Below, piece by piece: positions 1-64,000 of a stretch of 64,000 nt of DNA. The DNA is from Onthophagus taurus (taxonomy: Eukaryota; Arthropoda; Insecta; Coleoptera; Scarabaeidae), in assembly GCF_036711975.1 (NCBI RefSeq), contig NC_091972.1, positions 687,001 through 751,000 of the forward strand, read 5' to 3'. The notes under the pieces are model-generated. The model was not told the DNA's origin and made no database searches. It saw nothing but the letters and a program-made list of their open reading frames with translations. Positions within the stretch are counted from its first letter, which is position 1; the number at the start of each line of letters is the position of its first letter. The position numbers were made by a program, and so were the translations under genes.

Positions 1-1270
1 AAGTAACTCTCCAAACTCCGCATCCAGGACAAATATTGAATCCCTAAATTCTCAGTACCCCGACACACTTACATTTTACAAAGCTCAACTCACAGATATC
101 GAATTGTCGAACCTCCTACATAAACAATTTTCTCGCACTCACACTACAACACCCTATCAGTTATTGCTACAACCCACAACGCTACCTGATATCAAATTAT
201 GGTGTGAAATATCAACGGAATCTCCGCGAATCTACATTCCGCAGCAATTTAGAGAAATAGTTATACAAAAATTTCATGGTTTATCTCACCCTGGCATTCG
301 AGCAACCATTCATTTAATAAAAACAAAATTCTTTTGGCCTCATATGTCGAAACAAATTCGTATTTGGACAAAATCATGTTTACAATGCCAGAAAGTTAAG
401 ATACAAAGGCATACAAAATCGCCAATTCTCAAAATCAAAGTTCCAAAAGTTCGATTTGAACACATTCACATTGATTTGGTTGGCCCACTTGTTCCATCTC
501 TTGGATGTACTTATCTGCTCACAGTCATTGAGCGTTTCACACGGTGGCCAGAGGCTTTTCCTCTAAAAGATATCTCTGCAGCCTCTATTGCAGATACTCT
601 TTTCAGGCATTACTTCAGCTGAATTCAGCTCATCCGCTGAATTAGTTTATGGTCAGCAACTCAGATTACCAGGAGAATTTTTCTTACCTACCGAACCATC
701 AATTGAAACTGAACCATTATTATCACATTTAAAATCATCTTTTGCTGACATTAAACCAGTTCAGTCAACCATACATTCCAGCCAAAAACCTTTTGTTCAC
801 AAAGAATTATTCAGGTCAAACTTACTGGAATTAAACCTACGTTGTCTCCTAGGTACGAAGGTCCCTTCAGAGTGTTGAAGAGATTTTCAAAATTTTTCGT
901 TGTATTGAAAGACAGTAAAGAAATAAATGTAAGCCTCGATTTGCTGAAACCGGCTTTCTTTCTGAACGAAAACGTTTCTCCTGAAGTCAACAATTTAATA
1001 ATTAATAAAACTAAAAAAGTACATTTTAAATTTTAATTCAAATTTTTGACTAAATGTTATCCCTCTTTCTGTTCTTTCTTTATAGGAGGGGAAGTGGATG
1101 TAGCGTGCTGTGGCAGCAGCTCCATTTAAAAACATAAAATTGTATTTCATTTGTTATTATTTTTATATTTGCACACAATTGTTTTTGAAGCAAAACATAA
1201 CAGACGCAAAATAAAAAGTCTGCCAAAAAGTTAATTTTATTATTATGTTGGCTAATACCTCATAGCCACA
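1..1270 (+). mobile_element. 3' end of a Ty3/Gypsy LTR retrotransposon (degenerate)
   Basis: The segment holds the end of a Gypsy pol gene, a purine tract at 1084-1098 and then a TGTAGCGTG start typical of an LTR at 1099. The right LTR edge is uncertain; a CA at about 1268-1269 is a candidate, giving an unusually short LTR that may be truncated. The element lies in the intron just upstream of the exon that begins at 1306 and has the same orientation as that gene. It continues beyond the left window edge. Confidence 0.7.
2..1036 (+). pseudogene. Gypsy pol remnant: integrase with internal deletion
   Basis: The frame is open from base 2, so the piece is cut by the window edge. It reads as the integrase zinc-binding region (HGLSHPG with the later CLQCQK giving the HHCC pattern) and the first part of the catalytic core (HIDLVGPL containing the first Asp, then TVIERFTRWPEAFPL). 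At about 600-625 the frame breaks and sequence jumps to the far end of the core (SAELVYGQQLRLPGEF), so the part with the second Asp and the Glu is missing. A third frame at 842-1036 gives the C-terminal GPY-like module (RYEGPFRVLKRF). Because the catalytic triad is incomplete and the frame is broken twice, this is a dead copy. Family assignment rests on the HHCC spacing and the RWPEAFPL motif. Confidence 0.8.
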
Positions 1271-1305
1271 ATGATTAATTAAATTATTTTTTTATTACTT
1301 TAAAG

Positions 1306-2177
1306 GTGGTAGCGATGGTGAACGTGATCGTCGTTATAAACCAAGTAGACGTTCGAAAAGTAGAGAATCTCCATTTTCCGATATCTCTCATAATCGTCAT
1401 AAAGGTGATTCCGGGCCGCCGTTGAGATCACGTGCAAAACATCATCATGAAAAACCTCACTTCGAACGGGATTTCCCCCAAGAATTAAAAAAGCAAAGTG
1501 AAATTCCTAACTTGAGCAATAAGAAAACATCGACGTTGGGTCGAAAGAAAAAAGATACAAGTCCAAAAACGGAAGAAGTGAATACGTTCCCCCGAAAATC
1601 AACGCAAAGATGTCAATCGCTTTTTGAAAACGATTTTGTTCCGACGGAAACCGATAGTCCCGAATCGGTAGGTTTATCGAAGAGATTTACGTTTGAGAAT
1701 GATTTTGAAACATCGGAAGCTGATTCACCAATCATTAAATCAACGAGACATGAAGTTGAAAAAGAGAAAAATGTGAAGTTGTGTTTTCAAAAACCTGGTT
1801 ATCAGAGAAATAAGCAAAGATCGTTGTTTGAAGATGATTTTTCTCCAACAGAAAGAGTCGAAAGTGTTAATGAAAGTTCTGGAATTTCGAGTATTAAGGA
1901 AGAAGGTGTTCAGGATGAGCAGGGAGTTTCAACGTTTTCTGTTTCTAACGTGAAAGGAAATGGGATTAGAAAGAAAATATTGTCTAAAGGACGATTATCA
2001 AGTAATTCTCATGATGGTTTAAAGAAATCGGAGTCTGTAAATATCTTTGCTAGAGAAAACGATCCGTTTGATGATGAATTTTTTTCGGGGGGAAATAGCG
2101 TAAATAGTGAAAAGATTTCACCAAGAACGACTGAATTGAAATGGACGCAACAGTTCGACGACTTCAAAAGAAAATAA
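1306..2177 (+). CDS. Last exon of an unidentified protein with AP2-binding-like motifs
   Basis: An AG acceptor at 1304-1305 opens a frame (codon phase 1: two bases finish a codon) that reads without a stop to TAA at 2175-2177, about 290 residues. The start is inside the gene; earlier exons are outside the window. The protein is polar and Ser/Lys/Arg-rich with no globular domain that I recognise. It repeats an acidic aromatic motif: SLFENDFVPTE, FTFENDFETSE and SLFEDDFSPTE, followed by NDPFDDEFF. FxDxF and DPF motifs are known ligands of the AP2 alpha-appendage in endocytic adaptors such as Dab2 and AAK1. A Disabled-type (Dab) adaptor C-terminus is one possibility, offered as inference only. 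A possible polyadenylation signal AATAAA lies at 2789-2794. A Gypsy remnant sits in the preceding intron. Confidence 0.72.
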
Positions 2178-3052
2178 TTAGTAACTAATAAATAATAGGT
2201 GATTTGTTGTACCCATTTTATAATTAATATAAATTATAATAACTAATATTCATTAGGAAAAGAATGTAATTTTAATGAAAATAAGAAATATGACGAAAGT
2301 TAGAGTCTGAAATATTTTTTTTAAGTTATCTTTTTGAATCTATTAAAAATGATTTGAAATGTTGATTACTATTACCACTAATTTATAGAATCACGCGGCT
2401 TTGCTTTGTGCAAACCACATTAATAATAACGTATACTTACTCATATTTCGTTACATGTTACATCAACATATCCATTTGCACATAATCTCAACTCTGTACT
2501 TAAAAAAATGCTAATTGAATAACAAATTACGGGTCTATATGATCTGCCGGATTATTTTGTATAGATTAAAAAATCAGGTAAAGTAAATAATGTTGCTAAA
2601 TTATATTTTTTGTGTTCAAAGAAAACTTATTTAATTAAGAATTATATAATTTATTACTTTATACTACATTTCAATTGTACACGAAAAATGTTACGAGTTA
2701 AACTTTTTTGTTTATTTAAAAGACTGCATGTAAATACATGTTAACACGAATTAATGTTATAATGTGATTCTGATCTGTGTATTACGGAAATAAAAGAAAA
2801 ACACAAAAAAAAAGAAACTTAAAATAAACAACACCTAACAACAAAATATTGGTCCAAAAAGAATAAAAGTTTTTACTTGTTGTAAGTAAGCACGTTGTAA
2901 ATGGAATCGATCCATTAATCCTGTAGGTAGCAATGACAAGGAATGTTTGTAAAAATACTCATTTTGTTAATGAACAAATAAAATTACTAAGATTATATTC
3001 CATTTTTTAAATAATATAAGTTGCAATACTCAACGGTTTTAATTTGATAACA
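2178..3052. other. AT-rich 3' flank, no gene seen
   Basis: This stretch is probably the 3' UTR and downstream flank of the preceding exon. AATAAA occurs at 2187-2192, too close to the stop to be likely, and again at 2789-2794. I see no open frame, RNA gene or repeat in it. Confidence 0.5.
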
Positions 3053-3237
3053 TTGATTATATCCGTGATTTTAATTATGTCTATAATTAAAAAATTTAAA
3101 TGCTTTATTAATTAAGTCTATTATAGTTAAATATATTATAAGAACTTTTTTGTTAATTTGCTGTATCGATTTTTTTCTACCTCTTTTTACACAAAAATAT
3201 ATTTATTTATGCCTTAAAAAATTCTTAACATTTTTGT
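3053..3237. repeat. Direct repeat, left copy, flanking satellite array 1
   Basis: About 185 bp starting with TTGATTATATCCGTG recurs at 4874-5059 with only a few differences, in the same orientation. The two copies bracket the 173-bp satellite array. This suggests a segmental duplication or an unequal exchange that included the array. Confidence 0.8.
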
Positions 3238-3252
3238 ATTTTTTTTTAAATA

Positions 3253-3420
3253 AAAAGTAAGTATTAAAAATTAAATATTCAAAGCTTAAGTAACGTAAAA
3301 AATTTTTGGTAAATTACTGATATTACCTTCCTTACACGTAAAAAGAGTAAATTAACAGAAACTACAGACTGCTACACTTTCAGGCTTCATTTTAATTGTG
3401 CCTGTAATACCAATAGCAAT
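3253..3420. repeat. Dispersed repeat, also at 7176-7427
   Basis: The stretch from AAGTATTAAAAATTAAAT to GTAATACCAATAGCA recurs at 7176-7427 in the same orientation. The second copy carries an extra block of about 70-80 bp in the middle. The satellite array begins exactly where this copy ends. Confidence 0.75.
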
Positions 3421-4872
3421 AATTGGGTTCAATCTTTTTATGGATCTAGTCTTTATGGTCCATTACTAAGGTTTTATGTATAAAAAGTATTTCTCCATCG
3501 CTTTTATTTTATGAGTTATGATTGAGTTAATTTTCGAAAATCGACAATTTTGATGTTTAACCGGTTTAGAGCTTATAAATAAATAATGGTAATAATTGAA
3601 TTCAATCTTGTTATGGATCTAGTCTTTATGGTTCACTACTAAGGTTTTATGTACAAAAAATATTTCCCCATCGCTTTTATTTTATGAGTTATGATTGAGT
3701 TAATTTTCGAAAATCAACAATTTTGATGTTTAATCGATTTAAAGCTACTAAATAAAGAACGGTTATAATTGGGTTCAATCTTTTTATAGATCTAGTCTTT
3801 ATGGTCCATTACTAAGGTTTTATGTATAAAAAGTATTTCTCCATCGCTTTTAGTTTTTGAGTTATGATTGAGTTAATTTTCGAAAATCAACAATTTTGAT
3901 GTTTAATCGATTTAGAGCTTATAAATAAAAAATGGTAATAATTGGGTCCAATCTTTTTATGGATCTAGTCTTTATGGTCCATTACTAAGGTTTTATGTAT
4001 AAAAAATATTTCCCCATCGCTTTTAGTTTATGAGTTATGATTGAGTTAATTTTCGAAAATCAACAATTTTGATGTTTAATCGATTTAGAGCTTATGAATA
4101 AAAAATGGTAATAATTGGGTTCAATCGTTTTATGGATCTAATCTTTATGGTCCATTACTAAGGTTTTATGTACAAAAAATATTTCCCCATCGCTTTTATT
4201 TTATGAGTTATGATAGAGTTAATTTTCGAAAATCAACAATTTTGATGTTTAATCGATTTAGAGCTTATAAATAAAAAAATGGTAATAATTGGGTTCAATC
4301 TTTTTTTGGATTTAGTCTTTATGGCCCATTACTAAGGTTTTATGTATATAAAGTATTTCTCCATCGCTTTTAGTTTTTGAGTTATAATTGAGTTAATTTT
4401 CGAAAATCAACAATTTTGATGTTTAATCGTTTTAGTGCTTATAAATAAAAAATGGTAATAGTTGGGTTCTATCTTTTTATGGATCTAGTCTTTATGGTCC
4501 ATTACTAAGGTTTTATGTATAAAAAATATTTCCCCATCGCTTTTATTTTATGAGTTATGATTGAGTTAATTTTCGAAAATCAACAATTTTGATGTTTAAT
4601 CGATTTAGAGCTTATAAATAAAAAATGGTAATAATTGGATTCAATTTTGTTATGGATCTAGTCTTTATCGTCCATTACTAAGGTTTTATGTATAAAAAAT
4701 ATTTCCCCATCGCTTTTATTTTATGAGTTATGATTGAGTTAATTTTCGAAAATCAACAATTTTGATGTTTAATCGATTTAGAGCTTATAAATAAAAAATG
4801 GTAATAATTGGGTTCAATCTTTTTATGGATCTAGTCTTTATGGTCCATTACTAAGGTTTTATGTATAAAAAA
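3421..4872 (+). repeat. Satellite array 1, about 173-bp monomer, about 8.4 copies
   Basis: A marker string (GTCTTTATGG) recurs at about 3449, 3622, 3795 and 3968 and onward, giving a period of about 173 bp. Each monomer carries GAGTTATGATTGAGTTAA and a CGATTTAGAGC box. Monomers differ by a few percent. The same satellite recurs at 8576-9967 inside DHX30 intron 3. No coding potential is seen. Confidence 0.92.
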
Positions 4873-4873
4873 T

Positions 4874-5059
4874 ATTGATTATATCCGTGATTTTAATTAT
4901 GTCTTTGTAAATAAAAAAATTAAATGCTTTATTAATTAAGTCTATTATAGTTAAATATATTATAAGAACTTTTTTTGTTAATTTGCTGTATCGATTTTTT
5001 TCTACCTCTTTTTACACAAAAATATATTTATTTATGCCTTAAAAAATTCTTAACGTTTT
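4874..5059. repeat. Direct repeat, right copy, flanking satellite array 1
   Basis: This is the second copy of the block at 3053-3237 and begins at the point where the last satellite monomer is cut off (AAAATATTGATTATATCC). The orientation is the same as the left copy. Confidence 0.8.
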
Positions 5060-5532
5060 TGCCTTTTTTTTATTAAAATGAGGTAAGTATTGTAATAATT
5101 TTAACATTCTCTTAGTTCACCGAGAGAACATAACCTAGAATTTGTGACAGAGAGATTTTTTGTTGGTGAAAATCTCATCTTAAACCGTTTTGTTTACTTT
5201 CAAATGTATCAATTATTGTAGTTCAGCTCCTAAAGCACATTTTTCATCCATCGTTTGAGGTTTTAACGTTATTTTGAGGAAGAAATCCTTGATTTAAATT
5301 TGAATTTTTCCAACTTTACTCATTGTTGAAATTTGGCGTGTACTCCAATGTATGTCTAAAAACAAGAAAAGACAGCGTTGAATACGAAGTTTTATTACGT
5401 TTCATAAAGGAATAAGGGAGAAATCAACGAAAAAAGAATTTAATTTTGAAGGTTAATTCTGAGAAAGATCAAGAGATGACGCTAGTTTCGAAGCAAGAAT
5501 TTTGAATTTTGAAAAGGGCGCGAAGCTAAGAG

Positions 5533-5578
5533 CCAATCAGAAACGAGGAAAAAACAGTTGGAGTGCCGGGGTATATAA
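5533..5578 (+). promoter_or_regulatory. Promoter-like cluster: CCAAT box plus TATA box
   Basis: AGCCAATCAG (CCAAT at 5533-5537) is followed about 35 bp later by GTATATAAGG (TATATAA at 5572-5578), then by a GC-richer stretch with GTCGTCGTCGG, in otherwise AT-rich DNA. This layout is common in LTRs of insect retrotransposons, so a solo LTR is as likely as a host promoter. I found no clear LTR ends. Confidence 0.4.
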
Positions 5579-7175
5579 GGAGATCGCGAACAGGGAGTGG
5601 GAGAGTCGTCGTCGGACCAGCGTCGAATCCACGTCGTCAGATAGAAGAAATTTTGAATCTCAAGAGATAACCTCAAAAATTTAAGATAATTTTTTTAAAA
5701 AGTCAAATCAACTTACAATATTAAAATAAAAAGTGAATCATCCTACAACCTATTCCGAAAACTACCGATACTTCTTCGAGATCATCCAAGACCCTATTTC
5801 CGAAGAACAAACAGTTTAATTTCCCGTAAGAAGAATCCTGTAGACAATCCAGAAAATTAGTTAGTGCCCCCAACACAAGAGACAATCCATAATCCAGATA
5901 CCACATTGAACTCCAATCCTTTCTTTTTCACAGTGAGTTGGATGATAATTTTATTTTATTATTTAACATAACCTACAAAAAGAAAAATCAAAGAATCAAA
6001 CTCAAAGAACAACTCACAAGAGTTTCCTATAATTTTGATGAATACTTACTTGTGTGTAAAGATTTATTAGTTTTCTTGAATAACGTTCATTTATTTAATT
6101 CTATTTTTTTTAACGAGTTTGATGACAACTTAAGACATCAGCCATTTGTTATTTTTAAAGAACGGTTCTAACCATAGTTCTAACCATAGATAATGTATAG
6201 ATGTGACATTAGCGTTGAATTTTTGTCGCTCAGCACTAGCGCCACCAAATGCTTGATTCCATACTAATATCTAATACCGCCAATTTCAATTGTGACATAT
6301 TTTTTATTCTAAAAAAACTTTTCAGATAATTTTTTGATTTTAGGGCAATTAAGAAGTGTATGTTTTATACTTAAAAATTTTATTTAAATATTGAATGTTG
6401 TAAAATAAAAGTACAGTTTTGAACAGTAAAAAACTTAAAACTAAGATAATAAACAATTTTCTATCTATAGAGCTATAAACAGAAATAATAATAAATAAAA
6501 TAACTGAAATTTACAATTAAAGTAGTTAGAAATGTTAAGAATATCACCAAAATTAACATTAATTCAGTTATGTGTACTAATTCAGACTAGAGAGTTTATG
6601 TTCTGTATCACATTATAATTTATGTTCCTAATTCGTTTCCAATCTTAAAGCATTATCACATTCTGATTGTTGGTCTTATGTGCTCCATCCTAAAACATTC
6701 ATAAAATAAAAATGTATAAGTGAAGTTGTTACTATAGTTATATTAAAATTTTAATATTTACCTGACCTTACATTAATTGCTGTAGCAACAATTGTGCTGA
6801 AACTTATGCACACAAGCCAATTTTGGTTCTAACTAGTTTTATCCTACTCTCTCTCTCTCAAATAATAAACGGGTTCTCTCTAATATCGATATTTTAGTCG
6901 ATAACCGCTGTTATCTATTTTATTTAAAAATTTATCTCTCGTAAATAAGCATTGTTATTAAAGTTAATTTAGGAAAACCATTTTTTTTGTTACTCATAAA
7001 ACGAGTTAATTTGATTTTGTGTTAATTAAATGATTTTTTTGTCGAACCTGATTAACATTCTTTTGAACCTGAACTTGCCCGAAACTCTGAGTTTTTTTTA
7101 ATAAGAGTCTCTTAAAATTAAAGAAACCCAAATTTATAGATTAATAACTTGTGTATAAAACATCACACAAGTAAA

Positions 7176-7427
7176 ACAGTATTAAAAATTAAATATTCAA
7201 AGATTAAATAACGTAAAAAATTATTGTTCAGGTGCTGAAACTCGATCGGAGTTAGTTCGTTGAAATTTAGTATAAGACGGGTACTGAGATACAGAACACC
7301 ATATTTGCGTAAATCAGTAGCTTTCTTATTACTGATATTACCTTCCTTACACGTAAAAAGAGTAAATTAACAGGAACTGCTACACTTTCAGGCTTCATTT
7401 TAATTGTGCCTGTAATACCAATAGCAC
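7176..7427. repeat. Dispersed repeat, second copy of 3253-3420
   Basis: The same sequence as 3253-3420 occurs here with an internal block (around 7230-7315, containing CTCGATCGGAGTTAGTT) missing from the other copy. It lies just beyond the 3' end of the DHX30-type gene. Confidence 0.7.
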
Positions 7428-7478
7428 CCAAAAGAAGGTTAATAAAACGCTAAGTATTACAACAACGATAAGAAAATA

Positions 7479-7484
7479 TTTATT
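7479..7484 (-). terminator. Polyadenylation signal of the DHX30-type gene
   Basis: AATAAA on the minus strand lies about 71 bases past the stop codon at 7555-7557. No other canonical signal is closer. Confidence 0.55.
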
Positions 7485-7554
7485 AAAACAAAATCAAAAC
7501 ACATAGCAGTTGATTATCAACTGACAATAAAATAATCTGGCTATCTAAAAAAAA

Positions 7555-10500
7555 TTACGAAATCTTAACATCCTCTAAGAGACTATTAAGTATATTTAAC
7601 ATTTCATCCCAATTTTTATTGACATTTTCATTATAAACACCACTGTTTGTTAATTGAAAGATGTAATATTGTAACATTGATTGCAAAACTTCTTTACAAC
7701 TTTGTATCGCCTCCGCTTGGCTGAAAATAAAATTAATTAATATAATAAATAAACTTATAAAATATGTTACCTTCTATCACAGATGTATTTATATTTAGTA
7801 TTCTCTAACTTTAAAAGTACTTGATCGGTTGAGTTAATGTCAGAGGAATGTTCATTTTGAGGTAACTAAAAAACATATAATAATAAATTTTTAAATGAAC
7901 TAAAAACAGTAATAAATACATTTTCTATAATTATTTTATTGTTTTTAAATAAAAGTAGGGTAAGCAATGAGACTAAACTTGTTTCTCTAATTACACTAGT
8001 TCTTCGAACGTTTGAAACAACTTCATTTATATAAATTAAGTAATCACTTGAATATGAAGCGCGTCTGCTATTAACGCTTTCAGTTGTGATTACTGCATTA
8101 TGACCACTTCTAAAAGGCGAATGAAAGTATTAAATAATTGGACGAAAAATATTAAAAATTTTCTTACCTTGTTAATAAAACGTGTTTTTTCTTTTTTCCT
8201 TTTACTTTTGATGAGTATTCCATTAAAGTACCAACACCAGATAGTAAAACTCCTTTTATCAACTCATCATTATCAGATAAATCATCAGAAATTGGTAAAA
8301 CATTTTTCAAATATTTTTCTAAGTATTCAAAATGAATATCTCTTAATTCTAAAATAAATAAATAAATTTTAGAAGGTTTCACTTTCACTAGAATTAGAAT
8401 ATTTCGAGTTCTTTTGAAAAAGTGTTTGATGTTTCTGTATACCAGTGGTGTCCACTAATTTTTGATCAAGATCGACTTTTTATATAAATGTCTTGCCTGT
8501 TTTTTGTTCTGAGGCCCAGATATGGATATTTCAGACTCATGATTTTCTTGGCGATCGACATTATGGCCACCACTGATTTAGAGCTTATAAATAAAAAATG
8601 GTAATAATTGGGTTCAATCTTTTTATGGATCTAGTCTTTATGGCCCATTACTAAGGTTTTATGTATAAAAAATATTTCCCCATCGCTTTTATTTTATGAG
8701 TTATGATTGAGTTAATTTTCGAAAATCAACAATTTTGATGTTTGATCGATTTAGAGCTTATAAATAAAAAATGGTAATAATTGGGTTCAATCTTTTTATG
8801 GATCTAGTCTTTATGGTCTATTACTAAGGTTTTATGTATAAAAAATATTTCCCCATCGCTTTTATTTTATGAGTTATGATTGAGTTAATTTTCGAAAATC
8901 AACAATTTTGATGTTTAATCGATTTAGAGCTTATAAATACAAAATGGTAATAAATAGGTTCAATCTTTTTATGGATCTAGTCTTTATGGTCCATTACTAA
9001 GGTTTTATGTATAAAAAATATTTCCCATTCGCTTATAGTTTTTGAGTTATAATTGAGTTAATTTTCGAAAATCAACAATTTTGATGTTTAATCGGTTTAG
9101 AGCTTATAAATAAAAAACGGTAATAATTGGGTTCAATCTTTTTATGGATCTAGTCTTTATCGTCCATTACTAAGGTTTTATGTATAAAAAATATTTCTCC
9201 ATCGCTTTTATTTTATGAGTTATGATTGAGTTAATTTTCGAAAATAAACAATTTTGATGTTGAATCGATTTAGAGCTTATAAATAAAAAATGGTAATAAT
9301 TGGGTTCAATCTTTTTATGGATCTAGTCTTTATGGTACATTACTAAGGTTTTATGTATAAAAAATATTTCCCCATCGCTTTTATTTTATGAGTTATAATT
9401 GAGTTAATTTTCGAAAATCCACAATTTTGATGTTTAATCGATTTAGAGCTAATAAATAAAAAATGGTAATAATTGGGTTCAATCTTTTTATGGATCCAGT
9501 CTGTATGGTCCATTACTAAGGTTTTATGTATAAAAAATATTTCCCCATCGCTTTTATTTTATGAGTTATGATTGAGTTAATTTTCGAAAATCAACAATTT
9601 TTATGTTTAATCGGTTTAGAGCTTATAAATAAAAAATGGTAATAATTGGGTTCAATCTTGTTATGGATCTAGTCTTTATCGTCCATTACTAAGGTTTTAT
9701 GTATAAAAAATATTTCCCCATCGCTTTTATTTTATGAGTTATGATTGAGTTAATTTTCGAAAATCAACTATTTTGATGTTTAATCGGTTTAGAGCTTATA
9801 AATAAAAAATGGTAATAATTGGGTTCAATCTTTTTATGGATCTAGTCTTTATGGTCCATTACTAAGGTTTTATGTATAAAAAATATTTCCCCATCGCTTA
9901 TAGTTTTTGAGTTATAATTGAGTTAATTTTCTAAAATCAACAATTTTGACGTTTAATCTATTTAGAGCAGTGGTGTCCACTAATTTTTGATCAAAATCGA
10001 CTTTTTATATAAATATCTTGCCAAGATCAACCGAAGGGTTTAACCTTCCTTTTTTTTTGCTCTGAGGTTCAGATATAGATATTTCAGATTTATGATTTTA
10101 TCGATGTTATGGACACCACTGCTGTATATGATGTAAGTCATCATGAGCAATAAGGCTCCATAACATCAAAAAAAAACGGATACGCAGACAACTGGATGCT
10201 GACTACCAATCATAAAGAATTGGTGACTACTGAGCAAATACCAATAAATGACCTAGCCACCCTGAGGAGATATTTCCGCGATTGGAGATTGCTGCACAAA
10301 GTCACCAAGAGTCCCAGTTTAACAACAGGATGGCCTAACTTACAGGTTTTCACAAAAACTTAGTTAACATATTTTGTCAAACTAACTGATTCGTCAAACG
10401 CTTTTCCAAAAAACGCATGGCTTAACCCGAAACTGTCTAGTTCTAGGTCGAGCATTAGTTCTAGTTGTAGTTTATACAGGGAATTTCATATAACTCGCAA

Positions 10501-13500
10501 TATATGAACTTGCACTGTCCCATATAAAACGCAACATAGCTTAATAGTACAGGCATTGGGTAGTTTTGCAAAGGAAAACTTTTGCTTGGGAAAAAAGAGA
10601 CGTCCTTATGATAAGTTTCTAGTTCTAGGTCTAGTGTTAGTTCTAGTTTTAGTTCAATAAAAATATGAAACATAATGATATTTTATAAAGTCCCTAGATT
10701 TACAAAGTACCGCGGTTTGCCGCCATTTTGGCTCGAAAATCAAGCGGGAAATTTAAAACTATGACGTTTTGTTGATAAAATTATGCCAAGTTTAGTTTCT
10801 TTTTTTTCTCGTGGTACTCTGAAGAGTCGAAAGCCCTTCTTACTGCTATTTTTGCAACTCCAAAGGCAACACGACGGCATTATTTTTGTAAAACATGCAC
10901 TGACAAGCTGTCAAACCGTCATTTTGGCTCGAATATTTCGAATACACAGGCTTCATGAACCGCGGTACTTTGATAATCTAGGGATTTTAATATTTTATAT
11001 TAATTAGCGCTGCCTACCACTGTCACTAAAACTAACATTAGACCTACAACCAAAAACATTGAGACATGTTGCATTTTATGTTGGACAAAGCAAGTAGATA
11101 CACCCTGGTTTCTATACAAATATTAGTTGTATATGAAATTTACTGTATAACTTTGTTATAATAAAACCTCTCACGTTGTAAAGTATGCAATTTTGATTCA
11201 ACTAAATTATTTCTTAAACAAAATCGTTGCGCTGCATTAATTTCATCAGTTTCAATGTATTCTAACCATTTTTCAAACATTTTCATTAAAGATAAATGAT
11301 CGCTGCTACTACAAAAAGCTTTTTTAATTTTTTTAACCGTTTCCTTGCAGCGTAATCCGCCCATAAAGAGTTCTTTTTCTTCAGAAAATAACGTAACAAT
11401 ATCGATTATTGGGGTAACGCATTTGAAAACCATTGCATTTACCATAGTTTTAGCTAATTTCGGCTCTAATTGAAAATTGGCTAATGCGCGACCAAGTGTT
11501 GTTAAATTTTCATCTATATCTAAAAGTTCCAAATCAATCAATTCTTTAACAGCCAATTTTATAGCATCATCGCTTGGTGGTGAAATTAACTGGCTCATGA
11601 ATTCGATTGCGTTCATATTGTTACTGTAAACTTTACTATCAAGAACGATTTTTGTGAGGGATGTTCTTAAAATTTCTGGTAGTGGATATTCTTCGAAGTG
11701 TTCGCATTTTTCTTTAGGATATAGATGAAAACTTTCGCCAGGTTGACATCTTCCAGCTCGTCCTTTTCTCTGTTTAACATTTGCTTGGGAAATCCAAGAT
11801 TTATCTAAACAAGTTACGCCTTTGGTTATATCAAATCTAGTTTCCTTCTGTATTCCTGTATCAATGACGTAAACAACATCATCCACGGTTACGGAAGTTT
11901 CAGCAATATTTGTTGATAAAATAACTTTGCGCATTCCCCGAGGGGGTTTTGAAAATATTAATTTTTGTTCCACCATCGAGAGCCTGGAATGTAAACATAA
12001 CGTACGAATATCGCGACGATCTTCTAGTAACTCCGCAATCGTTTTAATCTCTTCCCAACCAGGTAAAAAGCACAAAATCGCACCATCTCCTTTATTGTTA
12101 TGAATATAATCGATTAGTTTTACCACTTCTGGGCAAACAACGTGCGGAATTTTAGATTCGCACATTTCCAAAGTTTTCGAAAAATTTAATGAATTAGCGT
12201 TGTTAATAAAATGTTGTTTTACGGGATATGTAAAACCAGGAATATTAAAAACTGGGGACGATTTAAAATATTCTTGGAAAATTCCCGCATCAATTGTAGC
12301 GGACATAACAACAAGTTTTAAGTTTTTATTCTTCTCCAAACCTGAACGTAAAAGATTCATTAACAAATCGGTGTTTACATCCCTTTCGTGTGCTTCATCT
12401 AGAATTACGTGAGAACAGTCTAAGAGATGTGGATCTGCTTGCATTTTTCGTAAAAGAATTCCTGTTGTACAGTATAGAATTTTTCCCAATCGTGGACAAA
12501 ATGAATTTTGTAAACGAACTTGATATCCAACAGTTTTTCCAACCTAAATGTAAAATAATAATAATTACATAAGTTTACATAGACTTGGTTATAAATCGTT
12601 TTTTAACCTTCGAGGGGGCGCGCTGTCATCAAATTTATGACAATTTTCGTTTTTATAATATATCTCCTTATATTATGCATTTGAAACGATTTAACGCTAA
12701 AGTATTCATGTAACTATGTCTTTTGGACACGTCAAACGTCAAAACTGACATTTGAATGACATATTGAAGATTAAATTACAATTTTCTTACAATTTGACAT
12801 TCTTAATGACAGGTCAACCTCAATTTTTGCTACCAATTCACGTTCTAACTGTAAAATTCGATCATTTTGCATCACAAGAAAATTAAAACGTCAAAACTGA
12901 CATTTGAATGACATATTGAAGATTAAATTACAATTTGACTTTCTTAAGGACAGGTCAACCTCAATTTTTGCTACCAATTGACGTTCTAACTGTAAAATTC
13001 GATCATTTTGCATCACAAGAAAATTTTAACGTCAAAAGTGACATTTGAATGACATATTGAAGATTAAATTACAATTTTCCTACAAATTGGCATTCTTAAT
13101 CACAGGTCATCCTCAATTTTTGCTACCAATTGACGTTCTAACTGTCAAATTTGATTATTTTGCATCACACGAAGATTTTAATGCCAAAAGTAACATCTAA
13201 ATGATAATTTAAAGATAAAATTGACAGTTTGACATTTTTAATGACAGATTAACCTTAATTTTTGCTACCAATTGACGTTCTAACTGTAAAATTCGATCAT
13301 TTTGCATCACAAGAAAATTTTAACTTCAAAACTGACATTTGAATGACATATTGAAGATTAAATTACAATTTTCTTACAATTTGACATTCTTAATGACAGG
13401 TCAACCTCAATTTTTGCTACCAATTGACGTTCTAACTGTAAAATTCGATCATTTTGCATCATAAGAAAATTTTACCGTCAAAAGTGACATTTGAATGACA

Positions 13501-16500
13501 TATTGAAGATTAAATTACAATTTTCCTACAAATTGGCATTCTTAATCACAGGTCATCCTCAATTTTTGCTACCAATTGACGTTCTAACTGTCAAATTTGA
13601 TTATTTTGCATCACACGAAGATTTTAATGCCAAAAGTAACATCTAAATGATAACTTAAAGATAAAATTGACAGTTTGACATTTTTAATGACAGATTAACC
13701 TTAATTTTTGCTACCAATTGACGTTCTAACTGTAAAATTCGATCATTTTGCATCACAAGAAAATTTTAACTTCAAAACTGACATTTGAATGACATATTGA
13801 AGATTAAATTACAATTTTCTTACAATTTGACATTCTTAATGACAGGTCAACCTCAATTTTTGCTACCAATTGACGTTCTAACTGTAAAATTCGATCATTT
13901 TGCATCATAAGAAAATTTTACCGTCAAAAGTGACATTTGAATGACATATTGAAGATTAAATTACAATTTTCCTACAAATTGGCATTCTTAATCACAGGTC
14001 ATCCTCAATTTTTGCTACCAATTGACGTTCTAACTGTAAAATTCGATCATTTTGCATCACAAGAAAATTTTAACGTCAAAAGTGACATTTGAATGACATA
14101 TTGAAGATTAAATTATAATTTTCTTACAATTTGACATTCTTAATGACAGGTCAACCTCAATTTTTGCTACCAATTGACGTTTTAAGTGTAAAATTTGATT
14201 ATTTTGCATCACACGAAGATTTTAATGCCAAAAGTAACATCTAAATGATAACTTAAAGATAAAATTGACAGTTTGACATTTTTAATGACAGATTAACCTT
14301 AATTTTTGCTACCAATTGACGTTCTAACTGTAAAATTCGATCATTTTGCATCACAAGAAAATTTTAACTTCAAAACTGACATTTGAATGACATATTGAAG
14401 ATTAAATTACAATTTTCTTACAATTTGACATTCTTAATGACAGGTCAACCTCAATTTTTGCTACCAATTGACGTTCTAACTGTAAAATTCGATCATTTTG
14501 CATCACAAGAAAATTTTACCGTCAAAACTGACATTTGAATGACATATTGAAGATTAAATTACAATTTGACATTCTTAATGGCAGGTCAACGTCAATTTTT
14601 GCTACTAATTGACATTCTAACTGTAAAATTCGATCATTTTGCATCACACGAAGATTTTAATGCCAAAAGTAACATCTAAATGATAACTTAAAGATAAAAT
14701 AGACATATTAATAGGATAAAAAAGAATAAGTCCACGATGATTATTGGAGTTTTTAACCTGACATGGTAAACCCACGCCGTTTTCAAAAAAATTTCACTTT
14801 TTTCTTTAATCCAAAATTATATTTTTAATCATCGGTCCGTCGTAGTTTTTTGTAAGAGAAATTTTTCCACTTGATCATTTTTTCACATGTTCATCATTCT
14901 TAGTTTTTGACGGTAAGAACTTTTTATAATTTTTAATTTTATATCACCAACAAAAAAACCCGTCCACTAGTAATAATTATGTTCCATATTATTCTAGTCG
15001 TACCTGAAGACGTTTTTAGAAAAAGCGAAACATTATTGTACCGAAATTAGAAAAAAATAATAAATAATCATCGTGGACTTATTCTTTTTTATCCTATTAA
15101 TACTCACCATGATGAACCTGGAGGCTACAATTGCCAATAAAATAGACAGTTTGACATTTTTAATGACAGGTCAACCTCAATGTTTGCTACCAATTGACAT
15201 TCTAACTGTTAAATTTGATTATTTTGCATCACACGAAGATTTTAATGCCAAAAGTAACATCTAAATGATAACTTAAAGATAAAATTGACAGTTTGACATT
15301 TTTAATGACAGGTCAACCTCAATTTTTGCTAGCAATTGACGTTCTAACTGTAAAATGCGATCATTTTGCATCACAAGAAAATTTTAACGTCAAAACTGAC
15401 ATTTGAATGACATATTGAAGATTAAATTACAACTTTCTTACAATTTGACATTCTTAATGACAGGTCAACGCCAATTTTTGCTACCAATGGGGTCATACAC
15501 ACTTATTAAATTTAGAGAAAATTTTTATGTCAAACGATATATGCAAGTATATGCATGAACACAAAGTAAAAGAAATATTTTGATCAATTTTATATTTTGC
15601 GTAATTTGAAGTGAAAAATTGCAAATATTTAAACGAAATAATTTCGCGGCTTTTCTGTGACGTAGGAACCGCACTGCCTAAAACAAGTTAAATTGTCCGT
15701 TAGATAGCGCTTGCGGTGTGACAGTGTCAAAATAAAACCATGGATGTAATAGAGTGTCTCTATTACATCCATGAACAAAACATAATAAACATAACCTACA
15801 AACACTCTATCTCTTTTCAATACAACCTAAATGACGTTCATCTCTTTCTCGCATTTGAGCGGGTAGCAGGGGACGCAAAAGTGAGAATCACACGTCATCA
15901 ACGCGGGAATTTTAAAAGCGCAAATGGGTATATAAATTTTCAATAATTTTTTTAACAATGACTTTGTTCGAAAATATTTTTAAAAAAAATAACGGTAACT
16001 ATATTTTTATATAAACTTTCAGAAAATATAATAAAAAAAAAATCGTGTATGACCCCATTGACGTTCTATCTGTAAAATTTGATCATTTTGCATCACAAGA
16101 AAATTTTAACGTCAAAACTGACATTTGAATGACATTGAAGATTAAATTTTAATTTTCGTACAATTTGACATTCTTAATGACAGGTCAACCTCAATGTTTG
16201 CTACCAATTGACGTTCTAACTGTAAAATTCGATCATTTTGCATCACACGAAGATTTTAATGCCAAAAGTAACATCTAAATGATAATTTAAAGATAAAATT
16301 GACAGTTTGACATTTTTAATGACAGGTCAACCTCAATTTTTGTTACCAATTGACGTCCTAACTGTAAAATTTGATCATTTTGCATCACAAGAAAATTTTA
16401 ACGTCAAAACTGACATTTGAATGACATATTGAAGATTAAATTACAATTTTCTTACAATTTGACATTCTTAATGACAGGTCAACCTCAATTTTTGCTACCA

Positions 16501-19305
16501 ATTGACGTTTTAAGTGTAAAATTTGATTATTTTACATCACACAAGAATTTTAGTGCCAAAAGTAACATCTAAATGATAGCTTAAAGATAAAATTGACAGT
16601 TTGATATTCTAAATGACATATTTAGCTTATTTTCTGCTACCAATTGATATTGTAACTGTCAAATTCGATCATTTTACATCACAAAAAAAATTGTAATGTC
16701 AAAACTGAGATTTGAATGACATTGAATGATTTATAAATTATAGAAAGTTACCTTGTACTTGATTTTGATTACAAAAAATTAAAATCTCAAAAATGACTCA
16801 ACTTAGGTATAGAGTATGTAACATACAAGTGGCCTAAAATTGAACAAAAATTTAAAAAATGTATTAAAATACAGGGTGTTCCATTTGAAATATGAAAATA
16901 TTATAGTTAAAAAGCTGGTCTGCAAATTTTCAAACCCCCACTTCATTATATATATATATATATGATATATGTGCATTTTTCAAAAAACCCTAATTATCTC
17001 CCAAACTATAAATGCTAGGTATAGGACATATGGGTGTAAAAAATGTAAAAAGAGACACCCAAGACGACTAAGTAATAAAATATGGGGGGTGCCATTTAAA
17101 AAAATGAAGTTATGGTACTTCCAAGTTTCGAAAAGTTAACGTGCCATAATAAAGTGGCCAAACGTTCTAGACAGCCGTTCTCGGCACCAAAACATACTCC
17201 ATCATGTTGCTTAAGCATGTTCTTAATCCCAAATTGATATCCCAAAAATCGAGTGTTCTCTGATTTTTTGAACAAATGTCTGTTGAAGCAGATTTTTCTA
17301 GAAAAATTCGAATAACTCGAGAACGGCCGAATCAAATTGCAAAAAGTAAAGTAAATCATAAACCTTGAAAACAGACAAATCCAAATATGTAAAAATATAC
17401 AGGTGTACCGTTTAAAAAAATAAAGTAAGTGACGACTTCCGGTATAACCGGAAGTGCTAGAAATTGATAATACTTAAATCTGAATTATCAAACTTTTATT
17501 TTGGCCAGAACCCTGTATAGTTCTAATGGACGGTCGTCGCGAATGACCCTGTATAAATTAAATATTTTACTCTAGCAAAATATGTTTTATTAAAAATAAC
17601 GTAATACTTATTAATACGGACCTGATTTCATAAAATTTATGACACGCGCCCGCTCCTGTTATAAAATCGGCCAGCTCAAAGGTTAAGGTATGAGTTAGCT
17701 TTTTTTGAAAAACTTTTTAAAATATGCTTATAATTTTATTATGCATGATATTTTTACCTGTTCATTTCTTTCATATGAAACACGTTCAGCTAAACTAATA
17801 GCAGCTATTCTTCTAGGTTGGGTAACAAGAATTTTGCAATGTTCTTGATCCTGACTTTTAGCCCAACCTTCCAAAAGATACTGAGGAACTCTGGTACTTT
17901 TACCACAACCAGGTTCACCTTTAATAATAGTAACTTGATTATTATTTACAGCTTCAATAATGTCATTTCTACAAAAAATAAACATCAAAAAAAAATTAAA
18001 TAATTAAGATTTGTTGGTTTACTTGTATTTTGATATTGGTAGATTAGTTTTCTCTTCAATAATGTGCATGAATGATTTTTTTTGTGCTCGACGTTGATTT
18101 GGAAATAATTCTTTGCGCTCTTCATTTAAACTATCATCTAAATTTATTGAATAATCAGGTAGACTTTTAAGCAATTTCTCTTGATAAATCATGTTAATTT
18201 TATTTAATTGTTTTACTGTATCATCTTTTAAACTAATTATTTTTGATTGTTGCTTTTCATTAATTTTTTCTTCTTTCAAAATTGGAACACCACGTGAGCT
18301 AATCAAATTTAAAGACTGTAAATAGTTCAAAATTTCGACGCAGACTTTTCCGGCGGCTTCTTTTTTTGAAAAACCAGATTTTGTGAATACAATCTCCTCA
18401 GGCCATTTTACATGATAAGTACAAGCCCAAGGTAAGTGATGATGTTTTAAGTGAGTATAAGATGTTGTAACACCATAGTCTTTATTTAATTGAGATGAAA
18501 TGATGTTGTAATAATTGTGAATAGTTGATTTTGGGGTTAAAACAATTTTATCTGAACTTGATTGGTTGGGTTGAACTGGTTTTGGTTTTTCTGATGTTAA
18601 ACTTCTAAGATTATATCGCGAGGTTGTTGTGATGTTGCGTTTAGGTGTTAAAGAAGTTTGCGCGATCATATTATTTTTATTTATATCTAAAATAGCGCTT
18701 CTAAACAGATTGGTTGGTCCCCATTTACGTTGATTCTCATATCTTGCAGTAACATCAACAAAATCATTATAAGTTAATAGTTTTTTGTCATTAATAAAAT
18801 TGTTTTCTTTTAAAACTTGTAACACTTCTAAGGAGCAGCTCTGTAAAGCTAATTTTCTCGATTGTCCAATAGACCGTATGTTGACTTTTATTGGATATTT
18901 TAATTTTAATGTACATTGAATAAAATTATTTATGTTATCGTATTGTGGTGATAAATTAAACTTTATTTTTTGTTGTATCGAGTATTCTTCATAGAAACTT
19001 ACCACAGTTTTCCAGGGACTTAAAGATTGCACCTTTTTTTTTGGCGTTACCTTTTTCTGTGTATCTTGTACAAGATTTGTTGGTACATTCTGATTCTCTG
19101 AATTTCTAATAGAAGATATTCTATCATTTATTGCTGATGTTAAGATTTTATCACGTTTTCTTTTTGATTTTCTCCCCATGCTTATAACATTTAACAGCAA
19201 ACTTGAGTTTCTTGTACCTTCTCGAAAGAACGTTGAAAAACAAAACCCGGTTTTTGCGCTCATGGCGCGATATTTTAAAGAACTGGATTTCCATAGAGTT
19301 AACAT
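7555..19305 (-). CDS. DHX30: DHX30-type DExH-box RNA helicase, complete, 7 exons, 1164 aa
   Basis: Coding exons on the minus strand: 19305-18023, 17968-17758, 12543-11175, 8348-8168, 8109-7920, 7865-7771, 7720-7555. All junctions are GT-AG and the phases add up to 3495 nt without a stop. The N-terminus (M1-I41) is basic with few acids, like a mitochondrial presequence; a second Met (M43) starts the basic GRKSKRKRDK. Two dsRNA-binding-like segments follow (LKLKYPIKVNI; YHVKWPEEIVF then GFSKKEAAGK). Motif I GEPGCGKST is at 445-453, DEAH at 547-550, SAT at 579-581, STNIAETS near 708, QRKGRAGR at 756-763, then HA2 and OB-fold segments (DNDELIKGVLL, SSDYLIYINEVV). Human DHX30 is about the same length and acts in mitochondrial RNA granules and mitoribosome assembly. 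The split linking TLQ to QLRDIHF fits the family only with the donor at 11174. Introns 2 and 3 hold satellites. Confidence 0.9.
8443..8575. mobile_element. hAT-like MITE, left boundary of a composite element
   Basis: This 133-bp unit has ends CAGTGGTGTCCA and a right end reading GGCCACCACTG, close to perfect inverted repeats. Its left flank is CTGTATAC (8435-8442) and its right flank is ATTTAGAG (8576-8583). The right flank does not match its own left flank, but both match the flanks of the second copy at 9968-10121. Confidence 0.8.
8576..9967 (+). repeat. Satellite array 2, 173-bp monomer, about 8 copies
   Basis: The monomer and orientation are the same as in array 1 (3421-4872). The array starts with ATTTAGAG and ends with the same eight bases, each adjoining a MITE. 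It lies within intron 3 of the DHX30-type gene (8349-11174). Confidence 0.92.
9968..10121. mobile_element. hAT-like MITE, right boundary of a composite element
   Basis: This 154-bp unit begins CAGTGGTGTCCAC and ends GGACACCACTG, and is related throughout to the 8443-8575 copy with a short extra block. Its left flank is ATTTAGAG (9960-9967) and its right flank is CTGTATAT (10122-10129). Confidence 0.8.
10122..10690. other. Intron 3 sequence of the DHX30-type gene, with a CTAGTT-rich repeat
   Basis: No gene is seen. Around 10430-10480 and 10615-10660 there is a low-complexity motif of the type TCTAGGTCTAGTGTTAG. Related motif runs occur at 34990-35130 and, in reverse sense, near 36400 and 61720. 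Part of 10470-10560 pairs in inverted orientation with 11030-11140, suggesting the arms of another old inverted-repeat element around the MITE below. Confidence 0.5.
10691..10985. mobile_element. MITE with TCCCTAGATT / CTAGGGA ends
   Basis: Left end TCCCTAGATTTACAAAGTAC followed by CGCGGTT is mirrored at the right end by ACCGCGGTACTTTG and then AATCTAGGGA, giving inverted repeats of roughly 28 bp with a few mismatches. The interior repeats CATTTTGGCTCGAA once on each side. It lies in DHX30 intron 3 and has no coding capacity. Confidence 0.75.
14712..15096. mobile_element. MITE with TTAA flanks inside satellite array 3
   Basis: The ends are inverted repeats of over 30 bp: TAGGATAAAAAAGAATAAG, then TCCACGATGATTATT, mirrored by AATAATCATCGTGGA and its continuation. 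TTAA lies directly outside each end (14708-14711 and 15097-15100), the target preferred by piggyBac and Kolobok elements. The flank is satellite, showing that it inserted after array formation. There is no coding capacity. Confidence 0.78.
15489..16056. mobile_element. MITE with GGGGTCATACAC ends inside satellite array 3
   Basis: The left end GGGGTCATACAC is mirrored by GTGTATGACCCC. It splits the satellite box CCAATTGACG, leaving CCAAT on the left and ATTGACG on the right, which is best explained by a 2-bp AT duplication. Inside is a near-perfect palindrome at about 15738-15773 (CATGGATGTAATAGAG and its complement). Open frames inside are not recognisable proteins. Confidence 0.78.
16868..17530. 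repeat. Dispersed repeat with ACAGGGTGTTCC start, related to 61363-63830
   Basis: Segments such as CCCTAATTATCTCCCAAAC, CACCAAAACATACTCCATC and ACGGCCGAATCAAATTGC recur near 61370, 62360 and 63570. A TA microsatellite lies near 16949-16968. The start ACAGGGTGTTCCATTTG and the later ACCCTGTATAGTT look like inverted ends. It lies in DHX30 intron 2, next to the satellite. Confidence 0.6.
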
Positions 19306-19340
19306 TCTTCTTCAATCACTAAAATTTACCCCTAAAAATT

Positions 19341-19611
19341 AACACAATTCACGTAACCGGCATGACATTAAAGTGAGGTTATCTTGAATATTATGTTTTG
19401 TTATGTCACTCTATAAACTGTTAATTAATCTTTTTAAATTAATTTTATTTATATAAAAATCGTCGTAAATTTATTAAAGAATAATCCCTAAAAGAGAAAA
19501 GTTTTTAATTTTATGATTTAGTAAGATTTTATTGAGAGCCCTCTATAATCGAATAGCCAAATTACTTTAATATTAATAAAGTTGTATTTTTATATTATAA
19601 TAACCAAAAAT
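19341..19611. repeat. Tandem spacer repeat, copy I, cut by the LINE insertion
   Basis: Sequence from CACGTAACCGGCATGAC to ATAACCAAAAAT matches the units at 29525-30342. It lies directly upstream of the DHX30-type start (minus strand), so it probably carries that gene's 5' flank. It stops at the LINE boundary. Confidence 0.85.
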
Positions 19612-19818
19612 CAATTGAATTCAACCCAACGTGTGTTCGGTGTGTACGCTGAACGAAAGTAAATTGCTCCGAATAAGTAAATAAACTGCCCCGTGGTAAG
19701 TTTTAAGTGTTTAACTGTTATTGTTTGTTATCCCTGTCCTGTTAAACTATCTGTATCATAATATAACTTAGAATATAAAGAATAAAAACCAAAAAAACAC
19801 ATTGAAAGCGATCCTAAA

Positions 19819-21444
19819 ATGGACTCCGAAAGCGGAGGTGGTACGCCACCTCCAATTTTAGCTTCTTTTATTAATCTTATTGACGAAAGTAATAAAAAAA
19901 CGACCGCAGCGAATATAATTGACTATTTAGAAAGTAATATCGGAAATATTGACGAAGCGACTTTGGCTGAAATTTTATTATCAAAAGATATATTACTTGA
20001 AACACGTGATTGCCTGAAATTGGGTTTTTATACCAACCAGAAAGGCCTCAAAGCGCCTATATCAAACCAGACAGTTGAGTTATGGACCAAAGTGTTAATT
20101 AAAAACGATATTGCGTTCATACCCAAGCCAAAATTGTTATATTTAAGTAAGGATTATGCTCCGTTCATAGTCTGTATCGAATCATTAGATAAAAATATTG
20201 GACAAATGCGAGACCTTAAGATTGGTAAGATGCTATACAACAATAAAACAGAGGGCATAAAAAAAATTGAGAAAAGAGGGAGAAATAGATTGGAAATTGA
20301 ATTCCACAGTAGAAAATCTGCTAACAACTTTATAGAAAGTGACATATCCAGCAAAAATGGCTGGAGGTCGTTCATTCCAAACCACAGGATCACGTGCAAG
20401 GGCGTAATCCGTCGAATAGACCCAAACCTGACCGAAGAAGAGCTTCTATCACATCTCGAAACCGATGGAGGCGAAAGAGTATTACATGTGCACCGTATGA
20501 AGAGAAGAATCATGACTGAAGACGGAATCCAGTATGTAAACACAGCATCAGTAGTTGCCACATTTAGAGGAATTGTCCTTCCATCAACTGTATCGCTCTT
20601 CTTGTGTATTCGTCACCCAGAACCGTATATTGCCCCCGTTATCCAATGTTACAACTGTCTCCGTTATGGACATACGGGATCTCAGTGTAAATCAAAAGAA
20701 AGATGCCCAGCCTGCTCCCAGGAACACAAATTAGAGTTTTGTACTAACAAAGAGAATCCAAAATGTACCTTTTGCGGAGAAAACCACCTTAGCAATGAAA
20801 GGGGCACCCCAGCAAACCAAAGAAAATGTCAAGAATATGTAAGACAAAGAAAAATCAAGGAGGTGATGACGAAATATAGCTACTCTTTTTATGAAGCCGC
20901 ACAAAAGGTAGGTGGGGAAACACTAAATAATCAAAGAAATTCTCCACTGTTAAGCCAACTGATAGTCGATCCTAAAAGATATCCAGAACTAAAAACCATG
21001 AGCAGAAGTGAGAATAGACATCAAATGTCAAAAGATGGATACCTGGAAACAACAACTCAGCATAATGATCTCAAGAAAAATTATAAAAAGACAATCACTA
21101 TCTCACAAAAGCCACCTACAACCACTCTACCAGGAAAAAGACGAAAAACAGACGTTCCAAGTGAACTTCTGTTTACCAACAACTCCGATAAAAAAACTCA
21201 TAAAAACACCCCACATTGGGATGACCACACTTCGTCACAACCCATTATAACACCCGGACCGCGACAGGTTCAAGATTGGTACATGGACTCCGAGGCGGGG
21301 CCCTCCACTTCCAGCACCGAGTACAAAGACAGCGGAAGCAAGATGCAAGAGAAAATAACACCCCGCTCCCCCAAAAAATTGGACAATCAAATAGGTAAGG
21401 AACATGCATATTATAACATGTATCATGTCTTGGACAATGAATAA
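19819..21444 (+). CDS. LINE ORF1: gag-like RNA-binding protein, 541 aa
   Basis: This is the nucleic-acid-binding protein of the retrotransposon, which coats its RNA. Three zinc knuckles lie in a row near residues 277-340: CYNCLRYGHTGSQC (CX2CX4HX4C), CPACSQEHKLEFC and CTFCGENH with a distal Cys in QRKC, the arrangement seen in I-factor-type ORF1 proteins. The N-terminal third is acidic and unremarkable; the C-terminal third is Ser/Thr/Pro/Lys-rich and looks disordered. The ATG at 19819 is the first in the frame after a stop-filled leader. The stop at 21442-21444 overlaps the ORF2 start by 8 nt in another frame, so ORF2 is probably made by reinitiation. The frame is completely open, which suggests a young insertion. 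Confidence 0.88.
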   Translation: MDSESGGGTPPPILASFINLIDESNKKTTAANIIDYLESNIGNIDEATLAEILLSKDILLETRDCLKLGFYTNQKGLKAPISNQTVELWTKVLIKNDIAFIPKPKLLYLSKDYAPFIVCIESLDKNIGQMRDLKIGKMLYNNKTEGIKKIEKRGRNRLEIEFHSRKSANNFIESDISSKNGWRSFIPNHRITCKGVIRRIDPNLTEEELLSHLETDGGERVLHVHRMKRRIMTEDGIQYVNTASVVATFRGIVLPSTVSLFLCIRHPEPYIAPVIQCYNCLRYGHTGSQCKSKERCPACSQEHKLEFCTNKENPKCTFCGENHLSNERGTPANQRKCQEYVRQRKIKEVMTKYSYSFYEAAQKVGGETLNNQRNSPLLSQLIVDPKRYPELKTMSRSENRHQMSKDGYLETTTQHNDLKKNYKKTITISQKPPTTTLPGKRRKTDVPSELLFTNNSDKKTHKNTPHWDDHTSSQPIITPGPRQVQDWYMDSEAGPSTSSTEYKDSGSKMQEKITPRSPKKLDNQIGKEHAYYNMYHVLDNE

Positions 21445-24400
21445 CAAACAACTAAAAGTAATGACATGGAACGCTAGGAGTATTATTAAGAACAAACCAA
21501 GCCTCTTTGGATTCCTTAAAGATAACAAGCAAGACGTTATAGTCGTCTGTGAAACATGGCTAAAAGAAAATATACATTTTACAACCCCAAATTATTACCA
21601 CATCAAAAAACTGAGAGATGATGGATATGGAGGCCTATCGGTCCTCATAAGAAAACCTCTTGTTTACGAGGAGATTGCTATAAGAGAACCAGTAGTAAAC
21701 ACTCATTTCATTAAAATTAAAATCAATAATATCAATTTAATTGCAGGCTATATTCCTCCGGATTCGCATTTTACAATCGAACATTGGAGACAGGTGTTAT
21801 ATGGAACAGACGAGAATTACATCATTACCGGAGACTTTAACGGACACCACAGGACGTGGGGTTGTGCCTATGATGATCTTAAAGGAAAAGCTCTTCAAGA
21901 GATTATTACGGAAAGAGATTTGCAAGTCCTAAATGACCGTCGACCGACACTTTTTACATACGCCAAGCAGAATCAAAGTATAATCGACCTAATCCTGTCC
22001 TCGGAAGAGTTGGTCGATAGAATAAACTGTTACACCGGATGGGACACACTTGGCAGTGACCATTTTCCGGTCTTTGCAGAAGTAATAGTATCAGACGCCA
22101 GATATACCAGGATACCAACTATAAAGAAAATTCCCAATAGGCCAAAAACCAGAGACTGGGGAAAATACCGAGAATTTTTGGAAAGCAAGAGTTTAAATAA
22201 AAATATAACATACGAAAACTTTGCCAAAAACATGCATGATGCGGTCGAGAGTGTCGTTATAAAAGACGAAAGAAAACGAAGAAACCCGTGTCCTTGGTGG
22301 GATGAAGAATGCCAGAGAATGGTAAACATAAGACAACATGTAATTAAGATTTATATGAGAGATAGAACTGAAATCAATTTTGTAATTGCCAAGAGACATA
22401 TAGCAACATCCAAAAGGTTCCTATTGCTAAAGAAGAGAATGCATTTTAGAAATTTCTGCAGTTCCTTAAACCGAGAGACACCGATTGGAGACATTTGGAG
22501 AAAAATTAAGATATATAAGAGGGCAGTATTTAATTCCCACTCTGGGCCGTCAACGGATAATAGGTGGAACGAAGCATTTTTGAACACTTTATGTCCGGCA
22601 TACGTTCCCTCGCTGGAAGAGCTCACCTTGGAGGAACCAACACCAAGCGAACACGTAAACAACGGTTGTGAGGCTTCAATTACAATGATGGAAATAGCGA
22701 GAGCTATGCACAATAGAAAAGACTCTGCTACAGGAACAGACGAAATATCCTACTCCATGCTTAAAAATCTTCCATACGAATATAAAGTGAACCTTCAGAA
22801 TATTTATAATAGATTATGGAATGATAATGAGATGACGTCCGAATGGAGCGAGGTTTCCGTTGTACCTATTCCAAAACCGGGAAAAAATCCAAACGAAGCT
22901 TCCAGCTATCGGCCAATCTCCTTGCTCTCATGTGTTAGAAAGATTTTCGAACGCATCCTAGCGGACAGATTTGACTGGTGGTTTGAGAACAACCAAATAT
23001 TTGATGAAAGTCAGTTTGGATTCAGAAAGGGCAGAGGAGTGCACCACGCCGTTTCGACCTTCGTCGCAGAAATACAATCAACCCTAAAACTTAGAAAATC
23101 TTTATTAGCAGTTTTTGTAGATATCGAAGGAGCTTACGATAATGTTCACATTCCAACGTTGACTAAAATCATTAAGGAAACTGGTGCTCCAGCAAAATTC
23201 GCGTCGATGGTTCACAGGCTGATGTCCCAGAAAATTATAAAACTAAAATCAGATCATAATAATCTTGGCCAAAGAACAAACTACAGAGGACTACCACAGG
23301 GGAGCGCTCTCAGTCCTATTCTCTTTAATATTTACATGTCAGGACTAAATGAGCAAATGGAGAAATTTAAGGTACAAGCCATAACATATGCGGATGATCT
23401 AGTAATTTATTCAGTCTTTGATGATGAGGATGATGCAGCAGTGACAATAAATAGTGCACTGGACTCATTGCGAGAATTTTTAGAACATCGAAAACTTGAC
23501 ATATCACACACAAAAACAAAAGCTATGCTTTTCACGAGGAAAAGAAGTATAGATCGTCCCATACTACACTATCACCAACAAGAAATCCAATACTCCGAGA
23601 ATGTTAAATATCTGGGGTTCCATCTGAACACTAAACTCAGCTGGAAAATGCACGTAAACCATGTACTGAAGGTATGTATAGGCGGAGTAAATCTCATGAG
23701 GTCTCTTGCATCGACAAAGTGGGGTGGAGACCCACTCATTTTGAGTACGTTATACAAGGCCATTATCCGATCTAGATTGGAATATGGGCTATGGATTATG
23801 ATGCCCTTACCTGTGGTCACGATGTCGTCACTCCAGAGAATAGCTTATCAGGCATATCGGCTGATACTGGGAGCCTTAAGATCTTCACCTACAAACGCAT
23901 TGATGATCGAAGCTGGGGAGACGTCGTTGGAAACTAGAGCCAAATTATTGGGGACTAGATTTGCAGTGAGAAGTGTGTCCAGGGTTGGTGGCATGTGGAA
24001 CGACAAAATAAATAAACTGATTATAACCTATGAAAATTTACAAGGATCAAGGGCTCCTCTCATCATTGGGATATACAAGAACATAAGACCATACATAGAC
24101 TATATCTATAAGGATCGAGACCTTGGGGTGCACTCTTTGGTATACGAGACAAGACAATAGCGTCCAATCGTCAAAAGAATTCCTGGCGCTATGTCACGCA
24201 AGGGAACATGCACTGAACAAAATAACATAATAAGAGCAGAGGTGGAAAATTACGTGAAGGAAGAGTGGTCGGCATCCCACCAGTTTTATACAGATGGCTC
24301 CATTCGGAAGGAGAGAGGTGAGAGTGTTGCTTGTGGTATTTATTCTCCTACGATGGCATTAGAAGAACATATACATGTCCCCGAACAGCTATCCATCTTT

Positions 24401-25150
24401 GGGGCAGAGGCTTTCGCCGTATCATTAGCGATCAGAGTGTGTCTGGAGAGAGGAATTACGAAGGCAGCTATTTTGACGGACTCCCTCAGCACAGTCGAAG
24501 CTATAAAAGAATTTAGTTTCAAGACTCGCACGCACCCGTATGTTTTAGAAATAATTGAATTGTTACACAGAGCACATACAAGAGGCCTCGAAATCCACTT
24601 GGCATGGATTCCTGGACATACAGGGATCAAGGGTAACGAAAAGGCGGATCAACTGGCAGCAATGGGTCACGGAGATGAAATTATTGACATCGAAATCCCC
24701 GGAGAAGACATATTCCGAATTCTGCAAAGAAACATACAACAGGAATGGGAGAGTGAATGGAAAACAACATCTAAACTGAAAGGTATCAACTACGCAAAGA
24801 TACAACCATCCATTCAAAAAGTACCCTGGTTCAGAAGCGGACCCTTTGTAAATAGACAATTTTATACCTTGATATCAAGATTAAGACTGGGCCACGCCCT
24901 TACACCGGAATACTTACACAAAATTAAACTTAGAGACGATCCTTTCTGCACATGCGGGAAGGAAGGGGATTTTGATCATATCTTTTTTGAATGCAATAAA
25001 TATGAAAGACAAAGAATCAATTTAATTAAAAGTCTGATTGACTTGAAATCTCATCTCCCAACCAATTTAAGAACCCTATTGGCACAAGCATCATTCGATA
25101 TTTACTTGCTGTTATATGAATTTGTAACTCAATCAGGAATTCAACTGTGA
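21437..25150 (+). pseudogene. LINE ORF2: endonuclease, reverse transcriptase and RNase H, one in-frame TAG
   Basis: The ATG at 21437 overlaps the ORF1 end; an upstream ATG at 21404 is also in frame. The APE-type endonuclease shows TWNARSI, ETWL, GDFNGHH and SDHFP. The RT shows FVDIEGAYDNV, GLPQGSALSPILFN and YADDLVIY (about residue 651). The RNase H domain shows YTDGS, GAEAFAVS, LTDSLSTV and WIPGHTGIKGNEKAD, followed by a C-terminal Cys/His cluster (CTCGKEGDFDHIFFEC). A single TAG at 24158-24160 separates RT from RNase H; the frame is unchanged on both sides, so 1237 residues would be read if the stop were passed. This is either a recent nonsense mutation or a site of readthrough; the first is simpler. 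Confidence 0.87.
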
Positions 25151-25693
25151 TAAAGAAAAGGAAAATCTGTGATAAAATGTGATAGGAATATAATAATGAC
25201 TGTGATAATCAGCAATACATTTATTAAATTGTATATCTATAGATTTTTGAGAACAAACAATGCATCATGCTGATGTATTGGAATATTGTTCCAAAATAGA
25301 TTAGTAATACAGATAGAGATAGGAAAAATACTGTGATAACTGTATGATTTCACAAGTAATTATTCCCGATCTCAAACACATGTACCTGAATCCTTTATCA
25401 CCAAAATGAATCCGAGGGCCTTCCAAAACACCCATAAGTCGAGTCACTAGGCCTCTGGCTCGCAGAAGAATAATCTGTATATGTTTGTCTTGTATTTTGA
25501 TGTATTTTGATATTTTCCCATAAACTAATCCACGGGGCATAAAGGAGCTGAAGAAACAATTGAATATAGAAGAGGGTAAACAACATAATAAACCTGGATA
25601 CTGGAGTATGATATGAACAAAAGTTCGAACTCCAACACCCAACCTGGAAACAGAAGAAGAAGATAACCAAAAATGGGAATAATTAAAGAATAC

Positions 25694-28600
25694 CTGTCCC
25701 ACTTAAAAATCGATGATTTTTTTTTTAATCGGTAGGAAATGACTCAAAAGATGTGTTAATGATAAAAAAAAAAGTGCGGAAAAGTGTAGTACTTACCGAA
25801 AAACCACTTTAAAGTTGCGATTTGACGTTTCTTTTTGGAAGTTCAAAGCAATGTTAAAATTGCATTTTCGTATTAAATCCTAACCTGAAACTGTTTAATT
25901 TATACCCGCGCACAAAATAAAAAGTTATTTTCACTAAACTTATTGAGATTACAACATATTTACGGATGAAAACCTTCTTTCTTAGGCTATCGATGCAGAA
26001 CGACAATTAAATGGCGTTAGATAGAATTGTTTCTACCAAATGTGTATTAATAGACTTTGTGTTAATGGATTGTGTATCAATTGATCTGTCAAATGACTGA
26101 AAGCTCTTTGCAATCTTTATGTTGTAAATATAAATGATAAATAAGTATAGTAGCTTATTTAATAGTAGTTTAGTTAAATTAAAATAGTTATTAAAAAAGA
26201 CATGGTTACAAAATAAAAATAAATAAATAGCCCGTGTGACGATAGCAACAAACTGTGTATTTAACCAAATGACAATTACAACTGACAACACAAGCAATGT
26301 TAACCATATATTTTCTCGTATTAAATCCTAACCTCAAATTGTTTAATTTATACCCACGCACTAAATAAAAAGTTATTTTCACTAAACTTGTTGAGATTAC
26401 AACATAATTATTCATAATGACACCTATGTGAAGTTAGCCCCCAATTAAACAGAATTTTACATGTATAGTATTTTAATTATAACATGAGAACCAGTGAACC
26501 GATTTCGATAAACAATGTCTCATTCGAAAGCTTAATCCTTCGTTTGCCTTTTATGTTAATATTAAAATCAATAAAAGATGAAGAACACCGCTCTGTACGT
26601 AAAATAGCTTAATATTACCAAACTTCAAGCCCTTGTGCAATTGTTATCAAACCGAATTTTAAAAAACTGTGTTCACAATCAGAAAGAACGCTCCTTCAAA
26701 TATCTTAATCCGGGTTTTTGTTGGTCAATATCAATTAGCATCATGGTTAAATCACCTTTAATATACATCTCTATATACAGAAACGTTTAATTGCTCTACC
26801 TCTAAACAACTTTCTTACATATTTGATATGAGGAAAACTATAGAAGTATATCATGAAGTTATAGACTTACACAAGGACGTTTTTGGTTAAAAAATTACCA
26901 AATTCACACGTTTTAGCTACTTTTAAACATTGTTGGGATCAATAACTTTCTTATATCACCAGGAAAAAACTCTATAACCAAGCAGCGATAGCCGTGTGTT
27001 ATACACCATTAAAAAGAGCAGCAAATTGAAGATAAGATAGATCTATACTTCTATAGTTTTCCCAATATTAAATAAGAAACTTGTTTAAAGGAATAGCAAT
27101 TAAGCGTTTTTGTGTGTAGGGATGTATATTAAGGGCGATTTAAGCATGACGCCGATAGACCCATTTACCAACGAAAACCCGGGTTAAGATATAATAAATT
27201 TAAAGAGCGCTCTTTCCGAGTGTGATAATAGTTTTTTAAAAATCGGTTTGGTAACAATTGCACAAAGGCTTGAAGTTTTGTAATTTTAAGCTATTTAATC
27301 TAAGTACAGAGCCACCGCTTTGTAGTTTAAGTACAGATTGATCTTAGTATTAACTTATCGACAGACAAAGACCGGTTTTAGATAGAGAAAGAATCTCTAA
27401 TTATTATCTCGAAGTGCCCATTACACTCACAAGTACCCATCAATTGCATTTCTACCTTAATCTTTTGAATTTCTCCAAAATAAGGTTTATTATTCTTCTC
27501 TTTCAGATTTGACCAAAGGATTTGACGAATATTTCACCCTACGTTATGAACTTTTGATGTTAAAACTTTGTAACTACGAAAGGGATTTTCATCAATAATA
27601 TGTGTTATTAAGTTCCAAAATAACGTTAAACTAACTAATAATTATCCTAATTATAATATTTAAGTGGTTTGAAGTCTTTTAATAACAAATTTTGATTTAA
27701 CTCGCATGCTCTCTATTTAAATGCGATAATAGATTATAAACATTTCAAATAGATTTTTAGAATCTATTTGTATCTTATATTCTATTCAATTTCTTTTTTC
27801 GAATCTATCTTTGCTCCTATCTGGCGACGCTCTTGTACACAGTTAATAGACACACAGTCTATGTAACGACAGGCACGTAGTCATTATGACCTATGCGAGG
27901 TTAGCTCCAAATTTTCCTAGTCCCCAATTAGAGAGGATTTTACATGTATAGTATTTTGATTATAACAAGAAAACCAGTCAACCGATTTCGATAATCAAAA
28001 TCTCATTCGAAAGCTTAATCTTTGGCCAATACGAAAGTGGAAATGCCCGACTCGAAATCTCTCGCGGGGTCATTTCAATGGCTGTACGCACATAATTAGT
28101 AAATTTTGAAATCGGACATTTCCACCTTCGCATTCATTGCAGATCATACTTTCTACCGAGATTTTGATGACTAAAATTGTTCAATTAGTTACGGAGATAA
28201 TTGATGTGTAATTAATTCGTTTGTTGTGTTTTAATCAAAATCCTTAAATATTTCGAATCGGGCATTTCGACAACAGCATTTAGCCAGACACAAACTTTCG
28301 ATTGAGATATAAAACATTAAAATCCGTCAAACTGTTCTCTAATTATAGTCGATTTAGTTTAAATTAAAAATTAATTAATAGCACGAGCGTTCACACGTGC
28401 ATAAACAACGAGCCGAAGACGGTGTCATTCCGAGGGCTGTATAAACTTAGCGGGAGAGAATTGAAATCGAGCATTTTGTGATTTCGATAGAAGACACTAT
28501 GACGAATCGAGTGACGTATAGATTTTGATCATCGGGTACATCGTTTACGAGTTATCACCACTTAAAGAAGGTCAATTTTGTGTTATTTTCGTGTATCTTC

Positions 28601-29506
28601 GCATTATTTTGACGTTTTAGCGAAATTCGAAAGAGTTTTCAAATCGGGCATTTCCACTTTCGTATTGGCCAAGGATTAAGCTTTCGAATGAGACATTATT
28701 TATCGAAATCGGTTCACTGGTTTTCATGTTATAATCAAAATACTATGCATGTAAAATGCTATTTAATTGGGGGCTAACTTCACATAGGTGTCATTATGAA
28801 TAATTATGTTGTAATCTCAACAAGTTTAGTGAAAATAACTTTTTATTTAGTGCGTGGGTATAATTGAGGTTAGGATTTAATACGAGAAAATACATGGTTA
28901 ACATTGCTTGTGTTGTCAGTTGTAATTGTCATTTGGTTAAATACACAGTTTGTTGCTATCGTCACACGGGCTATTTATTTATTTTTATTTTGTAACCATG
29001 TCTTTTTTAATAACTATTTTAATTTAACTAAACTACTATTAAATAAGCTACTATACTTATTTATCATTTATATTTACAACATAAAGATTGCAAAGAGCTT
29101 TCAGTCATTTGACAGATCAATTGATACACAATCCATTAACACAAAGTCTATTAATACACATTTGGTAGAAACAATTCTATCTAACGCCATTTAATTGTCG
29201 TTCTGCATTGATAGCCTAAGAAATAAGGTTTTCATCCGTAAATATGTTGTAATCTCAATAAGTTTAGTGAAAATAACTTTTTATTTTGTGCGCGGGTATA
29301 AATTAAACAGTTTCAGGTTAGGATTTAATACGAAAATGCAATTTTAACATTGCTTTGAACTTCCAAAAAGAAACGTCAAATCGCAACTTTAAAGTGATTT
29401 TTCGGTAAGTACTACACTTTTCCGCACTTTTTTTTTATCATTAACACATCTTTTGAGTCATTTCCTACCGATTAAAAAAAAATTCATCGATTTTTAAGAG
29501 GGACAG
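25694..29506. mobile_element. 3.8-kb foldback element with arms of about 840 bp
   Basis: The left end CTGTCCC (25694-25700) is mirrored by GGGACAG (29500-29506). The left arm, about 25694-26540, is the inverted copy of about 28671-29506 with very few differences; a 96-codon frame in the arms translates identically at 26007-26297 (minus) and 28904-29194 (plus). The middle contains a second inverted repeat (about 26590-26860 against 27020-27330) and a copy of the arm edge at about 27895-28060. No transposase is recognisable, so it is non-autonomous. A remnant of the same arm occurs in MCM5 intron 5 near 38219-38305. Confidence 0.88.
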
Positions 29507-29524
29507 CTAATCTTAATATATGCC

Positions 29525-29700
29525 AAAAGTTTTTAATTTTATGATTTAGTAAGATTTTATTGAGAGCCCTCTATAATCGAATAGAAAATTACTTTAATAT
29601 TAATAAAGTTGTATTTTTTTATTATAACAACCAAAAATGTTTATATATTATAAAAACATAGCAATTTCGACATTAAATAATACATTTAACTTAAACCAAT
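29525..29700. repeat. Tandem spacer repeat, copy II (partial)
   Basis: It starts with AAAAGTTTTTAATTTTATG and ends CATTTAACTTAAACCAAT, corresponding to the second half of the unit. Its first 115-120 bp repeat the last 119 bp of copy I on the other side of the 9.9-kb insertion. Confidence 0.85.
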
Positions 29701-30023
29701 TGACGTAACCGGCATGACATTAAAGTGAGGTTATCTTGAATATTATGTTTTGTTATGTCACTCTATAAACGGTTAATTAATCTTTTTAAATTAATTTTAT
29801 TTATATAAAAATCGTCGTAAATTTATTAAAGAATAATCCCTAAAAGAAAAAAGTTTTTAATTTTATGATTTAGTAAGATTTTATTGAGAGCCCTCTATAA
29901 TCGAATAGCCAAATTACTTTAATATTAATAAAGTTGTATTTTTTTATTATAATAACCAAAAATGTTTATATATTATAAAAACAGCAAATTCGACATTAAA
30001 TAATACATTTAACTTAAACCAAT
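29701..30023. repeat. Tandem spacer repeat, copy III (323 bp)
   Basis: This is a full unit from TGACGTAACCGGCATGAC to ACTTAAACCAAT. The next unit starts 323 bp later. Differences from copy IV are few. Confidence 0.9.
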
Positions 30024-30333
30024 TGACGTAACCGGCATGACATTAAAGTGAGGTTATCTTCAATATTATGTTTTGTTATGTCACTCTATAAACGATTAAT
30101 TAATCTTTTTAAATTAATTTTATTTATATAAAAATCGTCGTAAATTTATTAAAGAATAATCCCTAAAAGAAAAAAGTTTTTAATTTTATGATTTAGTAAG
30201 ATTTTATTGAGAGCCCTCTATAATCGAATAGCCAAATTACTTTAATATTAATAAAGTTGTATTTTTTTGTTATAATAACCAAAAATGTTTATATATTATA
30301 AAAACATAGCAATTTCGACATTAAATAATACAT

Positions 30334-30342
<9 letters not shown>
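30024..30342. repeat. Tandem spacer repeat, copy IV, running into the MCM5 stop
   Basis: The unit ends CATTTAACTTAAAC, which here is the last codons and stop of MCM5 (30334-30336) on the minus strand. The repeat unit therefore spans the whole original interval from the MCM5 end to the DHX30-type 5' flank, including MCM5's 3' UTR. Confidence 0.88.
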
Positions 30343-40261
<9,919 letters not shown>

Positions 40262-41005
40262 TTTTTTATACAATATATCACGAAAATATAGAAATTTTAT
40301 ACAAAACACTTTTAGGTTAGTTAAAAAGTTCAGTTGAGTTTAAAAGAGCGGGAATGAAGTAGCATTACCAACTTAAAGATTACAAAAGTTCTTAAATCAA
40401 CAACAATTTATACAAGAATAGTTTAGATTTTAATATATAAAAGAAATTATGTTGTTATAGACTTATTTAGTAAAAATAGGAAGCTTTAAAGTTGAAAACA
40501 TTTTTCAGTAGCATCCTTTATTTATACCAAATTATACCTTTATACTATTCACGTTATTAAGGTTGCCTAACTTGGTTGTAAGAGAGTTGTTTAAAATAAT
40601 TAAAATGTAGGTATACAGAATGTTTGATAATATGATATAATGATAATAATATGATAATAGCATGGTATAATAAGGCAATTTGTTATCTTTTCCTGATTTA
40701 ATATTTTTCAGGGCTCCTCTCAGCTCATTTATGATAAATACTTTGAAAACTGAGAGCTGGTAGGTGTATTTTACCACAAGGTTTTAAGTGGCTTTTTTAA
40801 CCTCCTTCGTATGTTGTGGATTATTCTGGATAGTGATACTATGCTACTTGCAATTTGGTTTGGAGTCACCAATGGGGCTTTACGAGTAAGAAGGCTACTC
40901 TTGCCCAGCTTTCTCAGATACTCCTTCTGCTTTAATTTTTAAAATCCAGTAATTTGATGATTACCATCCCTTTTCTTTGGCCTTGTTTGTCAAGATTGAT
41001 ATGGC
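40262..41005. other. MCM5 5' flank, no further gene seen
   Basis: This holds the MCM5 promoter region and AT-rich sequence. The 81-codon minus frame at 40532-40777 resembles nothing I know and lacks a supporting context. Confidence 0.45.
40348..40354 (-). promoter_or_regulatory. E2F-like site upstream of MCM5
   Basis: GCGGGAA on + (TTCCCGC on the gene's strand) lies about 87 bases before the MCM5 ATG, in otherwise AT-rich DNA. Promoters of MCM genes are known E2F targets. The match is short, so this is suggestive only. Confidence 0.4.
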
Positions 41006-42155
41006 TGTACAGGGTGGTTCAAATTCGATGTCCGAAAAAAAGTAGTTTATATGTCATGATCTCGTTTTTCGAGAAACTGCTAATGCCAAAAACCTCAAAA
41101 CGCAAGTAAAACCAGCAAGTGCAATTATCTTGGTTATTATTATAGGTGGAGTATTATAACTAAGGCATTATCAGTCAAAAAAAAAATTTCAGTTTTAGAT
41201 TTTGAGATATTATGACATTTTTCGTTATGTGTCGTGTTTTAGTGTAAAAAATTAAATTTACAGTTTCCTGTAAATTACGGTACTATAACTAAAAATTATT
41301 CTACTAAAAATGTATATAAAATTTGCTTTATTTTCTAATCTGTAACATTCTAACATGTTAAACTTTTCGTAATTTTCGTAATCCATCTTAAAAAACAGGA
41401 CTTTTAATTTGACACTTCAGAAAATTTTTGAATACAAACAAATAAATGTTGCTACGTTTATTTGAATTAAATAAATATTTATGAGCGCCATCTATCAATA
41501 ATTTATTAAGTTATTTAATAATAATATTAAATATTAATAAAAAATGTGAAATAATGCAATCTATTCCAACTTTTGTGTAAAACAAATATAAATTAAATAG
41601 TTCAACAAATGTATTTGTTTCAAATATCAGAAATATGGTTTTTTTAAGTTTTAGTTATAATTTACAGGCAACTGTAAATTTAATATCTTTGACGACACTA
41701 AAAAAAAGATTATTTTTAGCTTTATTCTAGAACAATAAGAAATAGACCTGTCAAATCCTATATTTTTGTAATCAGACAAAAACAACGAATTTAATAAGCG
41801 AATAATCAGTGGTTGCTTCCATTTAAAAAAACCAAAATTGTCATGATATCTCAAAATATAAAAACGATAATTTTTTTTTGACTACGCCATGAAATTGTCT
41901 GCACAAAAGTGTCCATATAATGTCTTAGTTATAATACTCCACCTATAATAATAACCAAGATAATTACACTTGTTGGTTTTACGATATTTTCAATTTTGGC
42001 CTCTAGGGGAAAATCAAAAGACGATAGCGCTTTGAGGTTTTCGGCATTAGCAGTTTCTCGAAAAACGAGATCATGACATGTAGGCTACTTTTTTTCTAAC
42101 TCTTATAGTTTTCGAGTTAGCCTATTCGGACATCGAATTTGAACCACCTTGTATA
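41006..42155. mobile_element. Inverted-repeat element 1 with TGTACAGGGTGG ends
   Basis: The left arm TGTACAGGGTGGTTCAAATT, then CGATGTCCGA, is mirrored by TCGGACATCGAATTTGAACC and an end reading ACCTTGTATA. Arms extend some 300 bp (for example GGTGGAGTATTATAACTAAG and its complement near 41930). No transposase is seen. Confidence 0.78.
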
Positions 42156-42395
42156 CATTCATTATTCCATTCAGGAATATGTTCTTGCCGGTATTCTCTA
42201 GGAATTTCCTTTTCGACTGTTGTTATTACAACTTTCACGAACGTAGTTCTCGCTAAGAGGTGGTATAGTATTATCTTGTCAAGCTCTTCAGAGAAATTCT
42301 GAAAATCTTGAAGTTCCATATACCTAGGTCGTGAAATCCTGTAAGATGTGGGAAAAACTGTAAAATTTCAAGCGGCCATTCTGCTAAGGCTGACT

Positions 42396-43049
42396 TGTAC
42401 AGGGTGTCCAAATTTCGATGGGTTTGCAGGGTATCTCAGTTATTATGAATGATAGAAAGTTGCGGCTTTCGCGAACCTGAGCTACTTTTTTGTGAAACTT
42501 ACAATGGCGCAAACCAAATTTTCATAGCCCTCTTCGTTTTTGATATACAGGAGTGTTTCAAAATTTACGATTTTCAGACACCTCCTATATCTCGGTTATC
42601 CGAAAACGTAAAAACGGGTTCTAATAGATTTTTTCACGTAGAATCCAATGGTGCACGTAGAATTTTTCTAGTCATCACGGTTTGTGAGTTATAAAGAGTT
42701 AAGTGTTTTAGAAGTTGAGTATTCAGTATTTGGGTTGTGTTTATAACTCAAAAACCGTGATGACTAGAAAAATTCTACGTGCACCATTGGATTCCACGTG
42801 AAAAAATCTATTAGAACCCGTTTTTAGTTTTTTACTGAGTTTCCGGATAGCCGAGATACAGGAGGTGTCTGAAAATCGTAAATTTCAAACACTCCCTGCA
42901 TATCAAAAACGAAGAGGGCTATGAAAATTTGGTTTACGCCATTGTAAGTTTCACAAAAAAGTAGCTCAGGTTCGCGAAAGCCGCAACTTTCTATCTTTCA
43001 TAATAACTGAGATACCCTGCAAACTCATCGAAATTTGGACACCTGTACA
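42396..43049. mobile_element. Foldback element 2 with TGTACAGGGTGTCC ends
   Basis: This is an almost perfect hairpin of 654 bp: the left arm 42396 to about 42710 is repeated inverted from about 42740 to 43049, around a short loop. Arms include AAGTTGCGGCTTTCGCGAAC and its complement. It is non-coding; the open frame at 42449-42694 is an arm artefact. Confidence 0.85.
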
Positions 43050-43376
43050 TATAGGGTGTATCTGAATGACTGCAACAAACTTCAAGGGGTGATTCTTTAG
43101 TGAATTTTAAGGGTACTTTTATATATGAACCATGGGCGACTTTGGCTCCTCTAAGGAGCTACACCCCTCCAAAAATGGCGGAAAATTTTGGTTTAATTGT
43201 TTTTTCTCAAAAATCATAAACGCTAGGAAAATGAAATTTGGGGAATATGTTTAACTCATAATAGGGCACGTTTTGACCCTATTTGTACTTTCAACCTACC
43301 CTTCTAAACTACTAAACGTAACCACCCCCGTTCAATTTATGCCTAGATTTTTTTTATGAAGATGATACATAAAGTT

Positions 43377-43655
43377 GGAATGAATTTTTAATGAAAAAAT
43401 CTTAGTAGGCTTTGCAATCTTTGTCAGAAATATTTTTGACGTTTAAATGTCAGTGGTTTTCCTACTATTATTATTGTTTTATTTAAAATTTTGAAATGTC
43501 GAGTGAACGAGCGTAAATGCGATAGAACTTTATTTAAAATTTAATTTGAAAAACAATAATAATAGTAAGAAAACCACTGACATTTAAACGTCAAAAATAT
43601 TTCTGACAAACTTTCCAAAGCCTACTAAGATTTTTTCATTAAAAATTCATTCCAA
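43377..43655. repeat. Hairpin repeat inside element 3
   Basis: The sequence from GGAATGAATTTTTAATG to about 43490 returns inverted from about 43530 to CATTAAAAATTCATTCC. The loop is about 40 bp. It has no coding capacity. Confidence 0.75.
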
Positions 43656-43761
43656 CTTTTGATCGACAACCCCAATGTTTAACGTGCAGTATTTTTTTTT
43701 CTCAAAAATTAGTCGTTTTTGGAAAAATTTTAGAGAGACAAAACAGTTTTAGGATACTTTC

Positions 43762-46146
43762 TAGAGTTGGGACCGAAGCCGAATAATTATTCGCTATTCG
43801 GCTTATTCGGCCTCATTTTTAGTATTCGGCTATTCGGCTGAATATTTGGCAATTCCGCCGAATATTGAGTTTTATGTGTAGACGTTTTAAATTTTAATAA
43901 ATCTTGTGGTGCAGATCACAATAGGTTTACGAAACAAAACACATGATAACTTACTCATCAGATAAACTTTATTTAATAAAAAAGATCAATAATCATAATT
44001 AATTAACGGCAAGTTTTCGTGCAAAAATACTAAATGGGCAGCTCTCTCTGGTAGTAAGCGATTTCTTTTTTTTTCATATAAGTTCCCTGCTTCTGAAAAC
44101 AGTCGCTCACTGAAAATGGTGCTTGATGGAGCGGATAAATACACTTTTGCAAGGCAACTCATTTTAGAATATTTGAAACTGTTTGTTTTCCACCAAACAA
44201 ATAGATCTTCATCTCGTTTTAAGAGTTCTCCGGATAAATAACAGTCCAGTTCAATTGCTATCCTATTTCTTGGATTGAAGTCTTTAACGGCCTTACTAGA
44301 CGAAGCTATGTCTTTATAGCAGTCCCAGAAAATACCATGACTTCGATTGATCCCACTTGTTGAAGGTAACTCTTCATCGGTATCTCTATCATCGCTACTG
44401 CTGCTCTCTGAATTAAATTCTCTTTGAAGCGCTTTTAAAAAAAAGGTACGCCTTATAACAGATATGTTTTCAGATGAGAAAAATTGAAAACGAAATCGAG
44501 GATCAAGTAACGTTGCCATATAATAATTTTTTTCCATTTCTATATTTTCAAATCTTATCTTTACCCCTTTCAATAAAGTAAGTCTCATTTCAGTTAAATT
44601 TTCTGAAACGAGATCGTCTTTCGATAAGTATTTTATTAGTGTTTTTATATTCGGAATTACGGAGGAAATGGTAGCAGAGGAGGAGCTTGCCAATTTAGTA
44701 ATTTCTTCTAGCGGCTTAAGAAGCAACATACATTCTTCTAATAGTTGCCATTCTGCTACAGACAGATTCTGAAACTTTACATCATTTTCAGAAATATATA
44801 GTGTAACCGCCCTCTTTTGTTCACACAATCGAGCGAGCGTGTAAAACGTGCTATTCCATCTCGTGCGGACATCTTGGATGAGTTGATGAAAAGGTAAACC
44901 AAGTTCTCGTTGATGGTCTTTTAATTTTTCTTGGGCCGATTCAGAGTGGTGAAAATGGGTCACAATACGTCTTGATGCGATTATCATCTGAATTACATTT
45001 TCCTGAACACATATGGCTTATATGGACATATCGGCTAGGATTTTATATTTTGGCTTCATTTTTTTTATTAACTTTACAAAACCAGTGTTTTCCACTATGG
45101 ATATCGGCTGATTATCTACAGCAATCATTTCTGCAATTGCGTAGTTTATTTCTTTTGTTCTACTATCAATCTCACTCCACTGGGTAGTAAAAGATTCTTT
45201 AATAGTTTGTTGTATTTTCTTTTTTTTGGGGGGATTTTGTAAAAAAACTTTTATTTCTGTCGGATGGTTTTCTTGTGACTTCTAAACACTTAATTCTTTG
45301 AAAGCCTCTGGATGCTTTCCTGAAATTAAATTAAAGTCACTTTACGCTGTCGCAAAACATTTCTTTACGTTTGTCAAAAATATTATAAGTATTTAAGTAT
45401 TAGTATTTAAGTTTAAAATTAGGCTTATAGAACAACCTTTCAAATAACCCTGTATAATGACCAAATGACTAGCATTTAACAAAAGGCTGGATATTCAATG
45501 TGAAATTAGATAGTTTTATCTTCGATTTGCTAAAAAAATTATGAAAATCGATGTAAAAATAAGAAAGTTATCACACTTCAAACTATAAATTACTATAAAT
45601 TACATTATTTTAGAAATAATATAAATTGCTTTCAATTTTATTATTTTATTTATTTTCATGTCTGTTAATGTTAGACAGTTATCCAAACACGTATATACCC
45701 TTACCTTTTATGTGGTTTATAAGGGAACTAGTTGTTGCTGATTTTCCTTTTCCACCTCTTGAGATAAGAGCGTTGCAAATTGTACATTCTGCTTTACTCT
45801 CCTCCTCGGAATCTTTGAAAAACATCCAAACTTTCGATTTTTTTGTTGTACTCATATTTTTCACGACACTAATTTAACTCAATGATTGAACTATCTTCTC
45901 ACCTCTCTTGTCACTTACCAAATAGGCAGTAACGAAATTTTTCGTATACTCACAAGTTCAGACATGTACGGCGATTAATGCAAATATAACCAAGATAGAA
46001 CTCGGGGAAGCACCGACGTCGAGTTCGATTATCGAGATTTGAGAAATATTCGGTTAGGCCGAATATTCGGCCGAATATACGATTCAAATGTCGGCCGATA
46101 TTCGGTATTCGGTTATTCGGCTAAACTACTATTCGTCACATCACTA
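43762..46146 (-). mobile_element. hAT transposon copy with perfect 8-bp target duplication
   Basis: ATACTTTC stands directly on both sides (43754-43761 and 46147-46154). The ends TAGAGTTGGGACCGAA and, inverted, TAGTGATGTGACGAAT are related terminal repeats, followed on both sides by subterminal CCGAATA-rich boxes. Inside are a BED-finger exon and the C-terminal part of a hAT transposase on the minus strand. The middle is degraded. Confidence 0.9.
43986..45864 (-). pseudogene. hAT (ZBED-like) transposase, broken
   Basis: The first coding exon, 45864-45705, encodes a BED zinc finger: KVWMFFK, CTIC and LINHI, ending at a good GT donor (45704-45703). The C-terminal part, 44987-43986, carries the hAT block (HFHHSESAQEKL, IQDVRTRWNSTFYTLARL, then DPRFRF and the dimerisation region WWKTNSFKYSKMSCLAK with APSSTIFSERLFSEAG). 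The stretch between (44988-45704) has no matching open frame, so the catalytic core N-terminal half is lost or unreadable. This protein moved or was related to the element that carries it; the copy is now dead. Confidence 0.85.
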
Positions 46147-46505
46147 ATACTTTCATCTACCTAGATAAAATTTTTGTAATGTATTTATCATCTGCATAAA
46201 AAAAATATTAGCAAAAATGTGAAGGGGGTGGTAACGTTTAGTAGTTTAGAAGGGTAGGTTGAAAGTACAAGTAGGGTCAAAACATGCCCTATTATGAGTT
46301 AAACATATTCCCCAAATTTCATTTTCCTAGCGTTTATGGTTTTTGAGAAAAACAAATTAAACCAAAATTTGCCGTCATTTTTGGAGGGGTGTAGCTCCTT
46401 AGGGGAGCCGAAGTCGCCCATGGTTCATATATTAAAGTACCCTTAAAATTCGCTAAAGAATCACCCCTTGAAGTTTGTTGCAGTCATTCAGATACACCCT
46501 GTATA

Positions 46506-47209
46506 TTGCATATTCTTATATTCTCAACCATCGCTGTGATAGCGTGTATAATGTGATGATTGATGATTTATGATAGTATAATATAATCTGCGCTTCTAAC
46601 TTCTATTTCAGAACGCTTATAACAATATTTTATTGTTTTGCTTAGCACGATTATTCCTTAATAGTTTTCTGGACAAGTTCCTTTTCGAAAATAGGCATTG
46701 TAATACGTCTGTACTAATCTTCCGATATTTGTGATAAGCTCATAAGTAACATTAATTTCATTAATTAATAATAAACTTTGTATTTCTTTTTTTGTATCGT
46801 TTATTAGGTGCTTTTCCACCCTTGGTGAAAAAAGTTGGTAGTTATAGAACGGAAGACGCTTTAATGATGAACACGCGTGAAAATTAAAGATCAACAAAGA
46901 GCAAACATCACGTCTGGTAGGACGCGCCGTGGAGTTTATTTTTGTGAACATGATGGATAGCGTTAATTTGACACGGAGGGGACTTGGTTGGTCGTGCCGA
47001 CATCTAACCTACGAAACCGCCACCCGCCTAATCAACGAAAACTAATTAAAATCGTTTAAAGGTTCAGCTTGTATCCTCAAATTAGAACACATGTATCAAT
47101 TAGAAATTAAAACAGTATGTTTTCATCAATTGTTTTTTGATTTTTCGCTGAAATTAATAACTAACTTCGTTTAATAGCAACGAAATAAAAAATAAAATTG
47201 TAGAAGAAG
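46506..47209. other. Spacer with possible promoter region
   Basis: This lies between the TE block and the CCDC61 side. It contains the 97-codon minus frame listed separately and, at about 46960-47030, a GC-richer patch (GGTCGTGCCGACATC) that could be a promoter for divergent transcripts. Confidence 0.35.
46658..46951 (-). CDS. Possible small protein, 97 aa, unknown
   Basis: I do not recognise it. The frame starts at an ATG that follows a GC-richer patch and ends IGRLVQTYYNAYFRKGTCPE plus NY and stop. The first 45 residues are basic with few acids (two Asp/Glu), which would fit a mitochondrial presequence, and the second half looks helical. No signal peptide or membrane segment is obvious. 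It lies head-to-head with the + frame at 47281. It could equally be a chance frame. Confidence 0.25.
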   Translation of the reverse strand: MFTKINSTARPTRRDVCSLLIFNFHACSSLKRLPFYNYQLFSPRVEKHLINDTKKEIQSLLLINEINVTYELITNIGRLVQTYYNAYFRKGTCPENY

Positions 47210-47280
47210 ATGAATGGTTTTGGTAGTTGTTTGCAGTTGGTTAGTGTTGGTTCGGATTTGGTGTATTCGGTGACGTTATT

Positions 47281-47568
47281 ATGGGTCGTCATATATCAAA
47301 AGAAGCGGCTTGGATGTGTTCGCCGACGGCGGCGGCGGCAAATGAAAAGCAAAGGAAAAGTAACTCAGGAGAGGAGAGTTCAGCCGTTCGTTCTCCGAGC
47401 AAGAAGTTACGGTCCATTTCATCTACTAATGATGTAGACTCGCTGTCGTCTTCTTCGTCGTCGAAACATTCATTCACTCTTTCTTTCTTTGTGAATATGC
47501 GTACCTATAAGAGTAATTCAAAAGAAGATAACAAAACTAAAAGGCTACTTTTTGTTCCTTTAAACTAA
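47281..47568 (+). CDS. Possible small Ser-rich protein with N-myristoylation motif, 95 aa
   Basis: The ATG at 47281 gives MGRHISKEAAWMC, matching the N-myristoyltransferase pattern MGxxxS/T with a basic residue following, and Cys nearby that could be palmitoylated. After an Ala run come phosphorylation-prone stretches (SGEESS, RSPSKK, SLSSSSSSK). It ends at 47568, 54 bp before the CCDC61 stop, tail to tail. It may be a first coding exon running past a donor (for example near 47500) rather than a whole gene. A longer overlapping frame at 47210-47437 is less protein-like. I do not recognise the family. Confidence 0.4.
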   Translation: MGRHISKEAAWMCSPTAAAANEKQRKSNSGEESSAVRSPSKKLRSISSTNDVDSLSSSSSSKHSFTLSFFVNMRTYKSNSKEDNKTKRLLFVPLN

Positions 47569-47621
47569 ATGTATATTTATAGTTTCTTTTAATATAAAAA
47601 ATATTGTATACAATTTTCTCT

Positions 47622-49311
47622 TTACTTATTAGTTTTCGAATCTTTTAAGATATCTTGTAGCTTTAAAATGCGATTTTCTAAAGCAAGAAAATCTCTGTCG
47701 CTACTTCTTAAGCGAGATTTGACTCCTTTTAAAGAAGTTGGTTTATAACTTCGATCCGAATAAGAATTTTCCGACGAATTTCTTGAACTGCTTCTAGACC
47801 GTTTCGTTTCGCTTTTTAGATCTCTTCGTCGTCTCGATGAAGAAGACGAAGACGTCGTCGGGCTTTCACCATGATCAACGCAAGCCAAAGCGAAAAAAGT
47901 CTCCAAATTTCGTGAACTCGACGTGGAACTACTTCTAACACTTCTCGGTTTTGAAACCTTTTTTCTAACCCTTAAAACAAAAGATGAAGCAAGAAGGAAG
48001 TTTTAATCGTAGTTTTTTACTTTTCGGTTTTTGGTTTTAAATTACATCCTTCACTTTTAACTTGTCTTGGAGAAATCGATCTTGCATCAAAATTTTTTCT
48101 TACATCTTCACTTTTTGACTTATTAGGAGAGGTTCTTCTAAAAATCGTTTGTAAACTTTCCAAGTCGGATTTGTCACGTTTGGGCTTAAACGATTTTGAT
48201 CTATAATAAAATTTAAATTGATTAATTTGTGTACAAAGTTGGTAATGTCAAAAATAATTTTACTTGTTACTAATTTGATCTAAATGGGACCGTAAAGATT
48301 TTTCACTGCTTTTGCATCGCTCCAATTCATTAATTAACCTAATTTTATCGGTTCTTAACTTATCCACCAACCGATGATGCGATTTACGTTCGGATAAAAC
48401 GCTTTTTTCTAAATTAATTATAGCTTTTTGCATCGATTTTAATTTACTTCTCGGTTCGTTTTCGTCAATTACACGATGGAGTTGACTTATTTCAGCTTTT
48501 AGGTCCGCATTTTCGAGTGTTAAATCATCTACGCTAAAAATTTTTGATAAAACTGAATGAATGTTAATAAATAATTAATAAAGTATAAATTGATTTACCG
48601 TTTTTCTAAAATTAAAATTTGATTCGTAGGTTTTAAATGTTTTGTTGAAAGTTCGTCTTTTAAGTTGCTTATTTCAGCTTCTAATTTTTGAATTGTTGAT
48701 TGAAGGAGTTTGGGATCTGGTGGTCCACAATATTCTAATGGCAATGGATAATGAATTCTAAAAAAATTTAAATTTTATTTTGTTAAATTCTTTTTTTGCT
48801 CTTATTACCGATCAAATTCAACGCTGTATGTTATAATTAAATAGCGACGATTATTTCCGTGCGGGTTATTAAAATTTCTAGCAAAACACCTTAACTTTTT
48901 CGTTCTTAACGTGTCCAAGTCCTCGAAAGTTAAAAGTTGTAATGATATTGAATCACTCGTCTATAATAATTGATAATCATTTATAATTTTGAAATGACAT
49001 TCCACTTTTACCTTTAACAAACCGGATTTAATCATCGTTACAAAAACATCATATTGTTTAAAATTTCCAGTTTTGTGCGTTAAATTCTCAATGTCTATAA
49101 AAGTGTATAAAAAAATCAAGAATTAAAACAGCTTAGAACTTAAAATGTGTTTGTATGTGAAAATACATGCTTGGTCGTAGCTACATTGCCATTCTTCTCC
49201 GGATTGTTTATCGCAAATCACCAGTTCCAAACATTTATTGCTAATATTCATCTTTACCAAGTATTCTTTGCCTTGTAAAACTGCTGATGTGATTAAATTC
49301 GGTTCACTCAT
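47622..49311 (-). CDS. CCDC61: CCDC61/VFL3 homologue, centriolar coiled-coil protein, complete, 7 exons, 445 aa
   Basis: Minus-strand exons: 49311-49167, 49094-49012, 48960-48809, 48757-48599, 48533-48264, 48200-48021, 47970-47622; GT-AG junctions, phases sum to 1338 nt. CCDC61 belongs to the SAS-6/XRCC4-like fold family and is needed for centriole, basal body and spindle organisation. The head domain shows EEWQCSYDQAYIE across the first junction, then LTHKTGNFKQYDVF and RRYLIITYSVEFDRIHYPLP, which is the signature I recognise. It is followed by a coiled coil (about residues 170-285, for example LEAEISNLKDEL and NADLKAEISQLHRV), a basic Ser/Arg-rich linker, and a short C-terminal helix (LALENRILKLQDIL). 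Human CCDC61 is about 510 aa, with the same order. It is convergent with the + frame at 47281. Confidence 0.93.
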
Positions 49312-49718
49312 TGGCTTTTTGAAATTTTTTTCAAATATGGTTTTTAAAAGTTTTTATTAAATTTTGATATAAAAAATGTTATTGAGTATTTGTGTTAAAA
49401 ATGTTATATTTTTATACATAACGTCGATGTCAATAAACTGACGTCTTATGAAGTTTTATTTGATTAAAATTACAAAAAAAAAACTTCTAAATCAGATTCT
49501 AAATATCTAATGAACATCACCAATGTTCTTGTACATTCTGGATGATCCTCCGAGTGGACTATTTATTTTGTTGACCACAATGAAAAACCTTTTCTTTGCG
49601 ATATCCTAATGCTTATTATAATGTTGTCACCTAAATCAATTCAATGGGATTAAATTCGCAATAATATCTAGTTAAATCTGATTCGAACTGCTTATTTCGT
49701 CTCGCTTGAAACTTTCTA
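49312..49718. other. CCDC61 5' flank
   Basis: No gene is seen. This is the presumed promoter side of CCDC61, bounded on the right by the CACTG-ended element. Confidence 0.4.
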
Positions 49719-52700
49719 CACTGAGAAAAATGATATGGAAAATTGAACTAAATCAATTTAGTTGTTAGACAAATAGTCATTTATGCTAGAAAATTTATTC
49801 ATTTACCTAACGTAATTTAGCTGACATATACAATTCTAATTAGTCAAATTTATGATAGTTAATTTATCTATTTACTGAGGTGATATAACTAATTTTTAGA
49901 AAAAGAAACTACATCGTGGAAACTAGTTGACAAGTCTAGTTGTTGAGTAGTTTAGTTACCTAAAGTATTTGGTATTTTTGTTTATTTTGTTCTAGTCTGA
50001 ATTTCTATATACATTTAACAATGAAATATTTTACCTAAATGGACAAATGTACTATTATTAAATACTTTATTTAAATGTATTTTAGTCGTTTTGTCTACCT
50101 GTTTTCACCGTTACATCGATCGTTTATAGAAAATATTTCTTAATACAAATATTGCTTTTTCATCATCGAAAACGATCGATAAAGCATCTGTTTTTGAGGA
50201 TTCGCAACCAACTTACAGTTACAAACTTTCTTCCTTATTACAGTTACAAACCTGTAAGACTGTACTCTTGTTTTGTTAGAGGGAAGTCCACTAATATTAA
50301 TACGTTTTGTGGTACTCTCAGTCGTCACAAGTCGTCATTAACGTGTTCAGGTATTCGGAGTGTTTTTGCGATTTGGTAAGAAATAAAAATGGATGTGCAA
50401 GTTCAAGATACTGTAACTACTTTGTTACAGCAGTGGGAATTACACGTATTAATTTCAAGGCAAGTATTTAACTATGTTTTCAATTGTATTGTTATATACA
50501 GTAGAGCGTCGATAATCCGGATTAATTGTGACCGGACCCTGTCCGTATTATCAAAATGACCGAATTTTCGAAAAGAACCAAAAATAATCCACTTTTGTGG
50601 TTAAATAATTGATAAATAAATAAGTAATTAATATTAACTTATTATAATTTCATTATATCATTATAAATTTCACAGAACGTGGGAAATCCCCGCGTTATAT
50701 GGGAGAAAACACGTATTATACAGAGACATGAAATTGCATAGTATGAAAACGCGTTATAAGAATACCGTGTTAAATGGGGAATCACTGTACTTTGTTTTTT
50801 GTATGTACAATCAGAAAAAGAGAAATACATTTTTTTTTTCATCGGTATTGAATCTGGATTATCGACGGCAGACATGTTACTTGTAGCTGTATAAGTGTTT
50901 TAAAGGCAGCTCTGTATATGGTATGTGTTATGTTACAGCATCATATCCGACGTCCTTGCAGAACTTACTACCAACGATATTGATCATTTAATTTCTGCAG
51001 AACAATTCGGTCTACGAATTAAATTTAGAAAAAAACTTTTTGTGTGGAAACAACTCAACGTAAGTTGACAGCTATAATCTATAAGTGCCATCATTATGCC
51101 ACAATCTATAAGTTTATTTTCTTTAAATGCTTTTTATAGGGATTAACAACACCCCTGGCAAGTACAATTACTGCATCGAATTCATCATCATCAACAGTAA
51201 ATAATTGGATAAATACTAATATAATAGATACAGATGAAAATGGTAATCCTGAAAATCAACCGATCTTTGTAAGTTGTTTTATATTCCAGTTTATTTCCTA
51301 AATCATAGATGTATTTATTTTAGAAGTTAGAAAATCTCTTATTAAAATCGGTTAGTGGTCAGTTAATTTTATCAAAATATAAAGTTAGTGGATTAAGTTC
51401 GAAAAATCGAAATATCCTTACACACATCTGTAGATCGCCAATTGTGCCAAAATGTCGCAAAGGAAATAAAAAACCTATTCCCATTAGAATTGGAGGTACG
51501 TTTCCAAATTAAAACTACCAGTACATGATTTTTTATGTTTTTAATTTCATGTGCCTTTCAGGTAACGTATTTGGGTACCAAAAAACAACGAGGAAAACTA
51601 ATAGAAAAATATTATTCCCTTCGAAAGAAGTATAAGCATTCGCTTTCTATCGGACAGAAAAGAACGAAGTAACGAAGCAGATACTGATGAAGAGACGTTT
51701 GACATAAATACATTTAGCGATTATGAATGGTTAAAAAACAACTACTCCCCAAACGATATAGTGTTTGAAAAGTGGATAAGCACGTTTAATGTTCGACAAA
51801 AAGACGTTCATGACAAATCAATAGATGTTTTTACAAAATAGCCTATTTTAGAACAAAACATTGCTGTAGCACTGGTAAGTTGTTTCTTAGTTGTAGCAAA
51901 ATGTATAAAATCATTAAAATAACTTAATTTTCAGATTGAATTAGATTTTGAAAAATTGCATCCAAAACGAAACACACTATTATTTTCCAAGTGGGCGATA
52001 TTTGATACCTTTATAAAAAATATATACCATAGAGATATAAAAGATAAAAAATCTCGCACACTTTTCAATTTATTACTGTCATCTAACTTAAATGAAGATT
52101 TGTTTTGTATTTTTTTGGTTTGTTTTCTTATTTATATAGACATTTTAGATTCAAAAAAATACCTCTTAATTATAAATCTGAATGCCATACTTATTCCTGC
52201 TCTAATTAAAACTGGACAAGACATTTACAGACCAACAATACTAGATGGCCAAGAAAGTTTCGCCTATTATTTAAAGGTATATTTAAAATTAATTTCTTAT
52301 AATTATAATTTCTTTTATAGTTTGTGTTCTTGATAATATATGTATTCTTTATAGTTTAAGAAAATTAATTGTTGATATTTAGTGTAATTACTACAATATA
52401 CTTGAAAATATATTTGTTATATATATGTATACTTGTTTTTTTTATAGATATATCTTGATAAAGTATCTAGTGATACGGATATGAATAATAAACATTAATA
52501 GACATTTTAAACACAAAAAATGATCAAAAGATTTACAATATTTTGATAAACGAACTATCGCCAATATTAAATTCAACTATTTGCAGTAGTTAATATAATA
52601 ACTACTGCAGTTAATATAATATTATTATATAATACATCAAAACAATATTGTAATAACGCCTACCAACAATGGGATATTTTGACTACAAATCGTCGATATT

Positions 52701-52984
52701 ACAGTGAAAAATTTAGGTACGACGTCTATATTTAAGTAATAAAGCTATCTACTACCATTAATAATAAAATAATATTAATAGTAAAAACATCTATTAATAT
52801 TATATAATGAAACTAATTTTATTAGGTATTTATAAGATACATTTTTCGATCATTTATCTATCTTAAATTATCGAAATAGAATTAGTTTATATAACTAGTA
52901 GTAGTAGTTAGCTAATTTTTGACTATACATTCTAGATAATATGACTAAATTTTAGGTAGTTTTCCCACATTATTTTTCTCAGTG
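49719..52984. mobile_element. 3.3-kb DNA element with CACTGAGAAAAAT ends and TA flanks
   Basis: The left end CACTGAGAAAAATGATATGG is mirrored at the right by CCACATTATTTTTCTCAGTG. TA stands directly outside both ends (49717-49718 and 52985-52986). The interior carries a multi-exon SAMD3-like gene on the plus strand with disabling changes. I cannot assign the superfamily: CACTG ends suggest CACTA-related groups, but the TA duplication does not. Confidence 0.7.
50389..52276 (+). pseudogene. SAMD3-like multi-exon gene inside a DNA transposon, disabled
   Basis: Exons by splice sites: 50389-50459, 50939-51059, 51140-51268, 51324-51495, 51562-51874, 51935-52276. The first two make a SAM-like domain (LLQQWELHVLI, then ELTTNDIDHLISAEQFGLRI). 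Later parts match the family of large uncharacterised proteins named after SAMD3: SGLSSKNRNILTHI, GKLIEKYYSLRKKYK, WLKNNYSPNDIVFEKWISTF, IELDFEKLHP, RPTILDGQESFAYY. The first intron has a GC donor (AAG|GCAAGT). Damage: a frame change at the junction into exon five or near 51670, TAA at 51670-51672, and TAG at 51839-51841. The later C-terminal exons were not found. Family naming is from memory of the motif order. Confidence 0.65.
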
Positions 52985-53719
52985 TACTGAACTTAGTCTG
53001 TAAATGGTAATCAACGCCACTTCATGAATATGAAGATTGAGAGATGGTAGTCTTCAATTAGTCTATTTAGAGATGCGATGGCAGAAGTGTATAAAGTCTT
53101 TTTTGTAATTCGCGACGACAATGAAAGCTATTACAGTACTCAAACGGGTGCTGTAATGAGACTCCTTACAGCATCCGATGCTGTAATGAGGTTTTAGTAA
53201 CATTTTATGTAACCAATTCAAGTTGGTGACATTGGGTCATTAATTTTTCTAATTGTCAATGTGACAATTTTTGTCTATGGATGTTTAAACACGTTCTTAG
53301 CTTGGAATACAAGGTCCACAATGATGAACTCTGAGCAATTTGTCTTATTTTGGGAAGTGTACATGAAAAATTGTTTCGGGTGAATACATTTTGTGTTTTG
53401 ACAATTTCTAATTGTCAATTCAAATTTCTATTTTCAAGTGTTACCAACTGCTACATACCTATTTCCCTACATTGTCAAAATTTATTTTATTTTTGTTAGA
53501 AAAAAGGATAAAAACGCGAATTACAAAAAATAACATAAAAGACACGTTTCGTAAAACTTAAAGCACTCATTCATTAAAAAACTCGTGGCTTCGCCTGTCG
53601 GCTAAGCGTGTCTTACGAAACTAGTTTTTTAATATACTATTTGAGTTGGTTATAAAATAACCAAATTAACGTTGTCTTAGCAAAATTAAGTAACTTAATA
53701 AAAATCCCTAAAGACCCAT
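52985..53719. other. Intergenic, no gene seen
   Basis: This is AT-rich sequence with a few short direct repeats (GCTGTAATGAG twice near 53150-53190; AATTGTCAA boxes). No coding or RNA gene is evident. Confidence 0.4.
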
Positions 53720-54340
53720 GGTAGCTCACGGAGCCATAGTTTGGTGGTCGTACTCCACGACTGCCCAGGCCGAAATAACTGCTATAAATATGGCAGCCAA
53801 TGTGATTAGCGACCTCAAAAAAGTTGGCAGAAACGTTGTAATCTACACAGATAGCAGATAGGCTATGCTGGCGGTTAGTAGGCATCGAACTACATCATCG
53901 TTAGTAAAGTCCTGTCGGCAATCATTTGAGGAGGCTAACGTTTATAACGACGCTAACGTCACGATGAAGTGGGCTTAAAGTGGGACAGGTTGGCGAAACG
54001 GGCAGCTAAGAAGTCACCGGTCTCCCCAGAACCGTTTGTACCTCTAATTTTTAATACAGCACCAAAGCTGATCAACTCCATCTTCCATCAAGCTCTTTGC
54101 GTCTTTGCAAAGAAAACTGTACTCTACCCTGACCGGAAGAGATCTACTCAGTTCCTGGGAAAATCAAAAAGTGACTTGAGGCTCCTCACTCACTTCCTGA
54201 CCGGACTCTACAGGTTACTTAAGCACATGTTCTACATGAAGCTAGCAAATATATCCCTCTGTAGAGGGTGTGAAATGGAAGACGAGACGATAAGTCATAT
54301 TTTTTGTTACCATAGCCCCAAATTTCGGATATAAAGAAAC
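53720..54340 (+). pseudogene. LINE ORF2 remnant: RNase H and C-terminal zinc cluster
   Basis: A broken frame gives QAEITAINMAANVISDLKK, then VVIYTDSR with a stop (TAG) after it, the RNase H core around its second and third acidic residues. The frame at 53969-54334 continues to the region after RNase H: RLLTHFLTGLYRLLKHMFYM and the Cys/His cluster CRGCEMEDETISHIFCYH. The RT part is absent. It is related to the I-superfamily LINEs elsewhere in the window (57227-58890) but too decayed to place. Confidence 0.72.
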
Positions 54341-54529
54341 ATTCATTAAAACCTTGGCCTGGTTTTCTGATTCCTGAATGAACTATAAAATGTGGGGATG
54401 TACAAAGGGCCCGTTGGGGCCTAAGTGCTGGGAATTCACCCCCACGTGAAGCTACATACATACAAAAACCCCTATTACTATTGACGTTTTTGTTTTCGTT
54501 ATTTTAAATTAAATATTACTAAGCTTAAT

Positions 54530-55025
54530 TCATCCTCTACCATAAAGCATCTTCTTCTTATTGTTATTCTTGTCCCCATTCTACAATATGTTGTTGGGAT
54601 TCGCATCCATCTCCTGTACGTGTTACTATCTCTAGCCATTCTTCGTACTTCGGACACTGGATTCCCGTCTTTTTCTTCCTTCTCATTTCATATTGAATAC
54701 TTTCTTTGGACACCCATACGAAAGCTCTCAGATTTGGCTACCATTTTGGTTTACCTACCATTATTCGCAGATACTACCTTTTTTTTAATTATTGATTGAT
54801 GTCTGTCTAATATTATCCAAGTTTTTGACCCGTAGGTGAGTGTGGGTGTATAAAAGGTTTAGCATAGGTGTAATTTTGCTTTAGTGCTTCGTTCTTTCTA
54901 GCCTTGATTTATTGTGTCATCATTACTAATCATGGTTCCAAAATATTCGTATTTTTGAACTATCTCTAGTTGTTGTCCATTTATTCTTACATCTACGATT
55001 TTTCCTCCTTTTTTCTTTATAACGT
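54530..55025 (-). pseudogene. LINE reverse-transcriptase tail remnant (minus strand)
   Basis: Read on the minus strand: RINGQQLEIVQKYEYFGTMI with SNDDTIN following, then LTYGSKTWIILDRHQSI and EMRRKKKTGIQCPKYEEWLE. These blocks follow the RT catalytic part in many insect LINE ORFs. Frames change between blocks, so it is a decayed piece. Confidence 0.65.
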
Positions 55026-55069
55026 GGGACCTTGCTTTTGTACTTGTTTGTTATCATTTCAGTTAAGGA

Positions 55070-55260
55070 ATGTTAGGTAAGGTTAGTTTTGTTTACAAAT
55101 GTTAATCATCTCGGGAAAGAATGTTGAGTAAGGTTAGTTTTCTTTTGTAATGTCAATTATACCGTGAAGACATCATTCGTTCCGGTTAAATATGTTGAGT
55201 AAGGTTAGTTTTCTTTTGTACGTCTTTCGTTCCGGTAAACAATATTGGGTAAAGTTTGGT
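55070..55260 (+). repeat. Imperfect tandem repeat, about 60-65 bp unit, 3 copies
   Basis: The core AGTAAGGTTAGTTTTCTTTTG, preceded by AATGTTG or ATATTG, recurs three to four times, with GTTCCGGT boxes in between. No coding potential. Confidence 0.6.
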
Positions 55261-55825
55261 ATATCATGGTTCTAACAATCTATTAGACATTTGATTAGTT
55301 TTATGTTTCCTAACAGACAACATTTCCTATCAGTAGTTGGTTATTAATGCAAAAATCTATCATTCTTTTGCCATCTATTTATTTCTCCATCTCGTCTACT
55401 AGTTCAACAATCTTTCTACGATGCGTTCTTTATTTCTTTCCATCAATTATACCTCGTGTGGATGATTGGAACAATGACATAAGCTCCGTTACCTCGGAAT
55501 AACTGAGATCAACTTTAGACGCTGGATCGCTGGAGCCCTGTTAATTATCTACATTTATGTTCTTTTGTGTTAGTGTACTCCTCACACCATAATAATAATA
55601 ATAATATATCTTTATTGTGCCTTCCACAACTACAAATAACATTCTACATATTTCCATTTCATAATATTAAATTAAAGAAGGAACACAATGAGCGGGTTCC
55701 AGACAATGTCTGCTCATACCAACCCAATTGGTTGCAAAAAAGAACAAAAAATTAAGCAAAAAAGAAAACATGAGAAAAAAAAATAAAAGAAAAAGAAACA
55801 TATAAAATAAATTATAAAATACTTA

Positions 55826-55961
55826 GGCTCACTTTTACCACCTCCTGATAAATTTATCCGGTAGATAAATCCAGTGCTTAGCCAATGAGAGCGCTTAAAA
55901 CCGCCGTAACCATGGCAACTATCCTCTAGATAGTTTATCAGGAGGATGGTAAAAGTGGGCC
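55826..55961. mobile_element. MITE with GGCTCACTTTTACC ends and TTA flanks
   Basis: The left end GGCTCACTTTTACCACCTCC then TGATAAA is mirrored by TTTATCAGGAGGATGG then TAAAAGTGGGCC. TTA stands outside both ends (55823-55825, 55962-55964), the target type of PIF/Harbinger elements. It is 136 bp and non-coding. Confidence 0.85.
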
Positions 55962-56111
55962 TTAATCAAGTAAAGCAAACAAAAATTTTATACTGCCTTC
56001 ACAAATCCCAACATGCCAACAGTAAATATCCCACCATCGTATATTATTCTCCCCCTTGCTGCTGAAACCTCAGCCGCATCAAACTCTTCCTGAATGTACC
56101 TAAGCTCAGAG

Positions 56112-56246
56112 CAGTGGGGTAGCGAACATAACTGGTGCCCGGGGCACGACATTGTATTGGCGCCCCCTCCAGAAAAAATATAACAATTATCCGAAATATA
56201 TTGTATGTGATGGAGATTATTTGGCGCCCCCCTCGCTACGCTACTG
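56112..56246. mobile_element. hAT-type MITE with perfect 8-bp target duplication
   Basis: The ends CAGTGGGGTAGCGA and TCGCTACGCTACTG are inverted repeats, and GCTCAGAG stands directly on both sides (56104-56111 and 56247-56254). Length is 135 bp. It inserted into the LINE remnant and so is younger than it. Confidence 0.92.
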
Positions 56247-56894
56247 GCTCAGAGTTCGCATGTCATTTGGCAATTTATTATAAGATTTGTAAATGTGATA
56301 GCTGTAGATTCTTTCAAATAGAGACGTCCGATGTTTTGGTGGATATATAGGATTGTTTAATCTCGTAACATATGGGTTTGTCGCCGGTTTGAACTTAATT
56401 TTCTTATACAGATATTCGGGCTTACATGAGATTATAATTTTATGGAAAAGACATAAGCTATGAAGATCTCTTCTTTGTTTCATTGACAGCCATTTTATAT
56501 CTTTCAGCTTATGAGTAATTCTATCAAATTTTCTGATACCATAAATATACCTCAGACAAGTGTTTTGCACTCTCTGTATGCGGTTAGAAGTCACCACATC
56601 AACAGCCGGGTTGACACCATAAAATATAAGACGCAATTTATGATACCTCCCCATTGCAAAAAATGTGTTCTGACACATTTGAATGCGTTATTATCAGTTA
56701 CTTTGCAACTTCTAGATAACTTCTTGATAATAACGGGTGACAAAAATTGAGAATCAATAAGCAGAAATGGCGTTAAGCAGAGAATCCGGAATTTAAAGCT
56801 GGAGGGAAAGAATGATGTATCTTCTTGCGTAGTGTATGAAGACTTTTTTGAGTCACTATATTAATATAAAAATGTTACGAAAATTGAAAACAAA

Positions 56895-59131
56895 ATGGGA
56901 CTAAGTGCTCATTCACCGGACCAGGCAATTCAAACGTTTAAGCCGTTCAAATCGCCTGGAGAAGACAATATCTTTCCTGCTTTGTTACAGCAGGGGAGGT
57001 CTTTATTGTTGCCAATTTTGGTAAACATTTTCAGAGCGAGTGTCGCCTGGAAATATGTGCCGGCAGAATGGACTAAGGTACGGGTATCTTATATACCCAA
57101 AGCGGGCCGTTCGGTCCCTACTCCTAATGCCTTTCGATCCATCAGCCTAACGTCATTTCTGCTGAAAACCCTTGAAAAAGTTTTGGAACGGTATATCCGT
57201 ACGGTGCCATTGGTATCTGGTCAGAATTGGCTCTACACAACTTAGTTGGTAGAGTATCCAGGACGCTGCAGGATAAAGAAATCTTGGTTTGTGCGTTTCT
57301 GGATATAGAGGGAGCGTTCAACAACGCAATACCACAATCTCTTGAAAGAGCTGCTCTTGACAGGGGAGTGGAAGCAACTATAGCGGGTTGGATCCGCAAT
57401 ATGCTAGATAGTAGAATAGTTTCTACTTCACTCCACGGTGATACGATACGCTTCAGGCCGGGAGGTGGCTGCCCGCAGGGAGGGGTGTTATCTCCCCTGC
57501 TTTGGTCCCTCCTAGTTGACGATCTGATTGCGATAGTCGAAGCCGTTGGTGTGGAAATACAAGCTTATGCTGATGACATTGTCGTTATGGTCAAAGGAAC
57601 CTGTTTGCCGAGGATATCTAAAGTCCTCCAGGTAACCCTAGATACCATTTGCGCTTGGTGTAAGGGAGAGAACCTCTCAATAAACCCGCAAAAGACAATT
57701 GTTGTGCCCTTCACCAGGAAGCGAAAGTTGGATGGAGTAATCCGCCCAACTATCCAAGGTGAAGAAATTCCTTTCTCAAAGGAAGTCAAATATCTAGGAG
57801 TAATCCTAGACAAAACCCTGTTATGGAATGGACATTTGCAGGGAGTTTTGCACAAAGCTAGACTATCCTTGTGGACTTGTCGCAGTCTTTGTGGAAAAAA
57901 TTGGGGTCTTACCCCTGAAAGACTGTACTGGCTCTATGTGACTGTGGTTAGACCTATGATCACATACGGAGCAGCAGCCTGGTATAGGAAAGTCCGACAG
58001 ACTTCAGTTATCAGTAAACTTTCACGAATTCAACGAGTAGCTGGATTGGCAATCTCTGGTGCGATAGGCACAACGCCAACTCTAGCAATGGAGGTTCTGC
58101 TTGGCCTATCTCCTCTGCATTTGCATATAGAGAAAGTGGCTAGAACAACCATTTACAGATTTAAGCAATATGCTCAAAACTGTTCCGACATGTCCTACCA
58201 ATGGGCTGCGGAAGACATTATAAGCACTGATACTGTGCTATCAATGCCGTCAGATTTGGCGGTATCACTATCAGTGATTAATGCTCGATACCAGATTGTA
58301 CTGCCTGAGCGGCAGTCCTGGATCGAAAATGAAAATTCTCTGGTTCGGGCAAACATTTGCTTGTACACAGATGGATCAAAAACGCCTGAAGGGGTAGGAG
58401 CAGGAGTATACTGCCAGACACCTCGAATTAAGCAAGCCTACAGCCTGGGTGCGTACTGTACTGTATTCCAGGCGGAAGTATTTGCTATTGACATGGGTGC
58501 TAAAATCCTTCTTGAAAGAGGGGTGAAGAACATGACAGTACGAATTTTCTCAGACAGTCAAGCCGCTCTCCAGGCGCTGCAAGCCGTGAAAACGGTGTCG
58601 GCTCTGGTTAATGATTGTAAGAGAACATTAAACACACTGAGTTGTGATAACAGAGTCTCTCTGATCTGGGTCCCGGATCACTCTGGGGTTACTGGCAATG
58701 AAGCGGCAGATAAGCTAGCACGAGATGGCAGCGCTGAAGCGTTTGTGGGGCCGGAACCAGCAGTTGGTGTATCATTTGCGATGGCCAAATATAGGATTGG
58801 ACTGTGGGCTGAAGAGAGATTTCGCCTACTGTGGACCAGTTCTCCTGGAATGAGACATGCTAAGGTGTTTATTAACATCGCCATTGTCAAACCCGGGAAT
58901 ATTTTAGGAAGTGCTCATTCATATTTTATTGGCAAAGTATGTCATGATTTCGAAAACTTTCTTGAATATAGTTATGATAGATATAAGCCTATACACTATA
59001 CAGTTCCCGAACAGTCCCGAATGTTTATTGAGAACATACTCTCAAACTGTCAATTTAAAAGAAATGTCCAGATGACCAAAGAAAGAGAGAGAGGTCGGAA
59101 CCACATTCAACATGATATCAATAGTATTTAA
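56895..59131 (+). pseudogene. I-superfamily LINE ORF2 fragment: RT plus RNase H, frameshifted and fused to unrelated sequence
   Basis: The first frame (56895-57245) holds FKPFKSPGEDNIFPALLQQG and FRSISLTSFLLKTLEKVLE, the start of RT; a deletion of about 40 nt near 57225 moves to the next frame. The second frame (57227-59131) has FLDIEGAFNNA, GCPQGGVLSPLLW, AYADDIVVMV, YLGVILD, then RNase H with LYTDGSKTPEGVGAG, QAEVFAID, SDSQAAL and WVPDHSGVTGNEAADKL. The family sequence ends near 58890; the remaining 80 codons (KPGNILGSAHSYF onward) look unrelated. The order RT then RNase H points to the LOA/Outcast/R1 side of the I superfamily. No endonuclease or ORF1 remains. Confidence 0.85.
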
Positions 59132-59901
59132 CAATGTTTTTAGGTTCCTGCAAAAATTCTAGTCTATTTTCGATAACAAAATGGCATTTGGCACAAAAAT
59201 CATGACAAGTTCCTGAATTTCACGCAGGCATTTATTTCTTTTTTGGTTACCATCCCCTTCTCCGCCGTTGTATTTTAATCGTTACGCAGCATTTAGCCAA
59301 TCGCCGAACGATGACCAGAAGCCGTATGAAACGAGTGAAAACCGCCCACTTTTACCGTCAAAGCGATGCCGATTGGGCACAACGAGTTCGTTCCGACCAT
59401 TTTAAAAGCCGTTAGGCGGAGCTCGACAACCTAATCTCCCGATTTCTACCCACACACATCTGTCCCCTTCGGACATCTTCAGGCCGTATGGCAAAATATC
59501 TCGTTCAGAAACAGTTCCGTTCGGTTTCTATCGGGAATTTGATGTGTGCCAGGAAACGAGTGAGAAGAGGCTTGCGATTCAAATTGTTTTTTGTATGTGT
59601 TTGTTGAATGAATTGCGTAACGACGACGAATGGAACTCGACCAGAACTGATGATAAAGTTGATGAACTCAAGTGCAGAAGTCAAGTCACGTTTTGTTAAA
59701 TGAGGTGAAGTTATCCGAAACTAACCGGCATTAAATTAAGTTAAACCAAACTAAACGGTATTTATTTTTGTGGGTGAATAAACAGAAATGTTTTAATTTT
59801 ACTGTACAACTTTATCCATTAAAATTTTTTACGAACATTTGTGACTGTTTTAAAAAATCTTTTGAATAAGACAATCAAATTAGTGAATAATAAAATAAAA
59901 A
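59132..59901. promoter_or_regulatory. GC-richer stretch, possible promoter and 5' UTR
   Basis: From about 59250 to 59590 the base composition rises and CpG steps are common; AGCCAATCGCC near 59298 contains a CCAAT box. It ends at the ATG with a good start context (AAAAATGG) and a donor right after it (see 59902). The promoter role is inference. Confidence 0.35.
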
Positions 59902-60107
59902 ATGGATAATGGTAAGTGTACAAGTTTTTTGTGTAAAGATTTATTTGTTTTTTTTTAATCTATAAAGAAAATTCGTTGAAAGGATTATTAAATGAACAAT
60001 TATCTAAGATCTGTGGCGAGGTTAAAGTTTATCATCGAAGAGTTCAACTGAAAGTAGATAACGTAGCGTTAAAGTATAGCGTTTTGAAGTGGTTTTGTGA
60101 TCTTTAA
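59902..60107 (+). CDS. Possible two-exon small protein, 49 aa, unknown
   Basis: Exon 1 is 59902-59911 (MDN plus one base), followed by a strong GTAAGT donor. After an intron of only 56 bp with a T-rich tract and AG at 59966-59967, exon 2 (59968-60107) continues in frame to TAA: ENSLKGLLNEQLSKICGEVK, then VYHRRVQLKVDNVALKY, ending FCDL. The sequence is helical and amphipathic in character and lacks a signal peptide. I do not know the family. The start context, donor, short insect-type intron and in-frame join support it, but the length makes chance possible. It may also be the first two exons of a longer transcript. Confidence 0.4.
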
Positions 60108-61362
60108 GGCTCACTGAAACCAAATAGGCTGTGCACAATTTACTTTAAAACATTAAACGAAATTTAATTTAAACGCTCTATACTCGTGTCTCTTTCTTCC
60201 TTTTTCCGTCTTTTCTAAAACGATCATGGAAAAAATCGAATTTCATTACAAAAAATAAAAAAAATAATAATCCCAATACAATACACACATTTATTACTAT
60301 TGATCGTAAAATTGTATATCTTAGACTCGATGTTATTAAAACCTGTTATTAAAACGTGTTATTAAATCGTGGTTCTGATTCCGATTACGACCGTACTTTA
60401 AACGTTTTGATTATGATTTGCTTTTGAGGTACTATAAAATCCACGCTTCGTCGATTTTGAAACAATGGATGCAAAAAAAAACTTTTTATTTAATCGAATA
60501 TACTTCAATGGACGTCATTAAAACGTAAATCTATATCGAATTTATTTCCATGTTTTAATTCTTTGATAACATCTACAATTAATTCAATTTTCCATTTTTT
60601 TTTTGGACGATTTAAACTTAAAACGGTAGCTATTTGAGTTTAAGTCGGTGATTTGTAAAAAGGTTTTAAACCACACACTTTACAACTCTAACATCACCTT
60701 TCGCCTTCTTCTGTCCATTTAGTGAGTAAATTTACCGAACAGTGAGCAAATATTTGGCCTTTTTAGAGCGGATTATTGGTTTAGGGCTTTTTGTGGTTGT
60801 AGGAGGATGAAACATCGGTTGATGGGCTAAGTAAACGAATCAAAATGAGCACACTCATCTACTTCTAATTTTTTTATCAATCATTTGAACGAAATTTGAA
60901 ATTGTTATAATCTTTTTAACCCCTTTTTTATTATTTCATTATTTTTGAAGACTTCATTAAAATGTTTGTTTCTATTTATAATATGATAACATCTAAAATA
61001 AGCTAAATTAAATGGAACGGTGATGGAATTGAGATGAGAGCAAAGAAAACGAATGGAGCGAGGAGCAAGCTCGAGCCATGCCTCTTTTGCAATGTGGCGT
61101 AACTGTTGCACCGGACGGATTTAAATTCCACATTTTATTTCAAATTTATTTTAAAAGAAGATATCTATAAATCATAAAATATATAGGGACTTTGCATATC
61201 TTTAATTTTTCAGAGAGAAACTCACAATTTCGAAGGTAGGATTGAACAAATATTATTGTTATCGATTTTAACTCGATAATTATTAGCTCAGTGCATCAAG
61301 TGAGTCTTTGACAAAAACTCATTGAGAACGCTTGTTTTCCATGGCACACTAGGCATTTTTCC
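60108..61362. other. Intergenic, no confident gene
   Basis: This is AT-rich with a few GC-richer patches near 60700-60800 and 61050-61090. The minus frame at 60905-61111 (start MQQLRHIAKEAWLEL) has no recognisable domain. No repeats or RNA genes stood out. Confidence 0.35.
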
Positions 61363-63830
61363 AAAAACCCTAATTATCTCCCAAACTAAATATTAATGTT
61401 AAGTATGGGACATATGGGATATAAAAGATGTAAAATGAGACACCGAAGACGACTAAGTAAAATGTCAACCTCTATTTTGACATATTTGTAATGTTCATTA
61501 AAAATCCTTTAAAATGAGTACAAACACGACATATTTATCTTGAATATTAATTAAATTATGATCAATTTCCGGTTAGAAATGTCAACGTCACTTTTGACAT
61601 ATTTGTAATCGTCGTGAAAAATCGTCGTCTTTTATTTTATATAGAATTTGAGTCTAACTAGTTTCGGCATTTGGCCATCTTTAGAGGTTCTACAAATAGA
61701 TTAACTAAAACTTTATATTAAAACTAGAACTAACACAAGACCTAGAGCTAGAATCATTCGAGAACTAGAAACATTCGGGTTTAGTCGTGAAATAAAATTT
61801 CAGTTGTCAATGTCAACTTAAATTTTATTATTATATTCGTAATCTTCATAAAATAACCTTTAAAGTGAGTCCATACATTACACATTTATCTCAAAAAAAC
61901 AAAAAGTTCGAACTTTCATCTTTTAATTTTGACATATTTGTCAACTTCATAAAAGATCCTTTAAAATGAGTCCAAACTCGACATATTTAAATTTGATATT
62001 AATGGAGATACAATCACTTCCGGTTTGAAACGTCAACGTCAATTTTGACATATTTGTCATCTTTATTAAGAAACCTTTAAAATGAGTCCAAAGATGACGC
62101 ACTTATCTCAAAACACAAAAAAGTTAGAATAAAACATTAAACCTGAAGTTAGCAACAATGAAGATAGCAATTTAATTTTTAAATATTAATACCAACCTTA
62201 ATTTTTTATTTTTTTTTATTATATCTTGGTTTTTGTGACAAATATTAAGACATTTTATAAAAATTAAATTGTCAAAATGACATTGACATTTCAAACTCGA
62301 AGTCGCTTACATCTCGACTAATATTGGAATTAAACGTATCATGTTTGGACTCGTTCTTGGCACCAAAACATACTCCATCATGTTGCTTTTTAATAAAAAA
62401 TACATCGTGAAAGGACACCATGAAGTTGTCTATTTATCTGTTTTATGATATCTAACTTCAGGTTTAAAATGTTAATCTCAATTTTGACATATTTGTAATC
62501 TTCATTAAAAATCCTTTAAAATGAGTACTAACACGACATATTTATCTTGAATATTAATGAAATTATGATCAATTTCCGGTTAGAAATGTCAACGTCACTT
62601 TTGACATATTTGTAATCGTCGTGAAAAATCCTTTAAAATGAGCCCAAACATGATACGTTTAATTCCAATGTTACTCGACATATAAGCAACTTCCGGTTTG
62701 AAATGTCAACGTCAATTTTGACATATTCTTAATTTTTATAAAATGTCTTAAAATTTATTACAAAAACAAAAATATAATCAAAAAAATTCAAAATTAAGGT
62801 TGCTATTAATACTCAAGAATTATGTTGCTAATTTCAATGTTGCCAACTTTAAATTTTTTTTATTATAACTGTGTTGTTTTTCGAGAGAAATGCATCATAT
62901 TTGAACTCATTTTAAAGGTTTTTTTTAATAAAGAATATACCATGAAGTTGTCCATTTGTCTATTATATGATAACTAACTTCAGGTTTAAAATGTCAACCT
63001 CAATTTTGACATATTTGTAATCTTCATTAAAAATCTTTTAGAATGAGTACAAACACGACATATTTATCTTCAATATTAATGAAGTTATGGTCAACTTCCG
63101 GTGAGAAATGTCAACGTCAATTTTGACATATTTTTAATTTTTATAAAATTTCTTAAAATTTGTACACAAAAACAAAAGTATAATAAAAAAAAAACAAAAA
63201 TTAAGGTTGGTATTAATATTTAAAAATGAAATTGCTATCTTCATTGTTGCTAACTTCGGGTTTAATGTTTTTTCATTCTAACTATTTTGTTTTTCGAGAT
63301 AAATGCATCATGTTTGGGTTCGTTTTAAAGGATTTTTCACGACGATTACAAATATCTCAAAATTGACGTTGACATTTCTCACCGGAAGTTAACTTTATTA
63401 TATTGAAGATAAATATGTCATGTTTGTATTCATTTTAAAGGATTTTTAATGAAAATTATAAATATGTCAAAATTGAGGTTGACATTTTAAACTTGAAGTA
63501 AGTTACCATACAGGGTGGCCATTATGTTGCAGCAGATTTTTTTAGAAAAAATCGAATATCTAGAAAACGGCCGAATTAAATTGCAAAAAGTAAAGTTATT
63601 TATAAACCTTGAAAACAGACAAATCCAAATATGTAAAAATATACAGGGTATTTCATTTAAAAAAATAAAGTGGGTGTCGACTTGCGGTATAACCGGAAGT
63701 GCTAGAAATCTGAAAATATTTTAGCCAAAGAGAACGCAGTTGATAATACTTAAATCTGAATTCTCAAATTTTAATTTTTTCCAGAACCCAAGAAACGTCT
63801 AATGACCGATCTCGCTGAGACACTCTGTAT
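61363..63830. repeat. Dispersed repeat block including copy B of the MCM5-intron repeat
   Basis: 61363-61462 matches 16985-17070, and 63508-63830 matches 17270-17530; between them, 61620-63510 is the second copy of 36296-38195. The order suggests the copy-B element inserted into, or recombined with, the ACAGGGTG-type repeat seen in DHX30 intron 2. Internal subunits carry TTGACATATTTGTAATC boxes. No protein is seen. Confidence 0.75.
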
Positions 63831-64000
63831 CTGGCGGTTATCCATATACTCAGAAAATTGACACATAGCTGAACTCAACTATGAGAACAATATCAGAATG
63901 TGCTAAGTAATACTGCCCCGCCAAACCTGCTAAGAAAGAATGTTCTGCTAAAGACTGTGCTGCCGATTCATGAGGATTTATCTTATCTTGATATGAATTG

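Follow-up and report, generated by a model that had tools for sequence, protein, structure and literature searches.

The window, as the whole 64,000-nucleotide stretch of Onthophagus taurus DNA analyzed here is called, carries a DEAH-box helicase gene on its minus strand. Open frames of this gene lie at 19311-18019, 18003-17728, and 12543-11140; the first contains a dsRNA-binding motif that scores under the Pfam cut-off, and the last contains a Helicase_C domain. DHX36 and other DEAH helicases are the closest matches of the helicase frames among solved structures. An exon-like stretch at 8167-8350, which is without a Pfam match, probably belongs to the same gene. About 92 bp upstream of what is probably a 3′ splice site of the helicase gene, as placed by splice signals judged by eye, lies a composite of two MITEs and a satellite array with the following features:

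8167 to 8350, minus strand: probable exon of the host DEAH-box helicase gene, with splice-like signals judged by eye
8435 to 8442, no strand: left outer target-site duplication (TSD) CTGTATAC by direct reading, with TA at positions 4-5
8443 to 8575, plus strand: left MITE unit of lineage B, with outer 5′ TIR CAGTGGTGTCCA and inner 3′ TIR altered to TGGCCACCACTG
8576 to 8583, no strand: ATTTAGAG, inner flank of the left MITE and positions 1-8 of the first monomer
8576 to 9967, plus strand: satellite array of eight 173-bp monomers plus 8 bp (1392 bp)
9960 to 9967, no strand: ATTTAGAG, inner flank of the right MITE; the preceding monomer has the C variant typical of right edges
9968 to 10121, plus strand: right MITE unit, oriented as the left one, with both TIRs of the unaltered CAGTGGTGTCCA type
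10122 to 10129, no strand: right outer TSD CTGTATAT

The layout (left MITE 8443-8575, satellite 8576-9967, right MITE 9968-10121) was established by sequence reading together with repeat and pattern tools. In a pattern search of the window, CAGTGGTGTCCA starts at 8443 and at 9968, both times on the plus strand, and its complement is matched perfectly by 10110-10121 and with a single mismatch by 8564-8575 (TGGCCACCACTG). The outer flanks CTGTATAC and CTGTATAT are identical at seven of eight positions, ATTTAGAG stands at both ends of the array, and the flank pair of either MITE on its own is mismatched. The MITE–array–MITE structure given in the preliminary description, with its outer match of 7/8 and its identical inner flanks, is thereby confirmed. 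A single MITE with internal tandem repeats, of the miDNA4 type, was considered and ruled out: each complete composite contains two MITEs and a total of four TIRs.

Taken alone, the outer match in the window is weak, because target sites of the family have a common TA core and 10 of 272 pairs of outer flanks from different loci also agree at seven or more positions. Such agreements are what would be expected if a TA-rich target preference had produced a coincidental outer match around an array and MITEs joined by chance. For the family, this explanation is refuted by the TSDs, empty sites, and linkage described below, and its probability is close to nil. The same family-wide evidence places the flank match in the window beyond chance.

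Genome-wide scans covered an assembly of 290.8 Mb. Exact-pattern scans detected 54 left and 42 right junctions between MITE and satellite, and backward-pattern controls gave none. When left and right junctions are merged within 10 kb, at least 73 genomic places with an exact junction are obtained. The composite, which had been treated in the preliminary description as a single event at the helicase intron, is instead one member of a multicopy family. The largest composite seen (L003/L029, C3:24442209-24450505) is about 8.3 kb long, with 46 monomers and the perfect TSD ATGTATAG. At L010 (C11:23761897-23762475), all that is left of the right MITE is a near-palindromic TIR pair followed by an inverted ATTTAGAG, a fold-back type of end.

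Queries with the MITEs alone, in which the best 40 of 275 candidates were scored for one MITE and the best 40 of 288 for the other, led to 49 loci. Satellite lies within 30 bp of the MITE in 48 of these loci, which represent the best matches to composite-type units and overlap in several cases, while lone MITEs of other subtypes would rank lower; the remaining locus, L011, is a lone MITE. The 83 canonical 5′ ends comprise 20 right-unit inner ends, 14 left-unit outer ends with exact junctions, 12 ends paired with a 3′ end no more than 320 bp away, and four paired with a 3′ end further off. The other 33 lack both an exact junction and a nearby 3′ end and were left unclassified. Ten of 11 newly fetched near pairs are lone MITEs, as is L011, and the remaining one (L083) belongs to the L027 composite as its right unit and was not counted, giving 11 lone copies. 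The flanks of two lone MITEs, L081 and L086, resemble each other, so these are probably copies within one larger repeat.

A common satellite 24-mer is present in 279 of 440 distinct monomers and has 1535 exact copies across the assembly, from which roughly 2400 monomers, or 0.4 Mb, of the 173-bp satellite can be extrapolated. The first 100 matches listed for this 24-mer span 8.86 Mb from the start of contig C1, where they form 13 clusters by manual grouping. Twelve clusters have a MITE end, two of which were counted via a MITE 3′ end that lies some 0.7 kb past the last 24-mer match, without the junction being read; the cluster L074 has no MITE at either end. A MITE-free visible end is seen in L069, L070, L071, L073, L074 (both ends), L075 (right), and the window at 3418-4876. 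The latter is a second array of the 173-bp satellite that lacks MITEs and has arbitrary monomer phases at both ends. It lies between duplicated local flanks, with 3049-3265 found again at 4871-5091 and parts of 3260-3417 found again at 7178-7425; these flank repeats match locally only.

Movement of the composite as one unit is recorded in its flanks. The outer ends of the two MITEs carry one TSD, while the flanks of each individual MITE differ. In composites with both ends, the outer octamers match at 8/8 positions in 13 of 17 cases and at 7/8 or more in 16; only 6/8 match in L014/L056. Not one of the 272 control pairs from different loci reaches 8/8. Five loci whose right outer end was unrecognized (L005, L008, L018, L038, and L047) are not part of this table. 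TA occupies target positions 4-5 in 39 of 40 outer-left flanks. Lone MITEs have a TSD of at least 7/8 in seven of 11 copies, and it is perfect in L085 and L011.

Empty sites were sought by comparing joined composite flanks with the genome, and the best 40 of 2156 candidates were scored. For three composites, paralogous empty sites were found that have a single exact octamer and are free of MITE and satellite. The sites of L007 (L059 and L060) are gapless, as are two sites of L055/L036 (L061 and L062); a third site of the latter (L063) contains two gaps, of 3 and 2 bases, to the right. The site of L028 (L068) has 82% identity and a 9-base gap directly left of the octamer. A site for L040 (L064) is gapless, but its octamer has diverged (ATGTACAG), and candidates for L002 and L014/L056 have gaps across the octamer and were left uncounted. 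No empty-site match for the composite in the window was present among the 40 scored candidates. An empty site that lacks the array but keeps one MITE, which the preliminary description had named as evidence against its model, was not seen among the empty sites found.

Together, these observations provide direct evidence that whole satellite arrays were moved as blocks by the MITE pair. Exchange between MITE copies by recombination or gene conversion, which would have added monomers to resident MITEs without joint transposition, is very improbable. MITE pairs could provide the homology for such exchange, and monomers are indeed mixed between loci (see below), but the outer duplication belongs to the pair, and the empty sites, which are without either MITE, contradict this explanation. 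Joint mobilization of the outermost ends with an 8-bp target duplication, and the resulting spread of the satellite, had been suggested in the preliminary description; TSDs, empty sites, cis linkage, and edge variants all support it.

The linkage concerns two diagnostic bases. At the inner TIR of the left unit, the base is T in 34, C in 20, and A in none of the 54 exact junctions, and the corresponding base at the outer end of the right unit is A in 20/20. The inner end of the right unit reads CAGTAG in 21 and CAGTGG in 21 of the 42 exact junctions. In cis, the left and right bases are combined as T-A in 11, C-G in eight, T-G in one, and C-A in one composite (19/21 in the two main combinations, Fisher p 0.0004), which distinguishes two lineages. 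By its two diagnostic bases, the window copy is of the C-G type.

Monomers at the edges of the array carry variants of their own. The monomer that adjoins the right MITE has the C variant in 16 of 23 loci, compared with five of 333 distinct interior monomers, and this holds for both lineages. In the first monomer after the left MITE, position 36 is A in 24/35 (13/19 in lineage B and 11/16 in lineage A) versus 4% of 325 interior monomers. Since these edge variants are common across loci and the diagnostic bases are linked in cis, many independent insertions are disfavored. Duplicate loci (L009, L019, L030, and L039) were skipped in the unit and monomer counts, and the removal of further overlaps reduced 455 monomers to 440 distinct ones. 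At the level of sequence comparison, the composite junctions are shown to be of common descent.

Trees of the MITE units, which are short and were read without support values, agree in the main with a left/right grouping. In the first tree, the left units form one group and the right units fall outside it, with L004_R and L053_R (truncated) as outliers. The second tree left out these two as well as units below 125 bp, and L003_L and L040_L were relabeled as right units. In it, most right units cluster together, the right unit of the window stands beside lone MITEs, and midpoint rooting does not recover the left units as one clade.

The arrays range from 2.9 to 46 monomers in 21 left–right pairs, and 18 of these are within 0.1 of a whole monomer count after the extra 8 bp are subtracted. 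Divergence between distinct monomers is 5.8% within one array and 7.0% across arrays. For 176 of the 440 distinct monomers, the closest relative lies in the same array, so the arrays were not regrown from one monomer per site. Monomers matched by index are slightly closer than others; among 300 permutations each, the observed value was reached in 0 for lineage A counted from the left, 2 for B left, 3 for A right, and 114 for B right. This barely elevated similarity suggests that interior monomers have largely been reshuffled. Judged by these comparisons, edge monomers retain some positional identity and interior monomers hardly any.

How the founder arose can be approached from the inner flanks. 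ATTTAGAG ranks second among the 173 sites of the monomer when these are scored by the target-site profile of the family, which was built on 38 octamers with L010 and one repeated octamer excluded; a MITE insertion at this site is therefore plausible. The preliminary description had proposed that two MITEs inserted at this same site in different monomers and were mobilized jointly afterward. In its favor, ATTTAGAG is found on both inner flanks, and one tree groups the right unit of the window with lone MITEs. Against it, both MITEs have the same orientation at the same base, and the consensus sequences of left and right lineage B units are 98.8% identical over 160 columns. Furthermore, the consensus left units and the lineage A right units have a middle segment in common that is absent from the lone-MITE consensus, in which L083 was still included. 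Other MITE-in-satellite insertions were not found either: an exact left junction within 600 bp across the same MITE is present for none of the 42 exact right junctions, and among the 89 merged MITE intervals of the fetched loci, not one is bordered by satellite on both sides. Two independent insertions are thus unlikely and were not borne out. The preliminary description had regarded a lack of MITE-in-satellite insertions at ATTTAGAG elsewhere as contrary to its model; the sequences searched contain none, which concerns the origin step alone.

The common middle segment favors one insertion followed by duplication, and a single MITE insertion that was then duplicated with monomers is most likely, being the simpler reading of the sequences than two independent insertions. 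Units of the composite diverge from their own consensus by 2.4-2.6%, compared with 4.9% in lone MITEs (a value that includes the misplaced right unit L083). As no MITE has satellite on both sides, the donor locus is missing from this material. It is possible, though less likely than not, that the satellite instead began as a single 173-bp spacer between two MITEs that expanded inside the element, with stray arrays being broken composites. This origin would account for the lack of a MITE flanked by satellite on both sides, for the MITE end on 12 of 13 sampled arrays, and for the limited number of 24-mer copies in the assembly (only 1535, with positions taken from the first 100 listed). It is countered by the arrays whose MITE-free ends lie at arbitrary monomer phases and by the resemblance of ATTTAGAG to a genuine target site within the monomer; moreover, large heterochromatic arrays may be absent from the assembly.

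The composite is, with high confidence, a non-autonomous composite hAT DNA transposon in which two MITEs in direct orientation enclose the 173-bp satellite array, and which most likely goes back to a single founder that later spread. Its MITEs have the short TIRs starting with CAG and the 8-bp TSD of the hAT superfamily, and the TA preference given above corresponds to the TSD consensus nnnTAnnn of the Buster group. By these features and its common descent, the family can be classified as hAT macrotransposons (composite transposons) with a Buster-like target. Transposition as a unit, spread, and variable array length have been demonstrated by the data.

In the proposed mechanism, a MITE at ATTTAGAG in a satellite monomer would have been duplicated along with monomers, most likely once, to give the founder. 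A Buster-type hAT transposase acting in trans would then pair the 5′ end of the left MITE with the 3′ end of the right MITE, excise everything between these outermost ends, and reinsert it at nnnTAnnn, generating the 8-bp duplication. Two lineages would subsequently have arisen from the founder and reached at least 73 places, while the array length drifted between about 3 and 46 monomers. The altered inner TIR of the left unit may favor use of the outer ends and could thereby help to keep the pair together. In lineage A, the outer left end is altered as well (CAGTGTTGTCCA), yet this lineage moved; single changes are therefore tolerable, and the lock model is unproven. A wider reading, in which the satellite is a standing macrotransposon cargo, most of its chromosome-arm copies were placed by composite transposition, and the altered inner left end makes the composite rather than the MITE the spreading unit, is put forward tentatively, at somewhat less than even confidence.

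A source of the transposase was sought among Dimer_Tnp_hAT matches. An intact autonomous partner was not found when the best 150 of 1076 candidates were compared with 169 canonical ends. A single one of the 150 (C3:16220155) has a canonical end no more than 6 kb away, and about one is expected by chance according to our own estimate. The fetched stretch around it (L058, 4801 bases) contains no second matching TIR, and repeats are seen by eye on both sides; the locus was rejected as partner, and its transposase looks like part of another element. The 1521-bp element at positions 115-1635 of L087 has about 40 and 77 bp of its ends in common with the MITEs, at 90-92% identity, and is flanked by TTCTATAC on both sides. 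It contains broken coding-like remnants, possibly of a hAT-like transposase, whose pieces score below the Pfam and NCBIfam cut-offs and have no PDB match under E 0.7. This element appears to be a relic of a longer element with MITE-type ends. Its interior also has a weak 28-base match (86%, E 2e-5) to satellite positions 135-162 on the opposite strand, in an AT-rich stretch. In the window, long inverted ends (by eye) at 43060-46500 surround a broken hAT transposase with a Dimer_Tnp_hAT match at about 44010-44252; as far as it was read, this element is outside the MITE family of the composite.

Helentrons are of the rolling-circle type, and their transposition mechanism differs from that of the composite. 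Like the oyster Helentron, the composite is a mobile element that scatters short satellite-like arrays (PMC7492417). Excision and reinsertion of units have been reported for maize Ac/Ds macrotransposons (PMC9910405, citing Huang and Dooner 2008 and Wang et al. 2022), which share with the composite family linked hAT elements whose outer termini move the intervening DNA with an 8-bp TSD. The maize cases described there are individual alleles with enhancer-containing host DNA as cargo (PMC9910405), whereas the present family is dispersed and multicopy, has MITEs as its ends, and carries a satellite array. Xenopus miDNA4 and bivalve pearl/DTC84 likewise combine MITE ends with a variable number of satellite-like monomers, but their repeats lie inside one MITE (PMC12628747, PMC9659126, PMC5139131), whereas two complete MITEs, whose inner flanks resemble target sites, enclose the array here.

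The TSD consensus nnnTAnnn was described for Buster-group hAT elements, and Drosophila Mar MITEs of this group share it with the composite, together with TIRs starting with CAG (PMC3517528). Mar MITEs are single, and satellite cargo is not described for them in the available part of that source, in contrast to the MITE pair with satellite found here. Satellite-like repeats are also tied to transposon structures in Tribolium TCAST (PMC5844308) and Drosophila virilis Tetris (PMC4079207). The repeats of TCAST lie in the inverted repeats or body of the element, not in an array between two MITEs, and the same reportedly applies to Tetris. No report of MITE-bracketed satellite arrays that move as a composite was found among titles and abstract openings, which covered few subscription journals. 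Mechanistic kin are thus known in the Ac/Ds macrotransposons and the satellite-bearing MITEs; their combination was not found reported in the portions of the literature covered, which is no proof of novelty.

The arrival of short satellite arrays in euchromatin and introns has often been argued from association. Here, TSDs, empty sites, and common edge variants are direct evidence of block movement by a MITE pair, and the composite family provides one concrete route for satellite DNA into genes. With its dozens of comparable insertions, including one that probably lies about 92 bp from a helicase splice site, the family also lends itself to tests of effects on genes and chromatin.

The window contains further repeats. 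A different satellite of 142/152 bp forms arrays with 294-bp periods at 12735-16722 and 31263-34628. A non-LTR-type retrotransposon at 19786-25150 has open frames of 552, 921, and 329 amino acids, the last of which contains an RNase H domain. Identical 17-bp and 117-bp tandem repeats are present at 36417-37394 and 61744-62727, with a spacing of 704 versus 710 bp, which suggests a duplicated segment.
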